DNA of 64,000 bases from Datnioides undecimradiatus. Taxonomy: Eukaryota; Chordata; Actinopteri; Lobotiformes; Datnioididae. Where the stretch lies: assembly GCA_008933995.1 (NCBI GenBank), contig WARS01000026.1:8198501-8262500 (forward strand), written 5' to 3'. Both the position numbers and the translations under genes were made by a program. Below the pieces are notes generated by a model, which saw nothing but the letters and a program-made list of their open reading frames with translations, ran no database searches and was not told the DNA's origin. Positions 1 to 64,000 of the stretch are shown here, one piece after another. Position 1 is the first letter of the stretch. Every line of letters starts with the position of its first letter.

Positions 1-1097
1 TGCAGTGGATGGACAGACACTCTCACCAATTGCCCTCCCCCACCTTAAGGGTTCAAAACATTAATCTTAAGTATCCTCTTAAGATTGTTAACAGTAAAGG
101 ACACACAAAATTATCTTGAACTTTATTCTTCCTCTTTGTCTTCTGGATATTTTAATCTCTTCGAGCCTCAACTATTCTCTGTGGTGGAAGTAGTTGACAT
201 ATGTAACCTGCAACTAGCCGCAACTAGTCAGTTTCTTTTTAAGGGTGAGAAACTAAAAGGCTGTAAAACTCTGATCTCAAAAGGACCCAGTCAGAGGTGG
301 AACCTATTTACTGTACATTGATTTGCTCCTTTAAAATCAAGGTGTTTTTTCATGGAATATCTGTTTAAAACAAAAACGACAAGTGTTACGTATGAGCGAG
401 GCCTCTTCCTCCTCCTCCTCCTGTGCTTCGATGAGAGATCCGTGACAAGGCTCCTCTTTTGGAGATATCAGATGGAGATGTGATGTGATGTGAGCTAGGA
501 TGCCTCTCTCCTCTCTCCTCCAGTGATCTGATAGCCAGTAATGGGCCCTGTAGCCGTGAGCCTGGCAGCACTGCTCACTGTGGCTTATGTGTCACACTGT
601 ACCCAGCATTCACCAAGAGTTAGTCGAGCGCAAGCAGCCGGGATATTGAGACTAGTAAAGTGTGTGAGTGTGTGTGTGTGTGAGAGAAAGGGAGGCAGAT
701 ATACACACTGGCAGACTGATTGACAGGAAGAAGCAGAAACTGTAACTTTTGTGAAGAGTTTAAAAAAAGTGCTTTACAGTAAGCCCACGGCTAGATATGG
801 GCTCCCTTTCTCTCTCATTTTCAGTCAACCTGAAGTTCTTCTTTCCTAGTCTGTTTATTTTAGAAAGGTGGCTTTGTTCTATTTACCGTACCCACTCCCT
901 CGGCGGCCTCTACCCCCGTCAGACCAGTTAGAAAAGGGGAGCGACAAGGAGGAGAGGGGGGGCGGGGGATGAAGGAGGGGAGGAGGGGTGCATGATGTTT
1001 GGACAAACGGACAACCCGAACAGGATATAGAGGTCTACAGCCTGTGGGTGTGTCGGTTTGGCTGAGGCACAGCTCGCACACAAACACACACGCACAT

Positions 1098-1103
<6 letters not shown>

Positions 1104-1140
<37 letters not shown>
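1104..1140. repeat. (CA)n microsatellite
   Basis: Near-perfect CA dinucleotide run, flanked upstream by imperfect CA-rich sequence from about 1076. A (GT)n run lies 540 bases downstream in the opposite sense. Confidence 0.95.
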
Positions 1141-1143
<3 letters not shown>

Positions 1144-1169
1144 GTGGGAGTGTTCTCGCTGGAGGGCAA

Positions 1170-1320
1170 AGTCTCCCTTCCTCTTACACATTCATTCTCT
1201 CCTTTTCCCTCCTTCCCTCCATTCCCCCTTTCCGCCGTCACACCCCTCCACACCTCCTTCCTTTAGACCTCTCTTTCTCCTTCATCCCTCATTCCTTCTC
1301 TTGTGACAAACCGCCCCTCC
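1170..1320. repeat. Pyrimidine-rich tract (C/T on plus strand)
   Basis: Mostly CTCC, TTCC and CCTTC words on the plus strand. Low complexity with no coding signal. Confidence 0.7.
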
Positions 1321-1678
1321 TCTTTTTGAAAGGAAGAAAAAAAGAAAGTGTTAAAGATACAGAAGAGTTGGCCAACAGCGATGAGAAACTAGGAGGGAGA
1401 GGCCAAAATCACCACAGGGGACAATTATGGCTTGGGCTGTGTACATACAAGTGTGTGTGCGTGTGTTTGTGTATATGTGTGTGGCTCTTTTTGGGTTTGA
1501 TAGTTATAGAGGCGTTGAAGACAGTCCTGGAAGCCACTATCTGTCCTTCACAACTATTTGTCCCATCCCTCTCTCCTCTATCCCTCCTTCCCTCCGTCTG
1601 TTTGGACCTTCCTTTCCATCCCGTCAATTCACGCTGTCACTTCTGTTTTAACTCACCTCATACACTGGAGCTACGGTT

Positions 1679-1680
<2 letters not shown>

Positions 1681-1718
<38 letters not shown>
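1681..1718. repeat. (GT)n microsatellite
   Basis: Perfect GT dinucleotide run of about 19 units. Confidence 0.95.
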
Positions 1719-4084
1719 TTTCACGTTGAGTCTATGGTCTTCAAATAAAGGCAGGGCTGTGGGTTACACTTCCTCTTCATCAGTAGGAACAGTGAGCTCC
1801 TGTGTCTGTTTTTTCTGCTTGTGTAAAACCAGAACTTCCAGGTTCTTTTAACAACTTGTATGTAATAAGAAAGGCGTTGTTAACAGTGACGCAGAGAATT
1901 ATCACCTACCACTGCAGTCCCCCTCATCTCTGGGGAACTTTTTTAGCTTTTGTTTTGCTTTTCCCGTCCACCTCGGAGCCATTTCGGTTCATTTTCAACA
2001 GTGTCTCATCAACTGTTTACAGTGAAAAAGCTGTAAAACCCACTGTACTCTACCTGGTCAGCACCAGGCAAAGTCAGCATAGTGGGTAATTTAGCAGCTA
2101 AAGCGGAGTGAATATTGGAATCACCCGGTCACCTGAAACATGAGTTCAAATTAATTCTAATAATACTTTATGGTCATGCAAAAAGGGAACTGGTTTCTGG
2201 CTTGCCAAGTTAAATGGTGATAAAGTTGAGTTTTTTGCTGCATTCAGTTGGCCAAAACAATCTGTTTTTGTATGTCCCGAAGTGAGGAAAGGGGGAAATG
2301 TAAGGACCAGGAAGTACAGGGAAGAAACTGTCAAAACGATGTATAATATGCACATCGCCATGCTGGAAAAACACCACTGGAGCTGTAGGATTTTTGTTGA
2401 AATCACAATGGCTTCAAGTTCTTATCGCAGCAGCTGCAGTAGATACTGATTCAGTTTAATCCAAGAAGCATGTTTCACCGCTTTAGATAAAAGAAACTCT
2501 CAAGTTTCAGTAGCTTCAGAACAGCAGCCAGCCAAGAATTAGAGTCAGGCTTTTTCTATCCTCTGCTCGTTGTCTTCAGGCACGATATGAGTTTTACAAA
2601 AAAGAGGCCAAACTCTCTTTTGTTTCCTCTGCCCCCCACTCTAAACCACCCTCAACCCCTTTGCCCCAGATCATCTGCCTGCCCGTACTCCTCATTGTTT
2701 CCACCGTCCTCCACCTCTCTCTTTGCAACTCTTACCGCCCTCATACGCCAGAAGCAGCATGCAAAGAATAACTTCATCTGATCCATTTGATCTCCTTTCT
2801 GCTCTCTCTCTCTCCCTCTCTGTCCCTCTCCTCTGCCCCCATCCCTCTGCCTCATAATTTGGTATCTCTGAATCTAAAATGGTTCGTGGGCTTGTTTCAG
2901 GTGGGACATCCCACAACAGGGGTACCCGTAGGTTGTTCTTTATTAACACTAATTCCCCAGTTGAGACTACATCTGACCTGAGCGGAAAAAACTTTAAAGG
3001 GGCCCTCGTGTGAATTCAGAGACAGTGAGAGAATACCATAGAGCTGGGATGTGACGGCTGCTGAGAAAAGTTAAAAAAGGGTTTCAGATTTTGTTGTAAG
3101 AGGGTGTGTGTGAGTGTGGGAAAGCACGAGAGATAGCTAGAGAGGTAGAGAGACAGTGTGTGTGTGTTTGCAAGTGTAGATGGTGTAATTGTCTGTGACC
3201 CTGGCAATTTTTTTTTTCTTTTTGTGGTTAGTCTGTTTGGCCTTCCCATAGTTCCTCTGGCCTCAGAGACACCCAGCTTCAAGGTTTAGCCTGTGTGTGT
3301 TGATGTGTGTATGTGCAGGGAGAGGAGAAAGGGCGCGATGGGGGTTAGAGGTGGATTTTGATAGTGCAGGACACCCAGACCCCTCTCCACCCTCTCCCCC
3401 TCCATACCCCTCTCTTCAAGCCTTGATAAGTGGAGCCAGAGTCTGTGGGGGTTAGGGATTCCTGTCTGGCACATGCGCACACATACACATAGAAATACAC
3501 ACACGCACTGGGATCCGCCCGCTCCGCATTCCTGTGTCCGACTAAGGAAGCAGCCCAGCCGTCTTCCCCTCCACTCCCAAATTATCCCCTTCTCCTAAAG
3601 TCACTGCATACTTATCACACGCCTCTCTACCTCTCTCTTCCATTCTGACTCATGCATACCTCTTCTATCTACCATGTTTTCGGCCTCTCTATCCTTCCAC
3701 CAAAAAACTCAGCAAACACCATGTCTGATCAACTAAGAGTGAGTCACAAAGTCTTCTGTTCATGAAAGAAGATATGCTGGTCACTGGCATTATGTCACCT
3801 TAGGTCAGTGCAATGTCAGGTTCAAAACATGTCTTGTATAATTTTCATGAAGGTGTGTCACTCACGACTAGAAGGACACCAGAAAACTGCACTGGAGAAC
3901 CTGGAGTTCAGTCACTGTGTCGCCAGATATTTTAGGAACATTTTAACTCAAAAACATAATTTTAGATATTTCTGCTGCTGCTCGTTTGGCCCTCTGTCCC
4001 TGTGGGGTTTTTTGTTTGATCTTTTGCTGCACATCCTTTTTAATTTTTTGCTCATTGAACAAAAACTCATAAATATACTCTGAA

Positions 4085-4235
4085 CCTTTCCCCTTTACCT
4101 CTTCTCTCTCTTTCACCCTCTTATCATTCCCTCTTTTCTCTACTTCCCCTTTTGCTATGTGTTTATACCCTTTACCCCTTTTTCTTCTTCCCTCCCTCCA
4201 TCATCTTAGTCCTCCCTCCCTTCCAGGGGTGTGTA
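4085..4235. repeat. Pyrimidine-rich tract
   Basis: Plus strand dominated by C and T (CCCTTT, TCTTCC, CCTCCC words). Low complexity. Confidence 0.55.
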
Positions 4236-6479
4236 ACAGGGGTTAGGAAGGGGTCATGTGGTCTCTTGCTGCCCTACTCTCTAATGGCTTCTTAATGAGA
4301 GAGTCAGAGAGGGAGAGAGAAGCACAGAGAGGAGCAGTTTTGAGAAGCGGGGTGAGATATCGGTAGTTCTGCTCAGGGCACTGACTCTCTTTCTTTTGGT
4401 GTGTGCGTGCATGTGTCTGTCCGTGTGAGGCTGTGTGCACTGTATGCGTGCGTGCAAGCCTGAACTATTTGACCGACCCTTTGCTCCATTTCAAGCCCTT
4501 TCTGCGCTCAATGCTCCTCTCTTGGGGAAAGAGGAAATGACACATTTGTACCCTTGAATAAGCGCCGGGGCTCGTCCCACGTTCTGTCCACTCGGGCTGG
4601 GGGGGGGGGTTGCAGAGGTGATGGAGAAGGGGTTGTGGGGGGGTGGGGCCTGCTCTTTAATTTGCACAGCTTCTGCTGATTTGATCATAAGCAATTAATC
4701 TCAATGGCTCAGCTCTGCTGCAGTGGGGGAAGAAAAGATGAACACGGTCTTCTATATGCATGCGTCCCTCGCTCTGGTTTTCCCCTCTTTCCACACAGTG
4801 TGATTTACGCTGCTCTTGCCTCTTATATTTGTATCGTAGTCACAGAGAACATATGCTGTGGCAATTTTATCTGTCCTGTCCCACATGATTTCCCCCTGCA
4901 GAACAGTGGTTTCCCCTGCAAGTTTTGGTTTAGCAAAATCTGTATCTCTTAATCAAATATTTTCAGTGTGTTTAAAAAGGTTATCATGAGTCAAGAGGTC
5001 ATGAAACATATGAATTACTGGTCAGGATTTGTTTTTATAAAATGAGTGGAAAAATAAAACCTCATAAAATCAAACTTGGATTCACACAATCAGATGCTCA
5101 CAATCAGCTCCATACTGGCCACACTGCCAGAACTCTGATTATGGAATTAGAGCCACATCAAACAAGACCGTCTTCTGTTTCAGTGGCATCTTCACAGGCT
5201 TTGGACTGCTGAGAGGCTCGTGGACTGGTGTGAGGGTCAGCTTCCAGATCTGTCCTCTCTTGATCTTGATTCTTGTCCAACTTTTATCAGCTCAAGATTG
5301 ACACAGATCTGCACTGATCCACTAACACTAAGCTCACAGCTTGCACAGGTTTGGCTCCCTCATCCACGTCTCATCTGTCTCGTTTCCTTCCCCTGTTTAA
5401 CCCTTCGCTCTTATATCTCATTTTGACCTGCGCGTCTGTGCACGACAAACACACCACGACTTGTTCCTTCACTCTCCCTTTCTGCCCAGCCTGTCTGCCA
5501 GTTTTCCATCTCCCTCTATCTCATGCGCCCTTGCTTTTCCTCTCCATGGCACCGTACTCCTCCCATGCTGAGGCCAGAGCTCTCTCCATTGTTGGAGGCA
5601 GGTTGCCAAGGATACAAGCACAGAGAGGCACAGTCTTAATGTTATAAGATGGGAGAGATGAGCAGAGAGAGGGGAGAGGGGCAATAGCTCTCGTACTCTC
5701 TGGTCACTGGGCAGCCCAACAACTCACTGATGCTCTACAGAGAACACGAAGCACCCCCTGCTCCCCGCTCTGTGGAGTGTCCCTCTGTGGATGGAGCACA
5801 GTGACGTTGACTGTTTGTGGAGGAACCTCTTGTATTGCTCATCTGCGCTCCACTTGCCTGTTGTGACTTGTGTACAATTGCAGTGTATGTTGTCGTGTGT
5901 ATGGTATATTTGTCCAGCAGTCACCTGATGGGGGCTCTTGAGCAGCCAGTTGGCACATAATATGATCATCTCAACGAGTCAAACAATCGAAATTGTACAA
6001 ATATTTAAAGATATTGGAAGGAAGAAACAAATTAATTGTAAGGAAATAACATATTTGTTAAGTTTTTGAAATACTTGATTAGTGCTCATTTGATAGCATG
6101 GGGCGGGAGGGTGGGGCGGCCATGTACCTGTGTTTCTGCAAAAAGTACTATTTTGAATCAAGAATGTGATTTTTTCCCTCTGTCTCAGTCTGTTTTACTA
6201 AACAAATTCACGTGTCTCTACATTTTTTTTCCTGTTTGCATTCAGTTTTGCAAACCGCTCCAGAATGTCCAGCTGGAAATAAGTTTATTTTGCCAACGTG
6301 TTTGGTTGTTAAACTCGCCTTAAATTCATTTCCAGGGAGCAGTAAAGAAGTAATTACGGCTAGTTAGTTGCCTCGAGGTTCTGAGCTGGTCAGTGTGAGT
6401 CGGAGAGTGTGTTAACACACACACACCAAAAACCCACAGGCTCTGTACATCATCCCCACCCAGAGTCTTTGTCGTTTTC

Positions 6480-7190
6480 CTCCTCCACTTTCCATTATCC
6501 CTCCTCTCAACCTCTCTCTCCCACCTCACCCTTCAAATACGACCCTGGACTGGGCTGGACAGAGCTTTTGGGCACGTGCCCGCTCACCAGTTTCTCCCCT
6601 GTGCATAAAGCCAAGACATAACCTCGCTCCCTCCCAATCTCTCCATCTCTCTCTCTTTGCTTTTAGCACAAAGCCCTGCGTGTCTGCCTTCCTTCCCCAC
6701 CCAGCATTCTTTCCCCATGCAGACCTCTCCCCCGCTCTCTCTCGCTCTCTGTGTCGACTTCCCTCCTACCCGCCAACTCGCTCAGCCTCACCCTACCTTT
6801 CATTAGCCCACTCTTTATCTCACATACTCACTCGGCTCGCTCTCTCTCCCCCCTCCACTCTGCTATCTCTCCAGCTTTTACACTCCCTGTACTCTCTCTC
6901 TTTTTCTCTCATTCTCCCCCCCTCAGTTGCTTCGGCTTTTGTTTCTGATACATCTTCATTTATTCCTCTCTCCCTCTCTTTCCCTGCTGACCCTATTATT
7001 TTTATATTCTCTCTCCCTCTGCCATCACTCCCCCTCTCTCCCTCTCTCTCTACCTCCCTCCCACTCCTCTCAGTCCCTCTAAGCTGCATTAACTCCCCAG
7101 ATTACCTTGAGCCCTGCAATCCTCCATCCCCCACGCACTCACCGCTCCCTCTCTCCCTCCCTTACTTCACTCATTCACTTGCTCGCTCAG
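6480..7190. repeat. Long polypyrimidine tract, about 0.7 kb
   Basis: The plus strand is overwhelmingly C and T across roughly 700 bases, with many CTCTCT and CCCTCC words and few purines. Frames are open on both strands here only because the composition avoids stop codons; the translations are serine/leucine/proline-rich with no domain. See findings for the strand-asymmetry point. Confidence 0.8.
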
Positions 7191-7959
7191 ACTACGTCCA
7201 TACCAAGGCGGTTCATTTTGAAAACAGTTTACACTTGAAAAGCAGCTGTGACCACACACACATTTTCATGGTATTTTTGTAAGGATCTCCAGCCACAGCA
7301 ATGAAACAACTAGAGACTTGATAAATCTGTTTTTTGCTGTCCTTTTACTGTACATCACTGCCAACATCTGGTAAACAGCGGGACAGACGCTGTAAGCTTG
7401 TCACCTCCTGCTCTCCTTGATCACCTGCACCGTGTTTTAATACAGCGGTCTAATACAGAACTCATCATTAATTGTTCTCTTTTCCCTTTTTTCTGGTTGA
7501 GATGTCAAAATGAGAATAAAATACCAATTTGATCGCCGGTCATCAAAGCTAGCTAGATGCGCTGGGATGTGGTATTGTGTGGTAGTGAGATATTAACATT
7601 TAAAAAAATTAATCAAAGAGAGGATTATGAACACAAACAGAAAGCTGAATGAAAGTTCAGTTTCATTTAAACATCTCTGTCAGAGTATTAATTGCTCTAC
7701 AAAACAGAATTGATTTGCTGGCACATCTTTCGAGAAAACTGTGTGATGATATTTTTTGGAATTAGCGACCAAGCAAATAGGTAGCTCGCTAACTCAGGGA
7801 GCTCTTACATGCTTTCATCCTATCCTGAGAAGAAAACGTCAGGGGTAAACGACTCAGCACAGAGAACGGAGAAAGGACTGAAAGAGAGATATTGTGACTG
7901 ACTAGGGCTAGCCAGACTGGCTAGCATCTTAACCGTTAGCTCACTATCTGCAGTCCATA

Positions 7960-8575
7960 CCATGAGTATAAAGGAGAACAATATTATAGCGCCCCTTAAG
8001 TGAAGCCAAAGGATTTCAATTGCCCCCTAGTGGCTGGCTGCAGTAGGTCATAAACCCCACCCCCTTTATATTACCAGATGGGACATGGGCCTAAAAAAGT
8101 AAGTGTTTTTTGTCACTTTCATTGGTTTCATACTCATTTGATGCTGTGAAAAGTCTTTGTAAATCGTGTACGATATACTGACTATGGCCATTTTCTGGTG
8201 TGTCCAGGTCTTTCCAAACTACGACATATTCACCAGGCAGAAGATGAGGCCCAAATCAGCACGCTTAAACTGAGATATCGTCCAATTTTGGGAATTGTAA
8301 AGAAACAAAGCGACAGGTTACTATATTGGTAATAAGATAACGGTAATAAGATAATGGCAGAAAACAAGGCGGCAATCTGTAGGCTTCACACCCTGATATA
8401 ATGCCTCTACTGCTCATTATTAGTTGTATCTTTTGGACGTGTAGCATTAATTCACAACCATGACCGATGTTTCCGAAAAGGCTTCATTTCTGGGTACCAA
8501 AACTGACGGCGCAGTGTTGACAGCGGGCCAAAACGTAGAGAAAAACATGCATTTTTAAATTTAGCCGGCTTACTG
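7960..8575. repeat. Dispersed-repeat-like block containing a CTCF-like motif
   Basis: The block has a word pattern (GCGCCCC, GGATTTCAATTGCCCCC, GGTCATAAACCCC) that I associate with interspersed repeats of teleost genomes. I see no protein remnant and cannot assign a family or exact ends. A copy count across a fish genome would settle it. Confidence 0.4.
8022..8033 (-). promoter_or_regulatory. CTCF core-like motif
   Basis: GCCCCCTAGTGG on the plus strand matches the reverse complement of the published 12-base CTCF core (CCASYAGRKGGC) at every position. It lies inside a repeat-like block, so it may be a repeat-borne site rather than a selected one. Binding is inferred from the motif only. Confidence 0.4.
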
Positions 8576-8589
8576 TAGACGTACTCTTA

Positions 8590-8960
8590 CACACTCACTT
8601 GCTCACCCCCACCATCACCAGCCACCCTCCCTCCTACAGCCTCTGTAACCTCCCCCTCACCTCTCCGCACTCCCCCTTCACTCACCCACCCACCCACACT
8701 CCATCACCCCACCGTCCACCTCTCACCCCACCACTCTTGCAATCGCTGTGCTCCTCTTCTCTTCTCTCCTCTCCTCCCCTCCACCCACACTCTCTCTTTT
8801 TCTCCGAGCCCCCAGCAGTACCACCATCACCACCAGCACCATCATCTCTCTCTCTCTTCCCTGTCTTTTACCACTCTCTTCCCACTGTCCCTCCCTCCTC
8901 TAAAGCCTTCAGGCTCTGCTTGATTTATGCTTGCCCTCCCTATCCACACACCCCACCACC
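8590..8960. repeat. Polypyrimidine / CCACC-rich tract
   Basis: The plus strand is almost wholly C, T and CAC words (CCACCC, TCTCCT). The proline/serine/threonine-rich open frame across it is a composition effect with no domain. Confidence 0.7.
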
Positions 8961-9945
8961 ACCACCCACCCTTCCCTATCTCTCCTGGAGGTTGTGGCCC
9001 GGCTAGTCCCTAAAAACAACAGAGAGAGAGGGAGAGCAAGTGAGAGAGAGGAAGACAGAGAGAAAGGGTGAGAGAGAGAGAATAACAACCTCTTTTACTT
9101 TCCATCCTCCCTCCTTTTTAACCCAGCATTTTTTTCATTCCCCTCTCCCACACTGCTTTTTAAATTGCCTCTGAATTCTTGAGCTGTTTTAGTGCCTCAC
9201 TCCCCCTTCTCGGCTGAAATTACTTTTTTACCCTCTCAAACTCTGGCATGCTGAGGAAGCAAGTTCCACCTTCCCTCCCCTCTTTGTCCAGTCGAGGACA
9301 AACACACACTAATCACATGTACAGTGCGCGGAGCTGTTTGTTAAGAAAGGTGAAGGAGGGAATTGCGTTTTCTCGTTTGGAAACATGTCGCTGTAATGTG
9401 GCGTAGACAGAGTCTTGTGACAACACAGCTCTTGTAATGCCTTGTCCTTTTCAACCCCAGGCTGGCTGAGCCATTAACCAGGCCGACTTGGGGCAAGGCT
9501 TCTTTCTGTGTCTTTCTCTGTCTCTTACACACACACACACATATATACACACAAAGATACACAGTGAGAGAGTCTCTTTTGTTTGCACTCCCATACTCAA
9601 ACATGCACACAAGCCCTACTTTCTTCTCTGACAGCTCTCTTGTGGTCGACAAGCCTCAGTAACTCGTTGCTTAACCACCCTGGACTTTTTCTCTCCATTG
9701 TGTTTGGCTACTGTCTCTGTTGATTTGAAGGCGTGGTGTGAGTGTGTGTGACTAGAGGTGTTAAAGGAGTGTGTCCATTAACAGCCAGGTCATGTGTGTG
9801 TATGCAAGTAGCCTGTGTATATCAATTAATGTTTATTTTTGCATTAATTTATCAAAAAACTGTATTTTCTTAATTTTTTATAAATGGAAACTCCCTCACA
9901 CAACAGTGTTTGGCTTCCTTTAGAGAGGAAGGAGGCATTTGTTGA

Positions 9946-9967
9946 AACACACACACACACACACACT
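9946..9967. repeat. Short (CA)n microsatellite
   Basis: CA dinucleotide run of about 10 units. Confidence 0.85.
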
Positions 9968-10112
9968 CACGGACACACTCCTTGAGCACAATCAGAACAG
10001 AAGATCAGAGGTCAAACCAGGTCAGCTGACCCTTCCCTCCCTTTTCAGGCCTTCTCTCTCCTCCTCTTTACTGCGTCAAAGTGCGCTCACTAATAACACA
10101 ACTCCCCTTGTG

Positions 10113-10113
<1 letters not shown>

Positions 10114-10158
<45 letters not shown>
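10114..10158. repeat. (CA)n microsatellite
   Basis: Perfect CA dinucleotide run of about 22 units. Confidence 0.95.
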
Positions 10159-10160
<2 letters not shown>

Positions 10161-10506
10161 CACTCAGATATACGGTGCAGCCTCCAACCACAGCACATAA
10201 AACTGTATCTTCTATCCATTAGCTGTAACTCTCTCAATGGATGATAAATGCAGTATCCCTCACAACGCATTTGAAGTATAGTTCAACACACACATCTTTT
10301 ATTCCAAGGCAAGTCTTATTCCGCCTTTGCTTTTTCCCACTCAAGCCCCCACATAGCTTGCAGCATCGCTCACGCGTGTGTACACACGCGCACACACACA
10401 AACGCAAAAACACACATGAACAAAGAGAACCACCATTTCCACATATTTGTCTCTCCTTTTAAAAGGGGGTTTTATTTAGCATAAATGTTGAAGCCAAGGG
10501 TGCCCG

Positions 10507-10520
10507 GCTACCATGGCAAC
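10507..10520. promoter_or_regulatory. RFX X-box-like motif
   Basis: GCTACCATGGCAAC matches the palindromic RFX X-box (GTTRCCATGGYAAC) at 13 of 14 positions. Regulatory use is inferred from the motif only. Confidence 0.3.
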
Positions 10521-11535
10521 CAAATTAAACGGAGGATCTCTTCAGAAAGCAGAAATCTAAATTATTCGGACTCTTTTATGAAGGGGAAAATGAAAATTCC
10601 CTTCACTGTACAGAGACCGCTGCACTGTAAAAGCAGAAGAAAGGAAAAAAAAATGATGAGGAAAATGCTATTGTTTTTTTGTATTTGACCATGCAGTTCA
10701 AAGCTATATCCCATGCCATTGAAATTCATAGGTTGTCTCATGACAACCAATACGTTAACACTCAGCATATGTGCACAAAGGAATGATGTAACCACAGTGT
10801 CTCTAAAACTCCAGATAAACCTATTGCCTTTGAAAGACAACACAATATGTGTGTCTACAAATCCCCAGCAAAACCCGGCACACGTATGATGAAATCCATA
10901 AGCTGCATGCATGGGATTAGGTGCGACTGTTTCTGGTGTGGTAAATGATTTTATCTGTCGGAACAGGATGAGGTTTAAGTAACACACCAGCTACACAGGG
11001 CCCGATAAAGCTTACATAAGTGAAGTAGGATTATGTAGTATATTCCGATTATTTGGCGCGGAAGCCTGTTTGTGGTCAGCTGAATACTAATTTCTAATAT
11101 CTCACGCTTAGTCTCGGAAATGTGGATAAATCCTCAGAAAGCAGGATACTGTATGTTGCACGGCAGAGTGTGTCAGCAGGACAGAGTGAGTCCTTTGCTA
11201 ACGTGTAAAACGCAGATATTAATTTCACACATTTTTCAGAGAAATTTGACTGTTGTGTGCAAGGAAATCGTGAAGCAAACGCTCTTCCACGACTCCGCCG
11301 TTCAATCTGCTGTGTGTGTGACTGAAGCATTGTTACTGTATGACTGTGAGGAGGGCGGACATGTTCCATCTGTAGATGCACGTGTCCAGGGGATGCTGGG
11401 AAAAGTGGTCAGGGGTCATTCACTCGTCCAATGAACAGATGAGTGGAGGGAGATGGGGGTCAGAGGTGACCCTCTTTTCTCTTTCTCCCCTTCGCTTCCT
11501 CTTCTTCCATTTGTCTGCCTCTCCTCTCTCCATAT

Positions 11536-11542
<7 letters not shown>

Positions 11543-11580
<38 letters not shown>
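11543..11580. repeat. (GT)n microsatellite
   Basis: Perfect GT dinucleotide run of about 19 units. Confidence 0.95.
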
Positions 11581-11584
<4 letters not shown>

Positions 11585-12142
11585 TTGTTGGCCCACAGCA
11601 GATCTATGTTATTGATTGACTCCTGTGGCTGCTGGGCTGCCCACTGAAGGAGGGGGCAGAGCTCTAATGAATTCCTGCACCTCATGCCCCTTGCGCCAAC
11701 CCCTACACCCCCTCCTTAATTAACTTTGTGTGTGTGTCTGTGTGTGGACAGTGGCGGGGGTGTGCGTGGATGCATGCGTGTGTGTTTTGTGTGTATCTTC
11801 CTCCACAGCTCAACACCCCCGCTTCTACACTCCCCTGCCATTTTTTTCTCTTTTCTCTCTCTTTCTGTTCGTGCCTCCTCTCTTCTTTCTTCATTCCTCC
11901 TACTTTATCTCTTCTTTTTATATCTGCGTCTGCTAGTAGTTTGACGGCCACTGATTACTTTGTATGTATGTCACTCTTATCTGTCGCACCCCATCTCCTT
12001 CCTCCCATCCTCAATATCTCACTCGTATCTCTACACCTTTCAGATCTGTGGCTGTATAGGCAACTGTGCATACAGAGCATGTATCCATTCATCTGATCTG
12101 TGATCATTTATCTATACTGAGCATAAAAAATGACTGACAGTG

Positions 12143-12243
12143 CGTGTTTGTGTGTGTGTTTGTGTGTGTGTGTGTGTGAGAGAGAGAGAGTTTGTGAGAA
12201 AGAGAGATAGAGACAGAGATAGAGGCAGAGAGAGAGAGAGAGT
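12143..12243. repeat. Compound (GT)n-(GA)n microsatellite
   Basis: A GT run passes into interrupted GA/GAGA repeats over about 100 bases. Confidence 0.9.
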
Positions 12244-13592
12244 GGTCAACACTGACCCAGTAGGCTGTGAAGAGGCTGCATACCCATCGGTATTCCAGAC
12301 GTGGAGGCAAACTACTGTCTCTGTCACCTTGACTCCCCCTGCAGCAGATGAGCACCGGGCTGCACAGGAAACACTTAGCACTACCTGACTGTAGTTAAAA
12401 TGGACAACAGGGCTATTTCATCCGCTTGTTTTCATTGCATTTTTTCCAGTCTTTCTTTCTCTTTTGCTTTTCCACCCGTTTGTGTTCTCCACGCCCCCGC
12501 ATCACCCCTGTTTCGCTTCTTCACTTTGTTTACTCCCCATTAGCTTTAAGTGTGATTTCAGCTGTCACTGCATGGGCTTTGTGGCACGCTCGACTTATAT
12601 ATTAGGATGTCAGAAGGTTTCTGTCCAGAACAATCAAACATAATTATGCCCCCTCCACCCCCTTAAGGCAACTCACATTAGCACTCAGAAGTCTGTGTGT
12701 GTTTGTTTTAGGTGTAGACAAGCCATTCTTTCAAAGTCTCTAAGCTGGTGATGTGCGTGGTGTGTATTTTTGTCTAAGTCTTTGTTAGAGAAAGCAACCT
12801 GTCATCAGTTAAATGTCAATTAGGAGGCAATGAAAGTGTGTTTTTGTGTCTGTATTTGCGCGTGTGTGTGTTGAGCGTAGCTGTCGTCAGCAGTGTGGTC
12901 TGACAGTCTTGTAGATCTACAGTGGAACCTCCAGCGACATGTCTACCGCTGACAGCTTCTCTACACACTCCGCTTTCAACGACACTGACGGCTAAACACA
13001 CTCACGCAGACATAACGCGTGCACACACACACCACGTCTGTGTCTGCCTTTCTCTCTCACTGTCTCCTTATGATCTCCCTGTATTTTTGTTGACTGGTGA
13101 TGATGAGGTATGTTAGGGAGTTGAGGAGAGAGAGATGATTCAGAGCGGTGACGTGTTGGTAGCTGCTACTGAAAACACTGGGTGTAAGCGATGACTCGGC
13201 TGAGAGGAAAGAATGGGTTTAATACACTTTTTTTTTGTATTTTCACTCAAGCTGGTATCACTGTTGGGTGAAATCTTTACATTGACAAAGTGAAAACTAT
13301 TGAAGTACAATGTTAGGGCTTTTTAGTTTGACCACCAATCCCTTTTTTCCCCTTTGAAAAGGTTTCACAAATCCAAGACTGGCACGATTTTCAGCCTATA
13401 GAGAAGCATGTAATCCCTCAAATTAAGTTAAAACAGAGCTTTGTGAAATGTTTTGAGGCAATGTCCCTCGCCACCTACTAGGATGCTTTTGTTTGTGTTG
13501 TTTAAAATACATATGTTTTAAAGTCGGTCAGTGATGGCTGCTGAAGAACAGAAGATGCCTAACCAATCCTCTGTTACTTCATCTCTACTCAG

Positions 13593-13874
13593 GGGCAGAC
13601 GTGACCGAACCCAACAGCTCAGACAGCCGTGGCGAACGTCTCGACTTCTTCCTCAAACAGGAAGAGGCTCTCACCACAGAGCCCAGTTACCTGGGTCCCA
13701 GCGAATCGGAGGAAGCTGGGGGAGGAACCGGAGGTGGAACAATCTCATCTGTAGCCAATCTGAAGGCAGCGCTGATGAGTAAGAACAGCCTGTTGTCACT
13801 GCGGGCTGAGATGATGGGAGATGATAACCCCTTGCTGTACGAGTACCTGCCCAAAGGAGGACACTCCCTGTCTT
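13593..13874 (+). CDS. zbtb46: zbtb46 coding exon 3
   Basis: The acceptor ends TCTACTCAG at 13592 and the donor is GTAAGT at 13875. The exon begins with two bases that complete a split codon, then reads ADVTEPNSSDSRGER and ends LPKGGHSLS plus one base. It is 282 bases, exactly 94 codons, and has the same phase at both ends. It can therefore be skipped without shifting the frame. The translation matches the ZBTB46 linker between the BTB domain and the zinc fingers (ANLKAALMSKNSLLSL block), a mostly acidic, probably disordered stretch with no zinc finger. The one-base overhang joined to exon 4 gives the Leu of LNDFTVIRKK, which confirms the junction. Confidence 0.95.
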
Positions 13875-13924
13875 GTAAGTCACTATTTACTAACACTCTG
13901 TTCATACTGATTGCTACACACGCA

Positions 13925-13928
<4 letters not shown>

Positions 13929-13955
<27 letters not shown>

Positions 13956-13956
13956 C
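13929..13956. repeat. (CA)n microsatellite
   Basis: CA dinucleotide run just downstream of the zbtb46 exon 3 donor. Confidence 0.9.
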
Positions 13957-14167
13957 CATTAAACCACAAGCCTCATTTCAACCTACAACTCAGGTATACG
14001 CAAACTGCTTTGACTCTACCAGTGTATTTTTGAGTACCTGCTCATGTGGTCACCTGCGAGACATAAAACATACAGGCTTGACCGCTTTTGACATGAGTAT
14101 CCTCTTCGTCTGCAGAGTATTTTCCCTCATCAGCCTCTGTATTTGGATAACTCTGAATGCATGCATG

Positions 14168-14193
14168 CGTGTGTGTGTGTGTGTGTGTGTGTG
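14168..14193. repeat. (GT)n microsatellite
   Basis: GT dinucleotide run of about 12 units. Confidence 0.9.
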
Positions 14194-15693
14194 GTGCCAC
14201 TTGAGTGCATAGTGGGTTTGTGTGGCAACGCCAGTGATGACTAGTCAGCGGTGACTCAGTGAGAGAACATTTTGCTGGGATCGCTCTCGCTGTCGTGAGA
14301 AAATTTGTTTGGTTTTATGTGACAGTTTCTTTGTGCGTATCAGTGCGTCTGCGGCTGTATTTCACAGCAGCAAAATAACACAACAGAGCTGCAGCAACTG
14401 TTCAGATATTATTTACTTACTGTATTTCAGCACCAATAATGATGAAGCAATTTGCTCTACACGACGGCACAAACCTCTGCATCCCGCGCCTGCAACAAAA
14501 AAGCAGTATTTTTCAAAAATTGTCCCTAAAAACAACCACTGAAACGTTACAGTGTTTAAGAGAAATATGATCTCACCTGAGATCAAATAGATACCAACAA
14601 ATCATAGGAATTTGTATTTTTATATTTGTTTTTTCTTTCTTGATTATGCAGGAACATGTGACCTGTATGTGCATAGTTTTATACTTTGTTTCACCACATA
14701 AGATCTGTATTCAAGTAACTTTTAAATCAGATTAGTTTTTTACCTAAAACCTCTTTAGAGGAGAACAAAACATTTTCCAATCATATCAATATTAAACATT
14801 CTTGTTTGTGCTTAATTTGCCCATGTTAACCAGAGATTTTTCCTTCGTTCAGTCAGTTTTTTTTGCTTTCACTGAGGGTGTTAAACTGTCAGTGTGTCTA
14901 CATGTGTGTGTATCTGTGTGTGTGCCAGCGTGAGTGTATATTTGCTTGAGTCCATGTCCGCGTGGGCACATTTGTGTGTGTGTGTCTTGTGTGTTTGTGT
15001 TTCTTTGCTTTTACTGGCTAGTAATTGGATCTTTTGTCCCGAGTTCTGCCTGTCTTTGTGAGCGGAAGAAAAGCAAAGGAAGGGTACAACTCTGAGCATA
15101 GTCGTGCCTTTTGAGTTGAGCCCCACTCACCTACAAAATAAAAGACAGGGCCCAGACTGAATAGACCAGAACACACATTCGCTGTTGCACATTCGTGCTC
15201 GCAAACGCACGTCACATCACATCACCCCTTTTGTGCAAGTGTTAAGTGTGTGGGATTGAGATGTTTCTGTTGGCTTAAAGAGGAGAATCAGATGCTGTCA
15301 CAGCACAGATAGACAGCCTCCAAAGCTCCAGAAAAGAGAAGAAGAGGCTTTTTGATACACACTCACACTTTACAGATACACCCAGCCTTGACTATATGAA
15401 TAGAAAATGTAGAGAATTTAGAGAATGTTAATCATTTGCTCCCTGCATAGAAAAAAAAACGCATATTGAATGAGACTTATAGCTGTATTTCAGTTGTCAC
15501 TGAAGAGGTGGTTTTTGGTTAGCCAAAACCCTATTTTGAATTCCCTACACAATAGGGGTTGGGGAAATGGGCTTGTCGAGATGGCCAGCAACCTCCCCCT
15601 CCCTCCCCTCCCTGGGTCTGTCCCTGTGTCTAAATGAGGACAGAAAATAAACAAACACTGTACCTCAGATTACTGGGCGGAGGATAAGTCTGC

Positions 15694-15990
15694 ATGGTTT
15701 GACAGATCGCTGCTCCCTGCCTCCTGCCCTCCCTCTCTCCATTCAGCCCTATTTCCCCCTCCTCCTGTTCTCCTCCCTGCTTCTCCTTCACCCCTGCTTA
15801 ACATCCTTCCTGTCCTTTTTCCCTCCTCTACTCCCCCTCACACCATCCATCCCTCCCTCCCTCTCTCTCTTTTCCTTCCCTCCATCTATTTCTCCTTCAC
15901 CCCTCCTTAACACTCATCCCTCACACTCTCTCCCTGCTCCCTCCCCTTCTGGCCGACTCCTGCAGTTCCTCCTTATTTGTCTCACTCCTG
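15694..15990. repeat. Polypyrimidine tract
   Basis: About 300 bases of nearly uninterrupted C/T on the plus strand (CTCCCT, TCCTCC words). Low complexity. Confidence 0.75.
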
Positions 15991-16832
15991 TCTCTTTCCC
16001 CCTCTTTTACTTCAGCTGTAGAGCATCAAAGTATGTTGGTTTAAAATCCTGGGAAAGTATTGATCTAGGCAGCGAGGAGGTAGAGCAAGGTCACCTGGCC
16101 CAATTCAAGGGAGACCACTGAGTATCAGCAAAAGGCCTTGACTTAGAGCTTCTGTCTCCCCCTCCCTCCCTTTTCCTCTTCCTCTCGTTCTCTCTTTCCT
16201 GTATAATTGACTCTTTAATAAAACATGTTTCTCCTAAAGATTCATACAGCCAAAATCGGCTCAAACTGAGAATCAATGTCACAGTTAAGCATCTGAATGC
16301 CCCTCTCTCTCTTTACATTTAGCAATTCAAACTGATACAACCCCCAGCTTGTTGACAGGGCTTACAATTCGAATGTGTGTCTCCTCTCGTTGCTTTCCTT
16401 TACATGGGTCACGGACTACATCCTCCTGGCATGTTGGTTGCCAAAATACAGTAGAGCGAGCCTGTATGTCAATCAGCCTCCAGAATCCAATTAAGATCAT
16501 TGGGATTTGGCCCCACTACCCCTTTGTGCGTCAGACAATCCATGCCAGACAATGGATTTCGCCGGACCATCCCTGCGCACCTGTCCACACTGCCACCATG
16601 TACTGGCTATAAAGAACATCCAATTAACTATAGGGATCATACTGACATTATTGAACTTTTTTCTCTCCACTGCCTGCTCTCATCACTTCACATCTACTTT
16701 TGAATATTGACTCACCCTGTACTGTAGCTCCCAGTGGCTCTGGAGCTTCTCTCCAGAGGTTTTTATGAGGATTTTTGTTTATGATTGTGACGCACATTTT
16801 GTCAGTCTTGTGCTAAAGACTTTTCAGATTTG

Positions 16833-17931
16833 AAGGTCCCATATTTTAACACTTACAGTTACATCTGTGCCACGTAATGATGTTGATTGATATTCCGACA
16901 CTTTCCTGCAGGCTGCTTTCTGTACGCTTTCTATCACACACGTTCAGCTTTTGCTGCTAGGTGGAAGTAACCGCCCACTATTCATCAACAAACATTCTGA
17001 TCATAATATGCATGTCCAGTTGCATTCACAGTTTATACTGCTCAGCACACCTCTGTCCACCCTGACAGCAGCCACACCGCTGCTCTCCCATTCTTGCACG
17101 CCCACACACTCACTCAGATAGTTTACTGTCAGATGTTTGCAAACTGTAACTAAAACACAAGTGGTACCTAAAACTGTTAAGACCACAGACCGTATATATG
17201 GATGAACGAAACGTTCTCCCTTTGCTTGGATATCCTGGACACGGGGGCTGCCATCTTGCCGTCAATCGTGAGAGTACATGAACTGTCAGTGATGACATCA
17301 CACCCCCTTATAATAACTATTAAACAAATAACTATTGAAAACTGAACATGAATCGAAAATTAACACTTAAACATACATCAATATAATAAAAGCTGCCTAA
17401 AATGACAGAAACAGGGAAAACTCTGTTTGGGGTGTATTATTTTTTGTTTTGTTCACTCATGTGCCAACTGCTAACACAGAGGGGGCAGGGGTTATTGCTT
17501 ATGTTGCACCCAATCAGCTTGTTTTGGCTTTACTTGAGTGGATCTGTGAAGTTGTCCATCTTTATACACAGTTAAGGGTCAAGACTGGCCAAATGGTGAA
17601 CTCCTTTCTCTTCAGCACACTTACTAACTTACAGTCACCTACATAAGTTTGTTATATGTCTTAGCCTCCCACAGAGAGCTTAGCTGCCAGAAGCTGCTAG
17701 TGATGCACTCACACAATATCTAATCCTCATAGACTGTTTATTTTATGGCTTTGACGTCAAAACCAGAATGAATTCTCAACCGTCTTGTAAAGCTGGGGGG
17801 GGGGGCATGTTATTGTGGAGGAGCTACTGGAATAACAGCAACTTCATATTTTTACAGCTTTTATTTTACACCTCCAGTTTATGAAAAACACAAAACACAG
17901 TCTAAATGTATTTTCATGATATGGCACCTTT
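16833..17931. mobile_element. Putative non-autonomous DNA transposon with short terminal inverted repeats
   Basis: The left end reads AAGGTCCCATAT. The right end, read on the minus strand, is AAGGTGCCATAT, 11 of 12 bases identical, and the two are about 1.1 kb apart. The motif AAGGTCCCATAT is one I associate with abundant non-autonomous repeats of teleost genomes. The interior has no transposase frame. It includes a block near 17180-17300 (ACCGTATATATGGATGAACG, CCATCTTGCCGTC) that looks like a second, nested repeat. Family and target-site duplication are not established. Confidence 0.45.
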
Positions 17932-18969
17932 AAAATTTGGATCAGATACGGCAGCAACACAACCTCTGCAATTCTTTATAAATGCATGGAAGGGAAGACC
18001 AGGGCCAATGTCAGGGTAGTTATTGACAAAGGAGATGGTAATAACTTTAAACAATAATTTCCCATTAAAGGTCATCTAATCCACTTTATATAAAAACTTT
18101 TTAGAATTGATGGCACTTTTCCAAACATCTCTTAAAGCTATAAAAGGGCAGTAAAACTGTCCAGAGGTGGTTGTTAGCGGGGCCTTTTCATCACGGAGTC
18201 ATGGAGAACACCAATCCTATCTGACTATTTCCTCCTAATAGACTTACCAAGTTTTATTTGATTAGATATTGGCAATTGGTTAGCCAGTTTACAGTAATTG
18301 CTAAAGCGTAATAGATTTTGACCCCATTCTGATGGCAGGTTGTATTTTAGTTCCTCTCTGGGCTCTCTGTGTGTAAGTAAAAGTAATCCAGTTACTTAAT
18401 CTCCGTGTATTTTTCTTTCTTATTTCTTTCACTCATGTCACTGTGCCGTGAGTCAGCCTGCTGTTATTTGTATTCTTTACAGCCTGCCAGACACGACTGC
18501 AATATTAAACTCAGTGAGACAAGATTGCAAAAATTACAGTCGTATGTTGGACTTCTTTAAGAGGCTTGAACAGAGACTGTACAAGCCGGTCGGTGTAGTT
18601 ATTCCATGATAGTCCTTTCCAAAGAAGTGTCCGCTGCCAGAACACCATTTGTTAATGAGCTGCTCCCTCTCACCTGTAGCTCATCCCTTTACTCTCTGTC
18701 TCCATTTCCCTCTTAATGTTGTTCCTCCCGTCACTGCCGGGGGTGGGGAAGAGGAGATTGGGAGTTAAGCATTTGTGTGTGTTCTCAGTAAGTGGGAGTG
18801 GGGAGTGTCGGGCGCGGTAGTTTAACATTCCAGGAATCCGTCCACGGTCGAGCCTCATGGTTGTGCGATTCTGTCCGTTGTGCAGAGGAGGGCAATGAAT
18901 GGCTAACCCACTGCATAACTCTGGAGACATTCCCCAAAACGCTGCCCACACTCACACATACTCATATAC

Positions 18970-18998
18970 ACGCGCGCACACACACACACACACACACT
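18970..18998. repeat. (CA)n microsatellite
   Basis: CA dinucleotide run preceded by CGCGCG. Confidence 0.9.
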
Positions 18999-19669
18999 GT
19001 TCAGAATAACCTGCACATTATACTCTGATTCAAATGCACTATAAGAAAAGGAGACACACTCTCAGTACCCACAAATGGGGATATTAATGTAGCAGGGAGA
19101 AAGCTTCTGTGTGAATAGTTAAAGAGAGTGAAAGGCTCTGTAAGAAATTTGAAATTCTTTATCCGGCGTGCTTTAACTTGTTGCTGGTAAACATCTTACA
19201 TGGTCGATGTAGTCGTCCTTTACCCTGCGTGTACAAAAAGTCTTCACTTGAGCTGCAAGATGGCTCCTCTCCAAAACAATCTCCCTCCACGCTACAGAGG
19301 ATCCTCAAGCCCTCTCCTTATATGCATTTTACTCGCTCACACAGCACATGCACACTCTCTCACAAAACACACACACGCTGCCATCCTCTGTGCACGCATG
19401 TGGGTGGAAGGAGAAGGAGAGCAGAGGAGCGAAAGAAAAAGAGAGAGAAAGAGAGAAGAGAAGCCCTAACCCTTTCCCCTCGGCTGGTGGAAAGTGAAAC
19501 TTCAGAGTTTTTCTTCCTCCCCCTCTCCATAGTGTTTGATAGTGTAGCACTGGCAGCCTCTGTGTGCCCCCCTGCCCACTCTCTCCCGTTGTGTTCTGGT
19601 GGCCAGCTGCTAGCAGAGTTGCAGTTGTACGTGAGTGGGTGGGTGAGACTCGTTTCCTGTGCTCCTCAG

Positions 19670-19992
19670 GGCTCCGCTCCAACAACTACTGCAGCACGCT
19701 CCGGCCAGGGGCCACGGGGGCCACTATTCATAACAAACAGGGGGCTGGCTCCTCTCCTCCTCCTCCTCTTCCTCTTCTTCCTCCTCATCTTCCACCATCA
19801 TCACCACCACTACCACCATCATCAACATCAGCATACTGCCCACCCACTCCACCCACGCCACTGCACCCCTCTGAGCCTCGGCCCCTGGAGTCCCCCGGTC
19901 TGCGGGCTGGGGCACCCCCACTGCGCTCAGAAGGGTTGGACATGGAAGTGGAAGAGGCCCCCGAGGGCCCGGAGCCCTCCACCCTGCCTGAG
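19670..19992 (+). CDS. Nested/alternative exon A (proline-rich)
   Basis: The acceptor has a good pyrimidine tract ending GTGCTCCTCAG at 19669, and the donor is GTAAGC at 19993. The exon is two bases plus 107 codons. The frame used by the downstream exons reads LRSNNYCSTLRPG, then a low-complexity proline/serine run, then an acidic end MEVEEAPEGPEPSTLPE. A second frame is also open and would give a histidine run, so the frame choice rests on phase agreement with exon B. The ATG at 19942 is the best internal start. The 5' boundary is the least certain part of this set; the exon could extend upstream as a 5' UTR if the gene is independent. Confidence 0.6.
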
Positions 19993-20672
19993 GTAAGCAC
20001 ATAGAGCCTGGCTCATCTCCAGGGCTGAGGCTGTTCTCTGGGTAGCACTCCTCCACTCAGATAAAAGTTTGTTAGAGCGAATGGAGAGAAGCATCCAGGG
20101 GGCAGCTTCACCCTGTTTCTGCAAACACACTGAGTCGGGTTGAGGTGATGGAGAAAAGAAAGTGACCGCTGACGTGGTGGGAGGGTGGGGCTATTGGTTT
20201 TATGAGGAGAAGTGGAGGTTAATGGGGTTATTTTTCATCATCGGAAAGTCTTTTCTACAGACAATCATATCATCTCTCAACCCCTCTCTGTATCTCTTTC
20301 TCTATGTGGAATCTGGCATATTTCCTTCCACACCAGAGAAACACTGTTTTTCTTATGTTTGTCTTTCTTTTCTGTGGGCTTTGTTTGCTTTCCTTTCAGA
20401 TTTCCAGTTCGCTTGTGTCTCCCTTTTTCATAAAAATCTTTTTTAATATAGCTAGACCCGACTTCACCGTCAAGCCAAGAGTCTTTGCTCAGCATTAGCG
20501 TTAATGTAGTTTATAGTGGTTACATTAGAGATGACACATCTAGTCACAATGGCAGCGTGTGCTTAGAGATGGCAGATAACGGGCAAGGTAGTGAGATGAG
20601 ACTGAGTAGAATCAATACAAGTAGACAATGAGAGGTTTGCTCTTGCAGCCCAGGAAATTGTTTGTTCTGTTT

Positions 20673-20677
20673 GGTGT

Positions 20678-20730
<53 letters not shown>
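20673..20730. repeat. (GT)n microsatellite
   Basis: GT dinucleotide run of nearly 60 bases with one interruption, in the intron between nested exons A and B. Confidence 0.95.
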
Positions 20731-20732
<2 letters not shown>

Positions 20733-20924
20733 TAAGTGTGGGCGTGCGTGTGAGCATGGCAGTGTGAGCATGTGTGGATGTGAGTTTTTGTGCCAGTCCG
20801 TGTGTGTATGCTGCTGAGCATTTAGGAGCAGCATTTGATTTCAGTGGACCTGCCTCCCAACAAGCCTCCCTATCTCTACGGACAAGCCATCTGTTTGCCC
20901 AGTGCATGGTGTTCTGTTCTTAGA

Positions 20925-20955
20925 GAGGAGGAGGAGGAGGAGGAGGAGGAGGAGG
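20925..20955. repeat. (AGG)n trinucleotide repeat
   Basis: About ten AGG/GAG units in the intron between nested exons A and B. Confidence 0.9.
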
Positions 20956-21478
20956 TGGAGAAGTGTAAGGGCCGAGTATATGGGTGGGGGTGAAGGAATG
21001 GCAGGAACATGGAGTATATGGAGGAAAGATAGAGTTTAGATGAGATGTAGAGAGGGGACAGGTGTTTTTGTGCACCTTGCTAACACCCAAAGGGGGCTGA
21101 ATGTATGAGTATCAGGCGGATGATATTATGAATACTGTAGATCAGCCTAACTGCTGTGTCTGTGTCTCATAGGACCGCTCTAGCATCCGGGAGCTATCAG
21201 CTATCTACAAGACATTTTCTGTGTTTGCTTGCCAGTCTTTAACAATTTATCGCTGTCTTCATAAATCATTCTTCTCTGTCATTTCTCCCCTTCTTCTTTT
21301 TTTTCCTGCTTTTCTGCATTGTTATGTCTTCTGTTTGTCTGTGTTTCTCACATGTTTGAACAAAGGTTATCTTCACAGCTTGTCTCACCTGCCTGCCTCC
21401 TGCATGCCCAGACAACATTCCATACAGACCGTATAAACATGTGTGTATGTGACATAACGGGATGTTTTGTGCTTGCAG

Positions 21479-21521
21479 GAGGGCTTAAAAGACAAAGAAG
21501 ATGTGAAGGAATACAACGCAG
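21479..21521 (+). CDS. Nested/alternative exon B (small, acidic)
   Basis: The acceptor is GTGCTTGCAG at 21478 and the donor is GTACGG at 21522. Its 43 bases give EGLKDKEDVKEYNA plus one base, starting at phase 0, which agrees with exon A. The carried base plus CC from exon C gives Ala. The small size and charged content are typical of linker micro-exons. The only alternative is the acceptor-like TCTCATAG at about 21172, which lacks a convincing donor. Confidence 0.7.
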
Positions 21522-21628
21522 GTACGGTTTAGGCTTTAAAAGTTGTCACGTCTGGATAACTTTAAAGTACCTTTTTGTAGCTTATCTATTTCTCTCACTT
21601 TCACTCTCGCTCTCTCTCGCTATCTCAG

Positions 21629-22428
21629 CCTTGGAAGGTGACCAGTCTCCTGTCGAGAGGGATCAGATGGGCGAGGAGAGCTGCGCCGGTGGCTTGACTG
21701 TGCCTGTGTCAGTGTCCATGGCTGGCAGAGGGACCAAAGGGATGAGGGTACTGGGCGAAGAGGTTGGGTCAGAGAAAAGGTTCCTGCCAGAGCCCGGTGC
21801 CTGGCCCTCACAGGGGTTCGCCTGCTCCCTGTGCAAACGGCTGTTCAGCAGCCTGGAGCATCTTAGGGAGCATGAGTACCGGCACACCCTGTCTCTGATG
21901 GCCTTGTCCTTAGACTGGCCGAGCATGCAGGGTCACCACCGCCAAACCACCCAGCCCCATCATCAGCCACAAACCCAGCCTCTTCACCTCCACCAGTCTC
22001 TCTACCGCCCTGCAGCGGCTGAGCATGTGCCCGCACGCTACCTCTGTTCCCAGTGCCCTGCCAGCTTCACCCTCAAATCCAATGCAGACCGACACGAGAA
22101 GACCATCCACTTCAAGAAGAAGCTAATGCAGTGTGTGTACTGTCTGAAGCACTTTAGAGACCGCACAGACCTGCACAGGCACCTGTCCTCTGTGCACTCC
22201 AAAGAGAGAGGGCACACCTGCCCTGCCTGTGCCAAGGCTTTTAGCACCCAGAAAAACCTGGCGACACATGTTAAAGTGTGCTGCCAGGTGGCGTCAGTGC
22301 CAGGATCTATACTGGGAGGCAGCACTGGGATGGACATGTCTCAGGGTGGGGTTATAGATTCGCTGTGGCAGCTTTCTCAAGATATGAAAGTTGACAATCA
22401 TAATCTCAGTATCAATGTGGAAAACTGA
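21629..22428 (+). CDS. Nested/alternative terminal exon C with four C2H2-type zinc fingers
   Basis: The acceptor follows a TCTCTC-rich tract ending TATCTCAG at 21628, and the stop TGA is at 22426-22428. It encodes 265 residues after the split Ala. About 65 acidic/neutral residues come first. Finger 1 follows (FACSLCKRLF...HEYRH), then a His/Gln-rich spacer of about 50 residues, finger 2 (YLCSQCPASF...HEKTIH), finger 3 (QCVYCLKHF...HLSSVH) and finger 4 (HTCPACAKAF...HVKVCC). Each finger has C-X2-C-X12-H; finger 4 ends H-X4-C. The last two fingers are joined by a SKERGH linker rather than TGEKP. A 40-residue tail ends SINVEN. This is the clearest coding exon of the nested set. Its product should be nuclear and DNA-binding, but its targets are unknown. 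Confidence 0.88.
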
Positions 22429-24465
22429 GACAGAATCTGGAGGCTGCAGGCTTATGTACACACATCCATACCCATCAGTTAGCAGCGAATCCTCACGTGT
22501 TGTATGATCATGCCAAAAAAATGATGGCATCATTGCACTGAAAAGGGAAGCGTTCCTTTATAAAATCAGATGTCTGTTGACATGATTATAAGTACACAGG
22601 GACACTTCCTTTATTTACCACTTGTTAAGATTTACATCATTATGTAATTTTTTAACAAGTTATCTAACATGGATTGACAGCTGACATGTCAGCGATGCAC
22701 AATTGCTATGCAAAGTTGTTCTGTTTAAACGACAGAGTGAAATTATATGTAGAACAATTTTTTTTAAATTATATTTAGCTTTGTAAATAGTTTGACTGTG
22801 CTCTGACCGGACCCATGAACAGGTGAATTAGTTTACATTGAGGTGCTCAGTGGAGAGACAGGGGGTGGGGGTGCGTCTTTATGCCTCCTAAACCACTTGT
22901 CTGGTTCTGTGTCGCCAGTCACCAGTCTGACTAAACTCTTCTCTCCTTTTTAGGCAGAGAGATCTTTATCTTTGTGTCCACCCCTGCATTACGGGCACAA
23001 AGGCACTCAGACACAGTTGATATCTGCCAGGCTTCTCCGTGGCTCACAGCACACACAACCATACCACCTGCAGGAACTTTGAGGAACTGCGGCATGAGAG
23101 CGAAACTGCAACCCAAATCAGCTTATTCCTGTTGCCAGTGGTAGCACAACTAAGTGCATCTTACAAATTAGCAGAAAACTTAATTGAATGTGAAGAAAAC
23201 CTTGAGGTTACTTTTCTTTGAAATGCAAGTGGGAGAAAAAAAAGTAATTCTGCACAGATCCAACTCTACTGGACGCGTAGGAGCTTGTCCTCGGTCATCA
23301 GTCTGACATGATTACCTCCAGTCAGCACTGTCAGATCAGTGCAGATGGAGGGGATGTGCCGAACAAGACAAAGCCAGCTAAAACAATAGACCAGTAGCAG
23401 CTCAGATGGGGGTTGGGTGGTGTCATTTTCTCTCTCCCTTTCTGTCCATCTCCTCTGTCCCAGATCTATAAGTCTTCTAGTGGCTGAGTGTGGCTGTAGC
23501 TGGACAGTAATTGGTCCTTCACGGCTCCGACCCTTTTTAACCCCTGACCCTTCATCTGAAGAGGAAGCGGGGACCGAGGGGCAGATGCCCCGTAAACCAG
23601 ATGAGCTTAGTGATGTCACTGCTGCAGATAGATAATGGTGTGGTTGTGAGTACAAGGTAGAAAATGGGGGATCAAGAGAGACGATTGGGAAAATGCAGGA
23701 GAGGAATAAGGGAGATGGTGACAGAGTTAGGTGGAGGGTGTTATAGAGCCGGAGCAGAGCAGCAGGATATTGGACTCAGCATGATCGCTGGCTTCAGAAT
23801 CATTGCTAATGTAAATTCACACCAATTTCTGCCAAATTTTCAAACCCTGCAACTATAAACCAAGATATTTTCTTGATGGAACCCAGTTATAAAGGTTTAT
23901 TGTGTGCACCCATACTGTGAATACTATACCCAAAGGGAAGTTATCCACTCCCTCTGATACTCCATTGTCACTCTTAATACATAGAAATGTAATTTCTATG
24001 TGTTCAAAAAAAAACAGAACTAGTGTCTTTTGGGAATATATCCCCTCGTTGCTGTGTGTATATAAGTATGGATATATACACATATGGTGTGTGTATATAT
24101 ATGTATATATACAAACACACAACAGGGAACTCCCAAATGCCAAATCCCTCCTAATTCAAAATGCCATTTCTCAGGTAGCACACTCTGTCCTAGCCAGCAG
24201 CTGAAACAGACTGGCAGACTCAGAGAAGTCAGGAACTAATCAGGAACTCTGCAGAGCCAGCCATTGAGGAGAAATGGCAAATACTGTGCGACTGCATTTT
24301 TTGAGTTTGAACATGTGTTGTTGTAAATATTGAAAGCTGTTTCACTCTAGATTATGAAATTTCTTATTGAACAAAAAATGTACTGTACACAGATATGTAC
24401 TTTTCTAAACAGAATGCCATTCTGCTTGTAGTTTTTATGCTGTAATTAAACTGTGATGGCAAACG
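22429..24465 (+). other. Probable 3' UTR of the nested/alternative transcript
   Basis: AT-rich sequence follows the exon C stop, with UTR-like words (TGTAAATA, TTTTTTAAATTATA). It leads to ATTAAA at 24445-24450, the first convincing poly(A) signal, followed by a T-rich stretch. A stop-to-signal distance of about 2 kb is normal for this type of gene. The extent is inferred. A pyrimidine-tract plus AG followed by an open frame at 23464-23635 could be a further exon but is weak. Confidence 0.45.
24445..24450 (+). terminator. Candidate poly(A) signal ATTAAA
   Basis: ATTAAA in TGTAATTAAACTGTG, followed within about 40 bases by a T-rich stretch. It fits the end of the transcript carrying exon C. 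Confidence 0.4.
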
Positions 24466-25225
24466 TGACAACCTCTCTGCAGTTTTTATCTTTTACCGAT
24501 TCTGTCATGCGCACATGCACACAATCGCAATATTCCCGTTGTTTGTCTTTGCATTTTAACTTGCCGCTCTAAAATGATGTGAATAAGATGCTCAAACCTG
24601 TTGTGCAGTTGTTGTGTACTTGCATGTTTTTGTGCTGACGAGTGTTTAATCAGAGCAGAAGTCCAATTGCAGATGGAGGTAATTATATTGTATCACTTTA
24701 AGCTTATAACCCTGAACTGTGTGTTTGACCCTCTCCCTCCTTTATGAGCAGTAGATGTGTACAGTAGTGTGTCTTGTGCTTGTCTACTCGTAAATCCAGT
24801 CTTGATGTCAGGTATTCATATACTGTATGCCTTGGCTTTTCTCACAAACAAGCATCATGTGCACACACACATACATACACAGTCTGTTTACTTGGATGCC
24901 CTTCACCTGGCTTAACTACCATTTAAGTCTAGACCTTGAGATAATTGGCTTTCCAGACCTCTACACGAGATTGGGACACGGTATTAACATTAGCTGTTTA
25001 TTTTTTTATTATTCCTATTTGTTTATTTATTTTTTGGTGAACACCTCGTTTGTGTGTGTGATTTTATTTCCCAACCCTCCTTCTTGTCATTGTCTGTGTT
25101 TGTCTTTCTGTCTGTGTTTTTGCTGTCCATAGCAGAGACCCTCTAGTGCAACTAAGGCAGACTGACTGTTGTGTCGTGTTTATAGTATCTCTTTGCCTTT
25201 ATTGCTTTAGTATGGAGGAAGAGCT
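24466..25225 (+). other. Intron stretch without a gene
   Basis: I see no exon, repeat family or RNA here, only AT-rich and CA-containing intron sequence. Confidence 0.6.
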
Positions 25226-25239
25226 GTTGCCAGGGCAAC
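25226..25239. promoter_or_regulatory. Perfect palindromic RFX X-box
   Basis: GTTGCCAGGGCAAC is an exact inverted repeat (GTTGCC, two-base spacer, GGCAAC) and satisfies the RFX X-box consensus RYYNYYN(1-3)RRNRAC. It lies about 190 bases upstream of zbtb46 exon 4. RFX binding is inferred from the motif only. Confidence 0.45.
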
Positions 25240-25427
25240 TGTAGCTTTGACTGGGATTGGGGTGGCCATGGGAATTGATGGTACATTTCTAGACCATGCC
25301 GCTAATTAAATGTAATAACTGAAAAGTGACGTCTCGGTTTATTTAAACGAGCTTCATTCAAGACTAATCTTTTTCTCTCTCTCTCTCTCTCTCCACCGTC
25401 CCTCCCTCCGTCCTTCTGTCTCCGCAG

Positions 25428-25603
25428 TGAATGACTTCACGGTGATCCGTAAAAAGTTCAAGTGCCCCTACTGCAGTTTCTCTGCTATGCACCAGTGCAT
25501 CCTAAAGAGGCACATGCGCTCCCACACCGGTGAGAGGCCCTACCCCTGTGAAATCTGTGGCAAGAAGTTCACCAGAAGGGAGCACATGAAGAGGCACACG
25601 CTG
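25428..25603 (+). CDS. zbtb46: zbtb46 coding exon 4, zinc fingers 1 and 2
   Basis: The acceptor is TCTCCGCAG at 25427 and the donor is GTGAGT at 25604. The first two bases complete a Leu codon from exon 3, then NDFTVIRKKFKCPYCSFSA. Finger 1 is C-X2-C-X12-H-X3-H (CPYC...HMRSH). It is joined by the canonical TGERPYPC linker to finger 2 (CEICGKKFTRREHMKRH), whose final His lies in the next exon. These two fingers are the DNA-binding part of the protein and match the human sequence I remember almost residue for residue. Exon 3 and nested exon A are in the same phase, which allows alternative use. Confidence 0.97.
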
Positions 25604-25707
25604 GTGAGTGCAACTTTACGACCAGTGGCGATCAGTACATCGTGCCAATATAAGAGCGGGAATATTCACATTTGAAACATTTTGAATTATGTATTTCTGT
25701 CCAACAG

Positions 25708-26148
25708 GTCCACAGCAAAGACAAGAAGTACGTATGTAAAGTGTGCAGCCGAGTCTTCATGTCAGCAGCCAGCGTTGGGATCAAACACGGCTCACGGCGT
25801 CACGGTGTCTGTGCCGACTGCTCTGGCCGGGGCATGGCAGCACTGCTGGACCACAACGGTGAGGTGGGAGGCGACATCTCTCCGGAGGAGGAGCTGTATC
25901 CTGGCGATCGTTTCCACGATGACCAGGCAGAGTGCGATGGTGATGGAGAGGGGGAGGAAGAGATGATGGTCGAAGGGGACGGGGAGATGATGGGTGAAGG
26001 GGAGGAGGAAGGAGGGAAGTGGAAGGACTCAGGGATCACCACTGAGGCACACCGAGCACTGGACAATGAGAAGGAGGAGAGCGACTCCTCAGCACAGGAG
26101 GGGGAGCAGCAGAATGGTAGTGAGAGGGACTTCGCTTGGATCTCCTAG
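25708..26148 (+). CDS. zbtb46: zbtb46 coding exon 5, C-terminus
   Basis: The acceptor is TCTGTCCAACAG at 25707; the exon opens in phase 0 and stops with TAG at 26146-26148. It starts [11 protein letters not shown], supplying the last His of finger 2. A degenerate third finger follows (CKVCSRVF...HGSRRH, 13 residues between the second Cys and first His instead of 12). Next come [20 protein letters not shown], a strongly acidic Glu/Gly/Asp/Met-rich segment of about 60 residues, and the terminal DFAWIS shared with vertebrate ZBTB46. The intron to exon 4 is only 104 bases, so exons 4 and 5 behave as a pair. Confidence 0.97.
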
Positions 26149-27691
26149 AATCTGTCAGGCTCCTGTCAGTGGCTCGTCGACCAATCTCTGAAGATCTCTG
26201 AAGATCTCTCCAGCAGGATTCTCTGCTCTCTTTACCCATTCGTCCCACCGTGGGCAGGCCTTCCTTTGAACGGAAATGCTGTAGGGTGACGCGCGACAAT
26301 GATCTAAAACCATCATGAGAAAACACACTCAAATGCACACATGTACACACACACTCACACACACACACTTAGGCTATTCTCAACCTTGACTGCCATAGTA
26401 GAAGAAGAACGGTCAAGAGATGGCTCGAGTGCAAGGCTTTTTCTGCTTACCTCCTTTACTTCTGATGCAGTGTTTTTGTGTTTCTTTTTCTTGAGGGTTC
26501 AGGCCAGAGTCCAGTAGTTTTCTACTCTGTCACAACAGGAATCAACGAGGACGCTGCCAAGGACATGGCCAATGCTAAACTGCAACTTTGTATGTTTTGC
26601 CATCACAATCACCATGGAAACCAAGGATCACTGACAGTGTAGGGAAATAGCCAGGAGGGGGAGGGGTGCGTTGGTCCCACTTTGGCTGTAATGTTTCTGG
26701 GGAAAGTGTCTCTCTACAAGTGGAAGGAGAGTCGAAATCTATTGCAAAGCTACGTGTGTCAGAGGACCGGGCAGCCCGATGGCACATTGTTGATGCAGAG
26801 TCCTACTGCCACAGACTTGCACTTTAATGACAACTGACTCCTATCAAAGCCCTGAACCCATGGTTTACATTTTTGATCTGATCTTTACTTACCTAAACAA
26901 CTCGGTGACCGCACCTACCTTTAAGGATATACTTTATGTCCTCTTGACTGTTATCACGATATAGAAATCACTGAATCTTTGTGCAGATTGCTGTTTATAT
27001 AGCCTTTGCCTTTCAGTGGGGTCCTTAATCTTTTCTTCACTTAAGTTTACCACACGATTTCGTATCAGTCCATTCCAACAAATACCGGAGATTTGAGTAA
27101 TGTACATATACAATTTTGGGGGGATTTCTTGGGAAAATGGGAGTGAAGTGTGTGTGAGAGACAAGAGAGAGACTGAAAGAGACTTTTACAGTGTTTGTGT
27201 GGGTTTTAACCCTCTTTATACACAGAGTGGACATCACTTTCTGCTTCCCTGTTTGGAAAATCAACAAGTACACAGGGGAGCCACCTGACCCACACTATTA
27301 ACTCTTTCTGTCTCTCTCGGTGTCTCCAGCGGTTGTGATGTTTGGACCTGAGAGCCTTGTCCCTCTCTCTCTCTCTCACACCTGAGGAGGAGATGCCTTT
27401 GTTTGAAAACGGTTTCTTTTTTTCTTTTTTTTTCCTGTTTCTGTCGCCATCGGTCAGTCATGTGATTCCAGTTTCACAATACAGAATATGCAGACTCTTT
27501 CCATGGTTTTATCTTTTTGTTGGTGACATATTTTCTCCAGCTTTGTAAGGTTAAAAGAAGAGGATCAAAATTGTGCTTGAAAACCTGAGTTTGATATACG
27601 TAGAGAGTGTATTATTAATTTGTTTTGTCAGCTATTTATTGAAAAAATCTGTTTGTGGATTCCTAATTTTTGAGAAGTCATTTCCTTCCTA

Positions 27692-27706
27692 TCTCTCTCT
27701 CTCTCG

Positions 27707-27737
<31 letters not shown>

Positions 27738-27761
27738 GCTCTTTCTTTGTGTGTGTGTGTG
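27692..27761. repeat. (CT)n-(GT)n compound microsatellite
   Basis: CT dinucleotides interrupted by CGCT units pass into a short GT run, within the probable zbtb46 3' UTR. Confidence 0.9.
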
Positions 27762-30061
27762 TTGGATGGACAAGATGGGTGTTTGTATGCAAGAATGTTT
27801 GAGTGTCCAGTGTCCGAAAAAAAAAGTCTATATTGATTTCTTAGGATTATTTCCATGTTATTGACAATTCAAGTGAGCAGATGACATGTCTTATTATTAT
27901 GATTATCAGAACTATGATTAATGTTGTTGATGTTCCTATTATTAATTATTATTAAGTGCTGGATGCTAAGCTTTATTGTGTGTTCTTTTTTTGATATTTT
28001 ATATCTTGTATAAGAAAAAAAAAGCTTTTATACTTTGCCTTGTTGTGGACAGCAAGCCATGGGGCTTTTATCAACCTTTTATTGTGCCAGTTTACGCTTT
28101 TTCTGTCGTATTTGCTTTTTTACTGAGGGGAAAAACAACTTCACTGTCAAACTTCTCTGTTAGATATTGATTGAAACATATATTCAGCACACGCTTTTGC
28201 ATCACTAATGTACACTAATTGATTAATATCAAACCAAAAACAATCTAGTACCTTGTATACATGAAGTGCTTTTGTTTTACAGTCCGTGTGTGCAGGTGCT
28301 TTTTTGGATTTATTGTCGTGGTTAACAGTTTTGTTGTTGGGTTGTTTTTATTTTTGAACCTGTCACTATTTGTCACAGTTTGAAAAAAAGTGCACATGTT
28401 ATGGTATTATTGTGAATATGAAGGGCTGTGTGGAAGGACCAGCTAGATTTAGAAGACAGCATCTTAAAACCAAGCTGATTTTTTTTTTCTTCTAGTTTCT
28501 ACTGTCTCCGCCTCGCATGACACACAATCAAGAAGAAATGCAGCATGCAGACAAAACAAAGAGTGTTGAGTCCTCATGCTGTATTTCTATCTGCCAGTGT
28601 TTTACTGGCGCGACTCTCATCCATTTACATAAAGGGAAAGTGAGCACTGCAGCAGTAACTCTGGGAAACATTTTGTTGCCAGTGCAGGTTGCACACATCA
28701 GGCCACTCTGCTACAGGTGCCATATACTCCCATTAACCAACCCCAGCCGAGGAACTCAGTCCAATGCGATTTGTGATGCTTTCTTCATTTCTGGCAACTG
28801 TCTTTTTGTTTGTATTATTTATTGTGTTTTTGTTGACCCATTTATCAAATAGTTGTGATTTTTGGGGGGTAAAAAAAACAAAAACAAAAAATGAAAGAAA
28901 GAAAGCCGAAAGACAATGGAGTTAAGATTTTTTATGAATGTCCATGGTGGGTGTGGAAGGAGCCCATGATCGGTGACAAATCTCTGTCCTGTGGTGCTGT
29001 TTGTGGCCACTGAGAGACATCTGGATGTATGTGTGATTCCCCGGCCCTGCGCTCTTCTCACGACCTGTACTGTATGTCTTCTTCCTCATACTGGGTTGTA
29101 CTTCAGGAAAATGTCTGCCATCAACCCCTCAATATGTGCCTCAATGACATTTCACCCGTGTGCTTGTAAGAGTGTTTGTGTCCGAGCGATGAATATGTGT
29201 TTGTGTCAATGGATAGAGATTACTAAAATGCGACTGATCAAGATTAGAGGTGCAAAAAAACTTCAAAGAGACAAATCATGATGGGCGACTAGATTCTCCT
29301 TCCCACCGTGTGTTGATGACCTTTTGTGCCCTGATTCTGTGGTCTTAACTGCATGCCTGTGCTCATTTTGTCATACCAAAGCGACGTCTTCGGCATCTGC
29401 ACACAACTGTCTCATTCCACACGATGCAAAACTGGAACTGTTTGCTCTATTGCAGATGAATATGGGTATTCTTAGACGTGTACAAATTGCAATCCTCATT
29501 TAGCCTGTATAGCTTGATTCACACGTGCAAATCATGAAGCCATAGATATGGGTATAACTATATTATACTATATTTCAAAATTGGCGCTTTTTACTTTAGA
29601 TTTTGTTCTTCTACTAAGAGTGATGTGTGTATACCTTCATATATATGAATTTATATTACTATTATATATTATTTATTTTCTCTCTCAAGTTTCAGAGGGT
29701 CTTTCATTTGTAAAAGGTCGCACTTGAAGCTTGAGGTTTGTTTATTTTCATTGGGAATATTGTTCAATATGATACTGACTTTATATTGATGATTATCATA
29801 AACCTGTGTTTGTAACAAAATGTGTTAAATAATCAAAAAAACCTGTCCTGTTTTTACACCTGTTTTGTTTTGGGCAGATTTAAGTGCTCTTGTGCAGATA
29901 TTTTTCGGTTGATAGTACTGATCACAAAACATTTTTACAGCCAACCATGAGCCTCCTGTTTTGATGTTGGGGCTGGCCTGCTGGCCATCCAAGCCTCTTT
30001 CTAACTTCATGTTTAGTGGAAGAATTAGCTTGACTATTATTTGCAAAAACCAATCAGTCTC

Positions 30062-30067
30062 AATAAA
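30062..30067 (+). terminator. zbtb46: Candidate proximal poly(A) signal AATAAA (zbtb46)
   Basis: AATAAA in CTCAATAAATTTTG, followed 35-60 bases later by GT/T-rich sequence (GTGCTGTGCCTTTTGTTTTC) suited to a downstream element. Confidence 0.45.
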
Positions 30068-30176
30068 TTTTGAAATTGCTGCTGTAAAGAAGTGAACAAC
30101 GCGTGCTGTGCCTTTTGTTTTCTTGTCCGTGTTGGGAGGGATGGCGGGGGCTACTGTTGTCATACCCACCTGATGT

Positions 30177-30188
30177 CCACAAGGGGGC
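30177..30188 (+). promoter_or_regulatory. CTCF core-like motif at the convergent gene boundary
   Basis: CCACAAGGGGGC matches the CTCF core CCASYAGRKGGC at 11 of 12 positions. It lies between the two candidate zbtb46 poly(A) signals, at the junction of the convergent genes. Binding is not shown. Confidence 0.35.
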
Positions 30189-30345
30189 AGAATTGACAAG
30201 TCAAAGAAAGTGAACACAAAGGAATGACTCCTCTCTATTGATGAGGATATAGTCCTACTTTTCCTCCTTTTCAAGATGTGTCATTATAAAACATCTACTG
30301 CAGCCATTCATCCACTGAGATTCTTATTCACCTACATTAAAGATG

Positions 30346-30351
30346 AATAAA
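30346..30351 (+). terminator. zbtb46: Candidate distal poly(A) signal AATAAA (zbtb46)
   Basis: AATAAA in AGATGAATAAAAAAGG. Cleavage 10-30 bases downstream would fall at about 30361-30380, inside the predicted end of the opposite-strand transcript. Confidence 0.5.
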
Positions 30352-30385
30352 AAAGGCATCTGACAGCAGACTTCTTCCATTCAGG

Positions 30386-30391
30386 TTTATT
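30386..30391 (-). terminator. slc2a4rg: Candidate poly(A) signal AATAAA on the minus strand (slc2a4rg)
   Basis: TTTATT on the plus strand is AATAAA on the minus strand (AAAATAAACCTG). It is the last such signal before the zbtb46 end, so it would close a minus-strand 3' UTR of about 5.7 kb. Nearer signals are also possible, so the assignment is tentative. Confidence 0.35.
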
Positions 30392-30642
30392 TTCTTTCCA
30401 TCACATTACATCACATAGATCACATTATCAGCATCATACATGGTCATCCATCTTTTCAAGCACTAGTCATAGGCTTGACATTCACACAAATACTCCTTGA
30501 GTGCACCACTCCTAAGAAAGTGCTTCCTCCATGTGCGTAGGACTGCTGATGAAGACCAGAGGCCGAGCCCACACACAGGAGAAATCTTGCCCTCCAGTGA
30601 AGACCCAAGGCTGACATCATGTTTCCTTCAAAAGACATGTAG

Positions 30643-30644
<2 letters not shown>

Positions 30645-30686
<42 letters not shown>
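30645..30686. repeat. (GT)n microsatellite
   Basis: Perfect GT dinucleotide run of about 21 units. Confidence 0.95.
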
Positions 30687-30687
<1 letters not shown>

Positions 30688-30865
30688 AGGCTGCAGTGAG
30701 CATCTTTAACATTTAACAGGAAACTAAACCACATCAGCCCTGGGTTATCAGTTACTGAAAGGGAAAATCTAACACATAAAACCCTTCAGTGTTGTATCTC
30801 CTAACAAAAAAACAGGGAAAAAAGAGCGATGCTAGACATGCAAAGCAACCTCAAACTCAACGAGA

Positions 30866-30886
30866 CAATCAATCAATCAATCAATG
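30866..30886. repeat. (AATC)n short tandem repeat
   Basis: Four to five AATC units followed by an A-rich run. Confidence 0.8.
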
Positions 30887-33594
30887 AGAGAGAAAAAAAA
30901 ACAAAAGTCAGTTTTCACACCAGCCAGTGTCAGGCTCAGTAAAAACACAACAGGAGAAACAAAATGGTCATCAAATGAGAGATACCTGACAGACAGACAG
31001 AGGGTGAAAGCCTGGACAAACAATAAGAGCACAGTAGAGGAAGCAGAGAACTGAGAGGAGCTGCCATTGCAATGCATTACATTACATTTGATTTGGAAGG
31101 AGATCTATTGGCTTTGCTGCTGCTGGTTTACACACACATGAAAACTGACATTCAAGAAAGCAGCACATAAATTTTGACGTGTGGAAAAAAAAACGAAGGC
31201 TTTTTTTTTATGCACATTTCAAGGGTTTAGTTTAGCTTAATATACTGGGTAAAGGTTTGGGTGGGACCACAGTAAAGCTGAATAGCACAAGAACAGGAAA
31301 TGGAGGAGGATGAGGTGATCGGGGAAAAATCGCTGTAGTGAAGAGGAAAGGGGAAGGATGAGTGTATTAGGAAACAAGTGGAAGACACTAAAAGCATGCT
31401 GTCTGTTGGAATGTGCAGGGCAGGACAAAGATTCCCACAAGGTTCAAATTTTCATCGTGACCGAAGGTCAAAGGTTATCCTGCCTATCAACAACTTAACA
31501 TCACAACCACAAACAACATCTACGACAATGATAACCACACATATTCAGAAAAATGTACTATTTGGCAGGGAGAAAGACAAAAGACAAACAGCAACAGTGT
31601 GAGCGAGTAGCCCAGATGTCACCAAAAGCTCAAGTTAGTTCTTGTTCCATTATAAAGCGTCTCATTGCACAAAGTAAGATAGTAAAGCAATACTGCATGG
31701 TTGTGTTATTTGATATGACTCAGCAGTGTGGCGACAGCTGTATGTGGGTGTGAAAAGATTTGGAGACCAAAATCAGGACGCGCTACAGGTTCACTACAGG
31801 CAGTACAAACTAGCCAGCAAAATATAACAAAAAAAAGACTTATTTTTGTAGGTTTTACATTCAATATGTTTTGTTTTTCTCCCCTTTGCCTCTAAGCTAC
31901 AATATACAATGAATCTTTACGTGTTATGTTCACTATAGCTTCTCAATTGACTTAAAAAAAATGAGAGAAAATATTTTGAGCAACTATACTGTAAAAAAAG
32001 TTTACTTTTCATATAACAAGATACAACAACAAAGAAAACAACAACAATATATGAAAAAAAAGCCTCACGGTTTCTCTTTATGTTGCATATGTACAAGAAA
32101 GCCCTGAAACTGCAAATCCATCTATAATCGTCACTGCGTGTCTTGTGTCCGCTTTATAATTTCCCTCCACACCCATCAATAGTCAACTTCAAGCTCCATC
32201 TCCCATTTTCCAGGTGTAAGCTGTAACTGCTGATCTATTTAATCTGTAAAAAAAATTCGCTAATTAGGTTCTGTTCGTGCAAAGTCTGTGCACAACAGCA
32301 ACTTTGTATCCACAGTTCTTTTCTGGCCATGATGACCCAACATTATGGCCTCACTCACTAAGCCAAGTTCTCACCTATACAACTCGAGCCATGAACGTGA
32401 CAGGCCAGTTTAGTGCAACTCAAAAAAAGATGGAACAGTGGCCAGAAAACACAGGCATCTATTAGCGTAACACACGGCAACAGTCCTGTTCACTGTCAGC
32501 AAGAGCGTCGGCCTCTGACTCTGCTGGTGAACAGTGCTTACACTGGAGGATGGAGAGAGACCTGACAGACTGTATTTGACACTCTATCAATGACCAAACT
32601 AAAAGTGGTATCCAGCACTAAATAGCATCCACACAGTTACTAATTCAGCTCAGTAAAATGTCAATAAGCAGAAACCTGTTTTTATTTAAGTAAAGGAAGC
32701 ACAAAGAGGAACTTAAGGATGAGAAAATATGAGTATTGTGAAAAAAAACAAAAACTCCAGGCAAGAAAACACTGTAAAAGCATCTGTTATCAAGATGATA
32801 ATGTGTAGCCACTGACCGAGACCGATGTTTTCCCATCACTGAGACAAGGCAGGTGCTGCTTTTGGCCCTTGGCACTCCTCCAAGGCAAGGCAAAGTGACT
32901 GCCTAAGTACCACACTGTACTTCCCCGTACCACACCTCTAAAACGGCCAGCACCATTATGTTTAGTACATTAAAATCTGACACAGAGAGCAAGACAGTTG
33001 CTGTCAAGATCACTTGCTAAGAATGGGGGACCGCAGAGGTACAGAGCCCCCTTTCCCTGACACCCCATTTATCCATCGGGCAGTGACGATATCCCTCCCA
33101 CCCCACTGAGAAAAAAAAAAATCTTTTCACTTCAAAATTTGTGTATATAAAATGTCCATATATAAAAACATGTCTTGCGCAGTGCAGCGTAGTGCAATTT
33201 CAATAGGTCAGTACGCAGTTTCCTTTTTATGTTCTTTTCATTGGCACTTTGTGAAGTTTCTGACCGGAAGAGGCCTGCAGACCACTCTCAGAAGCTGCGA
33301 GAGAGAGGTGGAGGCCGAGCTTATCTGGGATGCCACTGGAATAAACGACTTACAGGCAAGATTACTGATATTCTAAACAAAATTATGGTTTTTAACAGGA
33401 ACTGAATGAGTTTTTAGTTTTATGGCTAAAATGTGTGCTTAAATTGTTTGTTTTTTGCCATTTACTACATGCCACCAATTAACAGTCGAACATCTACTTC
33501 CCAGCTGTCATTGAGAAGTGATAACTGGTAACCTATAACGTAGTATGCGCAGACAGCACGAGTGACCCTGTGGCAACACGGGGACAGCACAGGT

Positions 33595-33648
33595 GTTTCT
33601 ATGGCGACAGAGTGGGACAGAGTCTGCTCTAACGGCCTGCTTATATAA
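33595..33648 (+). promoter_or_regulatory. X-box plus TATA-like pair, possible cryptic promoter
   Basis: GTTTCTATGGCGAC at 33595-33608 satisfies the RFX X-box consensus, and TATATAA lies at 33642-33648 on the same strand. No coding frame follows. The arrangement resembles a small promoter but may be chance in AT-rich sequence. Confidence 0.2.
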
Positions 33649-36124
33649 GGAGAGGAAAGGCACTGTGTGTGTCTGTGTTTGTAATATGCTGCTATGGTGA
33701 ACGGGTCAGGTCTGTGTCAGGAGCGCTTAGAAAGGACACACAGCAGAATCTACATTCAAACAGCCTCTAACAAACAACAAAAAGGTGAATCTCTTCAAAA
33801 AAAAAAAAAAATCTGTCTCCTGTCGGGACTCCAAATAATACCTGTTCTAGTTTGTTTTTGATTTGTGTGGAGTTTTTTTTTAAAAATTCTAAGAGTAGAG
33901 GGTGTCACATGTTGTAGAGATTGTGAAGCCTTTTGAGGCTTATTTGTAATTTTGGGGTACATAAATAAATTAACTTGATTATAGTTTATGGGAAGCAAGT
34001 GAACAATGAATATATGTTACAAATGAGTGGGGGGGGGGGATTATTTTTAACATAGGTTCATAATTATTGTCACCAATAGGACATCGTCACTAAGTCATTA
34101 AGCCAATTACAAATACACTTCAGCCGGCAGGTGTCCAGTTTTAGGCCTGTAAACTTGAAAAAAAACCTACTTTTTGACTTGTATTGTAATGAATGTGTCT
34201 TTTGTAGGAACAGTCCTGTGTTGCAGGAGATTATCTCATCAAAACATTTCTAAATTAAATGTCTTAGATGCTTGCAAGATGACCAGGTTACCACTGTGTT
34301 TGGCCTTTTCCCATGTTGTCTAGGATAATTAATAGATATACAAAAAAGGTAACAAAACAGGCTTTAAAATTAAAGGGCGCTACTGTCTTTCGCCAATATT
34401 GCTCAGAAATGTACGATTTTTTGTTTGTTTGGGTTTTTTTTTTTTTACAAATGTAAGAGGTATACAAAAATGACTATTTCTAAGACCTACATTTAATCTA
34501 AAGCTCGGGAAAGTAGCCTGCCATTAAATATTACAGGGTGATTCTAAAAACTCCACTTTGGTAAAACATTTTAAAACTTCTGCTCATGCAGTCGGCTGCC
34601 TACTGTGACCGCTGCTCTGCACTGACTTGATTTGATTCTCACTATTCATTTTCAAAACCCTGACCAGAGTGGCTTTTTAGAACGATCATTCTAAAAAGCA
34701 CTAAACACAACAGCTACGAAAACGAACTAAAAACATAGGAAAAAGTGCTCGGTTCCTGTGTTGGGTCTTGTATCTAGAAAAGTTACAATGCTGGTTAATG
34801 ATAGTTATTCCAGAGACTAATTACTGGGTAACCTCTCCATTTAAAATTGTAAGAAACGAATCTGGATGCCTGACTTATTATCAGGTAGTGATTGTTACAG
34901 TCTCTATGTTATGTACACAAATGGCATCAGTCAAACTGTAGGTTAGTTTCAAAGGGCGGTTATCATTCATGTATCATTCACTGTGGTAAACGATCTCTTT
35001 AAGAACATCAGCTTTCAAAGGAAAAAAAATATATAAATCAGCCTTTCTGCCTGAACTCATCGTAATAACAATGACAACCACAAAGCAAGAAATTCTGCTG
35101 ATTGCACAGTGCAACTTCTAGTTGCTTCAGCAAGTCACTGCTGAAAATAAACTCTATATAAGAAATAGATATCCACTCTCTCAGACATACTCTGTGGTTA
35201 CAGTGATACTCTAAAAGACGACTTATTTCTTCAAGGTGCATATCTCTAGGGTACAAGTATAGAGAAGAAGAGAGGGAAATATATTTCATATATTGTGTAC
35301 ATCTCTCAAAAATATTTTGGAAAGTCGAGGGGGAAACTTTTGTACCACTTGGTGTGAGGGTTTTGTGCATCAATGCAAAGTTACAAGAAGTATAGCTGGC
35401 TGTTTTGAATCTGCTTAATGATCAGGTGGTAGATACTGAACAATATGTAATTAAACATACTGTTAATATCCAGTAAGGCTGCAGAAGACAGTGATGCTAA
35501 ATGCTAAATCCAGGATTAAATGAACAGGCTTTTTTTTTTACTTTGGTAGGTTTGAAGTCCCTTAAACAGTGACAATGAAAAACAGATATGCTACAAAGAT
35601 CGAACAGAGCACATCTGGTGTTAACCCTTGAACTTCCAGAAAGAGTCATGATCCACCCCTTAAACAGTAGATTACATGATGATCCTATAATGAACAACAG
35701 AGTATACCAAAAAGCTTATCTGTATTCTTTAAACATTGCCTTGAGTTGAGGCTGTGAAAAATGTGTAAAATGTGAAAAAACAAAAGATCAAATCAGAAGA
35801 TTCAGAATCTAATTTAAATGTTTCATTTTTCCTCATTCGTCAAACAGAGTGAAAATGTTTCAGTCTTAGAAAAAGTCTCCAACCCTGCATAAAAGTTCTT
35901 TTTTTCTTGTTGATTTTTTGTTTGCTTATACCCACCGGTTTTATTTTCTCTTTGTAATTAGAAACGGAAAAGAGAGGAGGCGAACCCCCTGCTGGGCTGA
36001 AGGAAGCAGCACTGAGAGCTCCATCGCGAAGAAATCTGCCCCCGTCTCCTCAGTGGAAGAGTCCACCTAGCTGTCGCTCTGAGTGAGGAGGAGCTCATCT
36101 CATGGACACGGGAAGGGGGCTGGA

Positions 36125-36236
36125 TTAGTCGGTGAATCTCTGACAGGCTTTTTTCCAGCGACAGGCTGTGCACCACATGTCTCTCTTCTCCATGCCGTAC
36201 ACCTTTCGGCACTTCTTCGCCTCCCCACGGGGTTTC
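36125..36236 (-). CDS. slc2a4rg: slc2a4rg last coding exon, C-clamp-like C-terminus
   Basis: On the minus strand the acceptor reads TGCTGTTACCAAG (ending at 36237) and the stop TAA is at 36127-36125. One base completes an Arg codon from the previous exon, then [36 protein letters not shown] and stop. The four cysteines (C-X14-C-X2-C-X5-C in the KKCRKVYG...[14 protein letters not shown] block) form the C-clamp-like module shared by SLC2A4RG, ZNF395 and ZNF704, a second DNA-contact element besides the C2H2 finger. This is the strongest family signature in the gene. Confidence 0.96.
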
Positions 36237-37498
36237 CTTGGTAACAGCAGATGTGACAGCATAAGGACATGCACACAGACATCCAGACGCCCACATGGGC
36301 ATAAAAAGACTCATATATGTGCAGTGTGCTCAAAGGCACATAAACATGTACATGCAGGCACAGGGTCAGGTGCACATACACACACACAGGCAAACACACA
36401 AAGATACACGCTTTCCTTTTGAAAAAATCAATATAAACATAATTCAAAACAGGTAAGCCATCTTTGAAGATGATATGATGCAACTGCAATTGTTTTTTTT
36501 CTCTCCATGTGATCTGATATTTGATGTGAAATGACTCAGCCCCATAAAGAGTAACTCAGGGTTTTGGCAGTGCACAGCATCCTTGATGTGGTCCCTTCCT
36601 GCTGTTAATCACAATTAAACATTAGCATGTGAACAAAGAAGTGTCTCCACATCATGTCCCTATTTTACATTACATCAACAATAAACTTAGAAATTGTCAA
36701 GATATTGCTGTCATAGGAACAAAACCTAAGTGCAGCCCTTGCTTTTTTTTCTCTCACTGCACAAGCACTTCATCATGATCATGTTGCCCTTTAAGAACTT
36801 TACTGCCAGAGAAAAACATGATACAGGCACATGGCCAGTCTGCCTTTAAGAATTATACACAGGACTGGTATAAATTATTCCTATAATGTATCCAATCTGT
36901 ATCACATGGTTGTTAATTTCTGCTCAGTATATGTATTTTTGCAGCAAATCTATCAACCACAGCACCTGCTAAATGTGACAAACGTCAAGAAAATAAAAGT
37001 TAAACAAAACTACAATCACAGCACTTGGTGGCCTCTAACTAGCTTGAACACATGACAAATTGAGGGCTACAAGTGATGACAGTGAGTCTATAGTGACATC
37101 TGGAAATGAAATCTTTTGCTTGCTCCAATTGTCTAAATGTAAAGATGTTTGATAAAGAATGAAAAAGGCAGCAAATCTCAGAGGCTGAAACCAGTAAATG
37201 CCTGGCATAATGTTTGAAAAATAACTTTGATTAAACAACTGTTTCAGCCTAAGACCACTTACAATTCATTGAAGGAAATGTTTTTAATTTGCATTTGCAC
37301 TAAAACTACCAACACAGTCACAAAGGGAAAGCAAAGAAAGATAAAGAAGGGCGAAATGTTTTATCTTAAACCCAAAGTCCCATAATTGCGACTCACTTGA
37401 GATAATTAGAGCAAAACTAGCTCCACTTTCTTGATTTAGCCTTAATCACTTAACACTTGTAATGACAATCACACAGACACATGCACGCCGCTGCATAC
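36237..37498 (-). other. slc2a4rg: slc2a4rg intron
   Basis: About 1.26 kb between the last two coding exons. AT-rich, with no supported gene or identifiable repeat. Confidence 0.85.
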
Positions 37499-37626
37499 CT
37501 GGTTCCTGGTGTTGATTTAGGTGCCGGAGTTATTAAAGCATGGCTCTTGTTAACAGTGGTGTGTGTGCTGACTGCCGGCTGCCGCTTTTCACCAATGCTA
37601 ACTGTCCGGACATGAGTCACAGGCCC
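37499..37626 (-). CDS. slc2a4rg: slc2a4rg coding exon (VSIGEKRQPAV)
   Basis: The acceptor is CTTTTGCAG on the minus strand (ending at 37627) and the donor is GTATGC (from 37498). The 128 bases start in phase 0 with GPVTHVRTVSIGEKRQPAV and end STPGT plus two bases, which with the next exon give Arg-Lys-Pro-Arg. The VSIGEKR block and the following TPAPKS stretch correspond to the segment just before the C-clamp in the family. No domain is expected here; it is probably a flexible linker. Confidence 0.9.
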
Positions 37627-39816
37627 CTGCAAAAGTGGACAAACATCGTAAGTGCATTGATTGATATAATGCTGATGCAGTCTTGTTCAACTGTACTATA
37701 TATTTTCACAACAGTGACAGATATTACAGAAAGACACAAACTCAATTCTGCCACTGTCATTATATTACTAGTACAGCTGATTTGAGTTTATCCAACTAGT
37801 ACGAGCATCTGTATCAAACCTGTAATCCTTAAATTAACAGTAACGTGCAGATGTTTTTCCTGCTGTTATTGAACGCTGTCTCTTCACTCCAGCACTTTCA
37901 GTAATCTATTATTTGGTGAGCAGTGAAGATTTCTGTTTCACAAAAAGTGTTGGAACCATTTGGCATTTTCCTGAACTTGTCATTCCTGCCTATCATAAGT
38001 TTCAATGGTGGAAACATAGATCCATACATAGAGGTTCATTTAAATAAGGCAGCGCAAAGCAAGTTGTTGGTATTAGACTTTCCACACAGAACAGATGTTT
38101 CAGAACATCTGTTTCTTGTGACAACACTCAGGTGCCACTTTTGTGTCAATTTGTCAACAAGCGCGAACTAAATACTTTGAGCAGCAATAACAATGTAATG
38201 CTTAAAACAATAACAATTTTAATCAAATACTGTCAAACAAGTGGGTGAATTTAAATCTGCATTAAATGCTAACATTTAATGTGGTTGAAGCAGGTATGTA
38301 TGTAAATCAGCCTGCAGTTATCAATGAATGAATCTGAGTGATTCTTACAGTATAAAAGCTGCTCTGCCATACCTTGAACCCCTGCAGCCATCTCAAGGCA
38401 GCAGGACGCATACATTGATTAATCACCACTCTCTGATCTATAGTCACCTTCACCCTGTTGTTTTTTCAATTTACACAGCTGCAAATTGCTGAACAAAAAT
38501 AGCCAGTGTGGTCGGTGACGCTCTTACAGTCCGCGCCTCCAAGAAGTAATGTTTTGCATTTGTTGTGGTGCTATTAAAACAGGCCCTGAGGGGCTAACAG
38601 AGGCAGCCTTGGTAACGGGAGTGACATGTTATGGGTTAATGCTATTCATGCCATACTACTGAACATTTTTTTTTAAACAGAAAATTCTTTATATTGCTTT
38701 TGATCAACAACAGCCACAACATCACTTTGTGCCGCACGGTAGTGCTGTGCATTCTCTTTCAATGTTGTCAGGAAAAAGGCAAGGTATTATGATTAAACAG
38801 ATGACTTCCAGTTTTGACTGCGGCTCCTGATGCCACAAGCTGCATTCATATCCTGCCTCTCAGATGTTAGTATGTGTATGTTTTCTGCAACACAAGTCCA
38901 GGTAGAATACCTGCTGGAGGTATCACCCTGGGCTATGATCTAAATTCTTATGCCTATATTTATGTTACTTTAAAACTATTACATGATTCCTGTTGTTCAC
39001 ATTGGACGATGCTAAGAGATCACTCTGCACCTTCATCAATAGCTGGCTGCTCTATCGTGATACAATCCGTTATGGTCTTCCCAAAAAAGCCACGGTTCAA
39101 AATCAATTCCAATAAAATTCATCGGTACATGTTTTATGTACAGCTGGTAAAAGCTTGCATCACGTACATTGTCTTGTGCACCTGGCTACAGTGGTTCCCT
39201 GTCAGTTTTATTATTGATTTTAAGATCCTTTTATTGGTTTGTAAATCTTTAAACAGTTCTGTGCCGGAGAACGACTGATGTGCTTTTAAGATACAATATG
39301 TGCCCCCTCGATCCCTCAGGTCCTCCAACTGTCTCCTGGCTGTCCCATGAGCCAAGACTCTGATTCATGGCAATGCAACGCCATTATGGCCCCTGCCTTT
39401 GAAACAGCCTTCTAGAAGAAAGGCCCTGAGGACGTAAAAGAGTGCATTTCAAACCATTTACCTGGTTTGTTGTTGTTGCCTTTAATCCCAGTCTTTTACT
39501 TTATGTTTCAGAAATTCTATTTAATCGAATAAATGTTACACAAACAGTGAGACATAAAATATATTTTGTCAACATACCTAACGATGCACCTGTATGCACA
39601 TTTGGTTTATGAGTTCTTATCTTGATTGTAAAGCACTTTTAAAAGCATCTGTAGATGAATTGTGCTATATAAAGAAAGCCTGAGGAGGATGGTATTAAGA
39701 GGCAGGAAGAGTGAAAAAACACAGAGACAAAAAGCTACAAAAAAATAGCAACAAGTGGAAACAGCAGTAGAGAAGGTAGGATTAGGATAAAAGCCGTGAG
39801 ACAAAGCCTCACTCAC
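37627..39816 (-). other. slc2a4rg: slc2a4rg intron containing an L2 LINE fragment
   Basis: A 2.2 kb intron, half of it AT-rich with no feature. The part from about 39040 to 39682 is an antisense LINE remnant, listed separately. Confidence 0.85.
39040..39682 (+). mobile_element. Degraded L2/Maui-type LINE fragment, 3' end
   Basis: The plus strand encodes a decayed end of a reverse-transcriptase frame with the familiar L2 pattern (VMVFPKKP, then LQWFPVSFIIDFKILLLVCKSLNSSVPE; the family form is HWLPVSFRIDFKILLL). About 330 bases later comes the typical L2 3' tail TTGTAAAGCAC...GTGCTATATAAAGAAAG. The copy is 5'-truncated with a decayed frame between these blocks, so it is dead. It lies antisense to slc2a4rg inside an intron. 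Confidence 0.75.
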
Positions 39817-39957
39817 CGGGACGCCTTTGAAAATGACAGGAGGGGACTGCCACGACACACTGATGCCATTCTCAGTCCCAATTCCAGGCCCGGTTCCATT
39901 ACCACTGCCTAACCCAGCCAGCTCAGGACCCACTGGGATACTCACTGGAGCAGTGGC
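39817..39957 (-). CDS. slc2a4rg: slc2a4rg coding exon (SWQSPPVIFKGVP)
   Basis: The acceptor is CATGTTCCAG on the minus strand (ending at 39958) and the donor is GTGAGTG (from 39816). It is 141 bases, 47 codons, phase 0 at both ends. It reads ATAPVSIPVGPELAGLG, then a Gly/Asn/Thr-rich run, and ends SVSWQSPPVIFKGVP, a block conserved in this family. Because it is a whole number of codons, skipping it would keep the frame. Confidence 0.92.
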
Positions 39958-41061
39958 CTGGAACATGGACAACCACCCCGCCATAGCCAGAAGAGGACAC
40001 GGCAGAAAAGAGGAGGGGGACAGGAAAAGTGCAGATTAAAACAAAGAGGAGAAAACAGAAAAAACAGATCATATAAGTAGGGTAGAGGAAGCCTTTCTCC
40101 ATCTGATATGTGCCTTCAAATCAATTCTGATCATGCATCAAGAACATAACTGCTAACCACAAAAACTGTGTATTTCACACAAACTCAAAATGTGAGTTTT
40201 ATTAATGAGCATTACTTGCAGGCACTTGTGTTTTTTGAGACAGCATAAAGAATAGCAGGGAGTGACATGAAGTTAGCTGTACTGAATGAGGAGAGCGTGA
40301 GTACAGTGCAAATAGAGAAAATGAAACATGAGAAGTGCTCATTGTAATTTCACTGCATATGCATAATGTAAGTCTATTTTTATGTGCATTTTGTGTCGTC
40401 ATGGCAACTGAAAGTTCAATACTACTTCGAACCACGGCGAAGGACTGCATTCAATATTGAATATTTTAAAGATTTATACTTAAACTAAATGTGTTCTTCC
40501 AGCTGAAACCATTTCAGTTTTACCTCCAAGGGCATATAAGAGAGGAGCACTCATGACATTGTAAAGTTAGAGGAAAAAAAACAAGGGGAAGACGAGGGAG
40601 GAGGGATGAAGGAAAGGAGGGTGAGGAGAGGGCGGAGGCATGAATACTCAAAGATGCTACAACGTAGTTCGCATTATGTGTTACAAGCAGGAATTTAAGC
40701 AAAAATAGATCTCACGATTGAAACATTTTGACTTAAAAATATTCTGACTTCATTCTTCATGCGCCCTTATGTTAATATTTTCAAGAAAGTTTTCTCCTTT
40801 CTCTCCCTGATATAAACTCCCACACCAATGTAGGAGTTAAGTAATTCAAACTGACCTCAGAGTTTTTTTTACACCGATCTCAAAAAACTGCCTCTGCCAA
40901 TTCCATATGATAGAAAGCTAAAAATCTGTGGCTTCGAAATGCATTGACACCTCAGTGGTTTGTTTTATTGTGAGTGCTATTGCATTAGCAATACTTTGTC
41001 AGAAATGACATTTGGTCTTGTGTGTGTGTTCAAAATCTCTCTCGTGGTGTGTGTGAATTAC
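39958..41061 (-). other. slc2a4rg: slc2a4rg intron
   Basis: About 1.1 kb, with purine-rich stretches near 39975-40100 and 40570-40640. No other feature is seen. Confidence 0.85.
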
Positions 41062-41335
41062 CTGGTAGGCGTGGTCAGTGCGGATGTGGCAGAGCGTGGA
41101 AGGAGCTGACTGACTGAGCAGTGTTGGGGCGTGGATCAGCGAACCGTTCATATTGATGTGTTCAGAGTGAGGGACATCGGTGAGCGGCGGAGGGAAGACA
41201 GGCGGAGGACCGGCCGTGGTGGGGGAGGTGGGTGTGAGGCTGGACAGGCCCTCTGTTAGGCTGTCCATGTTGACCTCGATCTCTGAGTAGTAAAAGTCTT
41301 CCTCTCCATCACTGTAGTCTGAGTCGCTGTTTCGG
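41062..41335 (-). CDS. slc2a4rg: slc2a4rg coding exon (DSDYSDGEEDFYYSEIEV)
   Basis: The acceptor is CTCTGCTACAG on the minus strand (ending at 41336) and the donor is GTAATT (from 41061). One base completes Gly of HLGR, then 91 codons from RNSDSDYSDGEEDFYYSEIEV to CHIRTDHAYQ. The acidic/tyrosine-rich DSDYSDGEEDFYYSE motif directly after the zinc finger, and the later TDHAYQ, are diagnostic of ZNF395/SLC2A4RG/ZNF704. The middle is Ser/Thr/Pro-rich (SLTPTSPTTAGPPPVFPPP) and probably disordered. Confidence 0.96.
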
Positions 41336-43293
41336 CTGTAGCAGAGGAAGAGCAACTACTCAAAAACTCTTCTGCAACTACCCAAATTAGAGTCATTAAA
41401 CCTCCTTTTTAGATTTTGATTTCAGCTTTGAAGAGAAAATAAAGAGAACTTTCAATCAAGCAGCTAATGCTAATAATGCTATAAGGCAGCACTGCTCTTG
41501 CACTTGTTAATTGCTGTGACAACAGCTGCTTTATTAATGCATACAGCATTATGGGCATCACTCTCTTCTCTAATTTTGACCATTGATTTGTATGTGGACC
41601 ACACAGGTATATTCTAAAATAAAGTGCTTCTCTCAGACTGTAGCAGCAGCTCAGTCAGTCTGCACTCCATTCATATTTGCTTGTTGCGTTCAATATTTGG
41701 AAATAATCCCATTTCTCCAACTCTGCTCCACTCACACCTGACTTTCATTTACCCTGCCTTTAGGCCTTGCATTAACCTAGTACTCTGTTCAAACCCCAGT
41801 TTCCTCATCCCTCTGTGTCTAGCACTTCATTGGCTTCGCCTTAAAACTTATGCTATGTATTAGAAATGATTCCTTACTTCTCTCTCCTCTGCAGCCATTA
41901 ACTTTGTGGGTCTCACATGGACACTGCTATCAAGAGCACTAGCCTAAAGACTGTGTTAAAAATTTGGTTGAATAGGCCTGTGATATACTGCCATTTGCAA
42001 TCCAGTACATTATTTTAATGCTGTTTGACAACTCTCTTGAAATCAATAGGAAAACCTGGAAGCAGAGTCATTATCCACTTGCAATATTATATATAATATA
42101 AGTGTGATAAATATTTCATTTCATATCAATTTAATGTTGTTAGACTTGCCAAATAATAAAGTTTCCATTTTGCAAAAGATTCACCAACACTTTACCACAA
42201 ATAAAATGTTTCTATATACTTTTTGTGGCGTAAACATAGAAACAATACTGAAAAACATGTCTCAAAAACATCCCGGAACACTTTAAAATACAGACTACAG
42301 GCATAGTAGTGGTTGTGAAAGAAGCCAATGTTTTTGCCTATGATGTTCCATTTTACTCAAGTACCACTGACATCCACTGACCTAAGCGCAGCTTTTAACT
42401 CAAACAGGTGCAGGAAGTGGTTACTCTTCCTAGCAGCAGGGGGCAGTAAAAGCAAGTACTGCAGAGATCCTAAAACTAACAGACTGCTGGTGAAATGACA
42501 ATAAATGTGAAGCGAGTGTTTGAGGATGTCTTTCTTCAAAATCTTTATGACTTGATTAAAATTGAAAATTGCTGAAATTAATACATGGAATAACAGTAGG
42601 AACCTTCCTAAGTCAATTTTTTTGTATGGACTGTGAAATACTAATAGTTCACTTAATTAGCCAGTATGAGCACAAGGCAAATGTGTGAAGAAGCAATAAT
42701 TCACAGCATCCAGGCTGTGTCATGACAGATGTGCATCACTATTCTTGTCTTACCACATTATTTCCATCATAAAAGGGTAACACTGCTACCCCAAAGCTGC
42801 AGAGAAGCAATAACTTAAGTGGCACAATGAAGTTCTTTATTCAAGCAAAAAACAAGAATTAGAAATTGTCAGTGTAAGTGTTCTTCTTAACATAACTGAT
42901 TCTGAATTAAAAAAAAATAATAATAAAAAGACAAAAACAATGAAGATCATTAATATGACTCATGCAGACTGTCATAGTGCCTGGTGGTGGTGCATGTGTG
43001 TGTGTGTATTGTGGTTCAGCTAAGCCAAAACTGTGGCTAGCTGCAAAATACACACCGCTGAGCAGCATCAAGACTTTTATCTAAGGAAATGCATGAACAA
43101 CTAAGAGAATGAACCTAAAATATTCTGATTTCCCTTCCAGTCATTTTTATATTTTACTGCACATCAATAAGCAGATGTGAAGAACATAGACAGTAGTTGG
43201 TCTGACATCTGTTAACAGGAGTGGTGAAACCTACGAAAAAAAACTGTGCTGCCTTTGTGTGTGCTCAGTTTCCTGTGACAATTTGCAACTCAC
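41336..43293 (-). other. slc2a4rg: slc2a4rg intron
   Basis: About 2 kb of AT-rich intron. A CTCF-like motif lies near 42433. No exon or recognisable mobile element is seen. Confidence 0.85.
42433..42444 (+). promoter_or_regulatory. CTCF core-like motif
   Basis: GCAGCAGGGGGC matches the CTCF core CCASYAGRKGGC at 11 of 12 positions, followed by AGTA. Motif evidence only. Confidence 0.35.
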
Positions 43294-43394
43294 CCCAGGT
43301 GGACGGTGCGGATGTGTCGCTGGATCCCTGAGGAGGTGCTGAGGACCTTTTCACAGTTCTTCCACAAGCACTTGAACATCACCTTCATGGAGTT
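43294..43394 (-). CDS. slc2a4rg: slc2a4rg coding exon, C2H2 zinc finger
   Basis: The acceptor is CCTCTTTCAG on the minus strand (ending at 43395) and the donor is GTGAGTT (from 43293). The 101 bases start in phase 0: [18 protein letters not shown], then a finger of form C-X4-C-X12-H-X4-H ending HIRTVHL plus two bases of Gly. This is the single C2H2 finger of the family and follows the PRKRK basic cluster of the previous exon directly. The X4 spacing between the two cysteines is the usual one for this family. Confidence 0.96.
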
Positions 43395-46091
43395 CTGAAA
43401 GAGGCGTTCACCACAAAACCGCCAGGAGTCAGACAACAGCAGATTTTGGACACGCTTTAAGCGTCACTATAAACACACCATAGTGTCTAGAACATGACTA
43501 GAAACAATGTGATGCAATAAGAGAATATGATCTCTAATATCAGTGTATTTATCCCATTACAACTTTTGTTTATTTATTTAATTTTTATTTAAAGCCCTTG
43601 GTTTGTGAATAATTTTCTCAGCAAATGTAAAACACCAGCTGTCAGACAAAAGCGCATCAGATGTAAAAATGAGCATAATATCTGCCGAACACTGATGAGC
43701 ATTTCATGGAAAATAGAGGTTTATGCTCAATTGATTGTAACACTCCTCTCTGTGGATCTCATTGGCAGCCTCAATAAAAAGGACTTCGTGGGGGATTGAG
43801 TGCCACTCTACAAGGGGCCAAACACTACACCTCATTAGAGAGCTATTAGAGCACCAAGCCTATAAAAATAGAAACCTGATATGTAACAAGTTCAGACGTG
43901 TACACAGTAAAAGAGAAAGAGACAGAAAAAACACCTCTCAACCTTTCTCTGTCTACCTCACAGATTAACACTGACAGATTGATGAGCAGGATAAATGCAC
44001 TATTTCGATCCATCTTGCCGCAAATAGTTTGGTGTTAGGGTATAGTGTGGAGGTTGGCCCCACACAGCATTCAAGGCCTCTCACCAAAGTACATCTAAAT
44101 ATACTTTAATATGCACACACTTCCCATAGAGAAGTACACAAGCACACCTGTGAAAACCACAATGACCTCTTTTTAACTGAACATCAAAGAAGCATTTGCA
44201 AATGGTTATCATATCTAATCATCCTTGAATCTGATTTTAGATTATGCAGAACGAGGATAACTCCTCTTGGTTCGTGAGCACACTGTGAGCAGAGGGGTGG
44301 ATGGAGTGGTTGTTTTTATCTGAATTTATTTTCTCTATGCATATCAGGGTCTGGCAGCTATCCCATGAGCAGGCAGGGGCTTGCGCCACTGCTAATGAAA
44401 GACAGTGGGTGTGTACTCTCATTACCTCTCAACAGCCTCTGGAGAAAGACAGACAACAAAAAAAAGTGAGGGAGGGAGAGAAGAAGCAGAAAAGACAGCA
44501 AGGAAAACCAAATGATTTTATCAATGGCTGTGCTAACTCTCCCCTGCACTGCTAGCCCTCTACACTGTTTCTTGCTGACTGTCACTCCCTTTCATTCTCT
44601 TTGACAGCAAAAAAACCCCATTAAAGTGCTTAAGCGTTGTTGGCTACATGCATGTTTGAAACAACCCTCCTATGACACAGCAAAGCTAGACTTTAATCCC
44701 ACAAACAATCACAAATCACTTAATTCCCTAAGTGTTTTTCTTGCATCTTAACACTGTTACAGTAAAACTGGTGATTGCCATGTTTAATAATCCTCTTAAC
44801 CCACTGCCTGCACAAAATCAAACAGCCTACAATCCAAGGGGCGGCTGCTCATAGAAGGTTTAGACCTCTGGAGTTGGCGTCATCTATACTGCAACACAAA
44901 GCTAGCCAGCAGGTTAGCTCATATTTTAGGCCTCTTCCACACAGCTCGTGTGTCTATATTCCTCCCAGCGTCATCCTACTTAATTTCCTGTCTGCTTATC
45001 TATGGTATGGCATGGGTCCTTGGAGTCTTTATGGTTTTATATATTCTGCAGCTCAATAGTCTTCACTGCTGCCCCACTCCTGGGAGGATGAATTGCAAAC
45101 TCCCACATATTGTACAGTATATGAGCTCTCCTCTGTCACTATATGGCCCGAGGAAATACTGAGATTCATTTCTCCTCTCCTCCTTTACACCCTCTGAGTC
45201 TGACTGTCCTCGTTTTTATGCATCCCTTGAACCTTTTGTAACTTCCTGCTGTTCTTCAGTCCTCTCTCCTCCATTCTTACTGAACCTTTCCACCTCTCCC
45301 CTTGAAAAGACTGAGAATGTAAAGCTTCGTGACGGAGAAATGCTTTGACATTCTGGACTGTTTATAAAGCAGGGGAAAAAAGAGAGGGAAGAGGGAACAT
45401 AATCCATCATCCACACAAGCAGGAAGCGACAGGCTTTATGTCAGAGGCTTTTAAACTGCATGGTGCTTAAGTTTTCTGAATGTTTCTAGTGGGTTTTCAG
45501 AGGTCCCTCCCTGCTACTACTTTATAAAAATAGCAAAAACACATTGGAGTCGTGGCTCTACAACTGTGGCCATGAAGTACTACTCAGCACGAGCTAATTT
45601 TTAGTTTAAGTCAAAAGTCAAGTGGACAGCACCTTGGGCTGCTGTGATAACCAAAACGCCACAGCTGTCAAGCATCGAGCCTAGTCAGGATACTGTACCG
45701 ACCGTGGATGACCACTTATTATTATATTTATTTTGTTAAATCTGTTAAATCCTTATTAGATGTTTGTTATATAGGGTTGGCTAATGTAACGGTATATACT
45801 GACAGTATATGCAGCACTATAATGTATCCACTTGCAAAGATTTGACATTACCACATAACTGATCCCTTAGTTTCTCAGTTACATATGCGGGACAGGCTAT
45901 GTGTGATTCTGCTGCCATGTAAGGTAATGTGATTTTGACAACAGGATCGTTCACAACGTTCACACAAACACAAGAGCGTCAGTGGCAATAATGCACCTCT
46001 AAATGAAATTTCCCTGGTGTGGGACTAATAAAGGATATCTAAATCTAACCTGGTTTTCATTTTGCTTTTGGCAGCGGGACATCCACCTTAC
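43395..46091 (-). other. slc2a4rg: slc2a4rg intron
   Basis: About 2.7 kb. AT-rich with no supported gene; a short retroposon-tail relic lies at its upstream end (46002-46050). Confidence 0.85.
46002..46050 (+). repeat. Short retroposon 3'-tail relic
   Basis: AAATTTCCCTGGTGTGGGAC followed by TAATAAAGGATATCTAAATC resembles the common fish retroposon tail AATTTCCC...AATAAAGTATCTATC. Only the tail is recognisable. It ends about 40 bases from the donor of the 46092-46330 exon. Confidence 0.5.
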
Positions 46092-46330
46092 CTTTCGCTT
46101 CCGAGGTATGGGGTCCTCAAACATGAAGTGCGTGCTCTCTGTGACGTCCTCACTGACATCATCACCCTGGGACGAGAGCAGGAAGTTTTTGTTGGTATCG
46201 TTGGAAAGGGGTGGGGACGGTGTAGAGGGCACTGATTGGTCGCTGGCATCCCAGCTCCAGTTGCCACTGGTCGAACTGCTGTAGCTGGCTGACAGCACCT
46301 CTTTCCAAGCCCTGCTGGCTGGCTCTGGGA
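46092..46330 (-). CDS. slc2a4rg: slc2a4rg coding exon (acidic/serine-rich, ends PRKRK)
   Basis: The acceptor is TTTAAACTGCAG on the minus strand (ending at 46331) and the donor is GTAAGGT (from 46091). Two bases complete Val, then 79 codons: PEPASRAWKEVLSASYSSS, a Trp/Ser-rich TSGNWSWDASDQSVPSTPSP, an acidic DDVSEDVTEST, and FEDPIPRKRK at the end. The terminal basic cluster followed by the zinc-finger exon is the family arrangement and a likely nuclear localisation signal. Clusters of SxxS and TPSP suggest phosphorylation sites, by inference. Confidence 0.94.
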
Positions 46331-47768
46331 CTGCAGTTTAAAGAATACACACACATAACAACAGATTAGTGTCAAGACATGGCTAAAGAGAGGTTGTTTC
46401 ATATTTTGAGACTGATACTGACACCACTGTAAGTATGTGCTACTTTAAAAAGGCCCAAACTAAAAACAACTTTGGAAATATAACACTGAGACTGTATACA
46501 GAAGACCGCTGACCCACATCGGAACCCTGTGGTGGAAATGAAAATGTAAAATCTCTCAGAATCCCTAAACCATGGCAGCCCGCTTGATGCATAAATTCTA
46601 ATATCTTTAATATCTTATATATAGTAGGTACTTAACTGTCTGAACATTTTTCATTTAGCCATACTGAACAATGCCCATTAAGCCCAACACAGCTTTGTGC
46701 TGTGCATACTGCATTATTTCTTATTATTATTTCTTCTTTTATTTAAGTCTTGGCCCACAAACCTCTTTATACACTTTGGCCTTTTGACTCAATGCAGTAA
46801 TACTCAACCTATAAGATAATAATCATGCAGCTTGATCTGACTTTCACTGTGGCAAAACATAGTAAAAAAAATAAACCAATCACCCAGCACAGAGAAAAGC
46901 TTAATATCATGTATGTTTGGGATTAACCTATACTAACCAATAACTATTTCCTATAAGTATGTAAGGAGCTGAATCCCAGTTCATATGAATATGCAGCATA
47001 GATCAATTTGTGTTGTTGAGTATTACTGTACTTCGCACTTTGTATGGGGGGAGGTGCTGTTGGGCAACATGATGGAGCATTTACCCAAACCCCAAACATG
47101 AACGCATGCACAGACAGTTTGAGGCTTGACCAAATTGTGATAAATCAGTAGTGATATCAACCAACATCCTCTCTCTGCAACACTCGAGCTTAGCTCCTCC
47201 CAAACCCACAGCATCCTCTGACAAGATATAATGATTGCTGAATTACACAATAAAAACATTGCTCTTGATTTATTACAACTTTGTCCAGTTGGTACAGCTG
47301 TCTCAAATGCACTGATACGCGATAAGCATTGCTTCATGTTACCTTACTGAGGGCAAGAACAGTAGCCTTGGTTTAATGCTGTGCTAAAAAAAAAAAAAAC
47401 AACCCAACAGGACTTTGACCGTCTGGCAGGGTTGGCATGGCGATGGCAACCACACTAATACTTGAAACAACAAAAAGAGCTGTGGTGATAGAGTCAAGGC
47501 TGAACAGTTGGCAGTAAGGGCTGGGCTTGGATAAGCATGCATGTATACAAAGATAAAAAAAAAAAGATAGTGCTAATGATATTGAAAGACTGTCTTCCAT
47601 TAGAGTACAGATTACAACTTAACAGATCAGTCTGTGTCAGGGTAAACTAACTTGAGTGAGTGACCTTGATTTGTTTAAATTGGTGGATGAGTCAGTATTT
47701 GGTGGAGTGGTTTCCAACACAGGTACATTCAAGGTAGAAAGCAGCTGATGCTGAGGTACTGTTGTTAC
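46331..47768 (-). other. slc2a4rg: slc2a4rg intron
   Basis: About 1.4 kb of AT-rich intron. No gene or identifiable mobile element is seen. Confidence 0.85.
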
Positions 47769-47869
47769 CTGTGGGTGCAGAGGAAGGGTAAAGCACCAAA
47801 GGGGATGTGGACAGTGAGGTCAGGACGGTGGCAGCCATCACCTCCTTATCAGCATGACCTGAGGGCTTC
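47769..47869 (-). CDS. slc2a4rg: slc2a4rg coding exon (MAATVLTSLSTSPLV)
   Basis: The acceptor is GTGTTTTGCAG on the minus strand (ending at 47870) and the donor is GTAACA (from 47768). The 101 bases read KPSGHADKEVMAATVLTSLSTSPLVLYPSSAPT with one split base at each end. The block resembles MAAMVLTSLSCSP of ZNF395, which follows the N-terminal domain. The exon that should precede it, ending with two bases of a codon, was not found in the remaining 16 kb, so the gene's 5' part is missing or not recognisable by eye. Confidence 0.92.
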
Positions 47870-47960
47870 CTGCAAAACACACAAATATAGAGTGATCAAA
47901 CAAGAAAAGGTGTCACCATCAAATATCACAGGAGCTCTTGTCTACTCTTTACACTCTTTA

Positions 47961-48020
47961 ATTCAGTTCAATTCAATTTTATTTATATAGCGCCAAGTCA
48001 TCTCAGGGCACTTTACAATC
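47961..48020 (-). mobile_element. L2/Maui-type LINE 3' tail, heavily 5'-truncated
   Basis: Read on the minus strand: AAAGTGCCCTGAGATGACTT, GGCGCTATATAAATAAAATTG, then AATTGAACTGAATT repeats. This is the characteristic teleost L2 3' end with its ATTGA-type terminal repeats. Only the tail is visible, about 60 bases. Confidence 0.75.
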
Positions 48021-49634
48021 AGAGTTAGAACACAGGATATGTTGAACAAAATTAAAATTCAACCATAGTCTATTTTTTTTTTTTGTCTGAGTAATGGAAA
48101 ATTTTTTAGAGGAAAAAAAACACACCTTCTCCCCAGAGCCAACTACAAATCCCCGTAGGCCCCAAAAATATCAAAAGTGATGTTTGAAGAAATTTGAATG
48201 ATGTAGAAAACAAATACAGAACAAGAAGCAAAAGCACAGAGAGATAGACGATTATATGTACAATAAATCTTGGGAAACTCACAGTTTGCATGTGTGTTTG
48301 AGTGTGTAATGTGTGAATACGTGCACAGGAGGATGTAACAGAGAGCCTCGCAAGTGAAGGGGTTTTGTGGTGTATTTCTGCACAGCTTGTGCAACCTCGT
48401 CTTAGAGAGACGGAGAGGGATGCTTGTTCCTCCCTTCCTGCTCAGCGCACCCCATGCTGAGAAGTCCATCCTCAGCTTAAACCTTATTTGTACTGCCCAC
48501 TTGAACTAGCACATACACACAGCACACGTTCACAAACACATACATATGCACATCCTGCACTCTAATAAAAATGTGACCACACAGTCATTTTTGTCATCCT
48601 GCAATGAAGTACAAACTTCTCTGCTTCATGCAGACTTATTCTCTTAATCTGTTCCATCTGCCCTCTTCACCTTGGTCCTTGTTGAAGATTATTTAACGCA
48701 GGGCCAAGAACCCACCCACATTCATGCACATTTGCATACACACATAAATGGATACAAATAATCATGTAAAATCCTGAAAAAAGCTAGCCATCATAGGCAG
48801 CAGGGTGAATATCTATGCTCAGTGTGCTACTACGTATATAATGTGCAAATCCAATCTGCTGTAAAATATTAATAAGCGAACACACACATTAACCAACGCA
48901 TGAATACAATACAGACACACACAAACACAAAGGGAGACAGAGGCAAAGATACACATGATCTGCAGCTTTAAGAGGTCCTGGTCCCGCCCCCAGACTTCTC
49001 CACTACACAACCAGAGTAAACTGGTTTGAGGCGTTCTCTCAGCCAAGCCCTAAACCCTGGCAGAGATCCACTGTGTGTCTCAGTGCGCGCGCACACACAC
49101 ACATACGCAGAGCAAAAAACTTCAGCCTGGAGTTCTCAAACACGTACAAGAGTATGCAAGCAAATCGGCGAGTATACGTGCACCTGCTCACGCACATACA
49201 CACACTTAGAAGTGGCAACAAAACTTTAAAACGTTTTAGAGACGAGAAAAAGTTCAGAAAGTGTCTCAGCTCCCACGCTGATGAGAATGTGTTGGATGAG
49301 GAGCAAACAGATCACAGAGGAATGTACCAGATACGAAGGAATCTCTCAGAGACAGTCTGAACGCTTCAGTGCAACGTGCACAAAAAATGCCGGTTTTACT
49401 TTTCAGCAATCAAAACACGGGTTAAGTATATCTGTGAGTGTCTGTGTGAATGTTTGTTTGTTCTGAATGCAATGTGGGCAGTGGGCAAAACAGTTGCATG
49501 TAACTCTAAAATACCAACATGGAGAGGATCACAGTTTGCAAAGAATAATACCCACACCACAGCTAAAACGGAAGGCATAGCCAGAGGAGAGGCAGTTTAC
49601 ACACAAGTGTACACTTACATACACATGCATGCAT

Positions 49635-49640
<6 letters not shown>

Positions 49641-49669
<29 letters not shown>
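49641..49669. repeat. (CA)n microsatellite
   Basis: Perfect CA dinucleotide run of about 14 units. Confidence 0.95.
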
Positions 49670-49673
<4 letters not shown>

Positions 49674-51191
49674 CTCACTGTCTGGATGAGAGATAAAGAG
49701 ATAACAAGATTAGCCGTGTCCTGTTTCAGTCATTAGCCTTGTTTTCAGCACTAAACAGGGCCAACCAGGGACACGTTTTTGATTTATGGGCCTCTGTCTC
49801 TTTCTTAATAACTTTTCTGTGCTGTTTTTCTCATTTTCTTGCCAACATGGACAATGTGTTGTGCGCTTGACTGTGAGAGCTAAAGAAACTGTGCTTTCAG
49901 TCCTACCAAATGTGAGTTTGGAGTCCTGCTTAAGTCCCATTTGGCCTTGCTATGGTGCGGAAAAGTGGTACTGATAGCATACCACTGACAGTCATGCATA
50001 TCTGTTTTTTTATATACGTGTTATGTGCGCATGTGCGTCTGTGTGAGTGAAAGAAAAACAAACTGGAAGGACAGCCTATTAGTTGATGCCAGAGCTAATT
50101 CAAACTTTGATACTCTCTCTCTCTCACACACACATAGAGACGTACATACACATGGGAGGAATACCAACACACACCACACACCACACCCCATTAATACCCC
50201 CCGCCCCCCTAAACCCACTCTGATTTCCTGACATTGAGCTTTTTCCTTCCTCTGCTTCCCGGCAGAGCCATGATACTCCACCGCAGTTTCATTACATCTG
50301 TTGCGAGTGTCTGTGTGTGCACGTGTTAAGCAATAAACAACACTAATGGCATGTTTTGTACACCCTTTCTCTCATGGCCAACAGTCGACTGACTCTTATT
50401 CATGTTGACAGCAGTAAAGTTAATCTGGGGGTGCTATCAAACTGACTCTGATATTAATGTTAACACAAAGTTAGAAGCAGATATCTGCCACATTCTGCCA
50501 TCACATAACCAGCCCATACAGATAGCCCTGCCGTTACTGTTCATCTCTTAGTCTTATGAGCACATCAGTGCCTGCAGATACTCTAAATCACACTGCCACT
50601 TGCCTCTCAATAATTTCTTGTCTATCTGTGAAATAACTACGAAACCATTCAACTTGGCGGGAGTAGGGGACAGGCTAAAGAGTGACTATACTGATGCAAC
50701 AGTAAATCTGTCTGCATCTTCTTATGAGAGGCTTTATTTTGGAGCAAGTTAAATTGGGGATGCCTTTATTTAGTGCTCAGAAAGAGCTGATTGGAGAGCA
50801 GAGATCGCTGTCAACAAAGTTGGGCTGTGTGTGTGTGTGGGGTGTATGTATATATGTGTGTTTGGGGGGATGGGAGTTTTGGTTTTTGGCTCCTCAAATT
50901 TGGTTGTTTACAAGAGTCTTTCAGTCCGACCATGCTTCGTTTATGGAGTGCAGTAAATTTAATGATGACATGATAAAGTTAACAGTCCTCCCCCACATAT
51001 ACGGATGAACATGTGTAGGCACATACACACACTGCGGAAACAGAGGTATTTAATGTAGTGTAGCGACACCATTCATACTCGGGGGCCGTCAAATTTATGA
51101 GCCCCGTCCCTGACAGATGTGTTTTATGAGACAGGTACTAAGCCTCAAAGTCTTCACCCCATTTACTGTACCTGCATATGCGTGTATACGG

Positions 51192-51240
51192 GTGTGTGTG
51201 AGTGTGTGTGTATGTGAGTGTGTGTGTGTGTGTGTGTGTG
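51192..51240. repeat. (GT)n microsatellite, interrupted
   Basis: GT dinucleotides with AGTG and ATGTGAG interruptions, ending in a G run. Confidence 0.9.
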
Positions 51241-51350
51241 GGGGACGTGTATTTGTGGATGCCTCTGGTTGGAGCATTTGGCACACTTACGTTCATGCAC
51301 AAACAAAACCATACACTCACTCTCTCACACCCACACACAAGGGCGCGCAT

Positions 51351-51374
51351 GCACACACACACACACACACACAC
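51351..51374. repeat. (CA)n microsatellite
   Basis: CA dinucleotide run of about 12 units, about 110 bases from the GT run upstream and in the opposite sense. Confidence 0.9.
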
Positions 51375-51498
51375 CCTCTTACTCTCCTTCCTCCCTCAAC
51401 TGTTATTGGCCTTGACTGGGCCAAGAACCATCCCCTCTGGCAGCAGCACAACACATGGGCTAGCTAAAGTCAACAAGCCCAACCCAGGCACAAGAGAC

Positions 51499-51555
<57 letters not shown>
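51499..51555. repeat. (GA)n microsatellite
   Basis: Perfect GA dinucleotide run of about 28 units. Confidence 0.95.
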
Positions 51556-51556
<1 letters not shown>

Positions 51557-54500
51557 ATAGCTTTAAGCCAAGGCACAAGCAGCAACAACAGGCTCTGAGC
51601 AGAGTAACGTGTGTACAAGCATGTGTGTATCTATGTCTTGTGAGCAATGAACATGTAAGCTTTGTGGATGCTGCAGTAACTTAAAATGAGTCCTGGCTCT
51701 GATGAGAGTATTTTTGCGGGAAGATTTTCAAGATTAACTTATTTGTCGCATACACTTGGAAGAAAACTCCCAATGCAGTAGATTTCCACACCAGGTCCTA
51801 AGAGGACACTTGGATTTTGATACCGCTAATAGTGATACAATTCTGCCATGTTGCTGTTTGGCAGCTCCCACCCAAAACCCCCATCCAGTTATGATAGGGG
51901 GGTCTCTGCTGTTGTTGGGGAGACGACCGGGTCTTCCCTCTATATTTAACACAGCGACTCTACTCCAGTTACCAGCCCGGCAGATATCCCCGGGATCTGC
52001 CTGGTTTATAGCGCATATTGCATCTCAATAAAAGCCCACTTATGGTCCAGGCCAACTGTCACAAAACACACACAAGAGCTTGGAAAAGCAACAAGCAGGC
52101 CACACACACAGCTACAAAGCTGATGTGTTTATCAGTGCTATATTGAACTTCCTATGTCTATTTTCAGTTTCATTTTTTCTGTCTAATCGAATCGAATCTC
52201 TTCCTCTCTGCATGTGAACCCCACCTGTTTGGTGCAGCCAAGACTCTGTTTACCAGAATATGACTTCCCACAACCCCGCTCTTAGACACAGCTTTCACTG
52301 TCTGTGCAGGAGCAAATTATGAACATTTTACAGCAGTCCTACAAGTCTACAGGTACAGGAGGTGACAGTTTCATCCTCAAAATATCAATATCACTTTAAG
52401 CCCTTGACAACACACTTGAGGTCTATTTCAGGTCTAAGAGATACTATGTGTCAGTAAGGCTTCTTGGAAGAAACCACTTTTATAAGGTCAAGCAAAAAGA
52501 GGAAGACAGAGTGGAAGTGGCTGGGCAGTATCACTAGATTTCATTGTTTTGAGTTGGCTGACCACAAGACTTAACCTTCTTATATCAGGATGATTCAAAG
52601 TTGTGTTGAGTTCAATATGGTGGGTCTTGGGCCTGGGCAATAAAATTATAATGATACGTACTGATAATAGACGTATCATCATACTCTCATTATAATGGAG
52701 CATAATACAAGTGACATATAAGCCAGCCAGATGTTTAACAGCGTTGTTCAGTTGCACTGACATTACCACATGACCAGAGTTTTGGAGAAATGTTTCTGAG
52801 TGTCGCAACAACGACAAAGACATTGAGCTTCCCCCTTTTCCCACAAAGTTGTGTTAAACTCAGTGTCCATATGTTTAATTTCTACAAATGAACTGCCAGC
52901 AGAGAGTGAGCTTACTGTGTGATCAGATTACACAGGCTGCTGAGCACTCATCTCTGGAGATTCGTATACAATTGGACAGTCAAGCCTGTGGAGCACCAGA
53001 CATAAGTGTCAGTGCTCCAGGTAATCAACCACCATGTTCAAAAGGTATGATTGCCATGACATATACATTACTTCAAAATTGCCAATAATCATTGACAGAC
53101 TGTAATGTAACATTTTACTGTGATGAATGATTTGCTACATTGTGCAGGCCTAGTAGGTCTTGTTTTCAGTGGGGTTGTGCTCTGTCCACAATACTCCCTG
53201 ATCTTCCTCTCAGCCCCGGTGGTGGTCGCTTTAAATAGCACTCATCCATCCAGCATGATCATGTGATCAAAATGATCCCCAAAACAGACATCAGGGTGTT
53301 TGTGTGTTTCTGTATGTACTGTATGCATGGTGTGGTGTGCTGGCTTCTTCATATCCAAAGCAGCTGCATGTGCCTCAGATTGGCACTGAGACTGATCTAT
53401 GACCTTCGCAGTGAAAGAGTCGAAAAACACTGTCAGACAAACACATGAAAACAAGTTCAACTTTCAAACGCCACTCTGTCGAGTTGTGATAGGGCACACA
53501 TTCACTGCACACCGACCGTGTTTTCATACCGCTTTTTGTCTCTGCCTGTTTCTCTCTTTATCTCTCTCTAACACAAACAAATGCAAATGCACACAGCGAT
53601 ATGCATACCAAAAATAGGAGTAATATTTCCAGTCATGAGAGACTTTTCCTTAGGCAAAGCTTTTCATTTATTCATCTCTAAAACATATGTTCACATCGCT
53701 CATCCTCACGCACACTCAGAAGGAGAGAATGTGAGGGAGGATGACTGAGAAAGTGACGGGAACCACAAAACCACAAGCACATTGTTAACCAGTTTAGTGT
53801 CACATGCTCTGATATGCATCTCTCTCTCCTTCTTCCTTTCAGCCTGTTAAAGGCTCAAGGGATCTTGATCTTGGCTCCAAAGGAAAATCAGATTGTGCAC
53901 TGCTTAGGTAAATGAGCCAGTGTGTGATATACTAAAGCGTACGAAATAATAGTTAGACAGATATAGGTGAAGTTTTTAATGTGAATTAGTGCAAATGAAT
54001 GACGCAAAAAACTGAGCAGGAAATGGTATGATGTGGTTGAACTGGTATATCCTGCATGGTTGTGACAACTGAGACTAAGGCTATTACAACTGACCAGGCT
54101 GGTGTTGATGATTGTCAGCCCGCTGTGCAGCCACAACAACTGCCCCTTCTATAACCACTATAAATAGAACACCCACTACTCTCCACCCTGCAGTCCCTCC
54201 GTCCCCCATCATGCTGCCTCGGCTCCACTGTATTACGTAATGTCGTTCGTCCCTCACTTGCTGTCTCACTTCCTCATTCGCTCTGCAGGCAGATGGTCGT
54301 GATTGGCAGTAAACAGTCTACCCCGGATCTCAACGCAAGCTTGTGCCCCCCCTGCGTTTACAGCTGTCATCCCCTGCCTCTGTCCTGATCACTCACTCAG
54401 TTTTGCCTGTCTGTAATATCTTTCTGCACTGTAGCAGAATGCAAATGCAAAATGAACACAAAAATATACTGATTTAGCCATTTGTGTGAAAGTCTGTGTA

Positions 54501-57500
54501 ATTCACAAATTAACGGGACAGTCCATCCACATGTTGCCCCTTACGTAAGTCCCAAGGCTCAGAACCCCCTGGAGAGGGAGAGGCTGTTAGACAGGAGCCG
54601 TGTCTCTTTAATGTGGGCTGTGGATGTAATGGCTATTCAGTCCCTGGACAAAAAGCCCTCTCTGTCTGTCTCTTGATCCTCGAATGCAATCTGTAGCCTT
54701 AGGGCCAAGCACAAACAACGGATAGCTTTGTTCTGGCAAAATAATAGAGGGTAGACACAGAGCAAAAGACATGATTCCCTCTGTGGTGTCTGACTCCCAG
54801 CGTCTGTACACTATGTCATAAACTACACAGACAGGATCATATAAACATATTTCACTTTAACAGCTAACAGGCAGGTGTGACGTCAGTGAAAGGGGGTTGT
54901 TCTGCAGCAACCTGTGTGGACATCCCTCCTCAAGATGAGAGTCATGCTTGGAGCGCACGTTCCTCAGACAGAATATGTTGACACAGCACAAGCAATTAAC
55001 TGGCTGACGACAGAGTAGGTCATGACGCACCTACTAGCTGACTTGCATGCCATGCCCACATCTTGTGGAAACAGCCAGCCATGGGGATATTGTGGGTCAT
55101 TTCATTTGCAGTGTGAGCCTCACACAATCAGTACAGTGCTGGCAAACACAATTTGAACACGGGATGTTCGATGGAGTAGACCGGGTGATAAATAGGACAC
55201 AGACTTCTTCTGCTTTGACACTATTAAATCCCTTTAACAAGTTTTTTGCTAAGTTGCATCTGTTCCCTTTGGTCTAACCTCACCCTTTCTACTTCTGCAC
55301 CACTTCAAGATCCTTCAAATATTGATGGTGCAACTAATACTATTAATACAGGTGGTGAAAGGTCAAAGAAAATTAAAATTAGTAATTCATAGATGTAGCA
55401 ACTACTGCACACTGGGCAAACTGGCTAACAGCTAATGGTGCCTTACTTCATTACCCCGCTGTCACCTCAGGCTACCCAACAAGATTAACTTGTAGCTATA
55501 GCAACTTCCCTCGCAACTTCTGTCAGTCCGCTCCAATAACAATGTTGTTGCTAGGGGAATGCAGGGCAGTCTCTCCTAAGTAGTAACCTTAGATTTTTCT
55601 ACTCAGAGGGACAAACAAGATAAGCTGTTCTGCCTGAAAACACTGCTTCTTTATCAAAACGTTTGTCATTTGTCATTTGAGTCATGAGTTGATTCAGCAA
55701 GCCAGAGAAGTGACCTGAGCAGTTGTTTTGTTTTTTAACATGCTTCCTAACAAAAAAAAACACTTTTCATCTCTTTTATTCCTGTCAGACATCTGTTCAA
55801 ATTATAATTTATATATCGAAATAATCCAAATCTTTCTAGGCTAGACTGAAGTATTGATAAGCCAGAGTTACAAAGACCAGCTACTGAGTCTTATGGACAA
55901 CTGAGCTGCCTGTTTGTTCTCTTAATGTTAACAGAAACCAGATCAAATCCAGTAGGAAAAGTTCAATCGGCAGGTCATCAACCAAGTCTGTTTCCCTCTT
56001 ACTTCAACATGAGAAGGGAGGAGAAGCTGGGGACTAAGTCACAACATAGAAAAACCTGGGAAGAAAAATGGCTGGAATAGACAGATCGGAACCGTAAACA
56101 GACAGACACATGTCTTAAAACTTGGAGCACACATTAAAATGGCGGAGATCCCTGAGCAGAGCGGTCAGTTCTCTTTCTGCAGCGCTCATACTCCTATTTT
56201 GTTCCTCATTCTTCACTTCCCACTCCCTCTCTCGCTTGCTCTTGAGATTTGCCCTGCTGCCATCACAAGCCAGAGCAGGCCTTTGCCTGGTTTCCTGTGT
56301 TTTGCGAAAGCAAACCAATGCTATTCCAAAGCCACTCCACTCTGCTTACTCCCATGAAGGCAAATATCTGCAGGGCAGCATCAGACAGACAAAGACTCCA
56401 GCCAGTAAAATAAACTGATCAGTATCTTTTTTTTCTAGAAAGAGAAAGTGAGAAAGCTGGAGCTCAGAAGAAGAAATTGTTTAAAATTTAAAAAGAGCAG
56501 TTAGTTGAAGAATGGTTGGAGTCTTTGATTGGGTGTAAGAAAGCATGTGGATGAGCTATTTAGACTCCTTCCATGCATACACATAGTGCTACAAGTAAAT
56601 ATCCATAACAGCTTGTACTTATGCTTTTCTGTTTCTGTTTTTCCAGTAGACTGATTCTTGCCAAATTGAATTATTACTGCTTTAATTTGCATACTAAGCA
56701 ATAGAAGTGTAAAGAGTATATATATTTACAGGCTCAAAGTGCAATTTTCAGTACATGATGTAATTAACAAAAATGTTCTTTGGTGTATTTTCAGATGATG
56801 ATGAGTGAAACAATGTTTTATTCGCTTGCAAACATCTCATCCATCCAACTTATCAATAGTCCTAAATAGCCCCATTGGACTATACTGGATAGTAAAGAGA
56901 CACTGACTAATATATGAAAAAAACAAAAATAAAACAAGACACTAACAACATCTTAAATACTGAAGTCTCCCTGTCGAACCTCTGGCCCTGTACCTAGAAA
57001 AGCCATTCACCTCTCTACAAATTATGAGTGTTTCAACATCCTACAGGGGGAGGCTGTGGCACTATTGGGAATGGGGAGAGAAAGTGTTCACTTTATCACT
57101 CTGCAATGTCTGCAGTGGGATAGTTAATAAGCCATAAGCCATAACAAATGGCAGCAATTAGGGCACATCACGGAAACACTGGAGTGATGGTGATGAAACC
57201 GAGCATCTACCTACAGTCAGCCGTTAAAAGACAGAGAGCTACCCCTCCATGGAAGATCTAAAAGGATATGAATCCCTGACACTGGACCAGACTGCTTTTT
57301 TTTGCGTTAACAAACAAGTTGAAATATGATGACTGTGTTTCACAAAACAAAATGAGAATAACTGTTAGTTAGATGGAACTGGCAGGTTTCTCTGTGAGAA
57401 TTGTGCATTTTCTAACAAGGCCAAACACGGGCAATGGTCAGATTAGGGCTCTGACAAACAGACAGATGGGAGAGCTTGCCAGACACAGCGAGCAGCCCTG

Positions 57501-60500
57501 GCCCAAGGAAAGTCATGCCTTGTGAGACTGAAGTGTTTTTCTGTCAAACAGTCAGGCCTCTCTACAGCCAAGACTCTTCACTGTCACACACACATACAAC
57601 CAAATATACACACAGATTCAGAATACTGACTATTGCAAAATCTTAAATTGCTGGTTTAGTATGGTTACATAAATGCACATTTGTATCTGAGCAAATTCTG
57701 TCTGCTGATGAGGACCATGTGATACAGTAAGAGCTCAGGGATGTAGTGAGTAGGCTTTTAGTTGAGAATGTTCTGTCAACTGCTGTTCAAAAAGTCATGA
57801 ATTAACTTTTAAACTTAGTGCTGCAAAGTGTCCTTCTAGTGTTGTGCAATACATTGCAAGATAATAAAGCAACCTCGCTAATTACACTGATCTTTGATCA
57901 CGATTAATCTTAAACACCAGCAGATAAAGAGCAGATAATTGTGGCAGCCACAGTAGTTTAGGCAGGTTTAAAGGGGGGTAATACAGAGGATGGACATGTC
58001 GTATTAAGCTTGTGAGCCTTCAAAGGCTTAGAACACGTTCAGCTTCAGAAATATCAACACCTTGTTCATTCACACACACAAGACATGCTGACATGCACAT
58101 ACTGTGCTACTCAAGTCTGATCTAAGGGGACTGATGTGAAACTTCCCTCCATAAAGGAGAGCTGAAGTGAAACCAGAGACATAAACAGATGCTCAGCACG
58201 TCTATAAAGTGAATAACACTCCTTGCTCCCCCTATATTCTTAATGTAATAGTGATACAACTACTTTGTCATGTTTCACTTCCCATATTTCTGTCTTAATC
58301 TGACATCTTAAAGAACAATCTTTTTGTCACTTGGTTACAGCCCATTTACCACTGCCAACATATTGTTTACATTTCCTGCAATTATAAAGTTCATGTAAAT
58401 ATACACACACACACACAAAATCACATAGTAAAGGGAAAGGTGGTTATCAATCACAGACCGATGGCAAAACCTTCAGAATGATGAGCAGAGCATAAACTGA
58501 TGAACTGATATAAAGACCTTGCCTTGTTTGCATTTTTTATGATAAGACTACCTAGATAAGGCAATTTCCCGGGCTATAGAAGGGGCAGAAAATAGATTCT
58601 TCTGAGTGCAGGACGGCAGGCTCTGATTCTTGATGCTGAACCATCCGTAATAAGATGATTGGATGTCAATTTCTTTATTTACTAGTATTTTCTCATGTGC
58701 TTCCCTTTCTCTCTCCCTCTCCCTCTCTTTGTCTCTGTGGCTCTCCCGCCCATGCTCTTCCATCATTTCCTCGTGGTGTAATTATGGTGAACAAAACACA
58801 GTGTAAACACAAGCTAGTATATATATTGTGACCATGGTGTTGATTCTTGGTCCAAACCGGATTGGGGCAGATTGTACTGGAGGGAGGAAAAGCAAATGTT
58901 GTTCGACAAGAGACTGGAGATCAGCCCTGTGCATAAAACGGAACATAAAAATTGTGAAATATGTCAGACTCAAAGGGACTACACTGATGTCTTTGTATAT
59001 CAGTGAAACAAGGGGAAAAAGTGCATATATCCATCTTAGGATGAAAAACAAATATGAGTGGAAAAGCAGCCAATCAGCAATAAGTGAAAAATCTCTCGGT
59101 ATTCGCATGCCCTGGAACACCTATGAGAGTTTCTGGGGTTATGTGGGCAGTGATCGGGCCTCTGCTATGCACCTGACTGGACAGCTTTGCACACTCAATG
59201 CTTTGTGCAGCGGCATGTTGTTGCTGGAAGCCACCACCACTAAGACTAAGCAGGGATACTTGCTACCTCCCCCCAGGCCGGAAATCTCCACATTATCTTG
59301 GCAGCAGTCAAAAGAGTCCAGGGGTGTGTGAATGCTCCTGGTTTAAATGAAGACTGAACAGAAAAAACTCTGTGGCCCAAACACCTTTTTTGCAATCTGC
59401 TTTTTAAATAATTTGAATTTCAACCTTTTTCCTCAGTCTATTTAAGGATGTGTAGATACCCCACATAGATGCAAAACAACAGGACTGGTGAGGTTTAGCA
59501 AGCCAAAAGAGAGAACTTATGAAGAAATCTATCTTTATCTTTATAAACAAGTTTATAGCTGCAGGGAGGAGACCACAGATCCCAAGCTAATGGGAAAAAA
59601 CAAACACTGTGCACATGAAGAAAAGAGCTGTCATCCTCTTACCCCATCCCTTCTCTCTCTGTATGACTCCACGGATCAAGCCAACACAGCCAACAGCCAT
59701 GCACAAAAGGGATCACCTAATGTAAATGTGGATGTGTAATTTTGTACATACCGGTATAGATATAACTAACACACAGTTTGTAAATATCATTGGCATTGGC
59801 TTAGCAAGGCAAATACATGAAGTGACAGGAGAACCACTCATTAAGTGAAACCTGACAAACTTACTATGTGTACAGAATCAAAGTGTGTGTGTGCGTGCGC
59901 GTGTGTCAGAGAATAGTAGCACAAAAAAAACCAAAACAAAACACAAATTTGCTAACTTGTAGACCTGCATGATTAATTGTCCTCCAGCACTATTCATCTG
60001 AGGGTACAAGAAGTCATTGCCCTGGCCAACACAGCTCTATTGTCAAGGATGTGAATGTCTCAACACACACTTAAGAGACACAAAGAGAATAGGGGTTTTC
60101 TGGGAGATTACAAGGAACTGGGCCCACTGGTTCTAGCTGCCTGGGTGTGGCACACGGCTTAAAATTGTTTATTCAAGTTGAATCTTTGAAATGTATTAGA
60201 TTGAGGTTGCTTTTCACACTTTGATTTACCCAGTCCCTCACAGGCCCAGGCATTTTGAAAGGTCAGTGCTCACATTACTTAACTGTGTCAACACAAAATC
60301 AATTGGAATGCCAGACTTTCAGTGCAGCTCTCTTCCACAACTAAACTAAAAGACAGGGCTGTCGATAATCCTTTAATTACAAGTGAGATCGCGGACATCT
60401 GACGTTCCCCCGGGATGCAGTCAGAAACCTGAGCCAGCATTGTATTTTCAAACTCCTACAAACTGCCACGGTGAGGTGAAGGCAGCCTTGATGTTTCATG

Positions 60501-60936
60501 GTTTACTGACAAAGCAAAAAGAGAGAGAGGACAAGATGGTGGAGGTAAGAAGGAGGAGGGAGCTGAGACTGTTGTCATATTTGCAAATTATAAACATACA
60601 GAATAAACTAGAGAAAACTAAACAATGGCTAAATATTTATTAGGAAAAGTGGCCTGAGTGAGAAAAATATTTTAAATATTTCTTTAGAGACAAAGAAAAC
60701 TAAAATAGAGTTCCTCCCAGAGACAGAGAAGAGAGATCCAACAACATGCTGAGCACTAATTAAAAAGCAAAGACGCTGAAGCAGATGTAGGCCATTCAGC
60801 TCTGTACAGTGTTAGACGCTTCTCAGACTTCTCCCTGTTTGCAGTCTGGGCTGAATTTCACTGCTTGTCATCAGCAGGCTGAGATGACTTATGATAGAGT
60901 TGCGCAAGACCATGTGTGTGAGAGCGTGAGTGCGTG

Positions 60937-60960
60937 AGTGTGTGTGTGTGTGTGTGTGTG
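60937..60960. repeat. (GT)n microsatellite
   Basis: GT dinucleotide run of about 12 units. Confidence 0.9.
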
Positions 60961-63900
60961 TTTGTATGTGAGGATATTTATAAACGATTGAGAGCAGGAG
61001 AGAGCAAAACCCATGAAACTAAGGGCTTACAGAACATGTTGAGTTACTTCAGACTTTAAAAGGCTTACTCTTTGGAGGCTATTTGCATATTCACCGGAGC
61101 ATCACACGGTACATTTACTAAATTTTCCTGCTGTATTGTGCCAATTAATCTGCCACACCAAGGAGTTATAAAACAGGCACTTTACAGCTTTATCATTATA
61201 ATCTATGGTTTCAATGTATCATTAGATCATCAAAATCAAAAGCATTGAACTTGCTAAACAGGGAATAAATGTTTCTAGGCATAATCAGTCCTTGGCTTGC
61301 TTTATGTCTGCGGATCTGCTATTTCAGCGCCAACAGAAACATTGTGAACATTCCAGTGATGAGTTTGCTATCTTTTTCCAACCTTATGAATGGGTACAGT
61401 CACTGAAAAGTAGTGATCACTAAACAATATCACATGCATGCCAAAGACCTGTTTAAGAGTGTTTAAAAAGAAAAAAAATGTTGAAAGACAAGACAGATTA
61501 GAACTGACATTACTTTCTATAGGAGTATGGAATAATCTTTCCTGGCAGAGAGACTCAGCTTTGTTCAGGGGGCTTCATCTCCTCTGGATTTGAGTAGGAT
61601 TTAGTCAGCCGTCCTTCAGACAAAGGGGCAGAGGGCAAAAGGCCAAGAGAACAGAAAAAATGTATGTATGGAAGAGATGAACAAACAAATGAAAAAGGGA
61701 GGCAGGGGCATTATGAAGCAGAGGAAACTGCGACATGTCAGGCAAAAGTCCTGTAGCCATGGAGAAAGTTTTATCCCATACTATTAATAATTTTGTAGAA
61801 TTTTTTGAACAGCATACAGCAACTGTTGGAGCTTAATGCAACTACTGAGACAATTTTATAAACAACATAGGAAAAGTAAACTCTAACTTTGCTGTGATTA
61901 ACTTTTCGGGCATTTTTATGAGCACATCAATGACTCAAAGACAGAGAAGAAAGGATATCAAGGGAGTGATAATAAATGCATGAAAGGATCAAGAAGCGTT
62001 GTGGGAAGAGGCTGGTGGACAGAGAGGGGGAATGGCACAAAGCAGCTGCTGGTTGGTAAGAGGAGTCGGGGAGAAGGACAGAAGGATCGACTGAAGACGG
62101 AGGGAGGACATTTCACTGTGGCATCTCTAAATGCTACTGAGGCAAAACAGGAGACCTTATGTAACTGTTTATTAATGTGGGTGAGCAAGCGATAAAGCAT
62201 TTTAATACAGCAGTGCTAGAGCTGCGCAACAAGAGTTTCCTTCCCTTTTGATAAATGCTTCTTTCTCTGCATGTCCCTGCAGCGCCCTGCAGGAAGACGG
62301 ATGTATAGTATACAACCAACATATAAACTATTGTAATGTTATTACTTGTAACGTAATGTTTTACTTGTAATAATTACTATTTCAAATGTAACTGACAACT
62401 GACAATTGCTATTCTGGAGCCATTATTTACTTTGTCTATTCTATCTAGAAGAAGATTTCTGCAGACTGAACTCCTCATTGCTCCACACTTCATGTAAACT
62501 TCCTCACATTAATATATTAAAAAAACAGAAATGTCAAATTTTCATCCTGTTTTCTTCCTTGTTTTTCACTATTAATGGTTTGACAGATGTTTCTATTAAT
62601 CATGTCATTTTCTTGGGGCTTCTTCTTCTGTAATCATGCATTGGTTTTCCAACTGAAGAATTGGCTCCACTTATCTTGATGAACCAACTCCTAATAATCA
62701 TACCTCAGCATTCACTTGCTTTTTCTTTTCCCAATTTCTTTCTATACATTTGGATGGACATCCACCTTATGTAATATTACTTTTGCAGTAGAACAGACTG
62801 TTTGTAAAAAAAAACAAAAACATTCCTTTATGCCTCCTACTCTCCTCCTCACTTATGAAATTGATTTAGCCCCTCTTATTCACTGCACAACAGCAGATGA
62901 TTAATGCCTCATTAGGGCATTGTGCACATACATGCACACACACAGCACATATTTCATCCATTAGCGTCTTCCAAAGGCCCTTATTAGAGTTTAAGAATGT
63001 ATGATTCAGAGCCAGCCGAGGAGCAGCACCCTGAAATTCAGATTCAATAAAAAGATTTATTTTCTTTGATGTTACAACCTTGCTCCTCCATCCACCTTTA
63101 AGTCAGGAGAAAGTAAAGCTGCAGCATTAGATGATGAGCTTTCTGCTACAGTCTTCTGCAGTTATGAATGGTCTATGCAGTACATAACCCAGATCCTGAG
63201 GCTGACCTAGCGGAAGTGCCAGATGCCTGTTTGCGTCCTGGTTTGACCCTCCCCTCTCGCATGACTCCATTCATTGAGGACGACCTTTAACCCCTGCCTG
63301 TGTCAGTGCAAGAGCTTTAACCTCTTGTGGTCTGGAAGGGAGGAAAAAAGAGCTAATGTTGCATTCATTTCAAAAGGAATTTTGCAACCAGCAATAATAC
63401 TGACACAAGACACACATAGACCAGGCAACTATGGTTTATATGGATATATAAAAGGATACAACCACCTGAGAAGAAGTGGATGGCTCCACTTGGGAAGCCA
63501 TGTCAGCAGTCTGGATGTGGGTTAGACATCCCAGACTAGCGTGGGGGCGGGTAGCTGCTCCTCTGAATCTGACCTTCAACAACCAGCTGTAATGTCTCCT
63601 TTGAGAGAAGAGGATTGGTGGTGGGGTGGCCGAAGGGGGATGGAGAGGTGGTGGACTCAGCCTGCCTGTCTGCCTGCCTAGCCTAAACCCTCCTGGTGAC
63701 TCTTAGCAGACTGAGTCAAAGACCAGGCAGCAATTATGTTAAAAACAGAGCTGTCTTTCTCCCGCCACACTGACCCCCTCACTGCATTTGGTTGCTCTGG
63801 TGTCTTGTTTATGCGAGCTCAGTGTTTTCCATTCATGTTACCCTGCTGTGGTGACAGCGTACCTGACCAAGGACAGATAAGAAAGAAAAGCTTGTTCCCC

Positions 63901-64000
63901 CTCCCCTCTTCACTTCGTCAGACCTCTTTCTCTTGTTCATTTAAACTGATCTTTGTTCTGTTATCAGCACACTGGATCCCACACTGATGAGTATTGACAG

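What the first reader, a model, noticed from the sequence alone, without database searches (positions are those of the whole stretch)
19670..22428. A second, four-finger zinc-finger coding unit nested in the last large intron of zbtb46
Three exons on the gene's own strand join in frame and end with regular C2H2/C2HC fingers, a stop and UTR-like sequence, all before the canonical finger exons. As far as I recall, reference ZBTB46 has only the two fingers encoded downstream. If spliced to the BTB part, one locus would make two BTB proteins with different DNA-binding ends. That layout is classic for insect BTB genes such as lola and tramtrack, and I know of few vertebrate cases.
Basis: partly seen in the sequence, partly recalled or inferred. 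Interest (0 to 1): 0.78.

Follow-up and report, generated by a model that had tools for sequence, protein, structure and literature searches.

The report
Second DNA-binding end in fish zbtb46
A gene known in mice and people as a dendritic-cell marker carries, in this fish, a second set of DNA-binding fingers hidden in an intron; predicted proteins in sharks, other fishes, reptiles, birds, monotremes and marsupials have the same fingers, but no placental mammal turned up.

Summary
The finding is confirmed. Exons A (19670-19992), B (21479-21521) and C (21629-22428) sit in the 11.5-kb intron of zbtb46, have GT/AG borders and join in frame to the shared exon 13593-13874. With the BTB exons, 7.8-9.1 kb upstream of the window, they give an 858-aa open protein; the canonical form has 675 aa. 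Exon C encodes three C2H2 fingers and one C2HC finger. The next match in the genome has 31% identity and 45 bits.

Three searches returned 184 proteins; 97 carry BTB plus alternative fingers 2-4 without canonical fingers, in cartilaginous and ray-finned fishes, caecilians, turtles, tuatara, lizards, birds, monotremes and marsupials. No named hit is a placental mammal. In 32 aligned rows, zinc ligands and most recognition residues of fingers 2-4 are nearly invariant.

Best reading: an ancient alternative terminal exon gives one BTB factor two DNA-binding ends, lola-like but in a vertebrate, decayed in some lineages. No RNA reads, binding data or placental genome could be examined. Four contig ORFs span the A|B|C joins; none reaches the shared exon.

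The parts
13593..13874 (+). shared zbtb46 exon (last exon common to both isoforms), donor TT|gtaagt, leaves phase 1
   Evidence: 96% identical over 94 aa to the Sparus aurata isoform X1 model
19670..19992 (+). alternative exon A: proline-rich linker, 323 nt
   Evidence: splice borders and frame; 95% identity over 111 columns to the Sparus model
21479..21521 (+). alternative exon B, 43 nt
   Evidence: equivalent residues directly joined to those of A and C in P0002, P0005, P0007, P0032
21629..22428 (+). alternative terminal exon C (coding part with stop): four zinc fingers and short tail
21823..21885 (+). alternative finger F1 (C2H2), separated from F2 by 53 residues
   Evidence: ligands C65 C68 H81 H85 of the exon-C protein, invariant in the 26-row alignment A1; 32 of 32 rows
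22045..22110 (+). alternative finger F2 (C2H2), helix -1/2/3/6 = L,S,N,R
   Evidence: helix residues 32 of 32; ligands intact in 31 of 32
22132..22197 (+). alternative finger F3 (C2H2), helix -1/2/3/6 = D,T,D,R
   Evidence: helix residues 32, 31, 32 and 30 of 32; ligands intact in 30 of 32
22219..22281 (+). alternative finger F4 (C2HC), helix -1/2/3/6 = T,K,N,T
   Evidence: helix residues 25, 31, 30 and 20 of 32; ligands intact in 29 of 32
22429..24470 (+). putative 3' UTR of the alternative terminal exon; ATTAAA at 24445 is the first AATAAA/ATTAAA after the stop
   Evidence: motif scan; weak: the same scan found no such motif for the canonical end (26149-29500). End point is inference, no transcript end data
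25428..25603 (+). canonical zinc-finger exon (two C2H2 fingers), same entry phase as exon A
25708..26148 (+). canonical last coding exon with stop

Best explanation
zbtb46 is one transcription unit with two alternative 3' ends. After the shared exon the transcript has two routes. (1) It splices to A-B-C and stops and polyadenylates after exon C, giving BTB + proline-rich linker + fingers F1-F4. (2) It skips this unit and splices to the canonical finger exons, giving BTB + canonical fingers. Both acceptors accept the same phase, so the choice is an ordinary competition between an intronic terminal exon and the distal acceptor. The two proteins share the dimerising BTB domain but would read different DNA, and could form mixed dimers. 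The arrangement dates at least to the jawed-vertebrate ancestor and has been degraded in some lineages, apparently including placental mammals. Shown here: exon borders, frame, full-length open reading frames, predicted finger fold, conservation, no close second copy found. Strongly indicated: fusion to the BTB part. Inferred: polyadenylation site, DNA binding, different targets, mixed dimers, loss in placental mammals.
For: Exact splice borders and phases. Both full-length ORFs are open in this genome, 858 and 675 aa. 97 of 184 retrieved proteins have BTB + F2-F4 without canonical fingers (proteins), spread over cartilaginous fishes, ray-finned fishes, caecilians, reptiles, birds, monotremes and marsupials. 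Between the window and platypus, F2-F4 are 71% identical against 21% in the linker; between the window and the shark Heptranchias, 65% against 18%. Recognition positions of F2, and of F3 with few exceptions, are fixed in 32 aligned sequences; F4 positions 2 and 3 nearly so (31 and 30 of 32). In the 581-Mb genome the best of 121 matches is the exon itself and the next has 31% identity. Four of 18 rows from sources marked lgn or ena span A|B|C without introns. Four finger folds in the model.
Against: No RNA read or long-read transcript could be examined. The four intron-free contig ORFs all begin inside exon A, so the junction 13874-19670 rests on gene models, phase and conservation. The BTB-fused proteins are, as far as their names tell, automatic gene predictions. 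12 of the 18 lgn/ena rows run into non-exonic residues before C (genomic DNA or unspliced RNA) and 2 are unclear. F4 recognition positions -1 and 6 vary, and F1 recognition positions vary widely. Alligator, pheasant and garter snake rows have broken fingers, by decay or by gene-model error.
Confidence: 0.85

Rival explanations
1. A-B-C belong to a nested, separately promoted zinc-finger gene without BTB, and gene-prediction programs merged it with zbtb46.
For: All four spliced contig ORFs start at a Met inside exon A. Some gene models lack BTB, for example P0001, P0020, P0044, P0069, though P0020 and P0069 do contain shared-exon residues.
Against: Exon A begins with a pyrimidine-rich acceptor (TCGTTTCCTGTGCTCCTCAG) whose phase fits the shared exon. 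97 of 184 proteins are BTB-fused, and the joint of shared exon to A recurs from sharks to marsupials, at the same place or about six residues earlier. 12 of the 18 lgn/ena ORFs are ORFs of exon C read back into the intron.
Confidence: 0.08
2. The unit is mainly a regulatory intronic terminal exon: its use truncates the message and lowers the canonical protein, and the encoded fingers matter little.
For: Broken fingers are seen in alligator (F4), pheasant (F3, F4) and garter snake (F2-F4) models.
Against: Zinc ligands and recognition helices of F2-F3 are nearly fixed across 32 rows, while the linker is 18-23% identical between the window and the four non-teleost rows measured. A pure decoy would not keep them.
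Confidence: 0.05
3. A retroposed or mobile copy of an unrelated finger gene, or a chance reading frame.
For: None beyond generic C2H2 similarity to many finger genes.
Against: It has two introns, no close second copy was found, and it is conserved in zbtb46 of many vertebrates.
Confidence: 0.01

Closest known systems
Drosophila lola and other Tramtrack-group BTB genes (PMC11426971, passages seen)
   Same: One BTB part joined to alternative C-terminal finger exons; the paper says 17 of the 20 lola isoforms contain different C-terminal C2H2 fingers.
   Different: Here only two main ends, in cis, in a vertebrate gene whose BTB is not of the Tramtrack type (recalled; not tested). [quoted passage not shown]
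Canonical ZBTB46 (BTBD4, zDC, BZEL) of mouse and human
   Same: Same gene, same BTB part and shared exon.
   Different: The studied mammalian protein has the two downstream fingers (recalled; PMC13421333 passages say the human finger domain is encoded by exon 4). The alternative fingers are not mentioned in the passages I saw.
Automatic gene models named zbtb46 isoform X1, X2 and so on in public databases
   Same: They already contain this protein in many species.
   Different: Often 'uncharacterized' or given other names (PRDM16, EVI1-like, HIC1, ZBTB17, SETD1B, PRDM2). None of the titles and abstract starts listed by my searches describes it (several of these lists showed only the top part of the papers found).

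Membership tests
BTB-zinc-finger (ZBTB) transcription factors | N-terminal BTB domain | tested here: met
   BTB exons found 7.8-9.1 kb upstream of the window by tblastn with P0094; full ORF open. PF00651 precomputed for P0094.
BTB-zinc-finger (ZBTB) transcription factors | C-terminal C2H2 fingers with intact zinc ligands | tested here: met
   zf-C2H2 E 6.6e-12, four stretches; ligands; fold
zbtb46 orthologues | Same gene in other vertebrates carries the same alternative end at the same junction | tested here: met
   (32 rows: the window and 31 chosen of 184 proteins); in sharks, rays and caecilians the joint lies about six residues earlier
lola-like alternative DNA-binding ends | Common BTB exons joined to alternative finger exons with matching phase | tested here: met
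   DNA level and gene models, not reads
lola-like alternative DNA-binding ends | Both kinds of transcript observed in the same organism | tested here: inconclusive
   Gene models of both kinds exist in Sparus aurata (P0094 alternative, P0078 long-linker with canonical fingers) and Sarcophilus (P0116, P0173), but no reads were available
lola-like alternative DNA-binding ends | Trans-splicing (lola, mod(mdg4)) | not testable with these tools
   not needed here, all exons lie in cis on one strand; passages
Sequence-specific DNA binder (alternative fingers) | Binds a defined DNA site | not testable with these tools
   only conserved recognition residues

The most novel reading that the evidence does not exclude
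The jawed-vertebrate ancestor's zbtb46 encoded two transcription factors with a common BTB domain and different, separately conserved DNA-binding heads. Placental mammals, in which the gene's dendritic-cell role was defined, have lost one head, so Zbtb46 of fishes, many reptiles and birds, monotremes and marsupials does something that mouse and human ZBTB46 cannot.
Probability: 0.6. Interest if true: 0.82.

Novelty: new variant of a known kind. Interest (0 to 1): 0.72.

Why it matters
Alternative DNA-binding ends on one BTB part are described mainly for arthropod Tramtrack-type factors (PMC11426971, passages). A conserved vertebrate case would show that the trick also arose, or persisted, in another branch of BTB genes, and would change the reading of a standard dendritic-cell marker outside placental mammals. 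It bears on zebrafish work that uses zbtb46 as a dendritic-cell marker (PMC12604482, passages). It may bear on chicken, where ZBTB46 is also seen in putative pDCs, unlike in mice (PMC10634274, passages), although the one pheasant model seen here has broken fingers F3 and F4, so the chicken form may be decayed. Probes, knockouts and reporters need to say which end they report.

Tried and rejected
Processed copy or paralogue: rejected. The genome search with exon C returned 121 matches (144 of 613 first-look candidates scored), the first being itself (614.6 bits) and the next 44.8 bits at 31% identity. The second genome search, with the full Sparus protein for a second zbtb46 copy, did not complete, so a duplicate canonical gene is not excluded.

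Third isoform type: 20 of 184 proteins have BTB and canonical fingers but no F2 motif; they matched through the A/B linker (I looked at the sequences of P0071, P0078, P0169, P0175 and P0176). I looked for an in-frame donor inside exon C of the window that would feed the canonical acceptor. Only one site reached 7 of 9 consensus letters (after 21637), and it does not reproduce the fish models, so this form is not explained here.

Chromosome neighbours: Pfam gave no match for four minus-strand ORFs. Foldseek hits are generic multi-finger DNA complexes (best E 3.9e-05, TM-score 0.13 by query) and add only that the fingers look ordinary. The PDB sequence search is likewise generic. The poly(A)-signal scan is weak: it found ATTAAA at 24445 and 25305 but no AATAAA/ATTAAA in 26149-29500 behind the canonical stop. 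The first alignment script failed on a motif and was rerun with a fallback; its printed output was cut.

Caveats on counts: the motif test misses some real BTB proteins (P0030 and P0146 carry PF00651 but failed my pattern). The search admits only proteins of 0.55-1.75 times the query length that share exact five-residue words, names are one per cluster and some rows have none, so absence of placental mammals, frogs, salamanders, coelacanth, lungfish and jawless fishes among the named zbtb46 hits means that no annotated protein was found, not that the exon is absent from their genomes. Shao et al. 2022 (zebrafish Zbtb46, J Immunol) was seen only as a reference in PMC13421333 and is not held; Meredith 2012 is not held. 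I could not check which isoform they used. Passages of PMC1947980 (lola) showed only references on lola splicing. Paper searches showed only the top of long lists: 20 of 5,789, 20 of 48, 12 of 27, 15 of 304, 20 of 233, 12 of 18; all of 0, 3, 2 and 1.

Full report
What was checked. The window holds the 3' part of a zbtb46 gene on the plus strand. The last exon common to both forms is 13593-13874; the canonical finger exons are 25428-25603 and 25708-26148. Between them, exons A (19670-19992), B (21479-21521) and C (21629-22428) have AG acceptors, and A and B GT donors, and join in frame. The shared exon leaves one base (T), exon A supplies GG; A ends on a whole codon, B starts on one; B leaves G, C supplies CC; the frame ends at 22428. 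Exon A and the canonical finger exon accept the same phase, so either can follow the shared exon. The upstream part was fetched from the same assembly (window = G000:C469:8198501-8262500; 60 kb of upstream DNA). tblastn with the Sparus aurata isoform X1 model (P0094) finds the BTB exons in locus L009, and the full reading frames are 858 aa (alternative) and 675 aa (canonical), each with only its final stop.

What the alternative end is. Exon C matches zf-C2H2 (E 6.6e-12, four stretches). F1 stands apart, then F2-F4 follow in tandem; F4 is C2HC. The AlphaFold model (26 sequences, mean pLDDT 65.4, pTM 0.29) has four beta-beta-alpha units in better-predicted stretches and low-confidence linkers. 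Foldseek and PDB sequence matches are generic multi-finger DNA-binding proteins. In this 581-Mb genome the best of 121 matches to exon C is itself and the next has 31% identity and 44.8 bits, so no close second copy was found.

Who else has it. Three searches of a 5.8-billion-protein collection were made: with the window's C-terminal part (78 hits), with bichir P0064 (104 hits) and with platypus P0111 (82 hits). They gave 184 distinct proteins. By simple motifs, 97 have BTB and F2-F4 but no canonical fingers; 29 have F2-F4 without the BTB motif; 20 have BTB and canonical fingers (long-linker forms found through the A/B part); 7 have BTB, F2 and canonical fingers; 6 have F2-F4 and canonical fingers without BTB; 4 have BTB, F2 and F3; 3 have BTB, F2-F4 and canonical fingers; 3 have BTB and F2 only; 1 has canonical fingers only; and 14 are other finger proteins. 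Names attached by the sources place the BTB-fused form in sharks and rays (Heptranchias, Heterodontus, Pristiophorus, Mustelus, Stegostoma, Leucoraja, Rhinoraja), Erpetoichthys, Acipenser, Polyodon, Lepisosteus, Amia, many teleosts, caecilians (Microcaecilia, Geotrypetes), turtles, Sphenodon, lizards, birds, platypus and echidna, and many marsupials; Alligator (P0151) has it with a broken F4. No placental name appears among the named rows of the three lists; rows without a name cannot be placed. Since platypus finds marsupials at E about 1e-126 to 1e-129, an annotated placental protein of similar make should have been seen; but no placental genome could be searched, so loss in placentals is an inference.

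Is it under selection? In an alignment of 32 rows (the window and 31 of the 184 proteins that I chose to span the groups), F1 ligands are intact in all 32. F2 ligands fail in 1 (garter snake), F3 in 2 (pheasant, garter snake), F4 in 3 (alligator, pheasant, garter snake). Recognition positions -1, 2, 3 and 6 of F2 are the same in 32 of 32. F3 has D in 32, T in 31, D in 32 and R in 30. F4 keeps K (31) and N (30) at 2 and 3 but varies at -1 and 6. F1 positions vary. Identity of F2-F4 between the window and Heptranchias is 65%, against 18% in the linker; with platypus 71% against 21%; with Sparus 100% against 91%. DNA-level dN/dS could not be computed, because no other species' DNA was at hand.

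Is it expressed? No reads were available. Among 18 rows from sources marked lgn or ena (short contigs; I take lgn to mean assembled sequencing runs, an inference), 4 (P0002, P0005, P0007, P0032) run from exon A through B into C with no intron residues, as spliced RNA would. 12 run into non-exonic residues before C (genomic DNA or unspliced RNA) and 2 are unclear. None of the four contains the shared exon, so the BTB-to-A junction rests on gene models of many species, phase and conservation. The first AATAAA/ATTAAA after the stop is ATTAAA at 24445; the same scan found none in 26149-29500 behind the canonical stop, so it is a weak hint at best.

How it most likely works. The intronic unit is an alternative terminal exon set that competes with the distal acceptor at 25428. 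Using it gives a BTB protein with F1-F4; skipping it gives the canonical protein. With a common BTB domain (a dimerisation domain in this family, general knowledge) the two could pair with themselves or each other. Birds show a related variant, BTB + the first alternative fingers joined to the canonical fingers (7 of 184 proteins by motif; sequences of P0159 and P0166 looked at; P0159 stands for 191 member sequences), and long-linker forms send A-exon material into the canonical fingers (20 of 184). The locus therefore seems to assemble finger sets in several ways, at least in gene models.

Compared with what is known. The layout is that of lola and other Tramtrack-group genes. [quoted passage not shown] The passages on ZBTB46 that I saw (PMC6600524, PMC4451681, PMC13421333, PMC10634274, PMC12604482) do not mention a second finger set. 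None of the titles and abstract starts listed by my searches (open-licence PMC only, long lists shown in part) describes it; the search for zbtb46 + isoform + zinc fingers + evolution held 0 papers. The protein does exist in databases as automatic models, often under other names, so it is not unseen, only undescribed as far as I can tell. Hence: new variant of a known kind.

Noticed in passing
P0159-P0163, P0165, P0166 (birds): Bird gene models join BTB + the first alternative fingers directly to the canonical fingers, as if through a donor inside exon C after F2 (seen in P0159 and P0166, the rest by motif); P0159 stands for 191 member sequences.
   Followed up: partly
P0071-P0078 (fish), P0169, P0171-P0181 (marsupials, turtle, kiwi): Long-linker isoforms: A-exon residues (in the fish rows seen also B and the start of C) spliced into the canonical fingers. 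The donor used in fish was not found in the window.
   Followed up: partly
P0151 (Alligator), P0164 (Phasianus), P0167 (Thamnophis): Alternative fingers partly destroyed (F4; F3+F4; F2-F4), suggesting repeated decay in land vertebrates, unless the gene models are wrong.
   Followed up: partly
P0155, P0158 (caecilians), P0065, P0066, P0068, P0070, P0123, P0125 (sharks and rays): The joint to exon A lies about six residues earlier (KG|PG instead of HSLS|..), as if an upstream donor of the shared exon were used.
   Followed up: no
window 41005-41355 and 46005-46337, minus strand: Open frames that look like exons of a SLC2A4RG/ZNF395-type neighbour gene by recalled sequence; Pfam found nothing.
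   Followed up: partly
names: Sources call this zbtb46 isoform PRDM16, EVI1-like, PRDM2, HIC1, ZBTB17 or SETD1B in some species, so it is easily overlooked or miscounted.
   Followed up: no
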